This document shows positions 1 to 64,000 of a stretch of 64,000 nt of DNA, one piece after another (position 1 is the stretch's first letter; each line of letters starts with the position of its first letter). The position numbers were made by a program, and so were the translations under genes. This DNA is from Capnocytophaga periodontitidis (GTDB lineage Bacteria; Bacteroidota; Bacteroidia; Flavobacteriales; Flavobacteriaceae), in contig NZ_JAEFDB010000001.1 of the NCBI RefSeq assembly GCF_016126015.1, forward strand, positions 310,001 through 374,000, written 5' to 3'. The notes below the pieces were generated by a model. The model did no database searches and was not told the DNA's origin. It saw nothing but the letters and a program-made list of their open reading frames with translations.

Positions 1-358
1 TTAAAAATATCTAAATGAATGTTCCAGACTATAAAATATTCCTCACTTTTTTCTATTCAATGTGTTTGTAATTCAAAAATAATAATTATTTTTGCACTCA
101 AATAGTAATATACTATTTCTGAAGTATAAGATAATTTAATTACTAAAACCTTTGGTCGTTGAAAATGAACATTTTATTTTTAAGTTATTTTCACTCTGCA
201 CGCACTCATTCTCTACAAATTAAATTTAAGGCTAAAAGTAGTCTTTCACCACTTCGTATTTGAATCAGGTGTAGTTAGGTAATAAATAGGTAACAAATTA
301 AGGTTACCTCAAATGTTTTTTACTAAAAATTACTCATTATTTAATTTACACTGTACAA
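1..358 (+). promoter_or_regulatory. speA upstream region with promoter and long leader
   Basis: No gene is seen here. A flavobacterial-type promoter lies at 66-94: TTG at 66-68, an 18 bp spacer, then TATTTTTG at 87-94. Initiation near 100 would give speA an unusually long leader of about 255 nt. The leader holds a short inverted repeat, AGGTAAC (288-294) and GTTACCT (303-309), which could be a small hairpin or an operator. I do not recognise a known riboswitch in it. Confidence 0.55.
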
Positions 359-1750
359 ATGAAAAATAAATATATCGACCTAATTGACCAAACCTACTAT
401 TTTCCACAAGATGAATTTACTTTAGATGGCGATGAACTTCGCTTTCACAATATTGATTTGATGGAACTTGTACGCAAGTATGGAGCTCCCCTCAAATTTA
501 TGTATCTACCCAGAATATCTGAGAATATTCAACGTGCCAAAAAATGGTTTGAAAAAGCGATTAAAAAACACAAATACAAAGGGGCTTACAACTATTGTTA
601 TTGTACCAAAAGTTCTCATTTTAAACACGTAATGGTAGAAGCTTTGAAGAATGATATCCACATGGAAACCTCTTCAGCTTTTGATATCAACATTATCAAC
701 AACCTTATCAGCGAAGGATTGATTACCAAAGAGAATTATATTTTGTGTAATGGCTTCAAACGTGATGCTTATATTGATGGCATTGCCGATCTTATCAATC
801 GTGGCTATCAAAATTGTATTCCTATCATTGATAACTATGAGGAAATCAATTTGTTTGAAGAAAAAATAAAAGGCTCATACAATATTGGTATTCGCATAGC
901 TTCTGAAGAAGACCCTCGTTCTGAGTTCTATACCAGTCGTTTAGGTATTGGCTACAAAAATATTGTACCTTTCTACAATCGTGAGATTAAAGATAATCCT
1001 AAAGTACGCCTCAAAATGTTGCACTTCTTTATCAATACAGGTATTAAAGATAATGCCTACTATTGGAATGAACTCTTGAAGTGTTTGCGCGTCTATATCC
1101 AACTTAAAAAAGTAGCTCCTGAACTTGATAGCCTTAATATAGGTGGAGGTTTCCCTATCAAGAGTTCGTTAGCTTTTGAGTACGACTACGCCTATATGGT
1201 TGATGAGATTATCCGTCAGATAAAAATTACTTGCGACCAAGAAAAAGTACCCGTACCCAACATTTTTACTGAATTTGGTAGTTTTACAGTGGGTGAGGCA
1301 GGCGGCGCTATCTACGAGATAATGTACCAAAAACAACAAAACGACCGCGAGAAATGGAATATGATTAATTCCTCTTTCATTACTACTTTACCCGATTCTT
1401 GGGCTATTAATAAACGTTTTGTATTATTACCTATCAACCGTTGGAATGATGAGTACGAACGCGTACTCCTCGGTGGACTCACTTGTGATGGTGATGATTA
1501 TTACAACAGCGAACAAAATATGAACGCTATCTATCTGCCTAAATATAACAAAAATAAACCACTCTATATAGGTTTCTTCAATACAGGAGCATACCAAGAT
1601 AGTATTGGTGGGGTAGGGGGATTGCAACACTGCCTCATTCCACAACCTAAAATCGTACTTATCGATAAAGATAGAAATGGTAACCTTACCTCCCGTCTCT
1701 TTATGGAACAACAAAAAGCTGATGAAATGCTAAAAATCTTAGGTTACTAA
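359..1750 (+). CDS. speA: Biosynthetic arginine decarboxylase (PLP fold III, flavobacterial type)
   Basis: Decarboxylates arginine to agmatine, the first step of one polyamine route, in the cytoplasm. The 463-residue protein has the alanine-racemase/ornithine-decarboxylase two-domain layout. The likely PLP-binding lysine is K84 in YCTKSSHF, the phosphate-binding glycine loop is IGGGF near 261-265, an EFGS motif sits near 305-308, and the catalytic cysteine loop is CDGDD at 376-380. It is much shorter than the roughly 630-residue proteobacterial SpeA, as is usual in Flavobacteria. The ATG at 359 gives the normal N-terminus. It appears monocistronic, with its own promoter at 66-94 and a strong hairpin 17 bp after the stop. 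A related diamine decarboxylase activity cannot be excluded from sequence. Confidence 0.88.
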   Translation: MKNKYIDLIDQTYYFPQDEFTLDGDELRFHNIDLMELVRKYGAPLKFMYLPRISENIQRAKKWFEKAIKKHKYKGAYNYCYCTKSSHFKHVMVEALKNDIHMETSSAFDINIINNLISEGLITKENYILCNGFKRDAYIDGIADLINRGYQNCIPIIDNYEEINLFEEKIKGSYNIGIRIASEEDPRSEFYTSRLGIGYKNIVPFYNREIKDNPKVRLKMLHFFINTGIKDNAYYWNELLKCLRVYIQLKKVAPELDSLNIGGGFPIKSSLAFEYDYAYMVDEIIRQIKITCDQEKVPVPNIFTEFGSFTVGEAGGAIYEIMYQKQQNDREKWNMINSSFITTLPDSWAINKRFVLLPINRWNDEYERVLLGGLTCDGDDYYNSEQNMNAIYLPKYNKNKPLYIGFFNTGAYQDSIGGVGGLQHCLIPQPKIVLIDKDRNGNLTSRLFMEQQKADEMLKILGY

Positions 1751-1767
1751 AATTTAAGGTATAAACT

Positions 1768-1817
1768 TTGTAGAACCTTTGTCAAAGTCCTTTACGACTT
1801 TGACAAAGGTTCTACAA
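1768..1817. terminator. Perfect 21-bp hairpin after speA (family copy 1)
   Basis: The arms 1768-1788 and 1797-1817 are perfect reverse complements around an 8 nt loop. The arm contains CCTTTGTCAAAG, a relative of the AAACTTTGCCAAAGG arm seen at four other gene ends. There is no long T run after it, so it may act as an RNA 3'-end stabiliser or repeat element as much as a terminator. It reaches to 34 bp before the next start codon. Confidence 0.7.
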
Positions 1818-1850
1818 GCCCTAACTCCTTTTTCTTTAACTTCTGACAAA

Positions 1851-2798
1851 ATGAAATACATAATTCTTTTTTTCTTATCAATCACTACTTTATGGGCACA
1901 AGATACCACAGCTACTAAAAGATACCACTATAAAGTGTGGATAAAACCTTCATTGAGTATCAATTATCTCGCAGTTGATATAGAAGACGCTCCTATTAAT
2001 AAAGATTTGAAAAATAAAACAATATTACCTAACTATCCTCTTACAATGGGGTTGGGGTTAGGAGTACATAATACCTATGTAAACCTTGATTATGCTAGAG
2101 GTTTAATGCCTTTGCGCAACGAAAATAAATATGGAAAAACGAGCTATTTTGATTTTCAATTACATTCCTTTATTAGCAATAAGTTTTTGTTAGACATTTA
2201 TTATCAAAGTTATAAAGGTTTCTATTATGAAAATGGTCAAAATATACACCTTCTCAAAGATGCTCGTGTACAACAGATAGGAAGTGAATTTTTGTATTTT
2301 ACCAAATGGAGAGAAACCTCTTTAAAAAATATATTTAATCCAGAAGGTGAACCACTAAAACCTTTCTTCAGTTTCTATTTTGGAGGAGGTGTTTTCCATC
2401 ATAAACTCAGCTTGCCTCTTGTGGATCCAGATAGAACTGACGATTTTAAACATATACAAGCTGGATTTAGTGGAGGGGTAGCCAATCTTTGGCAACTTGC
2501 TCCCAATCTCACTTTTAGTGGCTTAATAGGATTAGGATTTTATTTTGGTGGAGAAACAGCTCCTATAAGTAAAATGAAAATCAATCAATATGTAAATTTT
2601 AGATATAACATAGCTCTTACTTACAAAATTAAAAGTTCAACAATAGATTTTTCAATATTGCATAACAACAAGCGTGTATATTTTAATGATTCCGACCTTG
2701 TAAGTATTAAAAACTCTACTTTTAGAATTAGTTTCACACAACAACTCAATGTTACTACTCGTCATAACAACAAAGTGATGAGGTTCTTAGGGATGTAG
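1851..2798 (+). CDS. Secreted/outer-membrane-like protein of unknown function
   Basis: I do not recognise the family. The ATG at 1851 is chosen because it starts a clean signal peptide (MKYIILFFLSITTLWAQ, cleavage expected after AQ). An upstream TTG at 1779 lies inside the hairpin arm and would bury the signal. The 315-residue product is rich in alternating aromatic and glycine strands (for example FFSFYFGGGVF and FSGLIGLGFYFGG) and ends in a short aromatic-poor tail, so a small outer-membrane beta-barrel is plausible. It has no recognisable promoter of its own other than read-through from speA. Confidence 0.6.
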   Translation: MKYIILFFLSITTLWAQDTTATKRYHYKVWIKPSLSINYLAVDIEDAPINKDLKNKTILPNYPLTMGLGLGVHNTYVNLDYARGLMPLRNENKYGKTSYFDFQLHSFISNKFLLDIYYQSYKGFYYENGQNIHLLKDARVQQIGSEFLYFTKWRETSLKNIFNPEGEPLKPFFSFYFGGGVFHHKLSLPLVDPDRTDDFKHIQAGFSGGVANLWQLAPNLTFSGLIGLGFYFGGETAPISKMKINQYVNFRYNIALTYKIKSSTIDFSILHNNKRVYFNDSDLVSIKNSTFRISFTQQLNVTTRHNNKVMRFLGM

Positions 2799-2884
2799 TC
2801 TATTCCTTTGAAAAAGCAATAATCTAATAATCAAAATAATACAATTGGTATAATATTTGTTTCTAAATAAAAAGTTAAAAATAT

Positions 2885-2915
2885 TTGGTATTTTTAAAAT
2901 AAAGCACTACATTTG
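2885..2915 (+). promoter_or_regulatory. Promoter of the TPR protein gene
   Basis: TTG at 2885-2887, a 20 bp spacer and TACATTTG at 2908-2915 match the Bacteroidota -33/-7 pattern. Transcription would begin near 2921, about 50 nt before the ATG at 2971. Confidence 0.65.
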
Positions 2916-2970
2916 CGACTTATAAATGAATACATAAAAACAAAAAACTGTTTTAAAATTGCAAAACAAT

Positions 2971-4227
2971 ATGAGAAAACCATTATTAATGGCTGCTGCT
3001 CTACTTATTTCGGCAGTCGCATTCGGACAAAAAAAAGAACTTAAAGAGATTGAAAAACAAATCCGTAAAGGTGATTTAACATCAGCTCAAAGTGGTTTAA
3101 ATGCCATTAAAGGAAGTATAGAAGGTACTGAGTTCGCTCCTCAGTTCTATTTCTTAGAAGCTCAAGCTAATATTGAGCTTACTAAGAAAAACAAAAGTTT
3201 AGCTTCTTTGCAAAACGCTACCGCTGCTTTTGCTAAAGTAAAACAATTAGAAGGCGGTAAAGGAAAATATACTAATCAGTTACAATCATTAGCTGATGAA
3301 GCTATAAACTTTGCAGTAGGGCAAGCTCAAGAGAAGTACAAAGTTAAGGATTACAAAAATGCTTCAATAGCTTTTGAACAAGTATATCGTCTTAGCGCTC
3401 GCGATACTGTGTTCTTGTACAATGCTGCTGTAGTAGCAGTGGAAGGTAAAGACTATGATAAAGCCGTGAAATTGTACTCAGAACTTAAAGACCTTGGTTA
3501 TGATGGAGCTGAAACACTTTATATCGCAACCAATAAACAAACTAAACAAGATGAGACTTTCGCTGATAAAAACCAAGCTGAACTAATGGTAAAAGCAGGG
3601 ACTCACGAAAAAGCAAGAGTTGAAAAAACACCTTCTAAACGCGCCGATATCATAAAAAACATAGCCTTTATCTATGTAGAACAAAAGAAAGTTGATGAGG
3701 CTATCAAAGCGTTTGAAGATGCTAAAAAAGCATATCCTAAAGATGCGAACATCATCCTTGCTGAAGCTAATGTATACTTGCAGTTAGACAATAAAGAAAA
3801 ATTTAAACAACTAATGCAAGAAGCTGCTCAACTTGATCCAAATAATGCTGACCTTCACTACAATATTGGGGTAATCAATATGCAACAAGGTAATATTTTA
3901 GAAGCTCGCAAAGGTTTTGAACAAGCACTTAAAATTAAACCTAACTACGCCGATGCCGCTTTGAATATCTCTACTACCTACATCAACGAGGGAAATAGTT
4001 TGATTGAGCAAATGAACAAATTAGGAAACTCTAAAGCTGATATTGCTAAATTTGAAGCATTAAGAGACCAAAAAGATGGTTTATTCAAAAAAGGTGCTGA
4101 AGTATTAGAGAATTATATTAAAGCAAATGGTAATGTTGAAAACATCTTAGAACAATTGAAAAACATCTATGGAGCTTTAGGAGATAGTGCTAATTTCCAA
4201 CGTGTAAAAAAACTTTTAGGGCAATAA
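2971..4227 (+). CDS. Exported tetratricopeptide-repeat protein
   Basis: A 418-residue protein with a signal peptide (MRKPLLMAAALLISAVAFGQ) followed by several TPR units. The clearest are near residues 125-175 and at 235-335, with canonical ADLHYNIGVINMQQGN and ALKIKPNYADAALN patterns. Such periplasmic TPR proteins act as protein-binding scaffolds; the partner cannot be told from sequence. The ATG at 2971 was chosen over the TTG at 2959 because it begins exactly at the signal peptide. The gene has its own promoter (2885-2915) and a terminator at 4245-4286, so it is monocistronic. Confidence 0.75.
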   Translation: MRKPLLMAAALLISAVAFGQKKELKEIEKQIRKGDLTSAQSGLNAIKGSIEGTEFAPQFYFLEAQANIELTKKNKSLASLQNATAAFAKVKQLEGGKGKYTNQLQSLADEAINFAVGQAQEKYKVKDYKNASIAFEQVYRLSARDTVFLYNAAVVAVEGKDYDKAVKLYSELKDLGYDGAETLYIATNKQTKQDETFADKNQAELMVKAGTHEKARVEKTPSKRADIIKNIAFIYVEQKKVDEAIKAFEDAKKAYPKDANIILAEANVYLQLDNKEKFKQLMQEAAQLDPNNADLHYNIGVINMQQGNILEARKGFEQALKIKPNYADAALNISTTYINEGNSLIEQMNKLGNSKADIAKFEALRDQKDGLFKKGAEVLENYIKANGNVENILEQLKNIYGALGDSANFQRVKKLLGQ

Positions 4228-4244
4228 TTGAATCCTATGAAAAT

Positions 4245-4286
4245 AAAAAATAGGAATTAGACTTTTCTCTCTAATTCCTATTTTTT
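4245..4286 (+). terminator. Rho-independent terminator of the TPR gene
   Basis: A 17-bp stem (AAAAAATAGGAATTAGA, 4245-4261, with 4270-4286) around an 8 nt loop ends in a run of seven T. Confidence 0.8.
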
Positions 4287-4321
4287 TATTCCTATTCAAT
4301 AAAATATTCTATTTTGTCGAA

Positions 4322-5074
4322 ATGCGTTATTTTATAGAACTCTCTTTCTTTGGTAAAAACTATCACGGCTGGCAATCTCAACCCAAGGCTATTTCTGTAC
4401 AAGAAGTTTTAGAGCAAGGACTCTCAACAATCCTTCGAACCCCTATAAGTGTAGTAGGAGCAGGACGTACCGATAGTGGTGTACACGCTTCACAAATGTT
4501 TGCTCATTTTGATGTAACACAACCTTTGCCTGCCAACTTTGTACACAGATTAAATGCTTTCTTACCAAAAGATATTGCCGTTCACAATATATATGAGATG
4601 AAACCAAATGCTCATACCCGTTTTGATGCTCTCAAACGTACCTATCAGTATCATATTAATACTCAAAAAGATGTTTTTGCGTATGATTATGCAATGTTTT
4701 TCACTCATCCATTAAATCTGACAATAATGAATGAAGCTGCTCAAATTCTTCTTGATTATAGTGATTTTCAATGTTTTTCCAAAACTCATACCGATGTAAA
4801 GACTTTTATATGCAGAATTTATAAAGCACATTGGGAGAAAATAGACAAACAACTTATCTTTACCATCACAGCCGATCGTTTCTTGCGCAATATGGTGCGT
4901 GCTATTGTAGGAACTCTTATAGATGTTGGATTACAAAAGCTATCACTTACAGACTTTGAAGATATTATTCTCAGCAAGAATAGAAATAAAGCAGGAGCAT
5001 CAGTGCCAGCTTGTGGATTGTTTCTCACTCATATAGAGTATCCTGAAGATCTTTTTATTCAAAAAATCAATTAA
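4322..5074 (+). CDS. truA: tRNA pseudouridine(38-40) synthase TruA
   Basis: Isomerises uridines 38-40 in the anticodon arm of tRNAs. The 250-residue length is typical. The catalytic aspartate is D51 in the family motif GAGRTDSGVHA (46-56). Other family motifs are FFGKNYHGWQ near the start and RFLRNMVR with FEDI in the C-terminal half. The ATG at 4322 directly precedes the conserved N-terminal strand (MRYFIELSFFG). It follows a terminator by 35 bp and has no obvious consensus -7 element, so its promoter is unclear. It ends 59 bp before a small TPR gene that has its own -7 element. Confidence 0.95.
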   Translation: MRYFIELSFFGKNYHGWQSQPKAISVQEVLEQGLSTILRTPISVVGAGRTDSGVHASQMFAHFDVTQPLPANFVHRLNAFLPKDIAVHNIYEMKPNAHTRFDALKRTYQYHINTQKDVFAYDYAMFFTHPLNLTIMNEAAQILLDYSDFQCFSKTHTDVKTFICRIYKAHWEKIDKQLIFTITADRFLRNMVRAIVGTLIDVGLQKLSLTDFEDIILSKNRNKAGASVPACGLFLTHIEYPEDLFIQKIN

Positions 5075-5101
5075 ATATTAGTATTATTCAGTGAAATTCA
5101 C

Positions 5102-5109
5102 TACTTTTG
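5102..5109 (+). promoter_or_regulatory. -7 element of the small TPR membrane gene
   Basis: TACTTTTG lies 24 bp before the ATG at 5134. A matching TTG at the usual distance upstream is not evident. Confidence 0.45.
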
Positions 5110-5133
5110 CAAACTTTTTAAATAAAACTATAA

Positions 5134-5658
5134 ATGAAATATCTACAAAACAAATACTTAAAAATAGTTGTAGCTGTCCTTATTGTAGCTTGGGCAGTAT
5201 ATCAATTCACTCGAGGAAATATAGGGAATGGTATTGCTCTCATTTTTCTATCACTTATTCCTATTTTATTGTATTTTCGCAATGAGTTTATATTGCTTAC
5301 CTTTTTGCGTTTGCGAAAACAAGATTTTGCAGGAATGGAAAAATGGCTTAGCAAAATCGTAGACCCAGAAACAGCCTTATTACGCAAACAACAAGGGTAT
5401 TACAACTATATGTACGGAATTATTTATTCGCAAAAAAACCTTACACAAGCTGAAAAATACTTTCGTAAAGCCTTACAATTAGGGCTCACAATGAATTACG
5501 ATGTAGCAATGGCAAAATTGAGTTTAGCAGGTATAATGATGCAAAAACGCAAAAAACGTGAAGCCCAAGAGCTTCTTACAGAAGCTAAAAAGTTAGACAA
5601 GCAAAATCTTATGACCGAACAAATAAGAATGATGCAACAACAACTTAAGAAAATCTAA
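5134..5658 (+). CDS. Small membrane-anchored TPR protein
   Basis: A 174-residue protein with two N-terminal transmembrane segments (about residues 8-25 and 30-48) and then a soluble part with two TPR-like helical pairs. The clearest is MYGIIYSQKNLTQAEKYFRK near 95-115. The topology suggests an inner-membrane anchor with a protein-binding cytoplasmic domain. The function is unknown; similar short proteins are common as uncharacterised genes in Flavobacteria. It ends before a hairpin at 5703-5737. Confidence 0.65.
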   Translation: MKYLQNKYLKIVVAVLIVAWAVYQFTRGNIGNGIALIFLSLIPILLYFRNEFILLTFLRLRKQDFAGMEKWLSKIVDPETALLRKQQGYYNYMYGIIYSQKNLTQAEKYFRKALQLGLTMNYDVAMAKLSLAGIMMQKRKKREAQELLTEAKKLDKQNLMTEQIRMMQQQLKKI

Positions 5659-5702
5659 ATAAAGAATAGGTCAGTATATTGATTTTAAAAATTTTAAAAC
5701 AG

Positions 5703-5737
5703 ATAAAAGAGTTAAAAGTAACATTTTACTCTTTTAT
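5703..5737 (+). terminator. Terminator after the small TPR gene
   Basis: ATAAAAGAGT (5703-5712) pairs with ACTCTTTTAT (5728-5737), the stem continues imperfectly inward, and a T-rich tract follows. Confidence 0.6.
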
Positions 5738-5768
5738 TTTTTTATTGTTAACATAATAATTTAATAAA

Positions 5769-6341
5769 ATGATACAAGTAGCTAATACTATTATTTCAGA
5801 AGATATAGTAGAAAGAGATTTTGTTTGTAACCTTAGCGCCTGCAAAGGAGCTTGTTGTATAGAAGGAGATGCGGGAGCGCCTATAGAAGAGCGAGAACTC
5901 AATATAATGAAACGTATTTATCCAGAAGTGGCACCATACCTTACTGAAGAAGGAAAGAGAGCTATAGAGGAGCAAGGAATATATGTAAAAGGAGAAGACG
6001 GAGAATGGGAAACCCCATTGATAAATAGGGGAGAATGTGCTTATGTAGTACGAAATGAAAAAGGTTGGGCACTTTGTGCTATTGAACAAGCATATAATGA
6101 TAAAAAAATAGAATGGAAGAAACCTATATCTTGTCATTTATATCCCATACGTTTGCAAGAGTATAGTTCATTTACAGCGGTAAATTATCATCGTTGGAGT
6201 CCTATATGTGATGAAGCTTGTACTTTAGGGAAAGAGTTAGAGATGCCAATTTATAAGTTTGTAAAAGAAGCCCTTATTAGAAAATTTGGAGAAGAATGGT
6301 ATAAAGAATTAGAACTTATAGCAGAACATTTGAAAAAGTGA
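5769..6341 (+). CDS. DUF3109 family cysteine-rich protein
   Basis: A 190-residue soluble protein of the DUF3109 family, which is widespread in Bacteroidota and of unknown function. The hallmark is a cysteine cluster near the N-terminus (C20, C25, C29, C30 in FVCNLSACKGACCIEGDAGAP). Further cysteines occur in RGECAYVV, WALCAIE, ISCHLYP and PICDEACTLG, so a metal or iron-sulfur site is likely (inference). The ATG at 5769 is preceded only by an AT-rich stretch. It converges on the tRNA-Met gene across a shared bidirectional hairpin. Confidence 0.75.
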   Translation: MIQVANTIISEDIVERDFVCNLSACKGACCIEGDAGAPIEERELNIMKRIYPEVAPYLTEEGKRAIEEQGIYVKGEDGEWETPLINRGECAYVVRNEKGWALCAIEQAYNDKKIEWKKPISCHLYPIRLQEYSSFTAVNYHRWSPICDEACTLGKELEMPIYKFVKEALIRKFGEEWYKELELIAEHLKK

Positions 6342-6390
6342 TAATGAACATAGAGAAATCTAAAAACTGACACAGCTATTTTAAGAAATT

Positions 6391-6426
6391 AGGCGTAATT
6401 AGTTGATTATCAAACTAATTACGCCT
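6391..6426. terminator. Bidirectional terminator between DUF3109 gene and tRNA-Met
   Basis: AGGCGTAATTAGTT (6391-6404) is perfectly complementary to 6413-6426, with an 8 nt loop. T-rich flanks occur on both sides, and the hairpin separates two convergent genes. Confidence 0.75.
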
Positions 6427-6432
6427 ATTTTG

Positions 6433-6506
6433 TAGCGAAGACGGGATTTGAACCCGTGACCTTTGGGTTATGAATCCAACGCTCTAACCACCTGAGCTAC
6501 CTCGCC
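6433..6506 (-). tRNA. tRNA-Met (anticodon CAT)
   Basis: Read on the minus strand, 74 nt fold into a cloverleaf. The acceptor arm is GGCGAGG paired with CTTCGCT (including G-U pairs), and the D-arm is GCTCAGGTGGTTAGAGC. The anticodon loop is ATTCATAA with CAT, and the T-arm contains GGTTCAAATCC. CCA is not encoded. The first pair is not the C-A mismatch of initiators, so elongator Met is the best call. A lysidine-type Ile tRNA is less likely given the close match to elongator Met. The 5' end is 32 nt from a good promoter. Confidence 0.9.
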
Positions 6507-6537
6507 ATTAATCTATATCTTTTCTCTTTTGCGGTTG

Positions 6538-6567
6538 CAAAGGTACTACTTTTTTTTATACTACCAA
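6538..6567 (-). promoter_or_regulatory. Promoter of tRNA-Met
   Basis: On the minus strand, TTG (6565-6567), a 19 bp spacer and TACCTTTG (6538-6545) give the Bacteroidota consensus. Initiation near 6532 leaves a 5' leader of about 25 nt. Confidence 0.7.
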
Positions 6568-6716
6568 AGAAATATTTATTTATTTTTGATTTTGAAATAT
6601 GAAAAATATAAAAGTAATTAATTATCAAAAGATTATAAAATAGAAAAGCATTACTTATCCTTAATTTTTTCGGGGTTTGAATAAAGTTTTATATCTTTTT
6701 TAATTTGAAAATAATG

Positions 6717-6754
6717 AAAAATACCTCCAAAATTTGAATTTTGGAGGTATTTTT
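6717..6754. terminator. Terminator after the frameshifted small membrane gene
   Basis: A perfect 18-bp inverted repeat (6717-6734 and 6737-6754, core ATACCTCCAAAATT) with A and T runs at its ends. It can terminate on both strands and lies just past the stop codon of the gene in its restored frame. Confidence 0.75.
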
Positions 6755-6768
6755 AGTTTGAGTATAAG

Positions 6769-7114
6769 TTAAGAAACAGCAGTACTTGCTACAAAAAAAG
6801 TAGCTAAAAGGATAAGGAAAATAAGACCTATTAGAGAAATAGCAAGTCCTGCAATAGCTAATTGTTTTGGTAACGCCTATTCCTGATAGAATAAGTCCTA
6901 AAATCCAAACGATCCATCCTAAGAAAGGAACCCATACTAAAAAGATAGCTATTAAAGCTAATATAAAACCAGCTGTACCTATCCCATTACTATTAGAAGA
7001 ATGGGTATTTTGGATAATGATAGTAGGAGGATTGTTTTCTTTAGCAACTTGTTGAGCTTGTTGCTGTGCCTGAGATACTGTTTGCTCTTGTGTTGAAGTT
7101 GTATTTTCTTCCAT
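6769..7114 (-). pseudogene. Small two-helix membrane protein gene with a one-base frameshift
   Basis: The reading frame from the ATG at 7114 encodes a Gln/Asn-rich head and a hydrophobic segment (GTAGFILALIAIFLVWVPFL), then WIVWILGLILSGIGVTK. It then runs into an unrelated Cys/Tyr-rich tail. Removing one A from the four-base run at 6865-6868 (T on the plus strand) restores QLAIAGLAISLIGLIFLILL and a stop at 6769-6771, just before the terminator. The intact product would be about 114 residues with two hydrophobic hairpins, like DUF4190-type membrane proteins. The shift may be a real mutation, a phase switch or a sequencing error. A -7 element (TATCTTTG, minus strand) at 7276-7283 lies about 160 bp upstream. 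Confidence 0.65.
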
Positions 7115-7184
7115 AAAAACTGAAAATTAAAATTACTTCCCTACTCTGTTAAAGGCTTTTCGGGTTATCGCCTTTTGTTATTTA

Positions 7185-7257
7185 ACGTGAGTTCAATGTG
7201 AGTAATTTATTGATTTTCATAGTTGTAAATCAGTGTTTTGTTATATTGAACTGACGT
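7185..7257. repeat. Candidate 73-bp miniature inverted-repeat element
   Basis: ACGTGAGTTCAAT (7185-7197) and ATTGAACTGACGT (7245-7257) are inverted repeats with 12 of 13 matches. They are flanked on both sides by the direct repeat TATTTA (7179-7184 and 7258-7263), as expected for a target-site duplication. The flanks are AT-rich, so chance is possible. It could equally be a hairpin in the leader of the downstream minus-strand gene. Confidence 0.35.
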
Positions 7258-7881
7258 TATTTAATATATCGGTTGCAAAGATATGAAATATTATTATACG
7301 ATGGAAAAAATATTTTAACAAAAAATTAGGTTTTATATATAATAAAGTCTACTACTGTTCTGTTAAAAAAAGAAATCCTTTTTAACCAGCTAATTATTAG
7401 TAAGTTATATTGATTTTTAGTCGAATGTACTTGAATATATTTTGTTTATATTGCAAATAAAACAATCAGCTACGTGTTAAGATAATTACATTTTTATACA
7501 ACTAATATCTTTTTTCAATTGCATTAAGCTTAATAGAATATAGTTGATAGCTATTCTGACAGCATATATGTTAAACATTTTTCTTGTTGGAACCTACTTT
7601 TTTACTATACTAAGTAATCGCGAAAGTTTTCGTGGTGTATTACTATACCTAAAAGTAATAAGACTTATAAAGTTTTGTGTAGAAGAAGAGAAAATATGAA
7701 TTAATTTCTTAAGTCAACTTCAGATGGCTAATCTTTATAAGAATCGTTGAAAAATAGGAGTATTTTTATAATGGCTTAAACATTTAATAAAAAAAGAGGC
7801 TATTCGAAGAGTTTTGTTTTGCGAGGGCGATTTGCTAACCCTCTATAATATAACTAATAATAATTGATTATCAGTATAATT

Positions 7882-7914
7882 AACTTTGCCAAAGTTTTAC
7901 ACTTTGGCAAAGTT
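7882..7914 (-). terminator. Hairpin after ackA (family copy 2)
   Basis: AACTTTGCCAAAGT (7882-7895) and ACTTTGGCAAAGTT (7901-7914) form a perfect 14-bp stem with a 5 nt loop. It lies 69 bp after the ackA stop and shares its arm with the hairpins at 18864, 19768 and 52642. Confidence 0.65.
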
Positions 7915-7983
7915 TAGTGTCGTAAAGGCAATTTTGAGACTTTTTAGTAAGCCTCAGTATAGTCTAATGATTTGTTATTTTTG

Positions 7984-9189
7984 TTATTTAACCAAATTTA
8001 CTATCTCATTTACTATTTGTAATTCTTCATTAGTAGGGATGATAAGTATCTTCACGCGGCTATCAGCAGCTTGAATCTCTACGGGTTTAGTAGGATGATT
8101 GAGCTCTTCGTTTTTCTTCTCATCGAGTTTGATTCCGAAGAAATCCATATTCTTACAAGCAAATGAACGGGTAAGAGCATCGTTTTCGCCCAAACCTGCG
8201 GTAAATACAATGCTATCCAAACCATTAAGAGCTGCTGTATAAGCGCCTATAAACTTCTGAATGCGGTAGCCGTACATCTCATAGCAAAGAGCTGCATTGG
8301 CATCACCTGAACGATATAGAGCTGCTACATCACGAGCATCAGAATGTCCTGTGAGCCCAAGCATACCACTCTTCTTGTTAAAGAGTGTTTTCACTTCTTC
8401 ATAGTTCATACCTAATTCTTGTCCCAAGAAGAAAACTACAGAGGCATCTATCTGCCCAGTGCGAGTTCCCATAATGAGTCCATCGAGTGGAGTAAGTCCC
8501 ATTGAGGTATCTACACATTGTCCTTTTTCGTTTACAGCTGCCATACTCGCTCCATTTCCCAAGTGAATAGTAATGTTTTTGATATGTGGGTTGTTGAGGT
8601 ATTTACGAGCTTGAGCGTCTACATATTTATGACTGGTACCGTGGAATCCATAAGCGCGCAATCCGTATTTTTCATAGTATTCATTAGGAATGGCATAGCG
8701 GAAGGCTTTAGCAGGCATAGTTTGGTGGAAAGCAGTGTCAAACACGGCTACGTGGGTAGCTTTGTCAAAAAGTTTTTGTGCTACGCGTATTCCTTCTAAA
8801 TGTCCTGGGTTGTGCAAAGGAGATAGAGGAATAAGGCGTTTGATTTCGGCTACTACCTCATCGGTAATTACAGTAGGTTGTACGAAATTTTCACCTCCGT
8901 GTACTACTCGGTGTCCTACCCCTTTGATTTCGTTAGGGTTGTGGATAACGCCTACTTCGGGGTCTGTAAGAAGTTCAGCTACCAAATTCATACCCACTTC
9001 GTGAGTAGGGATAGGTTGCTCTTTTTTTACTTCTACTTCTTTGCCGTTTTTCACAGCTACATATTTCACGTAGCTACCGTTAATATTGATGCGGTCTACA
9101 ATTCCTTTTGCTTTTGATTCTCCTGTTTTAGAGTCAATAAGCTGATATTTGAGAGATGAACTCCCTGAATTAATGATTAATATTTCCAT
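7984..9189 (-). CDS. ackA: Acetate kinase
   Basis: Makes ATP and acetate from acetyl phosphate, the last step of the Pta-AckA overflow route. The 401-residue length is typical. Family motifs are all present: NSGSSSLKY at the N-terminus (N7), the GHRVVHGGE substrate loop, HLGNGAS for phosphate binding, GTRTG, and TAGLGEN near the C-terminus. The ATG at 9189 gives the canonical MEILIINSGSSS start. It lies 63 bp after pta on the same strand, with only a short hairpin (9219-9239) between them, so the pair is an operon in the order pta-ackA. Confidence 0.97.
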   Translation of the reverse strand: MEILIINSGSSSLKYQLIDSKTGESKAKGIVDRININGSYVKYVAVKNGKEVEVKKEQPIPTHEVGMNLVAELLTDPEVGVIHNPNEIKGVGHRVVHGGENFVQPTVITDEVVAEIKRLIPLSPLHNPGHLEGIRVAQKLFDKATHVAVFDTAFHQTMPAKAFRYAIPNEYYEKYGLRAYGFHGTSHKYVDAQARKYLNNPHIKNITIHLGNGASMAAVNEKGQCVDTSMGLTPLDGLIMGTRTGQIDASVVFFLGQELGMNYEEVKTLFNKKSGMLGLTGHSDARDVAALYRSGDANAALCYEMYGYRIQKFIGAYTAALNGLDSIVFTAGLGENDALTRSFACKNMDFFGIKLDEKKNEELNHPTKPVEIQAADSRVKILIIPTNEELQIVNEIVNLVK

Positions 9190-9218
9190 TTTAGTCTTTT
9201 GTTATTAGTCGTTAGTTT

Positions 9219-9239
9219 CCCCCTCTCTAAAAGAGGGGG
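9219..9239 (-). other. Short hairpin between pta and ackA
   Basis: CCCCCTCT (9219-9226) pairs with AGAGGGGG (9232-9239) around a 5 nt loop. There is no T run in the direction of transcription, so it is more likely an intercistronic processing or stability element than a terminator. Confidence 0.4.
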
Positions 9240-9252
9240 TAGGGAGGATATA

Positions 9253-11328
9253 CTAAAATTCCGATTGTATTGCAGTGATAAGTACAGTGTTGTAAATATC
9301 AGGGATAAGAGCCCCACGACTAAGGTCGTTTACAGGTTTTTTCAAACCTTGTAACATAGGACCTATGGCTAAACCTCCTGTTTCACGTTGCACCGCTTTA
9401 TAGGTGTTGTTACCGGTGTTAAGGTCTGGGAAAATAAGCACATTGGCTTGTCCTGCCACGGGTGAATTTGGCATTTTTTGTTTTCCTACTTTAGGGTCTA
9501 CCGCAGCGTCATATTGTATAGGTCCTTCTACGAGTAACTCAGGGCGACGTTCTTTTACAAGTGCTGTTGCTTCACGCACTTTATCAACATCGGCACCACT
9601 ACCAGAATTACCAGAAGAGTAGGAGAGGAGGGCTACTTTAGGTTCGATGCCAAAGGCAATAGCAGAGTCGGCAGAGCTGATAGCAATATCAGCCAACTGT
9701 TCAGCGGTAGGGTTAGGCACTACGGCACAGTCGCCATATACCAATACACGGTCGTGCAAGAGCATAAAGAATACAGAGGAAACGGTGTTTACCCCTGGTT
9801 TAGTTTTTACAAATTGCAAAGACGGACGGATAGTGTGAGCAGTAGTATTCACTGCTCCTGATACCATACCATCGGCATCACCGAGGAATACCATCATTGT
9901 ACCAAAATAAGATGCATCGAGCATTAGATCTTTAGCTTGTGAAAGTTCCAAACCTTTGCTCTTGCGCAATTCGTATAGTTTTTCGGCATACGCCTCATAT
10001 TTATCACTCTCGGCGGGATTGATAATATTGATACGTTCTTCATTCCATTTTAAGCCCAAAATGTTTTTAGCGCGAGTTTTAATGGCTTCGGGTTCTCCCA
10101 AGATAGTGAGGTAAACGAGTTCATCTTCGGCTAATTGTGAGGCAGCTGTAAGAATACGGTCGTCAGTACCCTCAGGGAGCACGATGCGTTTTTGTCCGGC
10201 ACGAGCTTTCTGTACCATATTGTATTGGAACATACGAGGGGTAATAGTTTCTGATTTGAAAGAAGCGATACTGTTGTTGAGTTTTTCGGCATCTACATTT
10301 TCATCAAATAGTTGAAGAAGCATTTTTACTTTTTCAGTATTTTCAGGGTAGATATGAGCTTGGGTATTACCGATGATATTAGCAGTTTCGAAAGTATCAG
10401 TTTTAGCTACCATTATAGGGATATTCTTTTGGATACCGTCGAAAATCTTACTCATAGAAGGGTTGAGAGGTAGGTCGCCGTAGAGCACTACCCCTTTGAT
10501 GTTAGAGAAGTTAGAATAGTTAGCTACCAAAGAACCTGCTATGAGGTCGATGCGGTCGATAGGGAGTACTGCCAAAGTATCTTCGTTTAGCTTAGCTAAA
10601 TAGTTAGATAACTGCATAGCCCCTACAATAGTGCGTTTGGTGGTAACGTCGATATTATCACCTTTATAAAGGAATTCGGCATTGAGAGCGTTAGCAATCT
10701 CGCGAATGGTAGGGCGAGAGAGTTCTTCTTTGCGCGGAATAACGGTAAAAGTAGTATCGTTGAAACGTTGTTCTAAAAGGCTAATAGTAGCAGCAGTAGC
10801 ATTAGTAGCTTTGTTTACAAACACACTGAGTACGCGAACATCTTTTTCTATAAAATTGTTTAGTGTAGCTTGTACTTGGTTAGTGAGTTCATCTTCTGAA
10901 GAAAAATTATCTTTAAGAACAACCAATGCAGGAATATTGAGACTTTGAGCTACTGAAGCGTTGAAGTTTGCATCGAAATAGCTATCGTCTACGGCACTTG
11001 AGCTATCGACTAATACAAAGTCAAACTTACTTTCTAAGGCTTTGTATTTTTTGATGATAGTATCATACACTTCGCCTATATTACCTTCGTTTTTAAGAGC
11101 GATAACCTCTTGACGTGTGTAGGCATAGGCATCATCATAACTCATATCGAGTTTAAAATGTTCTAAAACAGTATCGATGAAAGTATCTTTTTTAGATTTA
11201 CTTTCTACAATAGGTCTAAAGTAACCTACCTTGGCAGTGTTGCGCATAATCATTTGCAAGACTCCCAAACTCACTACCGACTTACCACTATGGGTATTTG
11301 CAGCAATGACATAAACAGATTTATTCAT
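9253..11328 (-). CDS. pta: Phosphate acetyltransferase (long form with BioD-like and DRTGG domains)
   Basis: Interconverts acetyl-CoA and acetyl phosphate. The 691 residues match the long, three-domain form: an N-terminal dethiobiotin-synthetase-like P-loop domain (AANTHSGKSVVSLG near 9-22), a central DRTGG-type domain, and the catalytic PTA domain from about 370 onward. The catalytic domain shows RIVLPEGTDDRIL, YGDCAVVPNPTAEQLADIA, SYSSGNSGSG and EGPIQYDAAVD. The N-terminal part is usually regulatory. The gene is the promoter-proximal member of the pta-ackA operon. A consensus promoter lies at 11366-11395 and gives a leader of about 30 nt. Confidence 0.96.
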   Translation of the reverse strand: MNKSVYVIAANTHSGKSVVSLGVLQMIMRNTAKVGYFRPIVESKSKKDTFIDTVLEHFKLDMSYDDAYAYTRQEVIALKNEGNIGEVYDTIIKKYKALESKFDFVLVDSSSAVDDSYFDANFNASVAQSLNIPALVVLKDNFSSEDELTNQVQATLNNFIEKDVRVLSVFVNKATNATAATISLLEQRFNDTTFTVIPRKEELSRPTIREIANALNAEFLYKGDNIDVTTKRTIVGAMQLSNYLAKLNEDTLAVLPIDRIDLIAGSLVANYSNFSNIKGVVLYGDLPLNPSMSKIFDGIQKNIPIMVAKTDTFETANIIGNTQAHIYPENTEKVKMLLQLFDENVDAEKLNNSIASFKSETITPRMFQYNMVQKARAGQKRIVLPEGTDDRILTAASQLAEDELVYLTILGEPEAIKTRAKNILGLKWNEERINIINPAESDKYEAYAEKLYELRKSKGLELSQAKDLMLDASYFGTMMVFLGDADGMVSGAVNTTAHTIRPSLQFVKTKPGVNTVSSVFFMLLHDRVLVYGDCAVVPNPTAEQLADIAISSADSAIAFGIEPKVALLSYSSGNSGSGADVDKVREATALVKERRPELLVEGPIQYDAAVDPKVGKQKMPNSPVAGQANVLIFPDLNTGNNTYKAVQRETGGLAIGPMLQGLKKPVNDLSRGALIPDIYNTVLITAIQSEF

Positions 11329-11365
11329 TTTTTATTTACTTTTTAGTGTTAAATGTTATAAGTTG

Positions 11366-11395
11366 CAAAGGTAATAATATAATTTAAGAAAACAA
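11366..11395 (-). promoter_or_regulatory. Promoter of pta-ackA
   Basis: On the minus strand, TTG (11393-11395), 19 bp, then TACCTTTG (11366-11373). Confidence 0.7.
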
Positions 11396-11567
11396 GCGAA
11401 AAAGGTATTTTTATTTTTAATACCTAAATAATTCATTTTTATTTTGGATAGAGATAGTTGTTATTTTCTTTTGAAAAACACTTGCTTACTTTAGTTAACT
11501 AACATTTTACAGTTGGTATCTTGAATAGAAGATTAGTAAAAATAACTTATTGATTAACAAATTAGTC

Positions 11568-11596
11568 TTGTGTTTTGAAATTATTTTGTACTTTTG
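11568..11596 (+). promoter_or_regulatory. Promoter of ktrB-ktrA
   Basis: TTG (11568-11570), an 18 bp spacer and TACTTTTG (11589-11596), 24 bp before the ATG at 11620. Confidence 0.7.
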
Positions 11597-11619
11597 CCTG
11601 CTGAAAATAAATGTAACAG

Positions 11620-12948
11620 ATGTTAAAAAGAATATCCCCTTATACGCTAATAATGCTTTCCTTTTTTGCTTTGATAGTGTTAGGAGCTTTACTGCTGATG
11701 ATGCCTTTTGCACATATAGCAGAAAAAGACCTATCTTTTTTAGAGGCATTTTTTACAGCTACTTCGGCAGTGACAGTTACAGGGCTTTCGGTGATAAATA
11801 TTGGGGCTACATTTACTATTTGGGGAAAACTTATCTTGTTAGTGCTCATTCAGTTTGGAGGATTGGGAGTGCTTACTATTTCTTCTGTTTTGGTGTTACT
11901 TATAGCTAAACGTATTGGATTTTATACTAAACGTTTGGTTGCTGAAGGGCTCAACCACAACAAGACTTATGATATTTATGCGATTACTAAGCGTGTAGTG
12001 CTTATAACTCTACTTTTTGAGGCTGTAGGGGCGTTATTTTTGTTTTGTTCATTTATTCAGGACTATTCCTTTGCGCAGGCATTGTTTATGGCGGTATTTC
12101 ACTCGGTTTCGGCATTTTGTAATGCTGGGATTTCGTTATTTTCTAATAGTTTTGAGGGCTATACCTATAATATTTTTGTGAATGGGGTGATTGCTTTACT
12201 CATTATTTTTGGAGGTTTAGGTTTTACTACTATTATTCAATCGTATGAATATTTACGCAAAAAGCGTCGGAGGTTGGATATCAATTCACAGTTTTCGATT
12301 ATTACTACAATTATATTGCTTTTAGCGGGGACTTTTCTGTTTTTTACTTTGGAATACAGTAATTATTACACTTTATATGGTAAGAGTACTTTCAATCGTT
12401 TGCTTATTAGTTTTTTTCATTCGGTGAGTTTGCGTACAGCAGGTTTTGATACCATTCCGTTAGAACATTTGAGTAGTGCTACTATTCTATTTTGTGTAAC
12501 TTTTATGTTTATAGGAGCCTCACCTAATTCAACAGGTTCTGGGGTTAAAACTACTACTATTGGTATTTTGTTTTTAGGGATAAAAACAGCGTTGTTTAAC
12601 AAGAATTATATTGAATTTTCTAAAAGGCGTATTTCTTGGAAACTTTTTAACAAAGCTTCAGCTCTTGTTTTTATAGCGATGATGTATGTGCTAACGATGA
12701 CTATCGTTCTTACCGCTTTAGAACCTAACATAGAATTTACCAAAATAGCTTTTGAGCTTATTTCGGCATTTAGTACTTGTGGGCTTTCAACGGGAATTAC
12801 TCCAGAATTGTGTACTTTTTCTAAGTTAATATTGATTTTTACGATGTTTATTGGTAGGGTAGGGCCTCTTACTATTATGCTTGCCTTTTCAAGACCACGT
12901 GCTGAAGGAAATTACAAATATCCCAAAGAAAATATTTTAATAGGATAG
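11620..12948 (+). CDS. ktrB: Potassium uptake transporter membrane subunit (TrkH/KtrB family)
   Basis: Forms the membrane channel subunit of a Ktr/Trk potassium (or sodium-potassium) uptake system. At 442 residues with about ten hydrophobic segments it matches KtrB better than the longer TrkH. Repeated P-loop filter regions are visible: TSAVTVTGLSVIN near 47-59, SVSAFCNAGISLF near 166, SLRTAGFDTIPL near 271 and FSTCGLSTGITPEL near 386. The start ATG directly precedes the first membrane helix. The partner ktrA begins 4 bp after the stop, so the two are co-transcribed. Confidence 0.92.
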   Translation: MLKRISPYTLIMLSFFALIVLGALLLMMPFAHIAEKDLSFLEAFFTATSAVTVTGLSVINIGATFTIWGKLILLVLIQFGGLGVLTISSVLVLLIAKRIGFYTKRLVAEGLNHNKTYDIYAITKRVVLITLLFEAVGALFLFCSFIQDYSFAQALFMAVFHSVSAFCNAGISLFSNSFEGYTYNIFVNGVIALLIIFGGLGFTTIIQSYEYLRKKRRRLDINSQFSIITTIILLLAGTFLFFTLEYSNYYTLYGKSTFNRLLISFFHSVSLRTAGFDTIPLEHLSSATILFCVTFMFIGASPNSTGSGVKTTTIGILFLGIKTALFNKNYIEFSKRRISWKLFNKASALVFIAMMYVLTMTIVLTALEPNIEFTKIAFELISAFSTCGLSTGITPELCTFSKLILIFTMFIGRVGPLTIMLAFSRPRAEGNYKYPKENILIG

Positions 12949-12951
12949 ATT

Positions 12952-13608
12952 ATGAAAAATTTTTTAGTTATAGGATTAGGAGAGTTTGGCAAATCGGTAG
13001 CTAAAACGCTCTATAAAAACAAAGCCACGGTATTGGCAATAGATTCGCGTGAAGGCGTAATCAAACAAGCTCTCAACGAGGGAATGATTGAAGAAGCAAT
13101 CATTTTAGATGCTACAGATGAGATAGCTTTAAAAAAAGTGGTGCGAGACGATTTTGACACTGCTTTTGTAAGTGTAGGTGATAATATTCAGGCAAGTATT
13201 CTCATCACACTACAGTTGAAAGAAATGGGAGTGAAGAATGTGATTTGCAAAGCTGTAAACCACACCCAAGAAAAGGTTTTATACAAAATAGGTGCTACAC
13301 AAGTAGTATTTCCTGAAGAATTAATGGGCGAAAAAGTAGCCTATTCGGTTTTGAGACCTACCATTATAGAATATTTTAAATTTGCTGAAGATTATTTTAT
13401 TTACGAAGTAAAAGTACCGAAAAGTTACGTGGGAAAATCGTTGATGGAACTCAATTTGAGGCACAAATATGAGATAAATATTCTTGCGGTAAAACATTCT
13501 GATGGCAAAATGAATGTTACCCCTGACCCTAATGTTAAACTCAATAAAGATGACCTTTTGATTATACTCTCTAATGAAAATGTAATCGACAGAGTTACTA
13601 AGGATTAA
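12952..13608 (+). CDS. ktrA: Potassium uptake regulatory subunit (RCK, KtrA/TrkA family)
   Basis: The cytoplasmic gating ring of the potassium transporter encoded just upstream. Residues 1-130 form the RCK_N Rossmann fold with the nucleotide loop VIGLGEFGKS (6-15) and the acidic residue D36 in AIDSREG that contacts the ribose. Residues from about 140 onward form the RCK_C (TrkA_C) domain, which in this family senses nucleotides or c-di-AMP. The 218-residue length is typical of KtrA. Its last 11 bp overlap the 3' end of the convergent CPBP gene. Confidence 0.92.
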   Translation: MKNFLVIGLGEFGKSVAKTLYKNKATVLAIDSREGVIKQALNEGMIEEAIILDATDEIALKKVVRDDFDTAFVSVGDNIQASILITLQLKEMGVKNVICKAVNHTQEKVLYKIGATQVVFPEELMGEKVAYSVLRPTIIEYFKFAEDYFIYEVKVPKSYVGKSLMELNLRHKYEINILAVKHSDGKMNVTPDPNVKLNKDDLLIILSNENVIDRVTKD

Positions 13609-14479
13609 AAAGTTTCTTTTTCCATTCTTTCCAACTGTATTTCTTAGCATAGATATACAATAAAAGGGGGAAACACAATATTAAAGGCATCCAAATACTG
13701 AAACCTAAGGTTGGTTCTGAAATATCGCGTAGTATAGAAGGTACTTGAAATACTGTCCAATCGGAGGTGACTAAAAGGGCAGTAAAAAGGTTATTAGCGG
13801 TGTGAAACCCTAAGGCTAATTCTAAACCGTCATCCATTAGGGTTGTGATACCTAAAAACAGACCTGTACCGATGTAATAAATAAGTAAACTGTAGCCTAA
13901 TTTTTCTACTTCGGGGTTGGCTATATGCATTAAACCAAAAGTAATAGAGGTGAAAAGCAACGGAAACCACGCACTGCGCGTTGCAAGTCCTAAGCCTTGC
14001 ATTAAATAGCCTCTAAAGAATATTTCTTCAAAACTTGTTTGTAAAGGGATGAACAATACTACTATTACAAGTAATTTTAAGAAAGGTATCCATTGGAAGT
14101 TCCAAATATAATCATTGGGACTGATGAATAAATAGTCTATACAAGTCGTTGCTATGGTTATGCTTCCCCATAATCCAAAAGCAAACCAAAATCGTTTCCA
14201 ACTGATGCTTGGTCGGGCGGTGATGAGGGCTACTAACGGCTGACGATGAACGTATTTTACCCATAACAATAATAATCCTAAGAAAATAGCAAAGACTACT
14301 AAATTTTCAAATAAGAATTGTAATTCTCCTTTTTGAGAAATTTCTTGCTGGATAAGTGCTGTAGTGTCTAAAAATTGTGCTACAAAAAAGTTCAACCCTG
14401 TAAAAGCAAAGAACAGGGTTGGAACTATAATATAAAGCCATTTTGGGCTTTGTGATAATCTTCCGTTTGTAAGATACAT
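13598..14479 (-). CDS. CPBP family intramembrane metalloprotease
   Basis: A 293-residue multi-pass membrane protein of the CPBP (CAAX protease and bacteriocin-processing, Abi) family. The catalytic motif EEIFFRG (E151, E152, R156), FGLMHIANPE (H185) and a third conserved histidine H226 in GFHTANN are all present, so it is probably an active glutamate-type intramembrane protease. Substrates are unknown. It is the last gene of a minus-strand operon, 4 bp after the fucosidase gene, and its 3' end overlaps ktrA by 11 bp. Roles proposed for the family include prenyl-protein processing and peptide immunity. Confidence 0.85.
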   Translation of the reverse strand: MYLTNGRLSQSPKWLYIIVPTLFFAFTGLNFFVAQFLDTTALIQQEISQKGELQFLFENLVVFAIFLGLLLLWVKYVHRQPLVALITARPSISWKRFWFAFGLWGSITIATTCIDYLFISPNDYIWNFQWIPFLKLLVIVVLFIPLQTSFEEIFFRGYLMQGLGLATRSAWFPLLFTSITFGLMHIANPEVEKLGYSLLIYYIGTGLFLGITTLMDDGLELALGFHTANNLFTALLVTSDWTVFQVPSILRDISEPTLGFSIWMPLILCFPLLLYIYAKKYSWKEWKKKLFNP

Positions 14480-14483
14480 AACT

Positions 14484-16553
14484 TTATTGTGTAATGATTC
14501 CTATTTCGGCATACGATACTCTATTGGTATCATCGACTGTTTTTACAGCTGTGAGTTTGATGTAACGAGCTTTTTCTTCAGCAAATGTAATACGTTGTTC
14601 AATAGGATTATTTTTTATATTACCAAACTCTCCTTCGCTTACTTTCTTCCAATGAATATTATCAGTACTTACTTCAAAAATATAATGGCTGATAGTTCCT
14701 TCTGCCCAACGGTCTTGTGAAGGTAAATAGATAAATCCTTTTAGGTTTAAAAGTTCTCCTAAATCAATAGTAACAGCTGTAGGAGTTTTGCTTTTTTCTT
14801 GGATAAACCAAGAAATGGGGTCTTCATCTACTATTTTTTGAATATCATTGATAGTAGAGAGTACTTTCCATTTTGTTTTAGGAATATCTAAGGAATAAGA
14901 AGCTACTTCACTATACAATTTTTTACTTTGGTCGTAGGCTACAAACTTGAGAGTTGTAGGATGAGTAACAGAGAAAGGAGTAGTGTAACGCAACGATTTA
15001 TCATTAGGTTTACTGCCGTCTAAAGTGTAGAAAATTTCGGTAGATTCATCGGCTGGGGTAAGAGTTACTTGTCCGTTTTTATCACGGCTGAACTGAGGTG
15101 TTACTAATAGGGCAGGAGCATTATACAACCCTATGTTGCTAATGAGAGGAGAGGCTTTGGCGTCCAATATTGTAAAGCGTACTTTAGTAGCTGTTACAGG
15201 CGGAAAACGCAATAAGCGTTTGTAGCCAATAGTAGTTTGTTCATCTATAGTTTCCCATTTTCCATCTTTTTGGTATTCTAATTTGAATTTTTTTACGCGT
15301 TGTCCTAATGGGATGTATTCTTGAGCCATAAATCGATTGAAGGTTGTAGGCTTGGTAAAGTTTATATCAATGGAAGCTTTGGTTAGGCCTTCATCAGTTG
15401 CCCAATAGGTATTTTTATCGTTGTCAATAGTTTTTTCAGCGCTGAAAAACTTGTGATTTTCGCGAATATTAGAAGCCGTTATAGAGGCATCAGTTACGAG
15501 GTTATGTGCAAAATCTGCTTCTATAACTTTTTTGAGTTCCATTAATCTCTTGATGTCGTTTTCGTGTACTAAACCGCGTCTATCAACAGGGAGATTCAGC
15601 AATAAATTGTAACCACGACCTACTGAAGCGTAGTATATATCAACCATTTTTTCTAAGGGGCGCACTTGGTGGTCTTCACGTGCGTGGTAATACCAACCTG
15701 GGCGGATAGACACATCGGCTTCAGCGGGAATCCAATTGATGCCATTTTCATCGCCTTCGCCTAAGTGATGTAAGTGGTCTTTTCCTTGTAAGGAAGGGTT
15801 AGAGGTAAAAGGATTCCAATTAGTAGGTGTACCATAGCCTAACTCATTGCCTATCCATCGAATATTAGGACCTTCATCGCCAAAAATAGTGGCATTGGGC
15901 TGTAATTCGCGTACTATAGCGAATGTTTTATCCCATTGGTAATATGTATGAGCATCGATAGTGCGGGTTTCGTTAGCACCACCATAATAACCAGAACCGC
16001 CATTAGCTCCATCGAACCATACTTCAAATATTTCGCCATAATTGGTGAGTAATTCTCGGAGTTGGTTATGGAAATAGGTTACATATTCGGGTCTGCCATA
16101 CTCGGCGTGGTTTCTATCCCAAGGGGAGAGGTATACACCGAACTTGAGTCCTGCTTTTTTGCAAGCATCGGAAAGTTCTCTAATTACATCGCCTTTACCG
16201 TTTTTCCAAGGGGAGTTTTTTACAGAATGCTCTGTGTATTTTGATGGCCATAAGCAGAAGCCATCGTGGTGTTTAGCGGTAATAATAACCCCTTTCATAC
16301 CAGCATCTTTAATTACTTTCACCCATTGATTTACATCTAACACTGTGGGGTTAAACAAGGCAGGATCTTCACCCCCTGTACCCCATTCCATATCGGTGAA
16401 AGTGTTCATATTGAAATGGATAAAAGCGTAGTACTCCATTTCGTGCCAAGGTAATTGATATGAAGGAGGAAGAGCTCCCACAGGTTTTGGAGCTTCAGGA
16501 TTTTTACAAGCTATCAAGCAAAGTGCTGATGCTAAAAATAAAAATTTTTTCAT
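14484..16553 (-). CDS. GH29 alpha-L-fucosidase-like lipoprotein with discoidin and CHB_HEX domains
   Basis: Probably removes alpha-linked fucose from host or dietary glycans at the cell surface. The 689-residue protein starts with a lipoprotein signal (LIAC, C16). It continues with a GH29 catalytic barrel (about 35-350) with KHHDGF (94-99) and the likely nucleophile D181 in EVWFDGANG. An F5/8 type C (discoidin) domain follows at about 360-470, a chitobiase/hexosaminidase C-terminal fold at about 490-550 (FYTLDGSKPNDKS) and a second F5/8C domain to the end. Such add-on domains normally bind carbohydrate. It lies 22 bp after the CapA-like gene. No SusC/SusD pair adjoins it, so this is not a classical PUL. 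Confidence 0.88.
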   Translation of the reverse strand: MKKFLFLASALCLIACKNPEAPKPVGALPPSYQLPWHEMEYYAFIHFNMNTFTDMEWGTGGEDPALFNPTVLDVNQWVKVIKDAGMKGVIITAKHHDGFCLWPSKYTEHSVKNSPWKNGKGDVIRELSDACKKAGLKFGVYLSPWDRNHAEYGRPEYVTYFHNQLRELLTNYGEIFEVWFDGANGGSGYYGGANETRTIDAHTYYQWDKTFAIVRELQPNATIFGDEGPNIRWIGNELGYGTPTNWNPFTSNPSLQGKDHLHHLGEGDENGINWIPAEADVSIRPGWYYHAREDHQVRPLEKMVDIYYASVGRGYNLLLNLPVDRRGLVHENDIKRLMELKKVIEADFAHNLVTDASITASNIRENHKFFSAEKTIDNDKNTYWATDEGLTKASIDINFTKPTTFNRFMAQEYIPLGQRVKKFKLEYQKDGKWETIDEQTTIGYKRLLRFPPVTATKVRFTILDAKASPLISNIGLYNAPALLVTPQFSRDKNGQVTLTPADESTEIFYTLDGSKPNDKSLRYTTPFSVTHPTTLKFVAYDQSKKLYSEVASYSLDIPKTKWKVLSTINDIQKIVDEDPISWFIQEKSKTPTAVTIDLGELLNLKGFIYLPSQDRWAEGTISHYIFEVSTDNIHWKKVSEGEFGNIKNNPIEQRITFAEEKARYIKLTAVKTVDDTNRVSYAEIGIITQ

Positions 16554-16575
16554 AATTGTGAATGATTGATGATGA

Positions 16576-17664
16576 TTATTCTTTTTCGTTGATAAAAATA
16601 TTCTTTTTAAATAGTTTACGCGAGTTGTCTATAAAGATATTCATACTATCTTTGGCAGTCTCGGAGAGCTCTTTGTAGGAAGCTGTTTCATATTCTTTGC
16701 AAGGCAATATTTCAAAAAGGTATTTTTTATTAGTTTTAAGGGTACGATTCACCCAAACTAAATAATATCCTTTATCGGCGATGTGAGTGCCTCGCGCATC
16801 CTTAAAGAGAGTTAGTTCTACCATAGCGCCTCCATCGGAAGGGGATTTACGTTGGTTAGATATAAAATTACCGAGAGAATAGACAACAAGCTGTTCCTTA
16901 TGAAGTCCTGTTTGTGGATAATAGTACATAGGTTGTAGCACGTGAGGGTGCCCACCTATGATGATATCTACACCGTTATCAAAAAGGAATTGAGCTACTT
17001 CTTCTTGATTTTTGTTTTGTTTTTGTTGGTATTCTATTCCCCAATGAATCACTACTATCAGTTTGTCGAGCTGTGCTTTTTTAGCTTTCTCGATGTCTTG
17101 TTTCATCAGGTTGAAGTCTATACGGTTTACGACAGTAGGTTCGGGGACGGGTAAGCCATTAGTACCATAGGTGTAGTTGAGAATACCTACTGAAATGCCA
17201 TTTTTAGAAAGCACTAAAAGGTTTTTTTTATCAAACTCAGCTTTGTTGCGGAAAGTGCCTGTATGAGCTATTTTAAGAGAGTCGAGCACATTTAAAGTGC
17301 GGATGATTCCTTTTTTACCTCTATCACAGGTGTGATTGTTAGCAGTTACTAACACATCTATCCCGCTATCTCTACAGGCGGCAGCCAAGGCATCGGGAGA
17401 GGAGAATTGAGGGTATCCTTTGTAAGGTTTTCCTGCTAAAGTAACCTCCAGATTGGCAATTGCAAAGTCTACTTGAGCGAATTTGTGTTTAATTTTGTCA
17501 AACACGGGCATATAGTCATATTGCTTAGTATCAGCATTGTAAGCTCCTTCTACTTGAGGGATATGCCCCATTACATCCCCCATAAAGAGCAACGACATTC
17601 GGCTGCCAGTTTCTTGAGCAAAGGTTATTGAAAAGAAGAGAAAAGTGAGTAATATGCGTATCAT
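16576..17664 (-). CDS. CapA-like secreted metallophosphatase
   Basis: A 362-residue protein with a short signal peptide (cleavage near AQE, residue 16) and a CapA/PgsA-type calcineurin-like phosphoesterase fold. Metal-site motifs are visible in order: LLFMGDVMGH, NLEVTLAG, ANNHTCDRGKKG, VVIHWGIEY and GGHPHVLQP. CapA proteins are linked to poly-gamma-glutamate or capsule export, but many homologues are simply uncharacterised exported phosphatases; no pgsB/pgsC genes are nearby. Its ATG overlaps the stop of the upstream AAA gene (ATGA, 17661-17664), so translation is probably coupled. Confidence 0.8.
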   Translation of the reverse strand: MIRILLTFLFFSITFAQETGSRMSLLFMGDVMGHIPQVEGAYNADTKQYDYMPVFDKIKHKFAQVDFAIANLEVTLAGKPYKGYPQFSSPDALAAACRDSGIDVLVTANNHTCDRGKKGIIRTLNVLDSLKIAHTGTFRNKAEFDKKNLLVLSKNGISVGILNYTYGTNGLPVPEPTVVNRIDFNLMKQDIEKAKKAQLDKLIVVIHWGIEYQQKQNKNQEEVAQFLFDNGVDIIIGGHPHVLQPMYYYPQTGLHKEQLVVYSLGNFISNQRKSPSDGGAMVELTLFKDARGTHIADKGYYLVWVNRTLKTNKKYLFEILPCKEYETASYKELSETAKDSMNIFIDNSRKLFKKNIFINEKE

Positions 17665-18800
17665 TTAAAACCTATTTTAGTTTGTTTGTTTTGTTCTTTT
17701 AGTTCTTTTACATCTATATTGGTGAGTTCAGCCAAAGAATAAGGTTTATCTACAATGAATTCTCTATCAGTAGATTGTAAATACTTATTGCATTTTTCGA
17801 CTGTTAGTTCTTTAAATTTATATTCGGCTATTAATCTTCCTTTGCGCAATAGGGCAGAGTCTATTTTAGAAATATCGGAATTGAAAGTACATATCAATTG
17901 GCATTCCAAGACATCGGAGAGCATACCATCGGCAATGTTTAGGATAGAGGATACGACATCGGTATTGCTATTGAGAGCAGTGCGTTCGGCTATGTAGTTT
18001 TCACAGTCTTCGAGTACTAATACTGAATTTTTATTGTCTATTAGCAAACCGATAAAGGCAGGGTCGGTAAGAGATCCAATCATTGAGGTAGGCACAAAGA
18101 TAAATTTCTTATTAGGGATTTGACTTGTAAGCCATTTGATATAATTAGTTTTTCCTGATCCTGCAATTCCGTGAAAGAGTACGACTCCTTTATTCTCATT
18201 GGTAAGGGCGTTTTTCACTCTATTGTGTACCTCAAAGAAATCATCATTATACATCGTTTCAAAGTCGATGCGATAAGGCTTGATAGTATGTGTTCTCACT
18301 TCGAGCCCCACTTGGGTTTTTAATAAGATAGATACCTTAGAATCTTTAGAAACATATTTTTCGATATATTCAGAAAACAGGGCGTTGAGATGTTCCTTTG
18401 CTTTAGGATTGGTATTTTGGTAATGTACACAACTCACTCTGTAGAGTCCATCTTCAAAAATCTGATTGTCATACTCATTAGAAAGATTTTTGTCAATCAA
18501 TAGAAAAACTTCTAAGTCAGGATGATAATAGCATTCTTCGGATTCGTAAAGTTCATTTTGTTTAGAGGCATAGTCTATAGTGTAATAATCTGTGCATTTT
18601 TCAAAATGTTTCAGTTTATCACGTTGGATTACTAAATCATCACTTCCCAGATAGATGTGAGCCATCAAATCATCGAGCAAAGAGCGAAACGGATTTGAAA
18701 AAGTAAGGAGGCGATATTTATCATATACATCTATATGGTCGTCATTATCGAGTTGTAGGATATTAACAGGGTGGTAATATTTAGATTCTTTTATTTTCAT
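17661..18800 (-). CDS. AAA+ ATPase with unique N-terminal region
   Basis: A 379-residue protein with an N-terminal region of about 200 residues that I do not recognise and a C-terminal AAA+ module. The module has Walker A GIAGSGKTN, Walker B VLVLEDCEN, sensor 1 LICTFNSD and an arginine-finger-like LLRKGRL. The Walker B has D in place of the second acidic residue pair seen in many AAA+ proteins (EDCEN). The Bcs1/FtsH-like core suggests a remodelling ATPase. ATG at 18800 is chosen because an upstream TTG at 18821 falls inside the -7 promoter element. First gene of the AAA-CapA-GH29-CPBP operon. Confidence 0.75.
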   Translation of the reverse strand: MKIKESKYYHPVNILQLDNDDHIDVYDKYRLLTFSNPFRSLLDDLMAHIYLGSDDLVIQRDKLKHFEKCTDYYTIDYASKQNELYESEECYYHPDLEVFLLIDKNLSNEYDNQIFEDGLYRVSCVHYQNTNPKAKEHLNALFSEYIEKYVSKDSKVSILLKTQVGLEVRTHTIKPYRIDFETMYNDDFFEVHNRVKNALTNENKGVVLFHGIAGSGKTNYIKWLTSQIPNKKFIFVPTSMIGSLTDPAFIGLLIDNKNSVLVLEDCENYIAERTALNSNTDVVSSILNIADGMLSDVLECQLICTFNSDISKIDSALLRKGRLIAEYKFKELTVEKCNKYLQSTDREFIVDKPYSLAELTNIDVKELKEQNKQTKIGFK

Positions 18801-18818
18801 AAGCAAAATAATAAGGTG

Positions 18819-18849
18819 CAAAAGTAGTATATAATTTATAAATTAGCAA
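18819..18849 (-). promoter_or_regulatory. Promoter of the AAA-CapA-fucosidase-CPBP operon
   Basis: On the minus strand, TTG (18847-18849), 20 bp, TACTTTTG (18819-18826). Initiation near 18813 leaves a leader of about a dozen nucleotides before the ATG at 18800. Confidence 0.65.
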
Positions 18850-18863
18850 ACTTTATAAAACAA

Positions 18864-18897
18864 AAACTTTGCTAAAGGACGACCTTCAGCAAAGTTT
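18864..18897 (-). terminator. Hairpin after the BI-1 gene (family copy 3)
   Basis: AAACTTTGCTAAAGG (18864-18878) pairs with CCTTCAGCAAAGTTT (18883-18897) over 15 positions with one A-C mismatch and a 4 nt loop. It lies between the stop of the BI-1 gene and the promoter of the AAA operon. Confidence 0.65.
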
Positions 18898-18941
18898 CAA
18901 TAAGTTGTTTTTCATTAGCAAATTAGCAAATTGGCTAATTC

Positions 18942-19727
18942 TTAGTTTCTTCTTGATAGTAAGATTCTCAATACGTACCAGAATAGTAACATTACTGATG
19001 AGAACAATTGTAAGGCTGCAGCTACATATTGGTCGGTGCTATATACGTTTTTGATGTTATAGGTTTCGTATAGAATTCCTCCAGCAGCTAAAGCTACCAT
19101 TGCTACTGAAAACCAAAGTCCTAAGTCAAACCTAAACAAAGCTCCTGCAACGATTAATCCTAAGGCTAAAAAACCACCTACTACCAATATAGTACGCAAG
19201 AATGAGAAATCTACACGAGTGAGAAACACTACAGCGGTAAGTCCCGCAAATAATGACAAGGTAATGATACCCGCTTGAGAAATGATAGCTAAGCCATCAC
19301 TAAGATCTATTGCTATATAAATCATCGGTAAGAAGATGATTGCTTCTAAAAGTACATAAATGCCTAAGCCTCTATATTGGGTACTTTTATCTTGTGCTTG
19401 AGTCCATTTATTAGCAAGCATAGAGCCTAACCAGAACCCGCCTAAAATAAATAACCATACGAAAGGACTACTAACCATAGAGAAAATTAAACTTTCAGGC
19501 ACTGTATTTATCAAAATAGCTTCTACTACTATAAAGGCCAAAAGTGCTATTGCTACGTGAGAGTAGGTTTTACGATAGAAAGTAGCTTGTTCTATATTAG
19601 TTGCATACGATACTAATTCAGGAGCGTTGTTGTTCAGATAGTTAGTATTGTAGTTGTTGTTGAAATTTAAGTTATAGCCATTATTGCTATTACTATTGTT
19701 GTTTAGATTGTAATTGTTGTTGCTCAT
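18942..19727 (-). CDS. Bax inhibitor-1/YccA family membrane protein with Asn-rich head
   Basis: A 261-residue protein with seven hydrophobic segments from about residue 55 onward, ending in the basic tail LRILLSRRN, as in the BI-1/YccA/LFG family. Homologues are calcium-leak channels or modulators of membrane proteases (FtsH in the case of YccA). The first 34 residues are a low-complexity run dominated by asparagine (for example NNNYNLNNNSNSNN), which is not part of the family fold. The gene is followed by a family-type hairpin and lies 114 bp upstream of the AAA operon on the same strand. Confidence 0.85.
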   Translation of the reverse strand: MSNNNYNLNNNSNSNNGYNLNFNNNYNTNYLNNNAPELVSYATNIEQATFYRKTYSHVAIALLAFIVVEAILINTVPESLIFSMVSSPFVWLFILGGFWLGSMLANKWTQAQDKSTQYRGLGIYVLLEAIIFLPMIYIAIDLSDGLAIISQAGIITLSLFAGLTAVVFLTRVDFSFLRTILVVGGFLALGLIVAGALFRFDLGLWFSVAMVALAAGGILYETYNIKNVYSTDQYVAAALQLFSSVMLLFWYVLRILLSRRN

Positions 19728-19767
19728 AAAATTCTATTTAAAAAGTATTTGTTTTTTAGTAAATCAA

Positions 19768-19819
19768 AAACTTTGCCAAAAGATCTACCCTGATACTGAG
19801 TAGCCTTTTGGCAAAGTTT
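19768..19819 (-). terminator. Hairpin after fbaA (family copy 4)
   Basis: AAACTTTGCCAAAAG (19768-19782) is perfectly complementary to CTTTTGGCAAAGTTT (19805-19819). The 22 nt between can form a second small stem (CTAC/GTAG). It begins 13 bp after the fbaA stop. Confidence 0.7.
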
Positions 19820-19832
19820 ATCAAGGGGAATA

Positions 19833-20900
19833 CTATAAAGTATTTACGTTGTTAAGATCTTCGAAAGCTTTTTTCAAGCGGGTAACGAAAGTTTTTTCAC
19901 CTTCACGAAGCCATACACGAGGATCGTAATATTTTTTGTTAGGAGCTTCAGGACCTTCAGGGTTACCTATTTGACCTTGCAAGTAAGCAGCTTTGGCTTT
20001 CATATAGTCGCGAACACCTTCGGTGAAAGCGTATTGCAAGTCGGTATCGATGTTCATTTTGATAACACCGTAAGAAATAGCCTCGCGGATTTCTTCGAGA
20101 GTAGATCCAGAACCGCCGTGGAATACGAGGTCGAGGGCGTTATGACCTAAGTTGTATTTTTTAGAAACGTAGTCTTGAGAATCTCTTAAGATTTTAGGAG
20201 TTAATTTTACGTTACCAGGTTTGTATACACCGTGAACGTTACCAAAAGCGGCAGCGATAGTGAATTGAGAGCTTACTTTAGAAAGTTCTTCATAAGCGAA
20301 AGCTACATCTTCAGGTTGTGTAAAGAGTTTGTTGCTATCAACGTGAGAGTTATCCACTCCATCTTCTTCACCACCAGTCATACCGAGTTCGATTTCCAAA
20401 GTCATATCCATTTTGCTCATACGTTCAAGGTAACGTTTGCAAGTTTCAATATTTTCTTTGATAGGCTCTTCAGAGAGGTCAATCATATGAGAGCTAAAAA
20501 GAGGTTTTCCTGTTTCTTTGAAGTGTTTTTCAGAAGCTTCGAGCATACCGTCTAACCAAGGAAGCAATTTTTTAGCACAGTGGTCAGTATGCAAGATGAT
20601 AGAAGCGCCATAAGCTTCGGCGAGTTGGTGAACGTGTTTTGCTCCAGCTACAGCTCCAAGAACAGAAGCACGTTGGTTGTCGTTAGAGAGACCTTTACCA
20701 GCCATAAACTGAGCGCCGCCATTAGAGAATTGGATAATCATTGGGGCGTTTACTGCTACAGCGGTTTCTAAAGCAGCATTGATAGAGTTAGAACTGATAA
20801 CGTTGGCTGCAGGAAGAGCAAAGCCTTTTTCTTTGGCGTATTTAAATACTTCTTGTACTTCTTTTCCAAGAATTACGCCTTTTTTAATGTTATGTGCCAT
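19833..20900 (-). CDS. fbaA: Class II fructose-bisphosphate aldolase
   Basis: Cleaves fructose 1,6-bisphosphate to dihydroxyacetone phosphate and glyceraldehyde 3-phosphate in glycolysis and runs in reverse in gluconeogenesis. The 355-residue length and motifs are those of the class IIA (FbaA) type: the zinc-binding ILHTDHCAKK segment near 100-110, the acidic LEIELGMTGGEEDG, and the phosphate-binding VFHGGSGSTLEE near 265. A consensus promoter sits at 20940-20970 and a hairpin follows the stop, so it is monocistronic. Confidence 0.97.
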   Translation of the reverse strand: MAHNIKKGVILGKEVQEVFKYAKEKGFALPAANVISSNSINAALETAVAVNAPMIIQFSNGGAQFMAGKGLSNDNQRASVLGAVAGAKHVHQLAEAYGASIILHTDHCAKKLLPWLDGMLEASEKHFKETGKPLFSSHMIDLSEEPIKENIETCKRYLERMSKMDMTLEIELGMTGGEEDGVDNSHVDSNKLFTQPEDVAFAYEELSKVSSQFTIAAAFGNVHGVYKPGNVKLTPKILRDSQDYVSKKYNLGHNALDLVFHGGSGSTLEEIREAISYGVIKMNIDTDLQYAFTEGVRDYMKAKAAYLQGQIGNPEGPEAPNKKYYDPRVWLREGEKTFVTRLKKAFEDLNNVNTL

Positions 20901-20939
20901 TTCTTTATTAAGATATAATTAGTTTTCAAATTGAGACCG

Positions 20940-20970
20940 CAAAGATATAAAAAATCTATTGAACTATCAA
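20940..20970 (-). promoter_or_regulatory. Promoter of fbaA
   Basis: On the minus strand, TTG (20968-20970), 20 bp, TATCTTTG (20940-20947), placing the start about 35 nt before the ATG. Confidence 0.7.
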
Positions 20971-20976
20971 AATAAT

Positions 20977-22035
20977 TTAGTGTTTTTTATTTAACAAACA
21001 AAAATCTAATAGTACCATTGCGGTCATTGCCTCGACAATAGGTACAGCGCGGGGTACTACACAGGGGTCGTGCCTGCCTTTACCTTGCATAGTTACTATG
21101 TTGCCTTTGCTATCGAGGGCAGGTTGTTCTTGCATAAGGGTAGCTACGGGCTTAAAAGCTACTCTAAAATAAATATCCATACCATTGCTGATGCCCCCTT
21201 GTATACCGCCTGAATAGTTGGTTTGTGTAGAGCCATCGGGGTTGAAAAGGTCGTTGTGCTGACTACCGCGCATTGTAGTACCTGCAAAGCCACTACCATA
21301 TTCAAAGCCTTTTACAGCATTGATAGAGAGCATCGCCTTGCCGAGCTGTGCGTGGAGCTTGTCGAACACAGGTTCGCCCCAACCTATAGGCACTCCTTTT
21401 ACTACACAGTTTACTACTCCGCCCACTGTGTCGCCTTCTTTACGAATAGCCTTGATATAAGCTTCCATTTGTTCTGCTAAGATAGGGTCGGGACAGCGCA
21501 CGGCATTGGTTTCGGCTATGGCTAAATCGAGATCGGTATAGGGTTTAGTAAGGGAAAGCTCGCCTACGCTCGATACATAAGCGTTGATTTGTATTCCTTT
21601 GAGTACTTGTTTGGCAATAGCTCCTGCTACCACACGGCTTACGGTCTCGCGTGCTGAAGAGCGTCCGCCTCCACGATAGTCACGAATACCGTATTTCTGT
21701 TGATATACATAATCGGCGTGGCTGGGACGGTATACTTCGGCTATATGGGCATAATCGGCTGAATGTTGATTTTCGTTTTCAATGATAAAGCCAATAGGGG
21801 TACCTGTAGTCTTGCCGTTTAAAATACCCGAAAGGAAACGTACCTTGTCGCCCTCTTTTCGCTGAGTAACAATAGCTGACTGCCCCGGACGGCGGCGGTC
21901 GAGTTCGTGCTGTATGGCTTCAAAATCTAAAAGAATATTAGGAGGACAGCCATCAATAATGCCTCCTAATGCCTCGCCGTGCGACTCACCAAAGGAGGCA
22001 AGCCTAAAAAGTGTGCCAAAGCTATTGCCTGCCAT
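20977..22035 (-). CDS. aroC: Chorismate synthase
   Basis: Converts 5-enolpyruvylshikimate 3-phosphate to chorismate with reduced FMN, the last step of the shikimate route. The 352 residues show the family signatures [17 protein letters not shown] near the start, [14 protein letters not shown], the [14 protein letters not shown] flavin/substrate segment and KPVATL toward the C-terminus. Its start codon overlaps the stop of the upstream SRPBCC gene (TAATG), so it is translationally coupled as the last gene of a three-gene unit. Confidence 0.97.
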
Positions 22036-22427
22036 TATAAGTCTTTCATTTTTGTTACTAATACCTCTATAAACTTGCTGATGGGCGTTTTGACCATCAT
22101 TGCCATTATGGGGTTAAAATCCCCTTTGAAGAGTAGTTGTACTTCACTCTCATTATCTGATATTTCAGTAATATTAGTAGTGAGTTGGAATGGGATTTTC
22201 CCATTAGCTTCTCCTAATACCAGCTGGCTATGGGGGGTACTACTTTTCTTTTCTAAATAAATCTCAGGCATTCCTTTTAAGGCAAACACAAAAGAAGTGT
22301 CACTGAGTTTTTCAAATTTGCTGATGTTTTCGGGCATCAAGCGTTCAAAGGTTTCTACTTTTTCTAAGAGAGTAAAGAGGTCTTTAGCACTCTTGGGGAT
22401 AATTGTTTTTTGGGTTTCTAAATTCAT
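22035..22427 (-). CDS. SRPBCC (START-like) domain protein
   Basis: A 130-residue single-domain protein with the helix-grip pattern of the SRPBCC/Bet v 1 superfamily. There is an N-terminal strand, a short helix ([20 protein letters not shown]), a run of antiparallel strands and a long C-terminal helix containing [11 protein letters not shown]. It probably binds a hydrophobic ligand; the function is unknown. ATG at 22427 is preferred over the TTG at 22442. Genes of this type often sit beside pyrE or aroC in Flavobacteria. It overlaps aroC by one base. Confidence 0.7.
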
Positions 22428-22469
22428 TGGATAATTTGTCAATTTGGTACGAGCCGCACGGGCAATTTG

Positions 22470-23246
22470 TTATTTTACTAAAATGGTTTCCCAGCCGTCG
22501 TACTGGCCGTTGGTATCGAGAGCTACATCTATCAAGTCCCAAGTGTCGGGGTCGATAGCCTCTACAGTATTTACTTTGGTAATTATCAATTGGTAGCCTA
22601 AATCTTCGTTAGGGTCATCGCCTTCTTCGGGTTCTATTTTGCGACTTTCTTGTATTTCATAGCCTAAGGCTTTCATCTTATCGATAGCTTCTGCCATATC
22701 CTTTTCAGTGTTGAAATACAACCAGTGGTCTATAGGGCGCTCTTGATCGGTATGGTCACCAGACTGCTCACAATGGCGGCGTACTGCACTGTTTTTGATG
22801 CTTTGATGTTCGTAGATATTGGGGTAAAGATAGTCGGAGTATATTTCCCAATTAGGGTCATCTACGATACGTATTTCAGGTTCGTAGTCGGTGATATTTG
22901 TGAAAGCCTTTTCGATGTTAGCTACCAATAGAGGAGCCTCTTGAGTGTAGTAAAACCAAGTTGTATTGCCCTGATAAGTTACAACTCCTGCTAAAAAATC
23001 GGTCTCTTTTAGTGAAGGCATTATAATATCTTCAATGTTATAGAGACGTTCTCTTTCCTCATTGGTAGTAAAACCATACTCATCGGGTGCTTTAAGGACA
23101 AGGTTTAGCCTTACGCATTGGGTATAACCCTCTATAGGGGAATCGGTTTCGCCTATACCTAAATTGACGCGAAACACAGCGGGCTTATCTTCCACTCTAC
23201 CGATATAGACTGCCCAGTTTTCGGGGATTTCTGTTTTTTGAATCAT
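22470..23246 (-). CDS. DUF695 plus RraB-like domain protein
   Basis: A 258-residue soluble protein in two parts. Residues 1-135 resemble DUF695 (WAVYIGRVEDKPAVFRVNLG and a WFYYT core). Residues 150-258 resemble the RNase E inhibitor RraB fold (DHWLYFNTEKDMAEAIDKMK, LGYEIQESRK). The combination is a known conserved architecture of unknown function. A role in RNA decay control is only inferred from the second domain. It is the first gene of the unit leading to aroC, with a 42 bp gap to the SRPBCC gene. Confidence 0.72.
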   Translation of the reverse strand: MIQKTEIPENWAVYIGRVEDKPAVFRVNLGIGETDSPIEGYTQCVRLNLVLKAPDEYGFTTNEERERLYNIEDIIMPSLKETDFLAGVVTYQGNTTWFYYTQEAPLLVANIEKAFTNITDYEPEIRIVDDPNWEIYSDYLYPNIYEHQSIKNSAVRRHCEQSGDHTDQERPIDHWLYFNTEKDMAEAIDKMKALGYEIQESRKIEPEEGDDPNEDLGYQLIITKVNTVEAIDPDTWDLIDVALDTNGQYDGWETILVK

Positions 23247-23556
23247 ATTTATTTGTCGATTTATCTATTTTGCAAAATTGTTAATATTTTTTAGTTTTTA
23301 TTGCGAATTTTTCAATTATAAGATAAAGTATTTAAGCTATTGATTGTTAGTGTTGTATCGTGTTATCTTCGCTTTGTGTTCAGTATGTGTTCGCTCTTCC
23401 TTCGTTTTTTCTATATTGTTCCTTCAGTGGAAAAAAGGAAAGGTAGTAAAGTGAAACACTGATTATCAAGCTATTTAATTTATTGATTTACCCATTTATC
23501 GATTAGAGAATTTATTGAAAGATTCGCAATGTTTTGACTAATAATTTACCGATTTG
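23247..23556. other. 310-bp gap between pyrE and the DUF695 gene
   Basis: No gene is seen. On the minus strand a GC-richer patch at about 23345-23405 holds degenerate direct repeats of the words GCGAA and GAACACA. The rest is AT-rich. A degenerate -7-like CAATTTTG precedes the DUF695 gene on the minus strand near 23270. There is no clear terminator for pyrE. Confidence 0.45.
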
Positions 23557-24198
23557 TTAATTACGCCATGTGTTGGGGCTTTTGCGCCATTCTTTGAGAG
23601 TATCCAGTTCATACTCGCTGATGTAGCCTATAGCTAAGGCTTTGATAAGCAAATGGTCGTAGTCGCTGAGGGTATGAAGGGAGAGTTTTTCGGAAGCAAA
23701 ATTGGCATTGGCTACCTCAAAGTTATACGAGAAGATAGCCACCATGCCTAAAACTTCAGCACCGAAGTCGCGAAGGGCTTTTACAGCATTGAGACTACTC
23801 ATACCAGTGCTGATGAGGTCTTCTATAACGATTACTTGCTGTCCTGCAGAGAGTAATCCCTCTATTTGGTTTTGGCGACCGTGTTTTTTAGGTTCAGGAC
23901 GCACATAGACAAAGGGCAAATCGAGAGCATTGGCTACCAACATCCCCATTCCGATAGCCCCTGTAGCAACCCCAGCTACCACCTCAGCAGTGGGATAATA
24001 GCTTTTTATGTAGGTAGCCATAGTGTTGGCTACGTAATTGCGAACCTCTGGAAATGAGAGGATTATACGATTATCGCAATAAATAGGCGATTTCCAACCG
24101 CTTGCCCACGTAAAATAATTTTCAGAATTCAATTTTATTGCGTTAATTTGCAGTAAAAATTCGGCAGTATGTTGTGCCGTAATGTTATCTAAAATCAT
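23557..24198 (-). CDS. pyrE: Orotate phosphoribosyltransferase
   Basis: Joins orotate and PRPP to make OMP in pyrimidine synthesis. The 213-residue length is normal. The PRPP-binding motif VIVIEDLISTGMSS is near 121-134, with the flexible catalytic loop RPEPKKHGRQNQIEG just before it and TWASGWKSPIYCDNR at the N-terminus for orotate binding. The ATG at 24198 is only 6 bp from the divergent NUDIX start codon, so its promoter (24245-24275) lies inside the NUDIX coding region. Confidence 0.96.
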   Translation of the reverse strand: MILDNITAQHTAEFLLQINAIKLNSENYFTWASGWKSPIYCDNRIILSFPEVRNYVANTMATYIKSYYPTAEVVAGVATGAIGMGMLVANALDLPFVYVRPEPKKHGRQNQIEGLLSAGQQVIVIEDLISTGMSSLNAVKALRDFGAEVLGMVAIFSYNFEVANANFASEKLSLHTLSDYDHLLIKALAIGYISEYELDTLKEWRKSPNTWRN

Positions 24199-24204
24199 AA
24201 GCTT

Positions 24205-24813
24205 ATGTATGAAATTTTTTTAGACGATAAGTCGATTATTTTGACAAATGTACGAGAAAATATTGAGAACGTCAAATATTTTCCATTAAAAGATGTAACC
24301 TTTGATGAAATCATCGAGGAATTAGGTCGTAAAGAGGTAAGTAGAATATATCTCTATCATCCTAAGGAAGAGAAACTTATGAAGAAATTTAAGAAACTTG
24401 TACCCACTATAAAAGCGGGAGGAGGCGTGGTGTATAATGAGGAAGGAAAAGTACTGCTTATCAAGCGACACGGCAAGTGGGATTTGCCCAAAGGAAAGAA
24501 AGAAAAGGGTGAAAATATTGCTACTTGTGCCTTGCGTGAAGTGGAGGAAGAAACGGGGGTAAAAAAGCTCCTAATACAGCGTTTTAGGACGATTACTTAC
24601 CACCTATTCAAACGCGATGGACACTATTTTTTGAAAGAAACCTATTGGTATGATATGACCACGGCTTACAAGAAAAAGTTAGTGCCTCAAACAGAGGAGG
24701 ATATAGAGAAAGTATGTTGGAAAGATGAGGCAGAGGCAAAGGAATTGGTGAAGAACTCGTATAAGAATATTCAGTTGGTGTTAGGTGTTAGAAATGGAAA
24801 AGAATTTTTATGA
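24205..24813 (+). CDS. NUDIX hydrolase
   Basis: A 202-residue protein with an N-terminal extension of about 65 residues and then a NUDIX domain. The NUDIX box is GKKEKGENIATCALREVEEE followed by TGV (about 97-119) and has all the metal-binding glutamates. It hydrolyses a nucleoside diphosphate linked to some group X; the substrate cannot be told. The pairing with pyrE in divergent orientation is common in Flavobacteria. Its last 20 bp overlap the next gene. No consensus promoter is seen in the pyrE coding region that must hold it. Confidence 0.88.
   Translation: MYEIFLDDKSIILTNVRENIENVKYFPLKDVTFDEIIEELGRKEVSRIYLYHPKEEKLMKKFKKLVPTIKAGGGVVYNEEGKVLLIKRHGKWDLPKGKKEKGENIATCALREVEEETGVKKLLIQRFRTITYHLFKRDGHYFLKETYWYDMTTAYKKKLVPQTEEDIEKVCWKDEAEAKELVKNSYKNIQLVLGVRNGKEFL
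24245..24275 (-). promoter_or_regulatory. pyrE promoter inside the NUDIX coding region
   Basis: On the minus strand, TTG (24273-24275), 20 bp, TACATTTG (24245-24252). This gives pyrE a leader of about 40 nt, all within the first 16 codons of the divergent NUDIX gene. Confidence 0.6.
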
Positions 24814-25222
24814 TTTAGAGCTTATCAAAATATTAGAAGAGCATATAGAAAATGAAGATTTTCAAATAATAAACTCTGATATTTATGTTGATAAGGTGAA
24901 TGCTAATTCACCTTTTGCTGGAAGTAGAGTTTATTTTGAGCTATTGGATAAGCATCAAAGAATATTTTTTGATGAGAACGAAGCCGTTGTAGCTTTTGTA
25001 AAGAGTATTGCAATGGAGGTGGGGATAGAGCCAGATGAAAAAGTAGTTTATTTAGGAGATAATGTATCGAACTTAACCTATATATTCTCATTTAAATATT
25101 TAGACAAAGTCATTGTAGATATATTAGATAATATACCTGAACATCATTACTTTTTATCTGAAAGTATGAAGTGGATTCTATATATATCGTATGAAGATTG
25201 TGCTGATTTTGCGTTGATATGA
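24794..25222 (+). CDS. Small acidic protein of unknown function
   Basis: I do not recognise this 142-residue acidic, probably alpha/beta cytoplasmic protein. No signal peptide, membrane segment or metal motif is seen. ATG at 24794 is preferred; a GTG at 24785 would add three residues. It overlaps the NUDIX gene by 20 bp at its start and fluC by 4 bp (ATGA) at its end, so it is translated as part of the NUDIX-fluC-DUF4230 unit. Confidence 0.55.
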   Translation: MEKNFYDLELIKILEEHIENEDFQIINSDIYVDKVNANSPFAGSRVYFELLDKHQRIFFDENEAVVAFVKSIAMEVGIEPDEKVVYLGDNVSNLTYIFSFKYLDKVIVDILDNIPEHHYFLSESMKWILYISYEDCADFALI

Positions 25223-25593
25223 TAAAAGATATACTAATAGTTGGCCTTGGTAGCTTTATAGGAGGTACATTGCGCTATATGCTTTCAATAGCCTTCAACA
25301 AGATAGTGCGCACTTGTACATTCCCGATAGGCATTTTGGTAGTAAATGTATTAGGATGCTTTTTTATAGGTGTATTGTATAGCTATTTTAAGAATAGAGT
25401 AGGGGAGAGCCTTTTACCCTTATTGCTGATGACAGGTGTTTTGGGAGGTTTTACAACATTCTCTACTTTTTCATTGGAGGTACTGCAGTTATATCAACAA
25501 AATGAACTACTAAAAGCTATTCTTTATGTAATAGTTAGTGTAGGAATTGGTATTTTGGCGTGCTTTTTGGGGTGTATTGTAGGTAATAAATAA
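25219..25593 (+). CDS. fluC: Fluoride exporter FluC/CrcB
   Basis: A fluoride-selective channel of the dual-topology FluC family, 124 residues with four membrane helices. The family signature GGFTTFSTFSLE (about 75-86) lines the pore, and the pore asparagine lies in VNVLGCFFIG. The N-terminal GLGSFIGGTLRY segment is also diagnostic. No fluoride riboswitch is seen upstream, since the start codon overlaps the previous gene. Confidence 0.93.
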   Translation: MIKDILIVGLGSFIGGTLRYMLSIAFNKIVRTCTFPIGILVVNVLGCFFIGVLYSYFKNRVGESLLPLLLMTGVLGGFTTFSTFSLEVLQLYQQNELLKAILYVIVSVGIGILACFLGCIVGNK

Positions 25594-25604
25594 AGTATAA
25601 AAAA

Positions 25605-26219
25605 ATGAAGAAATTTTTATTAGGAGTAGTCGTAGCGGTCGCTGTATTGCTACTTATAAAATATTTTAGCGATAAAAAAGAAAGTCAAGAACGATTAGAG
25701 GCTGATACAACCCTAATACAAACACAAATCGCAAATGTGAGCAAATTGGTAGTTACCGAAGGGCATTTTGCCGAAGTGCTCTCGTATACCGATACTCAAA
25801 AGTACTTTATGGATTTGCTATCGTTTGATAAGAAAATCCTTACAGTAGTAAATGCCGATGTAACAGTAGCTTATGACTTACACAAAATCGACTATGAAGT
25901 AAACGAAGAACAAAAAAAAGTTATCATTAAATCGTTACCAGAAGCTGAGGTGAAGATTTACCCTACAATGAAGTATTACGATGTGAGTCAGAGTCAAGTA
26001 AACCCATTTACCCCTGATGATGTAGAAAAAATACAGAAAAAAGTGAAAGCAGAATTACAGCGCAAGGTAGATGCTTCTACTTTGAAGAGCAATGCCCAAA
26101 ACAGACTGCTTACTGAGCTTTCTAACCTTATCTTTGCTACCCGTGCCGTAGGTTGGACTTTAGAATACCAAAACACACCTATTGAAAACAAAGATGATTT
26201 TAAACTTCTGAAACCATAA
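25605..26219 (+). CDS. DUF4230 family membrane-anchored protein
   Basis: A 204-residue protein with one N-terminal transmembrane helix (about 4-20) and a periplasmic DUF4230 domain with alternating strands (VVTEGHFAEVLSYTD, VTVAYDLHKIDYE) and a helical C-terminal part. The family is common in Bacteroidota and Firmicutes and its function is unknown. It begins 11 bp after fluC, so it is probably co-transcribed, and it ends before the consensus promoter of the reductase gene. Confidence 0.8.
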   Translation: MKKFLLGVVVAVAVLLLIKYFSDKKESQERLEADTTLIQTQIANVSKLVVTEGHFAEVLSYTDTQKYFMDLLSFDKKILTVVNADVTVAYDLHKIDYEVNEEQKKVIIKSLPEAEVKIYPTMKYYDVSQSQVNPFTPDDVEKIQKKVKAELQRKVDASTLKSNAQNRLLTELSNLIFATRAVGWTLEYQNTPIENKDDFKLLKP

Positions 26220-26234
26220 TTTGTTTATTGTTAC

Positions 26235-26264
26235 TTGCTAATTGTTAATTATTTTGTACCTTTG
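26235..26264 (+). promoter_or_regulatory. Promoter of the ferredoxin-NADP reductase gene
   Basis: TTG (26235-26237), 19 bp, TACCTTTG (26257-26264), 18 bp before the ATG at 26283. Confidence 0.75.
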
Positions 26265-26282
26265 CCCCCAAAATAGCAATAA

Positions 26283-27341
26283 ATGAAAGAAACAGATATC
26301 ATTATTATAGGGGCAGGACCTACGGGGCTTTTTGCAGTATTTGAGGCAGGGCTCCTTCGTTTAAAATGCCACTTGATAGATACACTCCCACAAGTAGGCG
26401 GACAGCTTACTGAATTATACCCTAAAAAACCTATTTTTGATATACCAGGATATCCTACTGTAGGAGCTTCTGAATTAGTAGATAACCTAATGGAGCAAAT
26501 TAAGCAGTTTCAACCTGAATTTACTCTTGGAGAAACTGCAATGACACTCACCAAAAATAATGATGATACATTCATAGTAACTACAGAAAAAGGTACCCAA
26601 ATAAAAGGAAAAGCCGTAGCTATAGCTGGTGGATTAGGTACTTTTAAACCTCGTAAGCCTGAATTACCTAATATTGAACAATATGAAAATAAAGGGGTGA
26701 CTTATTTTGTCAAAAATCCAGAAAACTATACAGGTAAGCACGTCGTAATTGCAGGAGGAGGGGACTCTGCTTTAGATTGGAGTATTTATTTAGCTGAAAA
26801 AGTAGCTACTGCTTCAGTTACTTTAGTACACCGTCGCAATGAATTTCGAGGAGCTTTAGATTCAGTTGAGAAAGTAAGAGCGTTAAAAGAGGCTGGTAAA
26901 ATCAATTTAAAAACTCCTTATGAAGTAGTAGGATTAGAAGGAAATGGGCATTTGGAATCATTAGTGTTAGAGCAAGAAGGAGGTAATAAAGAAACTCTTA
27001 TAGCCGATGCTTTTATTCCACTCTTTGGTCTTACTCCTAAATTAGGACCTATTGCTACTTGGGGGGTAGAGATCGAAAAAAACGCTGTGAAGGTAAATAA
27101 TGCTTTAGACTACCAAACTTGTATAGAGGGGGTATATGCCATAGGTGATGTGAATACGTACCCAGGAAAACTTAAACTCATCCTCTGTGGTTTTCACGAA
27201 GCAACCCTAATGTGCCAAAGTATATACAACCGAATTTATCCTAATAAAAAATATGTATTAAAGTACACTACTGTAGTCGGAATTGACGGCTTTGATGGCA
27301 GTAGAAAAGAAGCCGAAAAAGCTGTGGTAAAAGCAATTTAA
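26283..27341 (+). CDS. Ferredoxin-NADP reductase, thioredoxin-reductase-like type
   Basis: An FAD enzyme that moves electrons between NADPH and ferredoxin. The 352 residues have the FAD-binding GAGPTG near 9-14, the NADP-binding GGGDSALDW near 158-166, and a C-terminal GDVNTYPGK FAD contact. There is no CxxC redox pair, which separates it from thioredoxin reductase and places it with the YumC/chlorobial FNR type. A 2Fe-2S ferredoxin gene lies two genes downstream and may be its partner. It has its own promoter. Confidence 0.9.
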   Translation: MKETDIIIIGAGPTGLFAVFEAGLLRLKCHLIDTLPQVGGQLTELYPKKPIFDIPGYPTVGASELVDNLMEQIKQFQPEFTLGETAMTLTKNNDDTFIVTTEKGTQIKGKAVAIAGGLGTFKPRKPELPNIEQYENKGVTYFVKNPENYTGKHVVIAGGGDSALDWSIYLAEKVATASVTLVHRRNEFRGALDSVEKVRALKEAGKINLKTPYEVVGLEGNGHLESLVLEQEGGNKETLIADAFIPLFGLTPKLGPIATWGVEIEKNAVKVNNALDYQTCIEGVYAIGDVNTYPGKLKLILCGFHEATLMCQSIYNRIYPNKKYVLKYTTVVGIDGFDGSRKEAEKAVVKAI

Positions 27342-27383
27342 ACAGTGAATATATCTTATAGTAAATACTAATAACTAAATAAA

Positions 27384-28493
27384 ATGAAGAGTATAAATGT
27401 ACTATTAGCAAGCACTTTTTTAGCATTTTCTGCTTCGCTAAATGCCCAAATTGATACAATTAGCAGCAAAACATTACTATTGAAAGGCAAAATTAAAAAA
27501 GTAGAAGATTATTCTTTTTTTCTCGACCCTGACCCTAAAGGTACTAAAACTTTCGATGGAAAAACTTATAGCGTTTTTCCTTATGCCGAAGATTGGAATA
27601 TAGAAAAAGATGAAAATAAATTCTCTAAAACCAATATTGCCTATATTTTCGACAATACAGGTCGCAATCTCGAAGTAATCACTTACAATGCCGAGAATCA
27701 ACCTTTTGGTGGAATGCGATTTTACTACGATAAGAAAGGTAGAGTAAACAAAAGTCAATCCTCTTTTTCCTTAGGAGATGGTGAACTTTTAGTAAACCGA
27801 CAATACTTTTACAACGAGAAAAACCGATTAGTAAAAATAGATGAAACTGACGGCAATACCAATGAATGGCTCATTACTATTACCTACAAATATGATGATT
27901 TAGGCAATTGTATTGAGAGAAACAAAGTAGCGAGTAATTCAGCTTTAGAAAAAGATATACAATTGTATGAAGAAAAAAATCTCGTGTTAGAAAAGAAAAT
28001 ACGTCCAGAGTATACACGTGAAAAATCTTACAAGTACAACCAACTTAATAAAGTCTCTGAAACAGAGGATAAAGTACTAAACAAAAATGTGTATTTGAAA
28101 ACCGAAAACGAATACAACAAAGAAGGGTTACTTTCTAAAGCTAAATTCCTGAACGCCTCAAGTCAAGAAACTATCTGTACTTATAAATATAATAAAGCAG
28201 GACGTCTTATCCAATCAATTTGTACTGCTACCGATGACCCCAATTTTTATATAGAAACCAACTATATGTTCAATAAATCTGGAGAAACTCAAGTAATAAA
28301 AACCCGTACAGAAGTAGCCTCTACTAAAGTATATGATGAACATAATCTACTCACCTCATATATTACAAAAGAACTTAACTATAAGTATCGTTATACTTTT
28401 GACAAAATGGGAAATTGGACTCAAATATTAATGTTTGAAAATGATAAACCAATTTGTGCCCGTGTTCGCAAAATAGAATACTTTGCTAAATAA
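27384..28493 (+). CDS. Exported YD/RHS-like repeat protein
   Basis: A 369-residue protein with a signal peptide (cleaved near NAQ, residue 22). It has degenerate repeats of about 20-40 residues containing Y-(N/D)-x-x-G, such as YDKKGRVNKS, YDDLGNCIE, YNKEGLLSK, YNKAGRLIQS and FDKMGNWTQ. This is the spacing of YD/RHS-type beta-strand repeats, but the protein is far too short for a toxin shell and has no toxin domain. The function is unknown. Its stop codon abuts the ATG of the ferredoxin gene with no gap. Confidence 0.65.
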   Translation: MKSINVLLASTFLAFSASLNAQIDTISSKTLLLKGKIKKVEDYSFFLDPDPKGTKTFDGKTYSVFPYAEDWNIEKDENKFSKTNIAYIFDNTGRNLEVITYNAENQPFGGMRFYYDKKGRVNKSQSSFSLGDGELLVNRQYFYNEKNRLVKIDETDGNTNEWLITITYKYDDLGNCIERNKVASNSALEKDIQLYEEKNLVLEKKIRPEYTREKSYKYNQLNKVSETEDKVLNKNVYLKTENEYNKEGLLSKAKFLNASSQETICTYKYNKAGRLIQSICTATDDPNFYIETNYMFNKSGETQVIKTRTEVASTKVYDEHNLLTSYITKELNYKYRYTFDKMGNWTQILMFENDKPICARVRKIEYFAK

Positions 28494-28829
28494 ATGAACG
28501 AAATACATCTAAAAATAACCGATCGCGAGGGGCTTCTATACGAAATAGAAGCCCCTACCGATATGAATATGAACCTAATGGAAGTAATGCGTGCTTATGA
28601 AATCGCTCAAGATGGCGAAATAGGTATTTGTGGAGGTATGGCAATGTGTGCTTCTTGTCAGTGTTATGTACAAAATGAAAACGAAGTTACACTACCTGAA
28701 ATGGGTGAAGAAGAACGAGCAATGCTTTTTGAAGCTTTTCACGTAAAACCTAATAGTAGGTTAGGATGTCAAATACCTATTACCCCTGAAATCAACGGGT
28801 TAGAAGTTGTGTTAGCTCCTTTTTCTTAA
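28494..28829 (+). CDS. 2Fe-2S ferredoxin (adrenodoxin type)
   Basis: A 111-residue electron carrier. The four cluster ligands are three cysteines in CGGMAMCASC near residues 45-54 and a fourth in RLGCQIP near 91, the adrenodoxin/Isc ferredoxin arrangement rather than the plant-type one. It starts immediately after the upstream stop (TAAATG), so translation is likely coupled. The ferredoxin-NADP reductase two genes upstream is the natural electron donor (inference from context). Confidence 0.9.
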   Translation: MNEIHLKITDREGLLYEIEAPTDMNMNLMEVMRAYEIAQDGEIGICGGMAMCASCQCYVQNENEVTLPEMGEEERAMLFEAFHVKPNSRLGCQIPITPEINGLEVVLAPFS

Positions 28830-28858
28830 ATAATAGGCTTTTATATATTATTTTTTTA

Positions 28859-28866
28859 TATCTTTG
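28859..28866 (+). promoter_or_regulatory. -7 element before the lipoprotein-dnaX pair
   Basis: TATCTTTG lies 18 bp before the ATG at 28885. The -33 TTG is not evident. Confidence 0.5.
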
Positions 28867-28884
28867 CCAAAATATTAAACTTGA

Positions 28885-29403
28885 ATGAATAGAAAAATAC
28901 TTTTATTTGCTTTTATAATAGGGCTTTTCGCGATGGCTTGCAACGATGGTGATATGGAGGTCGAATCTATCTCTTTTGAAAATTCTGATGTTCTTTCTTG
29001 TAGAGCAAATGATACCGCTGTTGATTTTCTGTATAAGTATAATCAAAAACAAGCTCTTTATCTCACAATTCCTGCAGGTGTCTTAGAAAATAAAGAAAAA
29101 ACAGTTACAGGTACAATACCCAATAACTATAAGCTCTATTACCGCACCTTTAGTGATGCAGTAAACAGTAGTTATTTTTGTAATACCATATACCCAGCTT
29201 CTCCTCAGATTACTTTTAATAGCGAAGCTACAGGAGGAACAGTTACTATCGCAACTCGTCCTATTTACAACGAAAATACAGGGACTTTATTGCGTTATGA
29301 TCATCAAATAACAATTAGTAACTTAGTACTCCTAAAAGAAGATGGTAATAAGTTAGTGGAATCTAACCTCATCTTTGGTACTTATCAAACTAACAAACAA
29401 TAA
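28885..29403 (+). CDS. Lipoprotein of unknown function
   Basis: A 172-residue protein with a lipoprotein signal (FAMAC, lipidated C19). The rest looks like a compact beta domain with two extra cysteines (SCRAN, YFCNT) that might form a disulfide. No family is recognised. It ends 2 bp before dnaX, so dnaX is probably read from the same promoter. Confidence 0.6.
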   Translation: MNRKILLFAFIIGLFAMACNDGDMEVESISFENSDVLSCRANDTAVDFLYKYNQKQALYLTIPAGVLENKEKTVTGTIPNNYKLYYRTFSDAVNSSYFCNTIYPASPQITFNSEATGGTVTIATRPIYNENTGTLLRYDHQITISNLVLLKEDGNKLVESNLIFGTYQTNKQ

Positions 29404-29405
29404 CA

Positions 29406-31096
29406 ATGAACCACTTTGTAGTATCAGCACGCAAATATCGTCCTCAATCATTTCGTGATGTGGTAGGACAACAAGCGATTACCAATACCCTCCTCAACGC
29501 CATTGAAAACAATCACTTGGCACAGGCACTTCTTTTCACAGGACCACGTGGTGTAGGAAAAACTACTTGTGCACGTATTTTAGCTAAAAAAATAAATGAG
29601 CAAACTTCTGGAATGGAAGATGAAAATGACTTTGCTTTCAATATTTTTGAACTCGATGCTGCTTCTAATAATAGTGTAGACGATATACGCAAACTCATTG
29701 AACAAGTACGCATTCCTCCGCAAGTAGGCAAATACAAAGTATATATTATTGATGAGGTACACATGTTATCTCCTTCTGCTTTCAACGCTTTTCTAAAGAC
29801 TTTAGAAGAGCCACCTAAACACGCTATCTTCATCCTTGCTACTACGGAAAAACACAAAATTATCCCTACCATTTTATCACGTTGTCAAATATTTGATTTC
29901 AAACGCATTACAATTAATGATATTCGAGAATATCTAAAGTATATAGCCCAACAACAAGGAATAGAAGCCGAAGATGAAGCATTACAAATCATCGCACAAA
30001 AAGCTGACGGAGCTATGCGTGATGCCCTTTCTATCTTTGACCGCGTAGTGAGTTTTTCAGGAGATAAAATTACTCGACAAGCTACTTCCGAAATACTAAA
30101 TGTACTCGACTATGAAGTCTATTTTAAAGTAACCGACCTTATTTTAGACAATAAACTTCCAGAGTTGTTAGTAGCATTCAACGATACGATAGCACAAGGG
30201 TTTGATGGCAATCACTTTATAGCTGGTTTAGCAAGCCATTTCCGTGATTTAATGGTATGTAAAAATCCTACTACCATAACTCTAATGGAAGTAGGAGAGG
30301 AGACTCAGAAAAAATATACCGAGCAAAGTGCTCGTGCTACTGTTCCTTTCTTAATGGACGCCATTGCTATTGCAAACGATTGCGATCTGAAATATCGCAC
30401 CAGCAAGAACCAGCGGCTATTGGTAGAAATAGCTTTAATGCAACTTGCCTCTATAACCTACCAAGGAGATAAAAAAAAAATGATGGACGCTTCGTAATTC
30501 CGGCTTACGTTTTTAATAGACAAGAACAACCCTCTAATGAGGTTACAAAAGTAGTCCAACCATCACAGCCTACTATAACTACCGCTTCTCCTATTCCTAA
30601 TATTCCTTCTATTAGTAAAGAACAACGACATAATGTAGTTTCTGGATTTTCTATCAAAAGTGTACACGTAAAAACGGAACACCAAAAGAACAATAAAGAG
30701 ATTATAATAGACCCTAATTCTTTACCTAAAGAAACATTTACTCAAGAAACTTTTCAACACTATTGGGATAATTATATAGAAGAATTACTTGCAAAAGGAG
30801 AGCGTATACAAGCCTCCATTCTAAAAATAGCTAATTTGAAATTAGAAGGAACTACTATTGATTTAGAAGTATCAAGTAATACTGCAAAAACAGGAATATT
30901 GAATATAGAACATCATTTGTTGGATTATCTACATAGATCATTACGCAACTATGATATGAATATTCAAATAAAAGTGAATGAAGAAATTGCTAAAAAAATA
31001 GCAGTAAGTCCTGAGGATAAATATGAACGATTATTAGAAGAAAACCCTCTGTTACAAGATTTTAGAAATGCTTTTAGCTTAATGTTAAAACCTTAA
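29406..31096 (+). CDS. dnaX: DNA polymerase III subunits gamma and tau, split by a slippery A10 run
   Basis: The clamp-loader ATPase. The first frame (29406-30497, 363 residues) holds domains I-III: Walker A GPRGVGKT near 46-53, DEVHML near 115, SRC sensor and the third-domain helices. It stops 17 bp past a run of ten A (30471-30480). The tau extension of about 200 residues (RFVIPAYVFN onward, ending at 31096) is intact in the -1 frame. A -1 ribosomal shift, or RNA polymerase adding one A, gives a tau of about 563 residues; no shift gives gamma. An AAGGAG sits just before the run. The zinc-binding cysteines of the E. coli protein are absent. A sequencing error in the A10 run is the alternative. 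Confidence 0.85.
30471..30480 (+). promoter_or_regulatory. Slippery A10 run in dnaX
   Basis: Ten consecutive A, read as AAA AAA AAA A in the gamma frame, with a stop codon (30495-30497) soon after. A weak stem (CGTAA/TTACG, 7 nt loop) follows at about 30493-30509. The layout parallels E. coli (A AAA AAG with upstream SD) and Thermus (A9 slippage). Confidence 0.55.
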
Positions 31097-31120
31097 TTAT
31101 CTGTATTATAAAAATATTAT

Positions 31121-31146
31121 TGCTGTTGTGTTTAAGTGCAATAGCA
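31121..31146 (+). terminator. Terminator after dnaX
   Basis: TGCTGTTG (31121-31128) pairs with CAATAGCA (31139-31146), with one G-T pair, followed by seven T. Confidence 0.65.
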
Positions 31147-31166
31147 TTTTTTTATTTCTAAAACTT

Positions 31167-31196
31167 TTGTTTTTTTCAGTATAATGTTTAATTTTG
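31167..31196 (+). promoter_or_regulatory. Promoter of the DeoR-type regulator
   Basis: TTG (31167-31169), 19 bp, TAATTTTG (31189-31196). Confidence 0.6.
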
Positions 31197-31268
31197 CCCC
31201 AAAAATGTTAATATAAGACTTTTTTAAATGAACTTTTTCCAACACGAATATTAATAAAATTATAAAAT

Positions 31269-32033
31269 ATGAAAGTACTTAATGAACGACAGTCTAAGAT
31301 TTTGGAGAGCTTAGAAACCAAGAAGTACATCAGCGTAAATGAACTGAGTGAAAAGCTTAAAGTTTCGGTAGTTACTATACGTAAAGACTTAACGCTCTTA
31401 GAACAAGAAGGTTACCTCCACCGTACTCACGGAGGTGCTAGCAAACAAATGCGCTATGTGTTTGATCAAACAATAACTGAGAAAGAAACTCAAAATGTAG
31501 AGGAAAAAACGCGTATTATTACTAAAGCGTTAGACTTTATCAAAGAAAATGAGTTTATCATACTTTCATCAGGAACTACAGTTAATTTATTAGCTCAAAA
31601 ACTTTATGGTTTCCGTAATCTTACTGTGTTAACCCCTTCATTAAGGGTTGCCTTAGAAGTATGTAAAAACCCTAATGTAAACACCATCCACTTAGGAGGT
31701 GAGGTACGCAAAAACTCTACCTCTACTATAGGTGTACTCGCCGAAGAAACTCTTAGCAACTTCTCTTGTACTACTTTATTCTTAGGAATAGAAGGTATAG
31801 ATCTCGATTATGGATTGAGTTCTACCAATGTAGGAGAAGCTCATCTTAACAAAAAAATGATGGAACGTGTAGATAAAACTATCGTCCTCGCCGATTCCTC
31901 AAAAATACATAAACGCGGTTTTGGCTTCATCTGTTACGTCGAAAAAATAGATATGCTCATCACTGATAATAATGTAGACCCCGAGTTTGTAGAAGAACTC
32001 GAAAAAAGAGGGGTAGAAGTAGTAATTTGCTAA
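31269..32033 (+). CDS. DeoR/GlpR family transcriptional regulator
   Basis: A 254-residue repressor-type protein. Residues 1-58 form the DeoR helix-turn-helix (ERQSKILESL, VSVVTIRKDLTLLEQEGYL, then RTHGGAS). Residues from about 75 onward form the DeoRC sensor with FIILSSGTTVNLLAQ and HLGGEVRKNS, a sugar-phosphate-binding isomerase-like fold. The ligand and targets are unknown; no sugar operon adjoins it. It has its own promoter, and the ArsC-like gene starts 30 bp after its stop. Confidence 0.9.
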   Translation: MKVLNERQSKILESLETKKYISVNELSEKLKVSVVTIRKDLTLLEQEGYLHRTHGGASKQMRYVFDQTITEKETQNVEEKTRIITKALDFIKENEFIILSSGTTVNLLAQKLYGFRNLTVLTPSLRVALEVCKNPNVNTIHLGGEVRKNSTSTIGVLAEETLSNFSCTTLFLGIEGIDLDYGLSSTNVGEAHLNKKMMERVDKTIVLADSSKIHKRGFGFICYVEKIDMLITDNNVDPEFVEELEKRGVEVVIC

Positions 32034-32063
32034 TTAGCAAATTCACAAATCAATAAATTGTTT

Positions 32064-32405
32064 ATGATACAAATATATCACAATCCTAAATGCTCCAAAT
32101 CACGTTGTGCTTTGGAGCTTTTAAAAGAAGCTAATAAGGCATATAAAGTAGTAGATTACCTCAAAGAAGGTGTTTCTAAAGAACAAATTAAAGAACTACT
32201 TACTAAATTACAACTATCTCCTATTGAATTAGTTCGTACTAAAGAAAATGTTTGGAAAGAACATTTTAAAGAAAAAACACTTACTGATGAACAAATTATA
32301 GAAGCGATGGTAGAATACCCTCAGCTTATTGAACGCCCTATTGTTGTGGTAGGGGATAAAGCTGTAATAGGGCGCCCTACTGAAAAAATAAATGAAATTA
32401 TATAA
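32064..32405 (+). CDS. ArsC/YffB-type thioredoxin-fold protein
   Basis: A 113-residue protein of the ArsC family, with HNPKCSKSR near the N-terminus (C10) and RPIVVVGDKAVIGRP near the C-terminus. Glutaredoxin-dependent arsenate reductases have this layout, and the similar Spx/YffB proteins do not reduce arsenate. No arsR, arsB or other resistance gene is nearby, so arsenate reductase activity is plausible but unproven. ATG at 32064 is preferred over a TTG at 32058. Confidence 0.8.
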   Translation: MIQIYHNPKCSKSRCALELLKEANKAYKVVDYLKEGVSKEQIKELLTKLQLSPIELVRTKENVWKEHFKEKTLTDEQIIEAMVEYPQLIERPIVVVGDKAVIGRPTEKINEII

Positions 32406-32412
32406 TTAACAA

Positions 32413-33285
32413 ATGAGAAAAACATTATTATGTGTCATTGCTTTCGTTTGGGGAGCAACAGCTATCTACTCACAAGCATACATTTCAGTGAGTGGTGGGT
32501 ATGGATTTAAAGCTCATGAAAAGACATTAGGTAGAGACGCTACTAATGCTACTGCTATCACCGATTTAAAAGGAAGTTATGGAGAAGGTTATCAAGCGCA
32601 ATTGCGCGGAGGTTATTTCTTCCATAAACGTTGGGGAGCTGAATTAGCTTTAGGTTATCTCTACGGTGAGGATATGCCTACCAATAAAAACCAAATATTG
32701 AATATGAAGGGACACGGTCGTGCTTATGGAGCTTCCCTTTCATTAGTATTCAATATTACTGATAATTTGTATGTACGTGCTGGAGGTGTTACCAAAATAG
32801 GTGGTAAAACCGAAATACAAACAGAACTTAATGCTAAATTACCTTTGAGAATGTTTAACCCAATGGCTCCTTCAACAACTATGGTAGATATGAAAGCTGA
32901 TTTTAATAATAATTTCCACGGAAAAATGCCTTTTGGTTTTATAGGAGGAATAGGCTATCGTTTTAAAGTAGCTGATAAAGTAGCTTTTTTTGTAGAAGGA
33001 GAATATCTTAACATCAATGTACCTCGCAAGGAATCTAAACTAAAAGATTTCTCAGCTACTCGCACTATAGCAGGCACTACTTCTACAATTAGTCTTCAAG
33101 AGTTCAAAGGTTATATGGTAACTCTACAAAATGCTCCAGCATCTCCTCAAACAGTAGCGTTGAAACAATTAGCAACTCAAATATCACCTCTATTGGAAGA
33201 TACTTATAGTTGGGAAGGCAAGGGAGCTCCTGATGCGCCTTACTCATCTATAGGAGTTCATTTTGGAGTAACCTATACTTTTTAA
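32413..33285 (+). CDS. Outer-membrane beta-barrel protein
   Basis: A 290-residue protein with a signal peptide (cleaved near YSQA, about residue 20), followed by alternating amphipathic strands (YISVSGGYGFKA, AQLRGGYFFHKRWGAELALGYL) and a C-terminal strand ending in GVTYTF. A C-terminal aromatic residue is typical of BAM-inserted barrels. It is probably an OmpA/OmpW-like porin without a peptidoglycan domain. A terminator follows at 33311-33355. Confidence 0.78.
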   Translation: MRKTLLCVIAFVWGATAIYSQAYISVSGGYGFKAHEKTLGRDATNATAITDLKGSYGEGYQAQLRGGYFFHKRWGAELALGYLYGEDMPTNKNQILNMKGHGRAYGASLSLVFNITDNLYVRAGGVTKIGGKTEIQTELNAKLPLRMFNPMAPSTTMVDMKADFNNNFHGKMPFGFIGGIGYRFKVADKVAFFVEGEYLNINVPRKESKLKDFSATRTIAGTTSTISLQEFKGYMVTLQNAPASPQTVALKQLATQISPLLEDTYSWEGKGAPDAPYSSIGVHFGVTYTF

Positions 33286-33310
33286 AAAATTTTCTTCATT
33301 ATCATATAAC

Positions 33311-33355
33311 AAAACACTTATCAGTTAAAAGTTTACCGAAACTGATAGGTGTTTT
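33311..33355 (+). terminator. Terminator after the barrel gene
   Basis: AAAACACTTATCAGTT (33311-33326) pairs with AACTGATAGGTGTTTT (33340-33355) with one wobble position, leading into a T run. Confidence 0.75.
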
Positions 33356-33400
33356 TCTTACCAAAAAACAGTCAATAAAAGAAAAATACTCAGAAAAAAT

Positions 33401-33432
33401 TTGCTTCGTATATAAAAAAAGAAGTACATTTG
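33401..33432 (+). promoter_or_regulatory. Promoter of guaB
   Basis: TTG (33401-33403), 21 bp, TACATTTG (33425-33432), 26 bp before the ATG at 33459. Confidence 0.65.
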
Positions 33433-33458
33433 CACGCAACTAAATTCTCTTTTTTAAA

Positions 33459-34928
33459 ATGAATTTCCAAGATAAAATTATTAATGAAGGATTTACCTAT
33501 GATGATGTCCTTCTTATCCCCAATTATTCTGAGATATTACCTCGTGAAGTATCGATAATCTCACGTTTTACCCGTAACATCACCCTGAATGTGCCTATTA
33601 TCTCAGCGGCAATGGACACTGTAACTGAAGCTGCTATGGCTATAGCTATGGCACGTGAAGGAGGCATAGGGGTGCTCCACAAAAATATGACTATTGAGGA
33701 GCAAGCCAAACAAATACGCAAAGTAAAACGCGCCGAAAGCGGTATGATTATCGACCCTGTTACGCTTCCCTTAAACAGCAAGGTGAGTGATGCAAAACGC
33801 TGTATGAAAGAAAATAATATTGGTGGTATCCCCATTGTTGATGCCGGCGGAATCTTAAAAGGCATTGTAACTAACCGCGATTTACGCTTTGAACACGATA
33901 ATAATCGCCCTATAACTGAAGTAATGACCTCTAAAAACCTCGTGATTGCCAACGAAGGCACTTCTATGAAGGAGGCTGAGGGTATTTTACAACGCAGTAA
34001 GGTAGAAAAACTCCCCGTAGTAGATAAAAACTACAAATTAGTAGGTCTTATTACTTTCCGAGACATTGCCAACTTGCAAAAAAAATCTATTTCTAACAAA
34101 GATAACTTAGGGCGCTTGCGCGTAGCAGCAGCCTTAGGTGTTACTGCCGATGTGGTAGACCGCGCCGAAGCCCTTGTACAAGCAGGAGTTGATGCCGTAG
34201 TTATCGATACAGCTCACGGACATACGAAAGGCGTAGTGAATGCTCTTAATGCCGTAAAAAGCAAGTTTGCCGACTTAGAAGTAGTGGTAGGAAACATTGC
34301 CACAGCCGAGGCCGCCCTTTATTTAGCCGAAAATGGCGCCGATGCAGTGAAAGTAGGCATAGGTCCAGGCTCTATATGTACTACCAGAGTGGTGGCAGGC
34401 GTGGGTTATCCTCAATTATCAGCGGTGATGAACGTTGCAAACGCTCTTAAAGGCAAAGGAATCCCTGTGATTGCCGACGGAGGCATTCGCTACACCGGCG
34501 ATATCGTAAAAGCTATCGCCGCAGGTGCCAATAGTGTGATGCTTGGCTCTCTGCTTGCTGGCACTAAGGAATCACCGGGGGAAACTATCATTTTTGAGGG
34601 CAGAAAATACAAATCTTATCGCGGTATGGGCTCGGTAGAAGCGATGAACCAAGGTAGTAAAGACCGCTATTTCCAAGATGTAGAAGACGACATCAAAAAA
34701 CTTGTCCCCGAAGGCATTGTAGGGCGCGTGGCATACAAAGGCGAACTACAAGAAAGTATGCATCAGTTCATCGGAGGCTTGCGCGCAGGTATGGGATACT
34801 GTGGTGCCAAGGATATCGAAACGTTGCAAGCCGTGAGTCGCTTTGTGCGCATCACTGCAAGCGGAATTACCGAAAGCCACCCCCATAATATTACCATCAC
34901 CAAAGAAGCTCCTAATTATTCACGTTAA
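33459..34928 (+). CDS. guaB: Inosine-5'-monophosphate dehydrogenase
   Basis: Oxidises IMP to XMP, the committed step of guanine nucleotide synthesis. The 489-residue protein has the split TIM barrel with two CBS domains inserted at about 95-205 (PVTLPLNSKVSDAKRCM, VMTSKNLVIANEG). The catalytic loop GPGSICTTR carries the active-site cysteine near 307, and the flap has YKSYRGMGSVEAM. Codon use is visibly more GC-rich than its neighbours, as expected of a highly expressed gene. Own promoter and a strong terminator make it monocistronic. Confidence 0.98.
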   Translation: MNFQDKIINEGFTYDDVLLIPNYSEILPREVSIISRFTRNITLNVPIISAAMDTVTEAAMAIAMAREGGIGVLHKNMTIEEQAKQIRKVKRAESGMIIDPVTLPLNSKVSDAKRCMKENNIGGIPIVDAGGILKGIVTNRDLRFEHDNNRPITEVMTSKNLVIANEGTSMKEAEGILQRSKVEKLPVVDKNYKLVGLITFRDIANLQKKSISNKDNLGRLRVAAALGVTADVVDRAEALVQAGVDAVVIDTAHGHTKGVVNALNAVKSKFADLEVVVGNIATAEAALYLAENGADAVKVGIGPGSICTTRVVAGVGYPQLSAVMNVANALKGKGIPVIADGGIRYTGDIVKAIAAGANSVMLGSLLAGTKESPGETIIFEGRKYKSYRGMGSVEAMNQGSKDRYFQDVEDDIKKLVPEGIVGRVAYKGELQESMHQFIGGLRAGMGYCGAKDIETLQAVSRFVRITASGITESHPHNITITKEAPNYSR

Positions 34929-34945
34929 TAAACGAATATAACTTC

Positions 34946-34988
34946 CATAAATGAGGCTGTCTAATCTTTTCAGACAGCCTCATTTATG
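34946..34988 (+). terminator. Terminator after guaB
   Basis: A perfect 17-bp stem (34946-34962 with 34972-34988, core ATGAGGCTGTCT) and a 9 nt loop. Confidence 0.8.
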
Positions 34989-35028
34989 TAATAAATAACA
35001 AAAAAGTGACTATCAACAATATATTTTG

Positions 35029-35036
35029 TACTTTTG
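35029..35036 (+). promoter_or_regulatory. -7 element of the MscS gene
   Basis: TACTTTTG lies 30 bp before the ATG at 35067. Its TTG is the reason an upstream in-frame TTG start at 35034 was rejected. Confidence 0.55.
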
Positions 35037-35066
35037 CCAGCTGATAAAATAAACTCATTAGACTCA

Positions 35067-35936
35067 ATGAAAAACGGAATAGTAAATGATTATATTAATA
35101 TTATAGAAGTATTCACTAAAAAAATACATCTATGGATTCAACTCTTCATCGATAAAACACCTAATATTGTAATAGCTTTATTAGTTTTTATTTTGGGCTT
35201 TTATCTTTCTAGACTTATCAAAAAAATAGCCATTCGTATCTTAGAAAGGCGCGGTGTAAAACCTTCTTCGCGCATAATGCTTGGTAATATTATTTCTGTT
35301 TTAGTAGTTATTACCTTCTTTATGTTTTCGCTAAATATTTTAGATCTCGAAAATATGTTCAAAACCATTTTGGCAGGGGCTGGAGTAGCTGGATTAGCTA
35401 TCGGTTTGGCTTTACAAGGAACGCTTAGCAATACTTTTTCAGGCATTACTTTATCTTTTAGCAAGAGCATTCGTATAGGGCATCAAATTGAAACTATGGG
35501 CTATACAGGAACTATTGAAGATATAAATTTGCGTACTATCAAGCTTAAAATGGCTGACGGGAACTATGTTTCTATACCCAATAAGCTTATAGTAGATAAT
35601 CCTATGAAAAATTATTCTGAAAGTGATACAGCCAATGTATTAGTAACTTGTGGTGTAGGTTATGAATCGGATTTAGAACAGGTGAAAATACTCACTGAGA
35701 CTACTATTCGGAAGATGATGCAACAAAAAGAGCTTGATACGGCTATTTCTTTTTATTATACTGAGTTCGCAGATAGTGCTATCAATTTTAGCGTATATTT
35801 TACCATTCCTTCCAAGAAACTTTCTGAGTCTTTTCTGTATAAATCAGAAGCTATAATGGCTATCAAGAAGTGTTTTGATGCACATAATATAAATATACCA
35901 TTTCCTATTCGCACTGTTCAGATGGATAAACAATAA
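35067..35936 (+). CDS. mscS: MscS-family small-conductance mechanosensitive channel
   Basis: A tension-gated channel that releases solutes on hypo-osmotic shock. The 289-residue length matches E. coli MscS. Three transmembrane segments are seen, and the pore-lining third helix has the Ala/Gly pattern AGAGVAGLAIGLALQGTLSN. The beta domain follows with IGHQIETMGYTGTIEDINLR, then the C-terminal alpha/beta domain. ATG at 35067 is chosen because the earlier TTG lies in the promoter. Monocistronic, convergent with the GHMP kinase. Confidence 0.93.
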   Translation: MKNGIVNDYINIIEVFTKKIHLWIQLFIDKTPNIVIALLVFILGFYLSRLIKKIAIRILERRGVKPSSRIMLGNIISVLVVITFFMFSLNILDLENMFKTILAGAGVAGLAIGLALQGTLSNTFSGITLSFSKSIRIGHQIETMGYTGTIEDINLRTIKLKMADGNYVSIPNKLIVDNPMKNYSESDTANVLVTCGVGYESDLEQVKILTETTIRKMMQQKELDTAISFYYTEFADSAINFSVYFTIPSKKLSESFLYKSEAIMAIKKCFDAHNINIPFPIRTVQMDKQ

Positions 35937-36041
35937 AAATAGACCCAATGTTAAAAAATCTTTGAACTTCTATAAAGTTTTTAAATTTCTCTTGTGTTGC
36001 ACTCTATAAACTTTCTATTCCTACAAAGTGTATTTACTTTC

Positions 36042-36941
36042 TCACACCATTTCATCATAAGGAATACAAATATCAAAACCTTTAGATGAAAAATAATTCG
36101 GTGTATCTTCAGTTTCTGAAATAGCTAATACAAAATCTCCTCCCCAAGCTCCTAAACTCTTTACTGTACCTTTATAATCAGAGAAAAGATATTCTTTCAC
36201 TGTGGGAATACCGAGATACTCACTGATGAGCATTTCGTGTTCATTAAGTATAGCGCAAAAATCGGCTATGGTATAAGCTAATACAAGGTGTTCTGTAAGG
36301 TGTGTGATACTCTCAGCGAGTTTGCGTTTGCTCTTACTTACTGAACGATAGCGAGCAATGCCGTCTTTACTATTTTGTTTTTGGTTGAGATAAACAAAGT
36401 AAATATAGTGTGTATAAGGAAAAAGAAAGTGCAAAGGGTAACTATGAGGTTTACCTTCTTGAAGACGATATAATAAAGGAGTTTGACTCTTAGCACAAGC
36501 AATATCATAACCACTACCACCAAAACTCTTAAATAGAAGTTCATACGGGTTTACTGTTGCCCACTGGGCTATGTTATTGATAAGTGTAGAAGATGTTCCT
36601 AACCCCCACAAACGAGGAAATTCTAAATGTGTTTGCACTTGTGAATACATCCATTTGTTTTTAAAATCAGGATTGAGTTCTGCTGCTGTAGTGAGTATCT
36701 TTTGTAGAGTTTGAGCCACTTTCTGGTCAGCATCTGTTGTGAGCACAGCGCTATCAAACCATAAATTACCATTGCTATCAAAGGCTTGCCAACCTCCTTG
36801 CACATCATTTTCAGTTACTTCTAATGTTTGTCCTTTTCGAGTAGGAAGGGCAAAAGCAAGTGCCCCATCAAGCACCGCGTATTCACCTGTGATAAGTAAT
36901 TTACCATTGCTGTGAAAAGAATAAGTTTGTGTTACTCTCAT
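36042..36941 (-). CDS. GYDIA-type GHMP kinase
   Basis: A 299-residue small-molecule kinase of the galacto-/homoserine/mevalonate/phosphomevalonate kinase superfamily. It has an N-terminal SNGKLLITGEYAVLDG motif, the ATP-binding glycine loop LWGLGTSSTLI and the GGSGYDIACA motif that names this Bacteroidota subfamily. A role in the mevalonate pathway has been suggested for such proteins, but the substrate is not certain. The plus-strand LRR promoter at 36927-36956 overlaps its start codon region. Confidence 0.8.
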   Translation of the reverse strand: MRVTQTYSFHSNGKLLITGEYAVLDGALAFALPTRKGQTLEVTENDVQGGWQAFDSNGNLWFDSAVLTTDADQKVAQTLQKILTTAAELNPDFKNKWMYSQVQTHLEFPRLWGLGTSSTLINNIAQWATVNPYELLFKSFGGSGYDIACAKSQTPLLYRLQEGKPHSYPLHFLFPYTHYIYFVYLNQKQNSKDGIARYRSVSKSKRKLAESITHLTEHLVLAYTIADFCAILNEHEMLISEYLGIPTVKEYLFSDYKGTVKSLGAWGGDFVLAISETEDTPNYFSSKGFDICIPYDEMV

Positions 36942-36956
36942 ATTTTTTATATCTTT
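36927..36956 (+). promoter_or_regulatory. Promoter of the LRR protein gene
   Basis: TTG (36927-36929), 19 bp, TATCTTTG (36949-36956). It overlaps the first codons of the divergent GHMP kinase. That gene has its own minus-strand TACTTTTG at 36971-36978, so the two promoters interlock. Confidence 0.6.
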
Positions 36957-37007
36957 GCACTCTGAAAGTACAAAAGTAATAATTATTTACAGATAAAAAA
37001 TAGAACA

Positions 37008-37919
37008 ATGAAAAAAATAAAACAACTTTTATGCTCCTTTATCATAGCAATTCCTATGTTTACTCAAGCGCAATCTATACGAGTAAACATTGCTACTTCT
37101 GATGGTAACGACCTAAATTTCAACTCGGTTGATGAATTGATAAAAACTAACTTTACTAATTTTAAAGAAGTAAAGATATATAGCAACGACCAAGTACAAT
37201 TAAATGAAACTTTGTTAAAAAAACTACTTACCGAGGCAAATCAATTAGAGTATTTAGAAATAAAAGAAGTAGGCATCCCTACTTTTCCTGAATTGAGTGC
37301 TGAAAATAAATCACTAAAAACATTAGTGTTGCGTCTCAATAACCTCACTAAACTCCCCGAAAATATTGGTCATCTTTCTGCTCTACAAACCTTAGACATC
37401 TATAATCCTATAACCGAAGTTCCTAATTCTCTCATCAACTTACAACAATTAGAAAATTTAAAGTTTGAAGGAGCTGAATTAATTGTTTTCCCTGAACAAG
37501 TATTTGCCTTGTCTAAACTAAAATCACTCATCATTAGTCAGTTTGACACTAAAAATAAAATCAAAACTCTTCCTGATAATTTCGACAAATTGCCTTTGCT
37601 CGAAGAACTATCTTTGCGCAATGCTGCACTTACTGAAGTTCCTGCCTCTATAGGGCGTTTGCAACACTTGGAAAACGTATATTTCAATGCAAACAATCTT
37701 ACCAAATTACCTCAAGCATTAGCTGAAAATCCTCATTTAACTTACGTAAATATTAACAACAACCCTCTTGATTTCAAACAGTTTATAAAATCTGTGGAAA
37801 AAGTACTATGGAAAGGGGTTTTGTATATAAACAACCGTAATTTTACTACTCAACAATATGAAGAAGTAGAAAAACGCCTACCTAAAATAACCGTATTCTA
37901 CAATCAAAAAGAAGAATAA
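37008..37919 (+). CDS. Exported leucine-rich-repeat protein
   Basis: A 303-residue protein with a signal peptide (cleaved near QAQS, about residue 22) and roughly six to seven leucine-rich repeats of 22-24 residues between about 80 and 260. Examples are SLKTLVLRLNNLTKLPENIG and LENVYFNANNLTKLPQAL. These form a protein-binding solenoid; the partner is unknown. The pdxA gene starts 25 bp after the stop, so read-through into pdxA-ppx is likely. Confidence 0.8.
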   Translation: MKKIKQLLCSFIIAIPMFTQAQSIRVNIATSDGNDLNFNSVDELIKTNFTNFKEVKIYSNDQVQLNETLLKKLLTEANQLEYLEIKEVGIPTFPELSAENKSLKTLVLRLNNLTKLPENIGHLSALQTLDIYNPITEVPNSLINLQQLENLKFEGAELIVFPEQVFALSKLKSLIISQFDTKNKIKTLPDNFDKLPLLEELSLRNAALTEVPASIGRLQHLENVYFNANNLTKLPQALAENPHLTYVNINNNPLDFKQFIKSVEKVLWKGVLYINNRNFTTQQYEEVEKRLPKITVFYNQKEE

Positions 37920-37944
37920 TACCCTAAAAAACATCTCAATTTTT

Positions 37945-39003
37945 ATGAAAGATAAACTGATAAAAGTAGGCATTTCCATTGGTGATATGAATGGAATAGG
38001 GCTTGAGATTATCCTCAAAACCTTTGAAGACCACCAAATATTGGAATTGTGTACCCCTATTATTTTTGCTTCTAATAAATTAGTTTCTTTCCAAAAGAAA
38101 CATTTCAATACAATGGCTAATTTTCAAGGCATCGATAGTGTAGATGCCGCCATTGAAGGTAAACTAAATGTACTCAACTGCTGGAAAGAAACTCCTACAG
38201 TTACCTTTGCTCAAGAAACTGAAGAAGGTGGAAAATATGCTTTCCTATCGTTACAAGCTGCTGTAGGAGCTCTTAAAAATAACGAAATTGATGTATTAGT
38301 AACTGCTCCTATCAATAAAAACAATATCCAGTCTGATAATTTTCACTTCCCTGGTCACACCGATTACTTAGCCAAAGAACTCAATGGAACCAGCCTAATG
38401 TTTATGGTAAGTGAAGACTTAAAGGTAGGATTACTTACAGATCACGTCCCTCTAAAAGAGGTATCCTCTCTCATTACCGAATCACTCATTATGGAGAAAG
38501 CTCGTTTGATGAATGAATCTCTCATCAAAGATTTCCGCTTGCAACGCCCTAAAATAGCTGTATTAGGTATCAATCCTCATTGTGGAGACAAAGGGGTTAT
38601 TGGCAATGAAGATGATGAAGTGCTACGCCCTGCCTTAAAAAAACTGTACTTCGATGAAAATATATTAGTATTTGGTCCTTTTGCTGCCGATAGTTTCTTT
38701 GGTTCTCAAACTTATCGCAACTACGATGCTGTGCTTGCTCCTTATCATGATCAAGGTCTTATAGCTTTCAAAACCATTGCTTTTGGTAGTGGTGTGAACT
38801 ACACAGCTGGACTTAGCAAAGTACGCACCTCCCCCGATCATGGTACTGCTTACGAGATAGCAGGTAAGGGTATTGCCGATCCTGAGTCATTCCGCCATGC
38901 TATTTACACCGCTTTAGATGTATTCAGAAATCGGGAAGAATATGCCGAACTAACTAAAAACCCTCTGAAAGTACGTGCTTTAGAAGCAGATAAAGATAAA
39001 TAA
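37945..39003 (+). CDS. pdxA: 4-hydroxythreonine-4-phosphate dehydrogenase
   Basis: Oxidises 4-phosphohydroxy-L-threonine in the DXP-dependent pyridoxal phosphate pathway. The 352 residues show ISIGDMNGIGLEI at the N-terminus, TAPINK, the metal-ligand segment FPGHTDYLA, LGINPHCGDKG, and the second metal site APYHDQGLIAFK near 268. It lies between the LRR gene and ppx with gaps of 25 and 7 bp, which suggests one transcript. Confidence 0.96.
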   Translation: MKDKLIKVGISIGDMNGIGLEIILKTFEDHQILELCTPIIFASNKLVSFQKKHFNTMANFQGIDSVDAAIEGKLNVLNCWKETPTVTFAQETEEGGKYAFLSLQAAVGALKNNEIDVLVTAPINKNNIQSDNFHFPGHTDYLAKELNGTSLMFMVSEDLKVGLLTDHVPLKEVSSLITESLIMEKARLMNESLIKDFRLQRPKIAVLGINPHCGDKGVIGNEDDEVLRPALKKLYFDENILVFGPFAADSFFGSQTYRNYDAVLAPYHDQGLIAFKTIAFGSGVNYTAGLSKVRTSPDHGTAYEIAGKGIADPESFRHAIYTALDVFRNREEYAELTKNPLKVRALEADKDK

Positions 39004-39010
39004 TTACAAT

Positions 39011-39910
39011 ATGAATATCAAAAAGTTAGGAGCTATAGACATAGGGTCTAACGGGGTGAGATTGCTCATTTCTAACGTTTTAGAAGAACCTAATGAAGCT
39101 CCAAAATTCACCAAAGCGAGCTTAGTGCGTGTGCCTATCCGTTTGGGAGCTGATGTGTTTTTAGATGGACTTATCTCTCCTGAAAATACTGATAGATTAG
39201 CTGATGCTATGCAAGCATTTAGCTTACTGATGAAAATAAATCAAGTAGAAAATTATCGCGCTTGTGCTACTTCGGCAATGCGTGAATCTACTAATGGACA
39301 ACAAGTAGCCGATGAGGTTTATAAACGCACTGGCGTACGCATTGAAATTATAGATGGTGCTGAAGAGGCGAGTATCATTGCATCTACCGATATTTCAAGG
39401 TTGATACAAAAAGATAAAGATTACCTATACATAGATGTGGGAGGAGGTAGCACTGAGTTCACTGTCTTTTCTAAAGGGAAAGTAAAAAAATCGCGTTCAT
39501 TCCCTATTGGTACAGTGCGCTTATTAGATAACAAGGTGAGCGACAAAACGTGGGAAGATGTTGAAAAATGGATAAAAAAACACACTAAAGATTGCGAGCA
39601 TATAGAAGCCATAGGCTCTGGCGGAAATATCAATAAAATCCATAAGAACTCTAATAGTAAAGAAGGTGAACCTCTTAGCTATCAGTATCTCACCGATTAT
39701 CACAACTATGTTTCTGGTTTTTCTTATGAAGAACGCATTAGGCTCTTAGGATTCAATCCCGATCGCGCCGACGTAATCCTCTATGCTCTCACTGTATTCA
39801 CTAATGCAATGAAATGGTCGGGAGCTGAGATTGTTCACGTACCTCGTATTGGTCTCGCCGATGGTATCGTAAGGACTATTTACAACAAAGAAAACAACGT
39901 TATAAAATAA
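39011..39910 (+). CDS. Ppx/GppA family phosphatase
   Basis: A 299-residue protein of the exopolyphosphatase/guanosine pentaphosphatase family in the ASKHA fold. Phosphate loops are AIDIGSNGVRLL at the N-terminus and YIDVGGGSTEF near 140. The ATSAMRESTNG segment is also typical. This short form lacks the C-terminal HD domain of E. coli Ppx, so polyphosphate or pppGpp hydrolysis is possible but not settled. It follows pdxA by 7 bp. Confidence 0.9.
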   Translation: MNIKKLGAIDIGSNGVRLLISNVLEEPNEAPKFTKASLVRVPIRLGADVFLDGLISPENTDRLADAMQAFSLLMKINQVENYRACATSAMRESTNGQQVADEVYKRTGVRIEIIDGAEEASIIASTDISRLIQKDKDYLYIDVGGGSTEFTVFSKGKVKKSRSFPIGTVRLLDNKVSDKTWEDVEKWIKKHTKDCEHIEAIGSGGNINKIHKNSNSKEGEPLSYQYLTDYHNYVSGFSYEERIRLLGFNPDRADVILYALTVFTNAMKWSGAEIVHVPRIGLADGIVRTIYNKENNVIK

Positions 39911-40028
39911 GTTTAAAATAATTATATTTATCTTATTATCAGTGGTTTATATATTAAACTGCTCTGTAAATTACACTTTAAAACCTCAAAAAATAAACGA
40001 TTTATTTTTATAAATCATTTTTTTGTAA

Positions 40029-40036
40029 TACTTTTG
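40029..40036 (+). promoter_or_regulatory. -7 element before the lipoprotein-ruvC-hemW group
   Basis: TACTTTTG, 31 bp before the ATG at 40068. A TTG at the -33 distance is not evident. Confidence 0.5.
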
Positions 40037-40067
40037 AGCCCTAAAAACATTTAATACACATTCAATT

Positions 40068-40601
40068 ATGAAATTTTACTTTTGTTTTTTAGCTTTATTC
40101 TTAGTCTTTGCTTCTTGCAAAAAGAATGGATCTCAACTCACTCCTGAACAGAAAGAAGCTGAGTTACAAAAAAAATTAGACTCTCTTGCTAAGATTAAAT
40201 TTGATGAAGTAATAAAAGAAGATGTAGATACTTACCCTATTTTTAAAGGGGTATGCGATACCGCTACTACTAAATCTACTCAAAAAGAATGCTTTGAGAA
40301 AACTTTTGCAGCTCTCTTTGAAGAACGCTTGCGAAAAGACCCTTACGAAGTGTCTGAACCTATTAAAGATAGTGTTATTCTCAACATAAAAGTAGATAAT
40401 ATCGGAAAAATAGTGCTCATAGATATCAAAGCTGATGAGAAAACTAAAGAACTACTTAGTACCGAAAACGAAAGTTTTGAGGATTCTTTGCGCGCTAATC
40501 TATCAATGTTGTCTGATAACGATGCTATTGCCCCCGCTACTAAAAACGGACAAAATGTAAGCACTCAATTTGAACTCCCTATTAAAATTAACGTTAAATA
40601 A
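40068..40601 (+). CDS. Lipoprotein with a TonB-C-like domain
   Basis: A 177-residue protein with a lipoprotein signal (FASC, C17), a charged coiled-coil-like stretch (PEQKEAELQKKLDSLAKIKF) and a beta-alpha-beta region containing VILNIKVDNIGKIVLIDIKA. This resembles the TonB C-terminal fold found in many flavobacterial lipoproteins. The function is unknown. It ends 13 bp before the ruvC start. Confidence 0.6.
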   Translation: MKFYFCFLALFLVFASCKKNGSQLTPEQKEAELQKKLDSLAKIKFDEVIKEDVDTYPIFKGVCDTATTKSTQKECFEKTFAALFEERLRKDPYEVSEPIKDSVILNIKVDNIGKIVLIDIKADEKTKELLSTENESFEDSLRANLSMLSDNDAIAPATKNGQNVSTQFELPIKINVK

Positions 40602-40614
40602 TCTGTAGTAGCTT

Positions 40615-41160
40615 TTGGAACGTATTATTTTAGGTATCGACCCTGGTACTACTATTATGGGCTTTGGACTTATTCAGGTGGAAAGAGATACTATGAAACT
40701 CTTACAACTGAATGAACTTCAACTCAGTAAATACAGCAATCACTACTTAAAACTAAGTGTGATTTTCAATCGTACTTTAGAACTGATAGACACCTATAAA
40801 CCCGATGAATTAGCTATTGAAGCACCTTTCTTTGGTAAAAATGTACAATCAATGTTGAAATTAGGACGAGCACAAGGGGTAGCAATGGCTGCAGGCTTAT
40901 CGCGCGAAATTCCTATTACTGAATACGAACCTAAAAAGGTAAAGATGGCTATTACGGGCAACGGTAGTGCTTCTAAGGAACAAGTAGCCAAAATGCTTCA
41001 ACAACTTCTAAACATAAAAGAACTTCCCAAACACTTCGATGCAACCGATGGCTTAGCAGTAGCTGTTTGTCACTTTTTAAATGGTGGTAAGGCACAAAAA
41101 CAGCAAAGCTATAGCGGTTGGGATGCTTTTGTAAAACAAAATCAAGACCGTATAGGTTAA
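40615..41160 (+). CDS. ruvC: Crossover junction endodeoxyribonuclease RuvC
   Basis: Resolves Holliday junctions with RuvAB. The 181 residues show the four acidic catalytic positions: D8 in LGIDPGTT, the glutamate in AIEAPFFG, and the pair in [14 protein letters not shown] near the C-terminus. No ATG exists between the previous stop and the conserved start, so a TTG at 40615 is the initiation codon. The hemW gene starts 14 bp after its stop. Confidence 0.95.
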
Positions 41161-41174
41161 AAAAGAACTTCATT

Positions 41175-42326
41175 TTGTATAGCTTGTACATTCATATTCC
41201 TTTTTGTAGACGTGCTTGTCATTACTGTGATTTCCATTTTTCAACTACTCTGAAAAGAAAAGAAGAAATGGTGAATGCCCTTTGTAAGGAACTCATTTTG
41301 CGCAAGGATGAAGCTATAAATAGTGAATTACAAACAGTCTACTTAGGAGGAGGGACGCCCAGTATCCTTTCGTATGACGAATTACAACAACTTTTTCATA
41401 CAATCTTCACATATTACAAGGTAAGTCCCTCAGCCGAAATTACCTTGGAAGCTAATCCTGATGACTTTTTTAGAGGCTCCTCTCCCGAACAAATGTTAGA
41501 ACAATTGCGCTCTTTAGGTATCAATAGGTTAAGTTTGGGTGTACAATCGTTTTTTGAAGAGGACTTACAATTGATGAACAGAGTACATAGTGTAGCTCAA
41601 GTAGAAACTTTATTGCAGATAACTCCACAATATTTTGATAACATCACTATTGATTTAATTTATGGTATTCCTCGAATGAGTAAGGAACGTTGGCAGGAGA
41701 ATATCAATAAGGCGCTGTCTTTTGATATTCCACATATCTCAGCCTATGCTCTTACAGTAGAAGAAAAAACAGCTTTACACAAGTTTATTGCTACGGGTAA
41801 AATCGCACCAATAAGCGATGAGCAGGCTTACACTCACTTTCAAATGTTGATAGATACTCTGGAAGCAGAGGGTTTTATACAATACGAGTTTTCAAACTTT
41901 GGCAAAGAAGGGTTTTTTAGCAGAAATAACACGGCTTATTGGTTTGGCAAGCCCTATATGGGAATAGGTCCTTCAGCCCACAGTTTTAACGGGAAAGAAC
42001 GCAGTTGGAATATTGCTCATAACATTAAGTATATACAACAAATACAGCAGGAAATATTACCTCAGGAAAAAGAAGAACTTACCCTCAACAACCGATATAA
42101 CGAACTTATTATTACACGCATACGCACGATGGTAGGAATTGATTTAGAAGAAGTAAAAACTTTTTTTGGGGAAGATTATAACCAATATTTATTACAGCAA
42201 GCACAGAAGTACCTTGCCGATGAGCTTTTAGAAATTGAAGAAAACCACCTGAAAGTAACGCGCAAGGGCAAGTTTCTTTCAGATGGTATAGCTTCCGATT
42301 TATTTAGGGTGGATGACCTCATCTAA
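41175..42326 (+). CDS. hemW: Radical SAM heme chaperone HemW
   Basis: A radical SAM protein of the HemN-like family, 383 residues. The iron-sulfur cluster motif is CRRACHYC (CxxxCxxC) close to the N-terminus, and GGGTPS for SAM binding follows. It lacks the extra N-terminal sequence of true coproporphyrinogen dehydrogenase HemN, so the heme-trafficking HemW role is preferred. The best start is a TTG at 41175, giving the usual YSLYIHIPFC head; starting further upstream would run back into ruvC. The last 27 bp overlap the convergent lipoprotein gene. Confidence 0.9.
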   Translation: MYSLYIHIPFCRRACHYCDFHFSTTLKRKEEMVNALCKELILRKDEAINSELQTVYLGGGTPSILSYDELQQLFHTIFTYYKVSPSAEITLEANPDDFFRGSSPEQMLEQLRSLGINRLSLGVQSFFEEDLQLMNRVHSVAQVETLLQITPQYFDNITIDLIYGIPRMSKERWQENINKALSFDIPHISAYALTVEEKTALHKFIATGKIAPISDEQAYTHFQMLIDTLEAEGFIQYEFSNFGKEGFFSRNNTAYWFGKPYMGIGPSAHSFNGKERSWNIAHNIKYIQQIQQEILPQEKEELTLNNRYNELIITRIRTMVGIDLEEVKTFFGEDYNQYLLQQAQKYLADELLEIEENHLKVTRKGKFLSDGIASDLFRVDDLI

Positions 42327-42764
42327 GGCTTTAAAGGTAACATTTTGGTTGCCATCAATGTGGTATTCCAAAAGCAGATCGCCCCACAATTCACCGTCGG
42401 TAAATTCACAAATCACCCATTTTTCATTGAGTATTCTTATTTTATTAAATAAGAATTTACCGTTAGACTCTGATTTGATGTAAGGGTTATGATCCTTTAC
42501 ATTCATCTCCATTAGCGCATTCATAACAATTTGCGAAGGATTGTCAATCTTTAAATCTTCAAAATATTGTTGTGCTAATTCATTAGTTTCAAGACTGAAA
42601 TTCAATGCTTCAAGGCGTTGTTCGTCAATCTTTTTGATAGAATCAGTAAGTTTTGAAATCTTTTCAGCCGATTCCTTTAATGCTGTGGCACTTTCATTGT
42701 TCGTTGAGTTACAACTTGCCAAAACAGCAGTTCCTAAGAGTGTAATAAAAAAATGTTTATTCAT
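42300..42764 (-). CDS. Lipoprotein of unknown function
   Basis: A 154-residue lipoprotein (LASC, C18) with a coiled-coil-like segment (about 28-60) and a small beta-rich C-terminal domain. The family is not recognised. Its start overlaps the stop of the upstream exonuclease gene by 8 bp, so it is probably translated with it, and its end overlaps hemW by 27 bp in the convergent orientation. Confidence 0.6.
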   Translation of the reverse strand: MNKHFFITLLGTAVLASCNSTNNESATALKESAEKISKLTDSIKKIDEQRLEALNFSLETNELAQQYFEDLKIDNPSQIVMNALMEMNVKDHNPYIKSESNGKFLFNKIRILNEKWVICEFTDGELWGDLLLEYHIDGNQNVTFKALDEVIHPK

Positions 42765-44085
42765 TATGATAAGGTTTTTGTTCGCTTAGTTTGAGTACCT
42801 TTACCTTGGAGTTCTTACGGAGATAAGAGTGTAAAAGGTGTCGGTTGAGTAAAGAATTGGCTAAAGGAGTGATAAGGGTTTCTAAAATAGAACGTTGTGT
42901 GAGTTGGTAGTTCAGATTTAAAAATCCATATCCTTTGATATTGCCATCTATTACTAAAATCATACTTTTTTCACCTACTACTCTGCCTTTATCTACAATT
43001 GCTACATCTTCATTTTGTAGCCCATATTTAGTAAAAATTCCCTTAGCTCGCTCATTGTATATGTCAGGAGATTCGTTGTTGAAATCTACTTCGTTGAGTT
43101 GAAATTCTTTTTCTATGCGTTTCAAAAAAAACAACCCTTCTTTTAGTGTTTCAAAAGTAGTGATAAAATTGTTTTGCGATTGCAATAATTCTATAAAAAA
43201 ACAGAGGTATCCTCTTTTGTTGTAATGAGAAGTAAGTATATAATTGATATTTTTTGATTTATCAATACTCCGGTTATTACATTTAGGATTGTTAAGTTGT
43301 ATAAGTTCTAATTCTTTAAGGGTTGCGATGAGTTCATTCCCCATTTCTTCATAGGTTACCTTATAAGTATGGCGTTGTAAATATCTATCGCGTTTAGAGG
43401 GAGAGGTGAGCAATTGGTTCACCCGTCCTTTGATGTTTTTATGTTTTCCTACATAGATAATTTTACCTTCTTCGTTGTGAATATAGAATACGCCTAAGGT
43501 TTCAGGGAGAGCATCAAGTATTTTTAGGTGTCGTGAAGCCATTTCTAAACGCACATCGTTTTTCACTGAAGCAGTAATGATAGTCTTTTTAGTATCTTTT
43601 TCAAGTAGATATTTGAAAAGGTTGAGAGTAGCCATAGCATCGCCCGAAGCACGATGGCGTTCACTCATTGGGATACCTAAAGAACGTACTAATTTCCCTA
43701 AGCTATACGATTCTTTATCAGGAATGAGTTGTTGTGAGAGTTCTACTGTACAGAGTGTTGTTTTGATGTACTCATATCCTAAACGGCGAAATTCTGTTTG
43801 CAAAATGCGATAATCAAAGGCGGCATTGTGCCCAACGATGATACACCCCTCTGTAATTTCCACTATACGTTTGGCTATCTCATAAAACTTTGGTGCATTG
43901 CGCAACATCTTGTTGTTGATGCCAGTAAGTTTAGTAACATAGTCTTGTATAGGGCGTTCGGGATTGATAAGAGAGATAAACTGATCGGTAATAGTATGTC
44001 CATCAAACTGATAAATAGCAATTTCAGTAATACCTTCTTCATCGTATTTACCTCCCGTAGTTTCTATGTCGAGTATTGCGTACAA
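42757..44085 (-). CDS. DnaQ-like 3'-5' exonuclease fused to a GIY-YIG nuclease domain
   Basis: A 442-residue two-nuclease protein. Residues 1-165 form a DEDDh exonuclease like DNA polymerase III epsilon: LDIETTGG (D6, E8), IVGHNAAFDYR and HRASGDAM. Residues 195-275 form a GIY-YIG domain of the UvrC type (GVFYIHNEEGKIIYVGKHKNIKGRV). The remaining C-terminal part is not recognised. Such DnaQ-UvrC-N fusions are linked to repair incision followed by trimming. A TTG start at 44085 is chosen: the next upstream in-frame codon of note is a stop and the exonuclease motif begins at once. Confidence 0.85.
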   Translation of the reverse strand: MYAILDIETTGGKYDEEGITEIAIYQFDGHTITDQFISLINPERPIQDYVTKLTGINNKMLRNAPKFYEIAKRIVEITEGCIIVGHNAAFDYRILQTEFRRLGYEYIKTTLCTVELSQQLIPDKESYSLGKLVRSLGIPMSERHRASGDAMATLNLFKYLLEKDTKKTIITASVKNDVRLEMASRHLKILDALPETLGVFYIHNEEGKIIYVGKHKNIKGRVNQLLTSPSKRDRYLQRHTYKVTYEEMGNELIATLKELELIQLNNPKCNNRSIDKSKNINYILTSHYNKRGYLCFFIELLQSQNNFITTFETLKEGLFFLKRIEKEFQLNEVDFNNESPDIYNERAKGIFTKYGLQNEDVAIVDKGRVVGEKSMILVIDGNIKGYGFLNLNYQLTQRSILETLITPLANSLLNRHLLHSYLRKNSKVKVLKLSEQKPYHNE

Positions 44086-44131
44086 ATGTTTAAGTGTTAG
44101 GGATTAGACATTTAGTCATTAGTAAATGAAA

Positions 44132-44169
44132 AAAAGCAAAGAGAAAGGTATACTTTACTCTTTGCTTTT
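44132..44169 (-). terminator. Terminator of rplS
   Basis: AAAAGCAAAGAG (44132-44143) pairs with CTCTTTGCTTTT (44158-44169). Read on the minus strand it ends in a T run, 21 bp after the rplS stop. Confidence 0.75.
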
Positions 44170-44190
44170 ATGTTGTTCATCAATTTTCTT

Positions 44191-44538
44191 TTAGCGAACT
44201 TCTTTAATACGGGCTTTTTTACCTGTAAGTCCTCTAAAGTAATAGATGCGAGCACGTCTAACTTTACCTTTTTTGTTTACTTCAATTTTTTGAAGGGCAG
44301 GCATATTGATAGGGAAGATACGTTCTACCCCTACTGTACCAGACATTTTGCGAATGGTAAATGTAGCAGTTACGCCGTGACCTTTGCGTTGTATTACAAC
44401 ACCTTTAAAAAACTGAGTACGTTTTTTGTCTCCCTCTTTGATTTCATAATACACAGTGATAGTGTCACCTGCTGAAAATTCTGGGAATTCTTTTTTCTCA
44501 ATAAAGTTGTCTTGTACGTACTTTAATAATGGTTCCAT
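44191..44538 (-). CDS. rplS: Ribosomal protein bL19
   Basis: A 115-residue large-subunit protein at the 30S-50S interface. Family motifs are FSAGDTITVYYEIKEGDKKR, RTQFFKGVVIQRKG, GVERIFPINMP and RRARIYYFRGLTGKKARIKE. It stands alone here, away from the rpsP-rimM-trmD group that accompanies it in many bacteria. Its promoter (44613-44642) is divergent from and overlaps that of mnmE. Confidence 0.98.
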   Translation of the reverse strand: MEPLLKYVQDNFIEKKEFPEFSAGDTITVYYEIKEGDKKRTQFFKGVVIQRKGHGVTATFTIRKMSGTVGVERIFPINMPALQKIEVNKKGKVRRARIYYFRGLTGKKARIKEVR

Positions 44539-44612
44539 AAAAAATATAAAATAATTATGTTATCATTGGGCAACATTCACGACTCTCGCCAGAGGTTACT
44601 CCAAATCGGGGG

Positions 44613-44642
44613 CAAAGGTACTATTTTTTTTTGAATTAGCAA
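44613..44642 (-). promoter_or_regulatory. Promoter of rplS
   Basis: On the minus strand, TTG (44640-44642), 19 bp, TACCTTTG (44613-44620). This leaves a leader of about 70 nt. Confidence 0.7.
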
Positions 44643-44659
44643 GTTTTTTCGTAATTTTG
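44631..44659 (+). promoter_or_regulatory. Promoter of mnmE
   Basis: TTG (44631-44633), 18 bp, TAATTTTG (44652-44659), interlocked with the divergent rplS promoter. The leader before mnmE would be about 92 nt. Confidence 0.6.
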
Positions 44660-44756
44660 TCGCCTCACTAATACGTAATTATGACTTTTAATAAACTTTT
44701 TTATTGCTTTTAGGATATAAAATTTGTTTAAAGAGTTATAACAAATATCACTTACT

Positions 44757-46172
44757 ATGAATAAGAAAAATACAATATATACCAGCGATACTATTGTTGC
44801 TTTAGCAACTGCTTCGGGAATGGGTGCCATTGCTGTTATCCGATTATCAGGCGCAAATGCTATAGAAATTGCAGACCAAATATTCAAGAGCTACAGCAAA
44901 AAACCTTTAATCAACGCTCCCTCCCACACAGTACATTTAGGAACTTTAGAAGCTAAAAACCAAGTAATTGATGAGTGTCTGGCTACTATTTTTAAAGGTA
45001 CGAAATCATATACAGGAGAACCTGTAGTAGAGTTTTCTTGTCACGGAAGTAATTATATTGTAGAAGAAGTTATTAAATTGTGTTTAGCCAATGGTGCTCG
45101 TTTGGCTGAAGCTGGAGAATTCACTAAACGTGCCTTCTTAAATGGCAAATTAGCACTTAATCAAGCTGAAGCAGTAGCTGACCTGATTGCCTCTGATAGT
45201 AAAGCCTCTCATCAAGTAGCCTTGCAACAAATGCGTGGAGGTTTTACTTCTGAAATAGAAGCATTACGACAAGAATTACTCAATTTTGCCTCACTAATAG
45301 AACTTGAGTTAGATTTTTCGGAAGAAGATGTAGAATTTGCTGATAGAAGTCAGTTTAAAAACCTTTTAAAAACTATTAAAACTACGTTATCATCACTTAT
45401 CCAATCGTTTTCAGTAGGAAATGTTTTGAAAAATGGTATTCCTGTGGCGATTGTAGGAAAACCCAATGCTGGCAAATCAACCTTGCTCAATGCTTTACTA
45501 AATGAAGAGCGTGCTATTGTATCGGATATTGCAGGCACAACTCGTGATACGATTGAAGAAACCTTGCATATAGGAGGTATTGCTTTTCGTTTTATTGATA
45601 CTGCAGGTATTCGTGACACACAAGATCAAATAGAAGCAATAGGGGTACAAAAAGCCAAAGAAAAAATAGAAAAAGCCTCAGTGATATTATTTCTATTTGA
45701 TGACAAAGATAATACAGTGAGTGAAATTACTACTTTTGTAAAGGAAAACTACCGAGAGGGTACTAAATATGTTTTACTACACAACAAAACAGACTTATCA
45801 TCAGAAGAAACAACTGCTTTTGATGATGAGATTCTACAATCTCTCAAAGGCTATACTAATACTTTATTAAGAATTTCAGCTAAAGAAGGACAAAACATTA
45901 CTGAGTTAAAAAGATTTCTCGCTGATTATGCCCAAACGCTTAGTCATATTGGCAAAGCAACTGTAGTAACAAATATCCGTCATTACGAAGCTCTTTCTAA
46001 CGCGTTACAAGCTATTGAAAAAGTAGAAGAAGGAATGCAAATGCATTTATCGGGTGACTTATTAGCTATTGATATACGCGAAACACTCTATCATTTGGGC
46101 AGTATCACTGGAGAAGTAAGTAATGATGAGGTTTTAGGAAACATATTTTCCCGCTTCTGTATCGGAAAGTAG
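44757..46172 (+). CDS. mnmE: tRNA modification GTPase MnmE
   Basis: With MnmG it installs the carboxymethylaminomethyl group on U34 of tRNAs. The 471 residues comprise an N-terminal folate-binding domain (DTIVALATASGMGAIAVIRLSG), a helical domain and an inserted G domain: G1 GKPNAGKST near 232-240, G3 DTAGI, G4 NKTD. The C-terminal catalytic CIGK motif is complete. The final 18 bp, TTC TGT ATC GGA AAG TAG, are repeated with synonymous changes at 52617-52634. This marks the gene end as an attachment site, so the C-terminal codons were probably supplied by an inserted element. Confidence 0.97.
   Translation: MNKKNTIYTSDTIVALATASGMGAIAVIRLSGANAIEIADQIFKSYSKKPLINAPSHTVHLGTLEAKNQVIDECLATIFKGTKSYTGEPVVEFSCHGSNYIVEEVIKLCLANGARLAEAGEFTKRAFLNGKLALNQAEAVADLIASDSKASHQVALQQMRGGFTSEIEALRQELLNFASLIELELDFSEEDVEFADRSQFKNLLKTIKTTLSSLIQSFSVGNVLKNGIPVAIVGKPNAGKSTLLNALLNEERAIVSDIAGTTRDTIEETLHIGGIAFRFIDTAGIRDTQDQIEAIGVQKAKEKIEKASVILFLFDDKDNTVSEITTFVKENYREGTKYVLLHNKTDLSSEETTAFDDEILQSLKGYTNTLLRISAKEGQNITELKRFLADYAQTLSHIGKATVVTNIRHYEALSNALQAIEKVEEGMQMHLSGDLLAIDIRETLYHLGSITGEVSNDEVLGNIFSRFCIGK
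46155..46172 (+). repeat. attL-like direct repeat at the mnmE 3' end
   Basis: TTCTGTATCGGAAAGTAG encodes FCIGK and stop. It matches the copy at 52617-52634 in 15 of 18 positions without gaps, and the first 11 bases are identical. Confidence 0.75.
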
Positions 46173-46265
46173 ATCCTAAAAATAAGAAAAAAGAGGTCTT
46201 TAGTTTTCTTTATTAGATGAGCGAACCTTCAGCAAAGGATTAAAAAAATACAACTATTAAAAATT

Positions 46266-46295
46266 TTGTAATATCACAAAATAATACTACTTTTG
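46266..46295 (+). promoter_or_regulatory. Promoter ahead of the structured RNA and lipoprotein operon
   Basis: TTG (46266-46268), 19 bp, TACTTTTG (46288-46295). Transcription from about 46301 would pass through the structured region at 46391-46528 before the first ORF at 46591. Confidence 0.6.
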
Positions 46296-46390
46296 TCCCA
46301 TCATTTTAAAAGAAAAGAATATAGAACAGAAAAATTATTTTTTAACATAAAGACATATTAGCGTTTAGCTTTTATTTTGTGCTTCTTAAA

Positions 46391-46528
46391 ATCGCCAATT
46401 TTATAGTACCCTACAAAATAATAAGTAGAAACGCTCACGCTTCGGCGTGGGCTGTACTTATTAGGGTACGGGTGTTTGGCGATACCTGAGAACAAATAAG
46501 ATTAAGTTATACAGTCCCACGCTTTTTT
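46391..46528 (+). ncRNA. Structured RNA with rod-like fold and competing terminator
   Basis: In the 418-bp gap after mnmE the RNA folds into a rod of four helices: ATCGCCAA/TTGGCGAT (46391-46398, 46476-46483), GTACCCTA/TAGGGTAC (46406-46413, 46462-46469), ATAAGTA/TACTTAT (46421-46427, 46455-46461) and GCTCACGC/GCGTGGGC (46433-46440, 46445-46452) closed by a UUCG loop. The strand GCGTGGGCTGT (46445-46455) can instead pair with ACAGTCCCACGC (46511-46522, one bulged T), which is followed by six T. The rod and the terminator are mutually exclusive. This is attenuator or riboswitch logic before the lipoprotein operon, or a free small RNA such as a 6S-like or Flavo-1-type RNA. I cannot assign a family. 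Confidence 0.55.
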
Positions 46529-46590
46529 ATTTTATATTACTAACCGCTTTTAGGGGCTGAAAAGCATTCAAAAACTATCTTTTTTAGCTT

Positions 46591-47733
46591 ATGAAAGCAT
46601 TAAAAATCTTCTTGACTTTGTTCTGTATGGGAGTCATTGTGAGCTGTTCTAAAGATGAACCTGCTCCAGCTCCAGCAAAAGAACAACCTACACCTCAACA
46701 AACTAATTTTCCTACAGTTAAAAACTTTTCTGCACAAGAGGTTACTGTAGGAGATATTATTACCATTGAAGGAGAGAATTTTGTTCCTTCACAGACCTAC
46801 ACAATTACTTTTAATGGAGCAAAAGGGACTATCAAAGAAGTTACCTCCAACCATCTAAAAGTAGAAATTCCTGAAGAGGCTACATCAGGAGAAGTTATTC
46901 TATCTTCCAATGAAACTTCTAAGAGTATAGGTCGCCTAACTATTCTTCCTAAACCAAGTGTTTTGTATGCTTATGTAGCCTATAGTAAAATTGTAAAATT
47001 AGACCTTCAAACAGGTAAAGAATTAGAAACCATTGTTGAAATAGGTAAGGAATACTTAGGAAGAGGTATTTACTACTTAAAGAGTACTAATGAAATTGTA
47101 GGCATACAATCAGGAAATTCAGGACATTATTTATTCAAACTTAATGTAACTACAAAAGAGATTGTAAGGTTACCTTGTAATCTTTATGAGAAGCTCATAA
47201 TAGCTAATAATGAGCCGTATGCTTATGATTTGCGCAATCACAAAATTGTAAAATTAGACCTTCAAACAGGTAAAGAGATAGAAACTATTGCTGAGGTAGG
47301 GAATGATTATTTAAGTCATATTCGCTTCTCTAAAAGTACCAATGAGATTATTGGAGAACAAATAAAATATAACGAAAAAATGTTTAAGAATGACTATTCT
47401 TTTTTCAGACTTAATTTGACAACAAAACAGATTGTAAAAGCACCCTCTAATGGATATGAAAGACTTGTAATAGCTAATGATGAGTTGTATGCTTATGATT
47501 TGCGTAATCGTAAAATCGTAAAGTTAGACCTATCAACAGGTAAAGAATTAGAGACTATCGTAGAAACAGGACAGGACTATTTAAGCTATATACAATACTC
47601 TAAAAGCACGAACGAAATTATTGGACTACAATCAGGCACAGAAAAAAGTCTATTCAAACTCAACTTGAAAACCAAGCAAATAATAAGAACTCCTACTAAA
47701 AACTATGAGAACCTTATAATAGCAAATTATTAA
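46591..47733 (+). CDS. IPT/TIG-domain lipoprotein with three long internal repeats
   Basis: A 380-residue lipoprotein (IVSC, C19) with a Pro/Ala-rich linker (PAPAPAKEQPTPQQ), an IPT/TIG immunoglobulin-like domain at about 40-125 (GDIITIEGENFVP) and three repeats of about 85-90 residues. Each repeat starts near KIVKLDLQTGKE and includes LYEKLIIANNEPYAYDLRN or its variant, as in a partial beta-propeller. Repeats 1 and 2 share an identical 35-bp DNA segment. It is the first gene after the structured RNA and lies 20 bp before the next gene. A surface binding role is inferred only from architecture. Confidence 0.72.
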   Translation: MKALKIFLTLFCMGVIVSCSKDEPAPAPAKEQPTPQQTNFPTVKNFSAQEVTVGDIITIEGENFVPSQTYTITFNGAKGTIKEVTSNHLKVEIPEEATSGEVILSSNETSKSIGRLTILPKPSVLYAYVAYSKIVKLDLQTGKELETIVEIGKEYLGRGIYYLKSTNEIVGIQSGNSGHYLFKLNVTTKEIVRLPCNLYEKLIIANNEPYAYDLRNHKIVKLDLQTGKEIETIAEVGNDYLSHIRFSKSTNEIIGEQIKYNEKMFKNDYSFFRLNLTTKQIVKAPSNGYERLVIANDELYAYDLRNRKIVKLDLSTGKELETIVETGQDYLSYIQYSKSTNEIIGLQSGTEKSLFKLNLKTKQIIRTPTKNYENLIIANY

Positions 47734-47753
47734 TCTTAAAAACAATTGATTTT

Positions 47754-48506
47754 ATGAAAGTAGCAAAATATATTTTAGGAATATTATTCATAATAACAGG
47801 TTTAGGTGTTATTACTCAAAAAAGCATTATAACAGGAATTGCTTTTGTAATTCTTGGGGTTGTTCTTTTACCCACAGTTTCTGATAAACTCAAGGAAAAT
47901 GTGAGTTTTTGGCAAAACAAAATAGTTAGGTATGTTTCTTATATTGTACTATTTACAATAGCAGGAGCTACTGTCCCTAAATCTGCTGAAACATCTTCTT
48001 CAAAAGAAGAAAACAAACCTAAAATTGTCATTAAGACAGAAGAAAATACAACAGAGCAAGAACCAGCAACTGCTCAAAAAGAAGAACCTTTAATAAAATA
48101 TGAAATTCAAGAGGACTTGACTACTGTTATTCGTTATGACAAAGCTCCTTCTTACTTCGTTTTGATAGACAAAGTCAATCTGAAAAATGATAGCTTTGTG
48201 AATGAAATAGAAAGAGTTATAAATAAGATTGTTTCAGAAAAAGGAGGGAAAATCAATATTGATTTTTTTGACGATAAAAAAGCATTAGAGCTTTATTACA
48301 ATAGTAATTATGGAATAAATATAGGAAAGTTGTTAAATAAGTCAGAAAATAACTTATTAGCTCAACATAGTATAGCATCTTTTTCAGGAGAAAATAGTGC
48401 AGATATGCATTATAATACGTTGTATATCTTTCCTTCTGCCTCTAAAGACAATCCTAATGTAGGAAAGTATGTTAAAACAAAAGAGTTCAATCCTAATGTA
48501 AAATAA
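47754..48506 (+). CDS. Membrane protein of unknown function
   Basis: A 250-residue protein with two or three N-terminal transmembrane helices (about 5-22, 25-42 and 60-78), an acidic Lys/Glu-rich linker (EENKPKIVIKTEENTTEQEP) and a C-terminal alpha/beta domain of about 130 residues. The latter contains VIRYDKAPSYFVLIDK and INIDFFDDKKALELYY. The family is not recognised. One base separates its stop from the start of the DUF4236-TPR gene, so these two are co-translated in the island operon. Confidence 0.6.
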   Translation: MKVAKYILGILFIITGLGVITQKSIITGIAFVILGVVLLPTVSDKLKENVSFWQNKIVRYVSYIVLFTIAGATVPKSAETSSSKEENKPKIVIKTEENTTEQEPATAQKEEPLIKYEIQEDLTTVIRYDKAPSYFVLIDKVNLKNDSFVNEIERVINKIVSEKGGKINIDFFDDKKALELYYNSNYGINIGKLLNKSENNLLAQHSIASFSGENSADMHYNTLYIFPSASKDNPNVGKYVKTKEFNPNVK

Positions 48507-48507
48507 T

Positions 48508-49572
48508 ATGGGTTTTCGTTTTCGTAGAAGTCAATCATTTGGAGCTTTCAGACTCAATTTTAGTACATCAGGAGTTGGAATGAGTGTTGGAGCTGGTGGT
48601 TTCAGATTGGGACTAAGTAGCAATGGACAGCTATATAACACTGTCAATATTCCTAATACGGGGCTTACTTATCACTCTAACCTATTAAGAAGCAGAAACA
48701 CACCGCAACCGTCAAACTCCTATCAACAAGGAATAAACCTATTAGGTTTTTCTATTGATGAAAACAAGTATGGTAATAGCGATGGTTGTTTAACCTTCCT
48801 CCTTTGGTTTATTGCTATTTGTTTAATTCCTTTTGGAATAGGAGTGATAATGATTTTCTTCTTAGTTAGAAGGTCTCGTTCTCCTAAGAAGGTTGTGAAA
48901 ACTCATCTTGAAGCGGCTATTTCTAATTTTTATAGTGGAGATTTTGAAGGAGCTGTTGCTACATTAGATACAGCTCTATATAAAGTACCTTTAAGTCCCT
49001 ATGAATCTGATATAGTAGATTTGAAAGGAGTTTGTTTGTATTACTTAGGACGGTATGCAGAGTCAAGTGATTGCTTTGGTAAGGCTTTGAGGTTAAATCC
49101 AAGTTCTGAAAGGCTAAAGCTCCTTTACGTAGAAACGCTTATTCTGAAGGATGATAAGGCTGATTGTCCTAAAATCATTGAGCTATACGAAGATTTGCTT
49201 TCTCGCAAATATGATGAAAGACAAGTACTATTGACAGGGAATTGTTACTACCTTTGTGAGAACTATGATAAGGCAATTTCGTACTTTCAGAAGATACCTA
49301 AAAACAGTGATTTATTCCTAAAAGCATTGCAAGGAATAGCCAATAGTTTTATAGGTAAGAATCAAATAGATTTAGCTATAGAAACCCTCAAAAAAGCACC
49401 TTTGCGCACTTCTAATCCTGATGATGATTTGATAGACATTATGTTTCTATTAGGCAATCTCTATGAAGAAAAAGGAGAGAAGGAGCAGGCAAGGCTACTC
49501 TATCAAAAAGTCTATACACACAGTATAGAGTATGAGGATGTAGCACAACGGTTACAGGAATTAGATACTTAA
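48508..49572 (+). CDS. DUF4236 plus TPR protein
   Basis: A 354-residue protein. The first 60 residues match DUF4236 (MGFRFRRSQSFGAFRLNFS, SGVGMSVGAGGFRLGL), a short glycine-rich domain of unknown function. A transmembrane segment (about 95-118, FLLWFIAICLIPFGIGVIM) follows. Then comes a TPR array from about 130 to 340 (FYSGDFEGAVATLDTAL, YYLGRYAESSDCFGKALRLN). It ends the lipoprotein operon and is followed by a terminator and a new promoter, so the downstream ATPase-HNH pair is expressed separately. Confidence 0.72.
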   Translation: MGFRFRRSQSFGAFRLNFSTSGVGMSVGAGGFRLGLSSNGQLYNTVNIPNTGLTYHSNLLRSRNTPQPSNSYQQGINLLGFSIDENKYGNSDGCLTFLLWFIAICLIPFGIGVIMIFFLVRRSRSPKKVVKTHLEAAISNFYSGDFEGAVATLDTALYKVPLSPYESDIVDLKGVCLYYLGRYAESSDCFGKALRLNPSSERLKLLYVETLILKDDKADCPKIIELYEDLLSRKYDERQVLLTGNCYYLCENYDKAISYFQKIPKNSDLFLKALQGIANSFIGKNQIDLAIETLKKAPLRTSNPDDDLIDIMFLLGNLYEEKGEKEQARLLYQKVYTHSIEYEDVAQRLQELDT

Positions 49573-49580
49573 AACAAAAG

Positions 49581-49598
49581 GCAAGCTGAAAGGCTTGC
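49581..49598 (+). terminator. Terminator between the DUF4236-TPR gene and the defence pair
   Basis: GCAAGC (49581-49586) pairs with GCTTGC (49593-49598), extended by flanking A and T runs, and is followed by six or more T. Its 3' arm contains the TTG of the next promoter. Confidence 0.7.
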
Positions 49599-49625
49599 TT
49601 TTTTATTGAATAAAAGCTACCTTTG
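49595..49625 (+). promoter_or_regulatory. Promoter of the ATPase-HNH module
   Basis: TTG (49595-49597) inside the terminator stem, 20 bp, TACCTTTG (49618-49625). Initiation near 49631 leaves a leader of about 20 nt. Confidence 0.65.
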
Positions 49626-49651
49626 CCGAAATTTTTCAGTCCTAAATTAAT

Positions 49652-51583
49652 ATGCCTCAAGAATTTATACTTCCTTACGAAATAAAGAAAAGATTATTTG
49701 ATGAGATTTTGAAATTGGAAAACCCTTTCAATCTAAGTGAAAATATTACTTTACCTGATTTTCTTTCAAAAATTTTGCCTTTGAGAGATATGCCTTCAGA
49801 GGATAGTAGGTATAATAATGCCTATGATGATGCCCATCAACATCTTGTAAGAAATAATGATTGGAGTTTGGAAGAAACCTTTGAGAGAAGATTTAAAATT
49901 ATTGAAAATAATGAGACTTTTAAAAAGCTTTTAGAAGCTATTCTGAATAATAGTGAAGAGGGTAATATTGAAGCTAAAAAATCACTATTCAATAAATATC
50001 TAAATGAATATCAATATCGTATAAATCAAAGATATAATGCTTCTTCTAAATTAGAATATTTTATTGTTAGAATAGAAGATGATTATATTCCAAGTGATTT
50101 CCCTGAAAATGACATTCCTTTTTTTGTAATAGATAAGTATAATACAAGTTTTATTCCCAAACATTACCCTTGTGTGATTTTGCAAGAGAAAGATTGGAAT
50201 GACTGGTATACATATCGCACAAGTTTTGACCTTATTTATGTTGAAAGTCAATTAAATATAAAATTTATAGGTCATATAAAAATTTTAAATATTAATAACC
50301 CAATAACATTTGATGTAATAGATAAAGAGTTTTATAAATTAGATGGTAATTATTGTAGCCTTATACAAGATGAGGTTACTTATTTTTCTTTAAAACACGT
50401 CCTTAATGATAAACTGTATTCCTTTTTATCAGCACTTAATGATATTGCCTGTTTTCCTTCTATTTGTGAAAGATTTGAAAAAGAAAAAGGATTTAAAAAT
50501 TCCCTTTGTAGAGACACAAATAAGACTGAAGAGATTATTAGAACGATAAGACATAAATTAAAATATGGAAAAAATATAAAGGATTTTTTCAATTTTGAGC
50601 TTCTTTTTAAACCTCCTTATTCTGAATCAAAAGTAAGTTTTAAGTTTAATTTTGACATTGAAAAAATTATTCCACAAAGGCTTTATTGTTTAATTGGAAA
50701 AAATGGAGTTGGAAAGACTTCTTTTCTCAAAGATTTGATACAAAAATTATCAAATAAGGATTTTGAAAATGTACTTCCTGTTCCTCTTTTTGGAAAAATA
50801 ATAGTTGTTTCATATAGTAATTTAGATTCCTTTGAGAGATTAAAAAGCAAACCTGATTTCAATTTTATCTTTTGTGGTTTAGTAAATCTCCAAACAAAAA
50901 CACCTCTTACAGACAGCGAACTTTTAAGTAAAATTAGCGAATCTATAACTAAAATTGAAGAGCGGAATAGTCTTAATAAATATGCTACAGTTTGCAGGCA
51001 ATTTATTGATAAAGGTTTATTTAATGAATTATTTAATGAAACAATTTCTTATGATTATGAATTTAAGGAAAAAAGTATTCCTCTTATCAATAAAATGAGT
51101 TCAGGGCAAAAGTCCCTATTTTTAATCATAACAGAAATAATAGCTAATATTAGATATAGTTCCTTTATTCTCTTTGATGAACCTGAAACTCATCTACACC
51201 CTAACGCTATAACAGAATTTATGAACACAATAATGGGCTTATTGCAAGAGTTTAATTCTTTTGGTTTAGTAGCAACACATTCACCTTTAATAGTTAGAGA
51301 GATATTTTCTGAAAATATTTTTGTCTTAGATAAGGAAGAAACAACTTTAAGAGTACGAAAATTAGAATTTGAAACCTTTGGAGAAAACTTAACTACTATC
51401 ACCAACGAAATTTTTGGTAATAGAGATGTTCCTAAATATTATAAAACAAAAATAGAAGAACTTGTAGAGTCAGGAAAGACATATAAGGAGATTGAAAATG
51501 AGCTGCAAGGTGAAGTTCCTTTAAATCTAAACATAAAAATTCTAATTAAAAGTCTAATACAAAATAGAAATGAAAAATCTTAA
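49652..51583 (+). CDS. AAA ATPase with AbiJ-NTD3-like N-terminus (Septu PtuA-like)
   Basis: A 643-residue putative anti-phage ATPase. Residues about 25-125 resemble the AbiJ N-terminal domain type 3: a Leu-rich start, LPLRDMPSEDSRYNNAYDDA and HQHLVRNNDW. A linker follows, then an ABC/SMC-like ATPase with Walker A GKNGVGKT (about 349-356), signature MSSGQKSL (about 482) and Walker B ILFDEPETHLHP (about 505-516), then the H-loop region VATHSPLIV. This ATPase class is PtuA/RloC/OLD-like. It has its own promoter and is very AT-rich. The HNH gene overlaps its 3' end by 14 bp. The N-terminal assignment is from memory of the family pattern and is less sure than the ATPase call. Confidence 0.78.
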   Translation: MPQEFILPYEIKKRLFDEILKLENPFNLSENITLPDFLSKILPLRDMPSEDSRYNNAYDDAHQHLVRNNDWSLEETFERRFKIIENNETFKKLLEAILNNSEEGNIEAKKSLFNKYLNEYQYRINQRYNASSKLEYFIVRIEDDYIPSDFPENDIPFFVIDKYNTSFIPKHYPCVILQEKDWNDWYTYRTSFDLIYVESQLNIKFIGHIKILNINNPITFDVIDKEFYKLDGNYCSLIQDEVTYFSLKHVLNDKLYSFLSALNDIACFPSICERFEKEKGFKNSLCRDTNKTEEIIRTIRHKLKYGKNIKDFFNFELLFKPPYSESKVSFKFNFDIEKIIPQRLYCLIGKNGVGKTSFLKDLIQKLSNKDFENVLPVPLFGKIIVVSYSNLDSFERLKSKPDFNFIFCGLVNLQTKTPLTDSELLSKISESITKIEERNSLNKYATVCRQFIDKGLFNELFNETISYDYEFKEKSIPLINKMSSGQKSLFLIITEIIANIRYSSFILFDEPETHLHPNAITEFMNTIMGLLQEFNSFGLVATHSPLIVREIFSENIFVLDKEETTLRVRKLEFETFGENLTTITNEIFGNRDVPKYYKTKIEELVESGKTYKEIENELQGEVPLNLNIKILIKSLIQNRNEKS

Positions 51584-52418
51584 ACCTTATAATGAAGATT
51601 GTTTTGAAGTATTTAAAGAAGCTGTAAAAAGCAAGCGTAAAAATAAAGATATTTTATTGAATATTGAAGATAATATTGAGTCTCAATTTAATATTTATTC
51701 AGGAAAATTTAGAGATAAAAAACTATATGAGATAACCTCATTAGAAGACCTATCAATAACTGAAAAGGATAGTTTAATTGATTTGTATCAGTATAAGGCT
51801 GCAATTATTCAAAAAATCAAGGGAGAAATTTTGGGTAATCAGATTAGAACAATAACTAATACTTGTCAATATTGTACTTTAAATTCAGTCAATACATTAG
51901 ACCATTTCCTACCAAAAGAAAAATTTCCTGACTTTTCAGTAAATCCATTAAATTTATTTCCTTGCTGTTCAGAGTGTAATAGTAAGAAAGGTAGTTTATG
52001 GCTTGATAGTAATAATAATCATCATTTGTTTTTAAATTTATATCTTGATGAACTACCTAACAAAAGGTATTTAATGGCTGATTTTGATTTTCAAGACGAT
52101 ATACCAATAGTTACCTTTTGTTTGGGGAATCCTGAAAATATTGATAGTAGGACTTATGAAATTATAAAGAGTCATTTTAGTAGATTAGACTTATTAAAAA
52201 GGATGAGAGAGAGGTCTAATGAGGAAATAACCAATATTATAAATACAATAAAAGGGGATTATAGATTAAATTCAGATATAAGCAGTATAAAAAGTACTAT
52301 TACAGAAACAGAAAATGAAAATAAAAAAGCTTATGGTTATAACTATTGGAAGTCTGTATTAAAGCTATCTATAATAGAAAAAGATGAGTTTTGGGATAAG
52401 TTTATAATAGCTCCTTAA
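51570..52418 (+). CDS. HNH endonuclease (Septu PtuB-like)
   Basis: A 282-residue nuclease of the HNH/zinc-finger type. Cysteine pairs C99-C102 (CQYC) and C133-C136 (CSEC) hold the zinc, and between them lies the catalytic LDHFLPKEKFPDFSVNPLNL with D111-H112. N137 completes the HNH set. The N-terminal 90 and C-terminal 100 residues are helical and not recognised. PtuB/TIGR02646-type HNH proteins are paired with an ATPase in just this order, and the 14-bp overlap with the ATPase gene supports a complex. The DNA is as AT-rich as that of the ATPase gene. Confidence 0.8.
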   Translation: MKNLKPYNEDCFEVFKEAVKSKRKNKDILLNIEDNIESQFNIYSGKFRDKKLYEITSLEDLSITEKDSLIDLYQYKAAIIQKIKGEILGNQIRTITNTCQYCTLNSVNTLDHFLPKEKFPDFSVNPLNLFPCCSECNSKKGSLWLDSNNNHHLFLNLYLDELPNKRYLMADFDFQDDIPIVTFCLGNPENIDSRTYEIIKSHFSRLDLLKRMRERSNEEITNIINTIKGDYRLNSDISSIKSTITETENENKKAYGYNYWKSVLKLSIIEKDEFWDKFIIAP

Positions 52419-52429
52419 TAGAAATAATC

Positions 52430-52460
52430 TTGTTAAATCACAAAAAAATACGTACCTTTG
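52430..52460 (+). promoter_or_regulatory. Orphan promoter at the right end of the island
   Basis: TTG (52430-52432), 20 bp, TACCTTTG (52453-52460), but no plus-strand ORF follows. AAAAATAC (about 52470-52477) and GTATTTTT (52500-52507) could form a terminator for a very short RNA. It may have driven a gene now lost, such as a recombinase. Confidence 0.45.
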
Positions 52461-52616
52461 TGCAAAGAAAAATACCTCTTTTAAGAACTCAAAAACAAAG
52501 TATTTTTAACCTTATTTGACCTTGATTTCTTTATTTTTGTTGCGTTTTTACATTTTTTCGCTTCAAGAAATGACATAATTAATTAATAAACAGATATTTA
52601 GTATACTTACTTCATA

Positions 52617-52634
52617 TTCTGTATCGGGAAATAA
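52617..52634 (+). repeat. attR-like direct repeat, displaced mnmE 3' end
   Basis: TTCTGTATCGGGAAATAA reads FCIGK and stop, as does the mnmE end. It differs from 46155-46172 only by A-G changes at repeat positions 12, 15 and 18, all synonymous. It belongs to no ORF here. Confidence 0.75.
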
Positions 52635-52641
52635 AAAATAA

Positions 52642-52677
52642 AAACTTTGCCAAAGGACAGAATCCTTGGCAAAGTTT
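52642..52677 (-). terminator. Hairpin after etfA (family copy 5)
   Basis: AAACTTTGCCAAAGG (52642-52656) pairs with CCTTGGCAAAGTTT (52664-52677) with one bulged base. It lies 20 bp after the etfA stop and 8 bp beyond the attR-like repeat. Confidence 0.7.
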
Positions 52678-52696
52678 ATAATGTTTGGATTATTTG

Positions 52697-53647
52697 TTAT
52701 TGTCTTGCTTTAAGTTTTTCAATGAGTTTAGGAACTACCTCAAAAGCATCACCTACAACACCATAATCGGCAGCTTTGAAAAAAGGTGCTTCAGGATCAG
52801 AATTGATAACTAATTTCACTTTAGAGGCATTTACGCCTGCCAAGTGCTGTATAGCTCCTGAAATACCTATAGCTATATAGAGATTAGGCGCTACAGGTTT
52901 ACCCGTTTGTCCTACGTGTTCAGAATGAGGTCGCCATCCCATATCAGCAACAGGTTTAGAACAAGCGGTTGCTGCACCTAATACTTCAGCAAGTCCTTCC
53001 ACTATCTGCCAATTCTCGGCAGCTTTCAACCCTCTTCCTCCTGAAACCACTATAGTAGCATCGTCTAACGACACTTTACCCGAGGTTTTCTCTGTAGTGA
53101 TTACTTGTATCCCCCAATCACTATCAGGAGGTGTAGGAGCAAAAGGTTCTACTGTAAGTTCAACATTTTTTTCTTCTGTTTTAAAAGCATTAGGAGCTAA
53201 TCCTAATACTTTTATAGGTGTGTTGATTTGACTAAGACTAATAGCTTTATTTGAGAACACATTACTTTTCACAATAAAATCTTCTGTAGGTAAAGAAATG
53301 ATATTAGATACATACCCCGCTTGCAAGCTATTAGCTAATAAAGGAGCTACTTCTTTAGCTTGTGATGAAGCACTAAATACTACTATTGTACTATTTTCTT
53401 TTGCTACTGCTTGTTGCAATAAATGATTGAGTGCATTGGCAGAAATATGTTGTAGTTGGTCATTGGTAATGCTAAGCACTTTATTTACCCCATAAGCGGC
53501 TAATACTTCAGGTTGAGGTACATTTATAGTTACAGCTACTACTTTTGTTTGTTGTTTATCGGCAATTGCACGAGCATAGGTAGCTACTTCAAAAGCGCTT
53601 TTTTTCACTTTTCCGTTTTCGGAATCTATATATATGAGTACTGACAT
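52697..53647 (-). CDS. etfA: Electron transfer flavoprotein subunit alpha
   Basis: The FAD-carrying subunit of ETF, which takes electrons from acyl-CoA and related dehydrogenases. The 316-residue protein has the C-terminal FAD domain with VVSGGRGLKAAENW, GWRPHSEHVGQTGKPVAPNL, YIAIGISGAIQHLAG and VINSDPEAPFF. It lies 6 bp downstream of etfB on the same strand, so the two form an operon. Confidence 0.97.
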   Translation of the reverse strand: MSVLIYIDSENGKVKKSAFEVATYARAIADKQQTKVVAVTINVPQPEVLAAYGVNKVLSITNDQLQHISANALNHLLQQAVAKENSTIVVFSASSQAKEVAPLLANSLQAGYVSNIISLPTEDFIVKSNVFSNKAISLSQINTPIKVLGLAPNAFKTEEKNVELTVEPFAPTPPDSDWGIQVITTEKTSGKVSLDDATIVVSGGRGLKAAENWQIVEGLAEVLGAATACSKPVADMGWRPHSEHVGQTGKPVAPNLYIAIGISGAIQHLAGVNASKVKLVINSDPEAPFFKAADYGVVGDAFEVVPKLIEKLKARQ

Positions 53648-53653
53648 TTTTTA

Positions 53654-54400
53654 TTAAATTACTTTTGCTTCGTTGTGTAATAAATCAATAAGGGTATCTA
53701 AATCATCGGCAGATACCATTTTCACAGGTTGTTTTGCAGGAAGTTTCTCAAATCCTACTGTTGTTACTCTAACATCAGTAGGCTCAGCAGGCAATACCGT
53801 GATTGCTCTAGTACGCGCTGCCATTAGGTTACGCATATTGGGAATGCGGAGGTCTTTCTCTTGAGTAAGACCTTTTTGCCCTGCAATTACCAAAGGAAGC
53901 ACAGCTGATAGCTTTTCTCTACCACCATCTATTTCTCGTTGGGCAGTTACCTTAGCACCTTCTATTTCTAAACCTATACATTTGTTTATAAAAGGAAGAT
54001 TTAAAAGCGAAGCTAAATAACCTCCTACCATTCCTCCATTATAGTCGATAGATTCCTTACCTGTGATGATAAGGTCGTAATTACCTTCTTTAGCAACTTT
54101 AGCAAGCTGATTAGCTACAAAAAAAGCATCAGTAGGAGCGGCATCTATACGAATGATATCGTCGGCTCCTATAGCTGAAGCTTTTCTTAGTACTGGTTCT
54201 GTTTCTTGTGTTCCTACATTCACAAGAGTAACACTTGCCCCTAATTGTTCTTTAAGCATAATAGCTTTAGTGAGGCAAAACTCATCATTAGGATTGATAA
54301 TAAACTGTACCCCTGAAGGGTTAAACTGTTTGTTATCTTCCGTAAAGTTTATTTTAGAAGTAGTGTCGGGAACACTACTGATACATACTAATATCTTCAT
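53654..54400 (-). CDS. etfB: Electron transfer flavoprotein subunit beta
   Basis: The partner of EtfA, carrying AMP. The 248-residue length is typical. It begins with MKILVCISSVPDTTSKINF and shows the family segment near 60 (TLVNVGTQETEPVLRKASA) and the GKESIDYNGGMVGGYLASLL loop near 115-134. The promoter is only near consensus (TACTTTTA at 54454-54461, minus strand, with TTG at 54482-54484, 20 bp away). Confidence 0.97.
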   Translation of the reverse strand: MKILVCISSVPDTTSKINFTEDNKQFNPSGVQFIINPNDEFCLTKAIMLKEQLGASVTLVNVGTQETEPVLRKASAIGADDIIRIDAAPTDAFFVANQLAKVAKEGNYDLIITGKESIDYNGGMVGGYLASLLNLPFINKCIGLEIEGAKVTAQREIDGGREKLSAVLPLVIAGQKGLTQEKDLRIPNMRNLMAARTRAITVLPAEPTDVRVTTVGFEKLPAKQPVKMVSADDLDTLIDLLHNEAKVI

Positions 54401-54503
54401 AATCTTATAGATAATAGGATTAAATTGAACTTAATGTTTTAATTTTAAAGGCGTAAAAGTACTATGTTTTTACTAACTACACAAATTATTATACAAAAAA
54501 TCG

Positions 54504-54511
54504 TAATTTTG
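54504..54511 (+). promoter_or_regulatory. -7 element of the methyltransferase gene
   Basis: TAATTTTG, 45 bp before the ATG at 54557. The leader contains a 12-bp tandem repeat (AAATACTATAAG twice, about 54528-54551). Confidence 0.5.
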
Positions 54512-54556
54512 CCGTTCTAATTAATTGAAATACTATAAGAAATACTATAAGAAATA

Positions 54557-55216
54557 ATGACTCCTCCCATTACTGATATGCGCCTATTAGGACAACTATT
54601 TCGTCATCCTGAAGGAGACTACGCCAAAGAAGTAGGTGATTTTATTTTTGCTTCCAATAGTAGTATGATAAACTGTACTATTGATTGTTTGGCACTGCAA
54701 CCTCATCAAAAAGTTTTAGAAATAGGTTTTGGCAATGGCAAACATCTCCCATATTTATTTAACAAGGAAAGTTCCCTACAATATATAGGAGTAGAAACTT
54801 CTTCCGCAATGATAACTGAAGCAACTGAGTACAACAACGCTTTGCTTAGCCAACAAAAAGTACATTTTTTAGAAGTAGTTGCTGATAAACTCCCTAATTT
54901 CGATTATTTTTTTGATGTATGTTTTTCGGTAAATACCCTTTATTTTTTAGAAAACCCATTATATTATTACAAAAAGATTCACACTTTACTCAGCTCACAA
55001 GGTAAAGTAGCTATTGGTTTTATAGATAAAAGTACAGGAGAGAAGGCGCCTTTTGCGCGTGAAGGTTTTCAGTTTTATACCGCTGAAGAAGTAGCTGAAA
55101 TACTTAAAGCAGCTGGTTTTGAACAAATAACAAAATTACCTTTTGAAGAAACTCTTGTTTCAGCAAAAGGCAAAAGTATCCAACGAAAGTATTGGGTTGT
55201 GATAGGAACTTGCTAA
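54557..55216 (+). CDS. Class I SAM-dependent methyltransferase
   Basis: A 219-residue methyltransferase with the SAM-binding motif I VLEIGFGNGKHLPYL near 54-68, motif II with YIGVETSS, and a VCFSVNTLYFL motif IV region near 115. The substrate is unknown; small-molecule methyltransferases of this size are common. It has its own promoter, and the patatin gene that follows has its own too, so it is likely monocistronic. Confidence 0.82.
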   Translation: MTPPITDMRLLGQLFRHPEGDYAKEVGDFIFASNSSMINCTIDCLALQPHQKVLEIGFGNGKHLPYLFNKESSLQYIGVETSSAMITEATEYNNALLSQQKVHFLEVVADKLPNFDYFFDVCFSVNTLYFLENPLYYYKKIHTLLSSQGKVAIGFIDKSTGEKAPFAREGFQFYTAEEVAEILKAAGFEQITKLPFEETLVSAKGKSIQRKYWVVIGTC

Positions 55217-55224
55217 TTTAAAAT

Positions 55225-55254
55225 TTGTTAATTCACCAATTATTTGTACCTTTG
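55225..55254 (+). promoter_or_regulatory. Promoter of the patatin-barrel gene
   Basis: TTG (55225-55227), 19 bp, TACCTTTG (55247-55254), 28 bp before the ATG at 55282. Confidence 0.7.
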
Positions 55255-55281
55255 TGCCAAGTTTATAAAAGAAGAAAATGT

Positions 55282-57510
55282 ATGAGAATTTTATTACTTA
55301 TCATACTCCTTATAATAACTCCTTATATAGTTTATAGTCAGTCAAATACTTCTAATAAAGACTTAAAAGTAGGCTTAGTGCTCAGTGGAGGTGGAGCGAA
55401 AGGATTAGCACATATAGGAGTGTTAAAAGTATTGGAGGAAGCAGGAGTACGTATTGATTATATTGGGGGAACAAGTATGGGGGCAATGGTAGGTGCTATG
55501 TATGCTGCAGGATACTCGGCTAATGAATTGGACTCTATCTTCCGACAATTAGACTTCGATAAACTTTTGCAAGACAAAACTTCACGTCGTGCAAAATCAT
55601 TGCACGAACGTTATATATACGATCGTTATATTGTAGCATTACCTTTTGATAACTTCAAAGTAGGGTTACCTCGTGCAGTATCGAAAGGTCAAAATATCTA
55701 CAATGAATTTGTGAAATTACTCTATCCTGTAAATGAAATTTTTGATTTTTCTAAGTTACCTATTCCTTTTCTATGCGTGGCTACTGATATAGAAACAGGG
55801 AAAGGAGTAGTACTTGAAGACGGCTTTTTACCTCAAGCTATACAAGCTAGTGGCTCATTCCCTTCGCTATTTGATTTGGTAGAAATAGATGGTAAATGGC
55901 TTACTGATGGAGGTATAGCTGATAATTATCCCGTAGACGAAGTGAAAAAAAAAGGAATGGATATTATTATAGGGGTAGATGTACAGAGTCCGTTAGCAAA
56001 ACGTGAGGAAATCAACTCTTTTTTAAGTATCTTTTCACAAATTACAACTTTCCCGATGGTAGATAATATGCCACAGAAAATAAAAGAAACAGATGTATAC
56101 ATCAAACCTAATATAGAAGGATTCAATGTGATTTCGTTTGATAAAGGTGAGACAATCATCAACAATGGGAAAATAGCTGCTGAACATTTTTTGCCTCGTT
56201 TGCGTGAAATAGCTGCTCAACAAAAACATACTACCCAACGGAGAGAACCTATAGAGAAAATAGATTCTTTTTATCTAAAAGAAATACATTTTCATAACAA
56301 CGAGCACTTTACTCGTAGCTACTTGCGAGGAAAACTCCACTTAAAACACTTGGATCGAAAAATTTCGTTTGAAGAACTGAACGACGGATTGTCTAACCTA
56401 ATGGCAACAAATAATTTCCATTCTATTAATTATCAAATTAGGCATACTTTTGAAGGGGAACATATTGATTTTTTCTTGAAAGAAAATCCACAACGTACTT
56501 TTTTGAAGTTTGGCATTCATTATGATAATCTGTTGAAAACAGGCTTCTTGATGAACTATACTCAAAACTATTTTTTACAGGATAGTGACTTCCTTTCACT
56601 TGACCTTATCGTAGGCGATAATATACGCTATCAGTTTGATTATTTTGTAGATAAAGGATTCTATATCAGTTATGGATTGCGTTCTAAATTTGTGCAGTTC
56701 GACCGTAATCTGAATACAAGACGTTTATCTAATTATAGAATAGAACAATCTGAACTCAACCGAATGGACGTAGAGGCTTACGATTGGGTAAATCAATTGT
56801 ATTTACAAACGCTCTTAGGCAATGGTTTTGTGTTTGGATTAGGTGCAGAACACCGCAAAGTACAGTTTGATGCTGAACAAATATATTCAGTAAGCGCTAT
56901 TGCTTCATATTCTGAAAAAAAACACTTTGGCAGTTTATATTCTTATTTAAAATACGATAGTTTTGACAATAGTTTTTTTCCGAGTAAAGGTGTGTTTTTT
57001 AATACACAATTTAACCTTTACGCACTTGCAGCTCCTAATGATGCAAATTTTAATAAGTTCACCACAGGCAAAACAGAAATATCATTCGCTATTCCCATAC
57101 TACCAAGATTGAATACACGAATAGGGTTTGAAGGAGGTGTTACGATAGGAAATTCTAAAACTTATTCATTAGACTTCTTTTTAGGAGGATATAATAAAAA
57201 TGTATTCTCTAACTACTCACCTTTCTATGGCTATGATTTTTTGAGTATTGGTGCTAAAAACTACTTAAAAACAGAATGGGTGATAGATTTTCAACCTTTT
57301 AAAAAACATCACTTGTTACTATTGGCTAATGTAGCTAAAGCAGATAATAATCTTTTTGAAAGTTTTCAATGGGAAAAATACCCTGATTATTCGGGCTATG
57401 GTATAGGGTATAGTATTGAAAGTTTTTTGGGACCTATAGAACTAAAATGCACTTACTCACCCGAAATACGGCAAGCAATATGGCTGTTTAATATAGGGTA
57501 TTGGTTCTAA
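55282..57510 (+). CDS. Patatin-like phospholipase with C-terminal outer-membrane barrel
   Basis: A 742-residue protein with a signal peptide (cleaved near YSQS, residue 20) and a patatin domain at about 28-225. It has the oxyanion loop SGGGAKG (35-41), nucleophile S65 in GTSMG and D209 in the DGG dyad motif. A POTRA-like segment (about 270-345) follows, then a 16-strand-like Omp85 barrel ending in FNIGYWF. This is the PlpD-type layout, in which the lipase is held at or passed through the outer membrane. ATG at 55282 starts the signal peptide; the earlier in-frame TTG falls within the promoter. Confidence 0.88.
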   Translation: MRILLLIILLIITPYIVYSQSNTSNKDLKVGLVLSGGGAKGLAHIGVLKVLEEAGVRIDYIGGTSMGAMVGAMYAAGYSANELDSIFRQLDFDKLLQDKTSRRAKSLHERYIYDRYIVALPFDNFKVGLPRAVSKGQNIYNEFVKLLYPVNEIFDFSKLPIPFLCVATDIETGKGVVLEDGFLPQAIQASGSFPSLFDLVEIDGKWLTDGGIADNYPVDEVKKKGMDIIIGVDVQSPLAKREEINSFLSIFSQITTFPMVDNMPQKIKETDVYIKPNIEGFNVISFDKGETIINNGKIAAEHFLPRLREIAAQQKHTTQRREPIEKIDSFYLKEIHFHNNEHFTRSYLRGKLHLKHLDRKISFEELNDGLSNLMATNNFHSINYQIRHTFEGEHIDFFLKENPQRTFLKFGIHYDNLLKTGFLMNYTQNYFLQDSDFLSLDLIVGDNIRYQFDYFVDKGFYISYGLRSKFVQFDRNLNTRRLSNYRIEQSELNRMDVEAYDWVNQLYLQTLLGNGFVFGLGAEHRKVQFDAEQIYSVSAIASYSEKKHFGSLYSYLKYDSFDNSFFPSKGVFFNTQFNLYALAAPNDANFNKFTTGKTEISFAIPILPRLNTRIGFEGGVTIGNSKTYSLDFFLGGYNKNVFSNYSPFYGYDFLSIGAKNYLKTEWVIDFQPFKKHHLLLLANVAKADNNLFESFQWEKYPDYSGYGIGYSIESFLGPIELKCTYSPEIRQAIWLFNIGYWF

Positions 57511-57591
57511 AGTGAAAAAATGAAAAGTGAAAGATATTAGCGACAAAATACTAAAAACAATATTACGATAACTAATAAATAACTAAATATA

Positions 57592-59046
57592 ATGAAAATA
57601 ACAGAGCTAGAACCAAAACAGTTATGGGCGAACTTTGCGAGCTTGAATGCCGTACCTCGCCCATCAAAAAAAGAAGAGAAAGTCATTGCTTTTATGGTGG
57701 CTTTTGGCAAAAGTTTAGGGCTTGATACCTATCAAGACGAAACGGGTAATGTAATCATTAAAAAGCCCGCTACGGCAGGAATGGAAAACCGCAAAACAGT
57801 GGTGCTACAATCACACCTCGATATGGTACACCAAAAGAACAACGATACAGTGTTTGATTTTAGTACGGAAGGTATCAAAATGTTAGTAGATGGCGACTGG
57901 GTACGTGCTGATGGTACTACTTTAGGAGCTGATAATGGTATTGGGGTAGCAAGTATTATGGCAATACTCCAAAGTAAGGATATCCCTCACCCTGCTCTCG
58001 AAACACTCTTTACTATTGACGAAGAAACAGGAATGACGGGTGCTAAAGGTCTCAAAGGCGGATTGCTCTCTGGTGATTTTCTTCTCAACCTAGATACTGA
58101 GGAAGACGACGAAATTGATATAGGATGTGCTGGTGGTGTAGATGTATCGGCGTTTAGAGAGTACGACGTGGTAGATACGCCTGATAATTCAGTAGGCTAT
58201 ACACTTACCATAAAAGGATTGCACGGCGGACATAGTGGTACAGATATCCATAAGGGTTATGCTAATGCCAACAAACTAATGAACCGTATATTATTCACTT
58301 GTACTGAGAAATTTGGTTTGCACATTGCAAGTGTAGATGGAGGCGGTTTGCGCAATGCTATTCCGAGAGAAAGCGTTGCGGTGGTAACTATTAATAAAAA
58401 CGACGAAGTGGCTTTTAAAAAAGAAGTAGCTACGCTTACCCAAGCACTCCAACACGAGTATTCAGTAACTGAACCGACTCTTACAGTATTGCTTGAACCT
58501 ACTGCGGTACCTGAGAAAGTAATGGAAGAAGAAGAACAAGAAGATGTGTTACGCGCTCTTTACGCAGCTTTCAACGGGGTGTACAAAATGAGTCAGACGA
58601 TTGCTGACCTTGTAGAAACCAGCAATAACGTAGCAAGGGTACAAATTAAAGACGGCGAAATAAACGTGTACTGCCTCACTCGTTCGGCTTCAGAAACTTC
58701 TAAATATGATTTGGCTGATACGATTCGCAGTAGTTTTGAGTTAGCTGGATTTGAAGTAGAATACACCGGTAGTTACCCAGGTTGGGAGCCCAAAGTAGAT
58801 GCTGAAATCTTGAAGATTGTAAAAGCACAATACAAAACGCTCTTCGGTGAAACACCTAATGTAGTAGCTTGCCACGCAGGCTTAGAATGTGGCATTTTAG
58901 GAACCCATTACCCCGAAATGGAAATGGTGAGCTTTGGTCCTACTATCAAAGGGGCACACTCGCCTGCTGAAAAGGTAAATATAGCTTCTGTACAGAAGTT
59001 TTGGAAGTTCTTGTTAGCAATACTTCAGAATATTCCTACAAAATAG
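57592..59046 (+). CDS. pepD: Aminoacyl-histidine dipeptidase (PepD, M20 family)
   Basis: A cytosolic dipeptidase of the M20 metallopeptidase family. The 484 residues match the long PepD/PepV type. The metal-site motifs are VVLQSHLDMVHQ (about 70-81), GADNGIGVA with bridging aspartate, TIDEETGMTGAKGL with the catalytic base glutamate, and NLDTEEDD. The dimerisation domain is at about 190-400, and CHAGLECGIL near 424 follows with a further metal ligand. It is followed by a terminator at 59063-59093. Confidence 0.93.
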   Translation: MKITELEPKQLWANFASLNAVPRPSKKEEKVIAFMVAFGKSLGLDTYQDETGNVIIKKPATAGMENRKTVVLQSHLDMVHQKNNDTVFDFSTEGIKMLVDGDWVRADGTTLGADNGIGVASIMAILQSKDIPHPALETLFTIDEETGMTGAKGLKGGLLSGDFLLNLDTEEDDEIDIGCAGGVDVSAFREYDVVDTPDNSVGYTLTIKGLHGGHSGTDIHKGYANANKLMNRILFTCTEKFGLHIASVDGGGLRNAIPRESVAVVTINKNDEVAFKKEVATLTQALQHEYSVTEPTLTVLLEPTAVPEKVMEEEEQEDVLRALYAAFNGVYKMSQTIADLVETSNNVARVQIKDGEINVYCLTRSASETSKYDLADTIRSSFELAGFEVEYTGSYPGWEPKVDAEILKIVKAQYKTLFGETPNVVACHAGLECGILGTHYPEMEMVSFGPTIKGAHSPAEKVNIASVQKFWKFLLAILQNIPTK

Positions 59047-59062
59047 AAATAATAAATCTTAT

Positions 59063-59093
59063 TTGCAGAGGCGTTTCGTAAATGCCTCTGCAA
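59063..59093 (+). terminator. Terminator after pepD
   Basis: TTGCAGAGGC (59063-59072) pairs perfectly with GCCTCTGCAA (59084-59093) and six T follow. Confidence 0.8.
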
Positions 59094-59133
59094 TTTTTTG
59101 AAGTATGGAGGAAGAATATATAAAACTGAATAT

Positions 59134-60285
59134 TTATTGATAAATAGACGGAATATGTTCAGCTCCTTCTAAAATAAAGTCGGTGAGGCGTTGCAAATAG
59201 ATACTAATTTGTGGGTCGGTTACGTTGAAAAGCATTACTATCACTACTTCTTCATTAGGATATACTGATAACCAACCGAATCCTCCTACGCCCATACCCG
59301 TATGACCAAAATAATCACGTCCGTTCCAATCGCGTTGTACTTGCCAGCCAATACCATAACTTATTTCAGTATCGTCTATAGTACATTGTTTTTTAAGCAT
59401 TTCGTTTTGGATAGGTTGAGAAAGAAAGCTGTGACGTTCTATAGCTGTACCCATTTTAGCTATATCATTGGATGTAGAAAGGAATCCACCACCAGCAAGC
59501 TTGAAGTAGTTATTCACATCAGTAGCTTTATCCAATCCCTTTTTACTGCGTGTGTAAGGAATAGCTTCATCTTGAATAATTTTACCTCTATCAGGGAAAG
59601 TGCGCCACATATTTAAAGGTTTAAAAACTTCTTCTTTTGCTATATCTTCAAATTTTTTATTGAGACATTTTTCAATAGCTAACGAAATAAGGTTGATACC
59701 ATAACTGCTATAAAGAAACTTTGTACCAGGGGCTGATTGCAAAATATCATCTTTAAATAAATCAACTCCTTGTGCTATAGTATAAGGCTTGTTGAGTGTA
59801 TATTCATTAGCTTTGTAGGAGCGTATACCGGCTAAGTGTCCTGCTAACTGTTTTATAGTAAAATCAAAAGGTTTTTGGGGAAAATCAGGAATGTATTCGT
59901 ATAGAGACATATTCCAATCAAATTTTTTCTGCTCTTGCAGGCGCGCTAAAATTACTCCAGTAATGGCTTTAGACATACTTGCCACCCTAAAAATTGTAGT
60001 TTTAGGGTCAATAGGTTTTTTTTTAGAAATATCGGCATAGCCGTATCCACCTTGCCATATTATTTTTCCTTGTTTGGTAACTGTGATAGAAGCGCCAGGA
60101 ATCAATTCTTCTTGAATGAGATATTGCAATATTTTTTCAGCTTCTTTTTGAGCTTCTTCAAAAGAAGTTACTTCAGAAGGATTTTTACGGAATACATCGG
60201 TGTCAAGTAGTTTTTTTTGACCAAAAAGGTTGTTGAAGAAAGATATAATTGTAGAAATCAAAACAATAGATATTAGTTTTTTCAT
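59134..60285 (-). CDS. Beta-lactamase-fold serine hydrolase
   Basis: A 383-residue exported protein (signal MKKLISIVLISTIISFF) of the class C beta-lactamase/D-peptidase fold. The active-site SxxK is SMSK near 115, YSSYG provides the tyrosine of the YxN-like motif, and HTGMGVG near 335 is the third motif. It may be a D-amino-acid peptidase or esterase; beta-lactamase activity is not implied. ATG at 60285 is chosen because the upstream in-frame TTG at 60354 would precede its promoter. Confidence 0.85.
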   Translation of the reverse strand: MKKLISIVLISTIISFFNNLFGQKKLLDTDVFRKNPSEVTSFEEAQKEAEKILQYLIQEELIPGASITVTKQGKIIWQGGYGYADISKKKPIDPKTTIFRVASMSKAITGVILARLQEQKKFDWNMSLYEYIPDFPQKPFDFTIKQLAGHLAGIRSYKANEYTLNKPYTIAQGVDLFKDDILQSAPGTKFLYSSYGINLISLAIEKCLNKKFEDIAKEEVFKPLNMWRTFPDRGKIIQDEAIPYTRSKKGLDKATDVNNYFKLAGGGFLSTSNDIAKMGTAIERHSFLSQPIQNEMLKKQCTIDDTEISYGIGWQVQRDWNGRDYFGHTGMGVGGFGWLSVYPNEEVVIVMLFNVTDPQISIYLQRLTDFILEGAEHIPSIYQ

Positions 60286-60314
60286 TGTAATGTAATGTTT
60301 TACTTTTCGGGGTG

Positions 60315-60345
60315 CAAAAGTACAAATATTGAATGAGTTAATCAA
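60315..60345 (-). promoter_or_regulatory. Promoter of the serine hydrolase gene
   Basis: On the minus strand, TTG (60343-60345), 20 bp, TACTTTTG (60315-60322). Confidence 0.7.
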
Positions 60346-60360
60346 AAAAAGCATAAAAAA

Positions 60361-60396
60361 ACTGTCTAAAAAAGTATATGGAACTTTTTAGACAGT
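60361..60396 (-). terminator. Terminator after sucD
   Basis: ACTGTCTAAAAAAGT (60361-60375) pairs with ACTTTTTAGACAGT (60383-60396) with one unpaired base. Read on the minus strand it runs into a T tract, 22 bp after the sucD stop. Confidence 0.75.
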
Positions 60397-60417
60397 AATC
60401 AAACAGTTTGAGTATTT

Positions 60418-61293
60418 CTATTTTTTGAGTATTTCGGCTACTTTTTCACCTATTTTGGCAGGTGAATCGACTACATGGATACCGCATTCTTTTAAAATGC
60501 GTTTTTTAGCTTCGGCGGTATCATCGGCACCACCTACAATAGCCCCAGCGTGGCCCATAGTACGTCCTTTAGGAGCTGTTTCGCCTGCAATGAAGCTCAC
60601 TACAGGTTTTTTGTTACCATTAGCTTTGATCCAACGGGCAGCTTCGGGTTCTAACTGACCTCCTATTTCGCCAATCATTACGATACAATGAGTTTCAGGG
60701 TCGTTCATCAGTAGTTCTACAGCTTCTTTGGTAGTAGTTCCGATGATAGGATCGCCTCCTATACCGATAGCTGTAGTAATACCTAAACCTTGACGAACGA
60801 TTTGATCGGCAGCCTCATAAGTGAGTGTTCCCGATTTGGAGACAATTCCTACGTTGCCTTTTTTGAAGATAAAACCAGGCATAATACCTACTTTAGCTTC
60901 CTCAGGAGTAATAACTCCAGGACAATTAGGTCCTACCAAACGGCAATTACGATTTTTGATATAGGCAGCTACTTTTACCATATCAGCAACTGGAATGCCT
61001 TCAGTAATAGTAATAATCACTTTGATACCAGCATCGGCAGCTTCCATAATAGCATCGGCAGCAAAAGCAGGAGGTACAAAAATGATAGAAACATCAGCAC
61101 CTGTAGCTTTTACAGCGTCGGCTACGGTGTTAAATACGGGTTTTCCTAAGTGTGTTTGTCCACCTTTGTTAGGGGTAATACCGCCTACTACATTCGTGCC
61201 GTAAGCAATCATTTGCTCAGCGTGAAAAGTACCTTCACTTCCGGTGAAGCCTTGTACAATCACCTTTGAATTTTTATTCACTAATACACTCAT
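60418..61293 (-). CDS. sucD: Succinyl-CoA ligase subunit alpha
   Basis: Couples succinyl-CoA cleavage to nucleoside triphosphate formation in the TCA cycle, with SucC. The 291 residues show the CoA-binding [15 protein letters not shown] at the N-terminus, [10 protein letters not shown], and GHAGAIVGG with the phosphorylated histidine near 246. sucC is not adjacent, which is usual in Bacteroidota. It has its own promoter (61322-61352) and terminator. Confidence 0.97.
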
Positions 61294-61321
61294 TGCGATT
61301 AACTTTTAGTTTTAGTTGAAG

Positions 61322-61352
61322 CAAAGGTAAATGTTTTTTTTGATATATACAA
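61322..61352 (-). promoter_or_regulatory. Promoter of sucD
   Basis: On the minus strand, TTG (61350-61352), 20 bp, TACCTTTG (61322-61329). Confidence 0.7.
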
Positions 61353-61464
61353 TTGTTATGTAATAAAATAAAAAGAATAATATAAAGAAGTTTTATATAT
61401 TGTTCATAATCAGGTGATTTTGAATTTTAAAATTAATAAATTAACAAAATGATAATTTGACAAA

Positions 61465-61495
61465 TTGGCTAATTGACAAATTATTCCTACTTTTG
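61465..61495 (+). promoter_or_regulatory. Promoter of panD
   Basis: TTG (61465-61467), 20 bp, TACTTTTG (61488-61495). The region repeats the words AATTTGACAAATT and AATTGACAAATT around the TTG. Confidence 0.65.
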
Positions 61496-61518
61496 CCGCG
61501 TTTTTTAATACAATAAAA

Positions 61519-61869
61519 ATGCAAATAGAAGTATTGAAATCTAAAATTCACCGTGTGAAAGTTACAGGGGCAGATTTAGATTACATAGGTAGCATTACCA
61601 TAGATGAAGCTTTGGTAGAGGCTGCAGGAATGATAGAAGGTGAGAAAGTATCAATAGTAAATGTGAATAATGGAGAACGTTTTGATACTTATATCATCAA
61701 AGGGAAACGAAATTCAGGAGCTATTGTACTAAATGGACCTGCAGCGCGTAGGGTACAAAGAGGAGATATAGTAATTATCATCTCGTATGCTTTAATGAAT
61801 TTTGAAGAAGCAAAAACCTTTAAACCTTCTATAATCTTCCCTAATGAACAAACAAATCTTTTGGAATGA
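61519..61869 (+). CDS. panD: Aspartate 1-decarboxylase
   Basis: Makes beta-alanine for pantothenate and CoA. The 116-residue proenzyme cleaves itself between G24 and S25 (YIGSITID) to form the pyruvoyl group. K9 in SKIHR and the NGPAARR loop near 73 are family hallmarks. It begins a two-gene unit: its stop overlaps the next start (ATGA at 61866-61869). Confidence 0.97.
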
Positions 61870-62822
61870 AAAAATGGTTAAAGATTACCCTTCCACTATT
61901 TGTGGGAGGGTTTTTATGTTGGTATGCTTATCAGCAATTTACTGAAGAACAATTTACTGAGATAAAAAAGACGTTTCTCGTAGCTGATTATTTTTATATA
62001 ATTTTAGCTGTGTTTTTAGGATTCTTAGCCGATGTATCACGAGCAGTTCGTTGGGAATTGATGTTTAGACCAATGGGGTATAAAACCTCTTTATTACATC
62101 GAATAATGGCAGTGTTTATGGGGTATTTAGTAAATGTAACCATACCGCGTTCAGGTGAAGTGTCACGAGCTTTATTAGTAAGCAATTATGATGGAGTACC
62201 TTTTGAAAAATCATTTGGGACAATTATCTCTGAACGTGTGATTGATTTACTCTTGTTATTTTTGTTTACCGCTACAGCTTTTGTATTGCAATTTGAGGTG
62301 ATAAGCAACTTTATACTCTCTAAAATTCCGTTTGAAAAACTCTTATGGATCTTGCTAATAGGAGGGCTATCATTTGTGATTTTCTTATACCTTATATATA
62401 CTTCAGAACGTAAGTTTTTTATAAAGGTGAAGACGTTTTTAAACGGTATAAAAGAAGGCGTATTTTCAGTGTTAAAAATACGCCATCGTTGGATTTTTTT
62501 GGTGCATACATTATTTATATGGGCAATGTACTTTTTGATGTTTTATATTCCTTTCTTCGCCTTACCAGAGACTACTAATATAAGTTTACCAAACGTACTT
62601 ACAGCTTTTGTCATAGGTAGTTTTGCTATGACTTTCACCAATGCAGGATTTGGTGCTTACTCATTTTTTATAGCAGAAGTATTATATCTCTTTGGAGTTC
62701 CAACTCCTATAGGTACTGCTTTTGGATGGCTTGTTTGGACCTCACAATTTGCTATAACACTTCTTCTTGGGGGGGGGGCGTTTGCTTTGCTTCCTTGGCT
62801 AAAAGAAAATAACCACAAGTAA
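61866..62822 (+). CDS. YbhN/LPG-synthase-TM family membrane protein
   Basis: A 318-residue integral membrane protein with about eight helices of the lysylphosphatidylglycerol-synthase transmembrane (UPF0104/YbhN) family, probably a lipid flippase-like protein. Signature segments are [19 protein letters not shown] near 53-71 and [19 protein letters not shown] near 92-110. It is coupled to panD. A run of ten G (62769-62778) lies 15 codons before the stop and is shared, as ten C, with the overlapping convergent gene. Confidence 0.83.
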
Positions 62823-63189
62823 TGAGCCACGCTATCCAAAAGAGATAAAATCCAAAATGAAAACTGAATTTCATCATCTTATGAGAAGTAGTGGTGAAAT
62901 CTACATACGAGAGATAGAACCCCACTGCACCTACAACAGCAAGTAAAAGCGCTAAAGCACGAGCAAATCCTGCGCTTACTTTTGAGCGGAAAGTTTGCAG
63001 AAATAACAGTAAGATGAATTGTACTATAAATAGCAAGATAGCTGTCTTCCACCACGTTTTAAAAACTGCATATTGGCTGTAAAAAGTACTTACCCCTATC
63101 TTACCTATAAATGACATTTTAGAGATAAGGATAGCTGAAATGAGGCTCATTACAGCTTGTATGAGAGTAAGGATACTAAAATTTTTCAT
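62752..63189 (-). CDS. Four-helix membrane protein of unknown function
   Basis: A 145-residue protein with four hydrophobic segments (about 8-27, 45-65, 75-95 and 105-128) and a short polar tail, [13 protein letters not shown]. The three prolines are encoded by the C10 tract at 62769-62778. The family is not recognised. Its last 71 bp overlap the 3' end of the convergent YbhN-like gene. It lies 3 bp after the next lipoprotein gene on the same strand, so the two are probably co-transcribed. Confidence 0.6.
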   Translation of the reverse strand: MKNFSILTLIQAVMSLISAILISKMSFIGKIGVSTFYSQYAVFKTWWKTAILLFIVQFILLLFLQTFRSKVSAGFARALALLLAVVGAVGFYLSYVDFTTTSHKMMKFSFHFGFYLFWIAWLITCGYFLLAKEAKQTPPPQEEVL

Positions 63190-63192
63190 AGT

Positions 63193-63753
63193 TTATTTTT
63201 TTATGATTTTCCATCCTGATTTCTCGTTATATTTTAATTTAAACTTTTGAGTAATAAAGTTGCTATTGGGATAGGGGTCTTTTCCAAAACTATAGAAAGG
63301 AGTTTTTTCCTTATCTAAAACTACTACACAAGTAGCCATTTTTTCAGTACTTTTTTCGAGAGTTATCTTTTTATTATTTAGTTTGTAGATAATGGTCTTT
63401 ACTTGAGCACTATTTTTGTTTTGTTTTACTAAATAGGGGAGAGCCTCTTCAGTTAGGGTAGGGGAGATCACATATACACTATCCTTAGAAAACCACTTTT
63501 TACGTGTTTTTTCATTGTTGATAGCTATCAATCCCTCATCAGATAATTGCTGAATGCTCTCAATGAGTTCTTTATCCTTATTGGTTACTAATTTTTGTTT
63601 ATTAGTATTGAATTTGCCGGTTTCATAGAGGGGATTTTCCTCTAAATATTCAGTGATGAGTGTAGTAGCCTCATCAGTATTGATTTTGTTGCTTGTGTTA
63701 CAAGCTACCAAAGTAATGAAAATGGTAGCTATCGCTATAAGATTTTTTCTCAT
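63193..63753 (-). CDS. Lipoprotein of unknown function
   Basis: A 186-residue lipoprotein (LVAC, C18), Lys/Asn-rich, with a helical first half (EATTLITEYLEENP, ELIESIQQLSDEGLI) and a beta-rich second half. No family is recognised. It lies between the ComM-type gene and the four-helix membrane protein on the same strand. Confidence 0.6.
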   Translation of the reverse strand: MRKNLIAIATIFITLVACNTSNKINTDEATTLITEYLEENPLYETGKFNTNKQKLVTNKDKELIESIQQLSDEGLIAINNEKTRKKWFSKDSVYVISPTLTEEALPYLVKQNKNSAQVKTIIYKLNNKKITLEKSTEKMATCVVVLDKEKTPFYSFGKDPYPNSNFITQKFKLKYNEKSGWKIIKK

Positions 63754-63786
63754 TGTTATAGTGTATTAACGTTAATTATTCCATTG

Positions 63787-64000
63787 TTAGTTGTTACCAA
63801 ACCATCCTTCACGATCTAAACTTCGATACTGGATGGCTTCACCTATGTGATGAGGTTGTACATTTTCAGTACCTTCTAAGTCGGCAATAGTACGAGCTAC
63901 CTTCAAAATACGATCATAAGCACGTGCGGAGAGGTTGAGTTTCATCATTGCATTTTTTAAAAGTTTTAAAGATTCCTCACTTACTTTACAGAATTTTTGT
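63787..64000 (-). CDS. ComM/YifB family Mg-chelatase-like ATPase, C-terminal part
   Basis: Only the last 70 codons are in the window; the gene continues beyond 64000. The segment reads [20 protein letters not shown], then [13 protein letters not shown], then [20 protein letters not shown] and ends GNN. This matches the conserved C-terminal helix bundle of ComM/YifB proteins, in which the LSARAYDR and EAIQYR motifs are diagnostic. ComM is a hexameric helicase that promotes branch migration in natural transformation. The stop codon is at 63787-63789. Confidence 0.85.

Follow-up and report, generated by a model that had tools for sequence, protein, structure and literature searches.

The 6.5 kb interval that follows mnmE in the analysed window, a stretch of 64,000 nucleotides from Capnocytophaga periodontitidis, is, with a probability of roughly 0.85, what remains of an integrated mobile element that has the final bases of this gene as its specific target. 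It has att flanks but no integrase, is, going by the gene layout of a full-length sibling, a predicted derivative of a satellite-like element, and carries a putative AbiJ_NTD3-ATPase and HNH pair. SGI1-type islands integrate at the 3′ end of mnmE/thdF, given as its last 18 bp in the first-pass annotation of the window, which had read the interval (46155..52634) as such an island. The target gene, mnmE (44757..46172, plus strand, 471 aa), ends with the left att core TTCTGTATCGGAAAGTAG (46155..46172, plus strand), which recurs as the right att core TTCTGTATCGGGAAATAA (52617..52634, plus strand). The coordinates and letters of this repeat were found as annotated: 15 of 18 bases are identical, including all of the first 11, and the three differences (GGA/GGG, AAG/AAA and TAG/TAA) are synonymous, FCIGK-stop being retained in both copies, of which the right one lies outside any gene. 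When up to three mismatches were allowed, just the two tail copies matched in the 64 kb window, and 100 shuffles of it gave a mean of 0.10 matches and in no case two, in agreement with the annotated judgement that a chance match that also preserves coding is very unlikely. Across the 3.23 Mb of the draft genome, in 55 contigs, the degenerate pattern TTYTGYATHGGNAARTRR had no match besides these two places; a chance repeat was ruled out by the shuffles and this genome-wide search. The G+C content of the island is 0.293, versus 0.356 outside it.

The empty counterpart of this site was found in a close relative, G018, whose locus (L160) aligns with the window on both sides of the interval: positions 3-8724 correspond to window 37470-46168 with 96.0% identity, and positions 8766-11305 to window 52656-55206 with 95.2% identity. 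The five cargo genes that lie between the copies, annotated as accessory, are all missing from G018 at the same site, and this genome has one FCIGK copy, not two, which is identical to the right copy and stands about 80 bp from etfA. In the window, the right copy is followed, as annotated, by a hairpin (52641..52677) and then by the convergent etfA (52697..53647, minus strand), which forms the right flank; the counterpart hairpin in G018, with the same arms and a different loop, lies directly 3′ of mnmE and is probably a terminator shared by mnmE and etfA. Because the single G018 copy is identical to the right copy, the latter is the displaced native mnmE tail and the left copy is element-borne, so that the one repeat that had been proposed to arrive with the element is the left one. 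The alignment shows a site like that of G018 to be split in the window, with the crossover placed within TTCTGTATCGG by the shared letters; the tail CGGAAAGTAG now completes mnmE, the final codons of which, different in G018, are supplied by the element, and the native tail lies 6.46 kb away. Among the 20 genomes of the genus there is one empty-site relative and one full-length sibling of the element, and the direction of change rests on these two, since etfA adjoins mnmE only in G000 and G018.

The full-length sibling is located in a genus-mate, G013 (locus L163); it measures 16.6 kb, has the same right end, and agrees with the empty site in indicating an island with a specific target, the mnmE 3′ end. 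It carries an integrase (with Phage_integrase, SAM_5 and Arm5 domains), an AlpA-like HTH regulator (matching HTH_17/AlpA), orfs at the rep and terS positions, terL (matching Terminase_3), the three-gene module of the window and other defence genes, and its right att lies at L163 17266-17283. Window 46195-49636 aligns with L163 5796-9252 at 94.5% identity from the last 9 bp of terL onward. The block 52397-52637, which contains the element right end (52397..52616, in overlap with the final part of the HNH gene), has 83% identity with the sibling right end. At four-fold sites, the window and G013 are identical at 123/131 positions of the TIG gene and 82/87 of the p250 gene, versus 57/148 in mnmE of the same genomes; this points to recent transfer of the cargo.

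At the left junction of the island, 22 bp of left end beside the core (46173..46194) are joined to the last 9 bp of the terL homologue, including its stop codon (GGTCTTTAG, 46195..46203, plus strand); homology to the G013 element begins here, at a probable deletion scar. The 22 bp are unlike the left end of the G013 element, relative to which the island end is cut short, and elsewhere in the window and in loci L160-L178 only matches with 4-5 mismatches were found; a search for internal att remnants inside the sibling likewise returned only matches with 4-5 mismatches. Because the genes of the sibling from int to terL stand between its left att and the common cargo module, the window copy lacks about 5.1 kb that would allow self-mobility. 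No tyrosine recombinase was found at E≤1 by local HMM search of the interval and the 64 kb window, as the first-pass annotation had noted for the space between the repeats, and no PF00589 match of the genome falls inside the window. In the rest of the genome, where the annotation had proposed to look for a recombinase, nothing closely related to the sibling integrase was found, the best-scoring match having 34% identity.

The gene layout suggests that the sibling is satellite-like. No capsid, portal or tail gene was found among the sibling genes scanned, and none of ten genes scanned with Pfam matched a relaxase. The putative rep matched no family and nothing in a phage collection, and the terS-position orf gave a weak match only, to a phage family whose function is not known. 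Distant relatives of the sibling terL occur in 363 phage records, with 24-29% identity among the matches listed; a scan of IMG/VR returned no relative of this terL and, for the integrase, only four integrases of 28-35% identity. A TerL 31% identical to that of the sibling was also seen in G010, in what by eye is a phage-like gene cluster. Relatives of the putative rep are present in 28 of 397 family genomes, and of the 17 examined, 16 have an integrase relative nearby and three are at mnmE. Phage-inducible chromosomal islands (PICIs) are described as elements of about 15 kb that have int, an AlpA-type regulator and a replication gene but neither structural nor lytic genes (PMC6092414). The sibling resembles them in its left-hand int, AlpA-like regulator, putative rep, terS-position orf and 16.6 kb length; unlike them, it also carries terL and is flavobacterial, and the orfs at its rep and terS positions match no known functional family.

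The parent of the window island would accordingly be pictured as a phage-satellite-like element with a tyrosine integrase that acts on the mnmE core. Loss of int to terL by deletion, either in situ or before arrival, would have left a unit resembling a cis-mobilizable element (CIME), which could move only if another element, on insertion into or beside one of its att sites, supplied an mnmE-clade integrase. The host may keep the island for its cargo. This would be a Septu-like ATPase and HNH pair, occupying a defence slot whose content can be swapped, and a lipoprotein/membrane/TPR operon that is preceded by a conserved structured leader RNA.

The mnmE gene is a common integration site in Flavobacteriaceae. 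A related integrase lies within 2.5 kb downstream of mnmE at 31 of 80 loci and upstream at none of the 80, and the 36 mnmE-adjacent integrases require 2 changes on a tree of 47 rows, versus a shuffled mean of 10.1. A second same-strand tail is present no more than 20 kb downstream of mnmE in 3 of the 20 genus genomes (G000, G002 and G013); in G002, each of the two tails is followed by 214 bp that are 95% alike, and G027 has four mnmE tails in series. Two Maribacter intervals (in G063 and G059) have paired tails without a tyrosine recombinase and share sequence before their right tails. Exact second tails downstream of mnmE are rare (of the loci tested, 3 of 31 with an integrase and 2 of 19 without one), and therefore most elements next to mnmE are undelimited. 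Restriction systems, pAgo, SIR2 and ATPase-HNH genes are among the cargo of elements with this group of integrases. In a PADLOC comparison of 16 integrase-bearing with 16 integrase-free loci, in each case the first by locus order with at least 9.9 kb downstream and several of the former being near-copies, the matches listed covered 25 of 127 families and 25 of 71 families, respectively, without the locus of each match. No paper on mnmE/trmE islands in Bacteroidota was found by title and abstract in a search of open-licence full texts.

The integrase-free Maribacter intervals and the tandem arrangements at the mnmE site, together with the retention in the window of both cores and of a right end of about 220 bp, are also what would be expected if the unit had arrived without an integrase and still moved in trans via the mnmE integrase of another element, as a cargo-only satellite of a satellite. 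This reading is considered unlikely, given that the genome has only a distant match (34%, the best-scoring one) to the sibling integrase, the reduction of the left end to 22 bp, and the lack of a second copy of the integrase-less unit, the TIG gene being found in 3 of 20 genus genomes with the third copy only 31% identical. Far less probable still is that the repeats are not att sites and that the right tail arose by partial mnmE duplication or gene conversion, the cargo being added by ordinary recombination; duplicated gene ends do occur and the repeat is short, but the comparison with G018 and G013 contradicts this reading: the G018 empty site carries exactly the right copy, the letters flanking the two copies differ on both sides, G013 shows the same arrangement plus an integrase, and second tails recur in the genus at the frequency given above. 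An SGI1-family integrative mobilizable element in Bacteroidota has a negligible probability, the shared target (PMC8409611) being set against a sibling with a terminase and an island and sibling without any SGI1-type mobilization gene by Pfam.

The remnant can be compared with two described kinds of element. According to the description in PMC8409611, SGI1 uses the 3′ end of mnmE/trmE as its target, is gammaproteobacterial, is mobilized by IncA/C plasmids, and has the layout xis / mpsAB / oriT / tra. The window island shares with it integration at the 3′ end of mnmE (trmE, thdF) and the logic of the preserved tail. However, the island and its sibling are flavobacterial and contain no SGI1 core gene (xis, mpsAB, tra or sga) by Pfam, the sibling being arranged as int / AlpA-like HTH / putative rep / terminase; SGI1 membership was rejected on this Pfam gene content. 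The site is that of SGI1 and the element is not. Of the annotated readings, the integrase-free remnant or cargo unit is supported, as is the predicted empty site; the SGI1-type island is not supported, and a satellite moved in trans is a candidate reading. The counter-evidence named in the annotation was not seen, G018 lacking the interval and having a single FCIGK copy. CIMEs are presented as att-flanked cargo without an integrase that derives by deletion from an autonomous element (PMC7563491), and integrase-less ssrA islands are reported from Dehalococcoides (PMC3146451). The island is similar in having att flanks with both cores and a right end recognizable in the sibling, only five cargo genes with no integrase, conjugation or mobilization gene among them, and a site where elements accrete in tandem (G002, G027). 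In contrast to described CIMEs, which derive from conjugative or mobilizable elements, its parent would be of a terminase-bearing phage-satellite type, its left end is cut short, and its mobilization is a candidate property; it is termed CIME-like only, because the sibling encodes a terminase and none of its ten Pfam-scanned genes matched a relaxase.

Upstream of the cargo genes lies a promoter-like TTTTG ... TACTTTTG (46264..46295, plus strand), a motif of Bacteroidota type that was recognized by sequence inspection alone and is conserved in G013. All five genes are on the plus strand. The first encodes a lipoprotein-like protein of 380 aa with a TIG domain (46591..47733; lipoprotein signal by eye), which is 90% identical in G013 and has no relative in an IMG/VR scan. 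It is followed by a 250-aa protein, p250, with a hydrophobic N-terminus and no family (47754..48506; 97% in G013 and 37% in the mnmE element L232), and by a DUF4236 and TPR protein (48508..49572; 96% in G013, where it is split by an in-frame stop). The remaining genes encode an AbiJ_NTD3 and AAA ATPase (49652..51583) and an HNH endonuclease-like partner (51570..52418), which match the PADLOC candidate models PDC-M01A (E 2.2e-108) and PDC-M01B (E 5.4e-74) and are adjacent as in the candidate system PDC-M01; an anti-phage function of this pair is likely. As in Septu, an AAA_21/AAA_15 ATPase gene is followed by an overlapping HNH gene, and a PtuA model of PADLOC recognizes the ATPase with an E value of 6e-62. 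Unlike in Septu, the ATPase has an N-terminal AbiJ_NTD3, the best PADLOC models are those of PDC-M01, and the NCBIfam PtuA score, 41.7 of 500 bits, is far under the cut-off; NCBIfam PtuB did not match the HNH protein. Among solved structures, nothing matched the HNH protein, and an ABC transporter was the single, weak match to the ATPase (E 0.0006).

Between the promoter-like motif and the TIG gene lies a structured RNA (46358..46559, plus strand) that may be the leader of the cargo module. It comprises about 200 nt (core 46358-46520) with a long covarying hairpin, a terminator-like 3′ end and a downstream pseudoknot partner, GGGGCTG (46553-46559). Covariation is strong, and the RNA is present in 37 of 397 family genomes; of the 26 rows of its alignment A3, 5 were chosen partly for a nearby ORF. 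In IMG/VR, its pattern found 14 stretches, 1 of which scored as the RNA. None of the 4227 models of Rfam 15 matched the RNA at E values of up to 1 in the window or up to 0.1 in six relatives; c-di-GMP-I and ctRNA matches, under their gathering scores and located elsewhere, were dropped. Among all 43 matches and the IMG/VR one, on which distances were counted, the better-scoring members stand at a near-fixed 43-67 nt before largely unrelated genes in Flavobacteriaceae, which are accessory and mostly of secreted or membrane type. The odds are about even that the island RNA belongs to a portable class of cis-regulatory leaders outside Rfam that mobile elements place before interchangeable cargo, with mnmE islands as one vehicle. 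The RNA is an independent lead, as a strongly covarying structure without an Rfam model that accompanies accessory genes whose function is not known.

Known as the target of SGI1 in Gammaproteobacteria, the 3′ end of mnmE is much used for integration in Flavobacteriaceae too. The present locus provides one clean case in which the empty site, the full element and the stripped element can be aligned within one genus, so that it becomes possible to test how a mobile satellite decays into stranded defence cargo.

The two 18-bp copies of the mnmE 3′-tail reported in the first-pass annotation, at 46155–46172 (left core) and 52617–52634 (right core), are present as claimed: both encode FCIGK and a stop codon, and their 3 differences are all synonymous. 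A tail match with up to 3 mismatches is expected 0.10 times by chance in the window, and across the 3.23 Mb draft genome a degenerate tail pattern occurs only at these two places. The empty site that the annotation had proposed to seek in relatives was identified in G018, the closest relative among the genomes compared (mnmE protein identity 97.9%), in which the mnmE tail, TTCTGTATCGGGAAATAA, equals the right copy of the window; the end of the convergent etfA lies ~80 bp past this tail, with a hairpin corresponding to that of the window in between. The G018 flanks are unbroken in the alignment (locus L160 3–8724 with window 37470–46168, and L160 8766–11305 with window 52656–55206), and the junctions, with 6.46 kb set aside, differ only by small changes in or near the hairpin (89% identity over 202 bp), although among 20 genus genomes etfA adjoins mnmE only in the window genome and G018, a caveat on the comparison. 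This arrangement indicates that the present mnmE tail, CGGAAAGTAG, was contributed by the element and that the crossover took place within TTCTGTATCGG. An inverted repeat read from the unoccupied core, TTTCCCG-9 nt-CGGGAAA, spans the crossover region and is a putative integrase binding site. Right of the etf genes, L160 11333–19901 matches window 26218–17378 in inverted order, so that the chromosome is rearranged with respect to the window. An L19-Flavobacteria ribosomal protein leader (Rfam RF03130, 42.9 bits) was located at window 44571–44598 on the minus strand, ahead of an L19-like gene read by eye.

A full-length sibling of 16.6 kb occupies the same place in a genus-mate, G013 (mnmE 76% identical). 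Between its left core (locus L163 674–691) and right core (L163 17266–17283), int (L163 862–1989) is followed in order by a 255-aa orf, an AlpA-like HTH protein, 292-aa and 124-aa orfs and terL (L163 4485–5804), and then by a TIG lipoprotein, p250 (a 250-aa protein), DUF4236-TPR, an AAA + HNH pair (HNH assigned from weak matches), a second AAA protein, a SIR2 protein and a 246-aa orf. Window 46195–49636 matches this element at 94.5% identity, starting at the final nine bases of terL, and window 52397–52637, right core included, matches at 83%; the defence genes between the two blocks differ. By these matches, the window unit is the sibling without the int-to-terL segment, and its variable slot is filled by a different defence pair. 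Four-fold sites are identical at 123/131 and 82/87 positions in TIG and p250 versus 57/148 in mnmE, which places the passage of the module between species long after the two hosts split. Ka/Ks-type ratios are 0.43 for TIG, 0.16 for p250 and 0.07 over codons 1–99 of the TPR gene, which would fit purifying selection, weakest for TIG. The TPR gene of G013 is interrupted at codon 100 by an in-frame stop (L163 8421–8423), whereas the window copy is open. The stretch L163 4099–5804 of the G013 element holds this terminase large subunit gene, terL, which shares only 31% identity with a copy from a phage-like cluster in another genome (G010, L183); no capsid, portal or tail genes were found among the scanned genes of the element. 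A putative rep, matched by no family model, has relatives at 17 flavobacterial loci (L224–L240), with an integrase relative nearby in 16 of them; by eye, five carry type I restriction-like genes.

The most novel item of the island is a structured, covarying RNA with a pseudoknot at window 46358–46559, after the terL scar and ahead of the TIG gene. Its fold reaches −65.5 kcal/mol versus −48.1 for shuffled sequences (z −3.8), and the differences between the window and G013 copies are paired changes. None of the Rfam 15 models matches it; a model built from these two sequences found matches in 37 of 397 family genomes, and the RNA also occurs in an mnmE element of another family genome (L232), directly ahead of a p250 homologue. 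Of the 43 matches, 26 were aligned with MAFFT (the 21 best-scoring rows and five hand-picked, with 17 mostly lower-scoring ones omitted); the alignment contains 27 pairs in 5 helices, with 93.2% of cells paired and double changes at 15 pairs. The covariation score of these 26 rows is 0.443 versus 0.201 shuffled and 0.06–0.11 slid, values biased towards the structure by the picking of matches with a main-hairpin model and by reading the structure from the same alignment. Double changes are absent from helices 1 and 4 but occur in 5 of 6 pairs of helix 5, the pseudoknot, even though its 3′ side lies outside the search model. U-G pairs are frequent in helix 4 (17/26 at one pair, 13/26 at another), a pattern that suits RNA read from this strand better than a hairpin in DNA.

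Among 44 members (the 43 matches and one from IMG/VR), the first ORF of at least 60 aa starts 43–67 nt after the conserved RNA 3′ end in 24, closer in 6, farther in 2 and nowhere within 120 nt in 12; random positions in the same loci gave an ORF at 43–67 nt in 173 of 4000 cases. Members missing this distance are mostly low-scoring, several lying farther upstream of long SusC-like genes by eye. Reading by eye often put SusC-like or sigma-factor-like genes downstream of low-scoring members. The ORFs behind the RNA are for the most part not related to one another, and a Pfam scan of ten gave no match for six, matches below cut-off only for three and a subtilase for one. The RNA 3′ end carries a terminator-like U run and then the pseudoknot partner, an order that may point to transcription attenuation.

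The window's own defence pair consists of an ATPase with AbiJ_NTD3, AAA_21 and AAA_15 domains and a gene overlapping it by 14 bp, which has an HNH domain at the cut-off score. The best PADLOC models are PDC-M01A for the ATPase (E 2.2e-108; PtuA, E 6e-62) and PDC-M01B for the HNH gene (E 5.4e-74), and the translations contain GKNGVGKT and CxxC...DH...CxxCN, which we take to be Walker-type and HNH motifs, respectively.

The comparison also took in the best 80 mnmE loci from other genomes, of which nearly all bear a Flavobacteriaceae name in their titles, and it marks the site as a hotspot. A relative of the G013 integrase lies within 2.5 kb downstream of mnmE on the same strand in 31 of the 80 (for 7, the sequence downstream is shorter than 2.5 kb) and upstream in none. 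When 36 integrases from beside mnmE and 11 from elements elsewhere were placed in one tree of 47 (3 more off-site loci without a usable match were dropped), the mnmE label required 2 changes versus 10.1 in shuffles; the three off-site genus members are nested inside, so that site specificity switched at least once. Among 95 downstream ORFs of 16 integrase-bearing loci were 9 DUF6617, 9 DUF3987/PriCT-2-type primases, 4 pAgo and 4 type IIG enzymes, and 95 ORFs of 16 integrase-free loci yielded mostly two-member type I restriction families, a small comparison with near-copies rather than a clean enrichment test. The latter families fit two stripped Maribacter intervals included in that set.

Second FCIGK tails, counted when downstream on the same contig and strand, were sought in 50 of the 80 genomes and found in 3 of 31 integrase-bearing ones (G027 at 31, 68 and 120 kb, G032 at 8.9 kb and G033 at 60.8 kb) and in 2 of 19 integrase-free ones, the Maribacter genomes G063 (12.0 kb) and G059 (23.8 kb). 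By eye, the tail-flanked intervals of G063 and G059 contain type I restriction-like genes; no tyrosine recombinase was found in either, and the 70 bp ahead of their right cores read alike. Because numerous metabolic-type genes also lie in the G059 interval, its extent as an island is unsure. In another genus genome (G002), two mnmE tails are each followed by sequence 95% alike over 214 bp, the first also by an N-terminal integrase fragment and the inner core, on inspection, by the start of a second. The integrase-free intervals and these tandem tails together indicate that stripped islands and accretion recur at mnmE. At the G002 locus (L173), an IS3-like insertion adjoins the integrase fragment, and an invertase-like recombinase is flanked by oppositely oriented hsdS-like genes (both read by eye). 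In a Winogradskyella genome (G027:C5:120579-241042), four mnmE-tail copies stand in series, spread across 120 kb downstream of mnmE, possibly an accretion array.

Sequence comparison establishes the site, the tails, the sibling, the deletion breakpoints and the absence of an integrase from the 64 kb window. The parent element would excise and integrate via its own tyrosine integrase, and would be replicated and packaged in the manner of a satellite. The window unit would be movable only with a supplied mnmE-clade integrase, resembling cis-mobilizable elements (CIMEs) in this need. We think that it is stranded, because no close relative of the G013 integrase was found in its own genome (best-scoring match, 34% identity) and its left end is cut down to 22 bp. 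Literature searches found no prior report of an mnmE-site integrative remnant in Bacteroidota, the phylum of the 6.5 kb unit, which is real and well supported as an integrative remnant; sites of this kind are known, and its parent is satellite-like.
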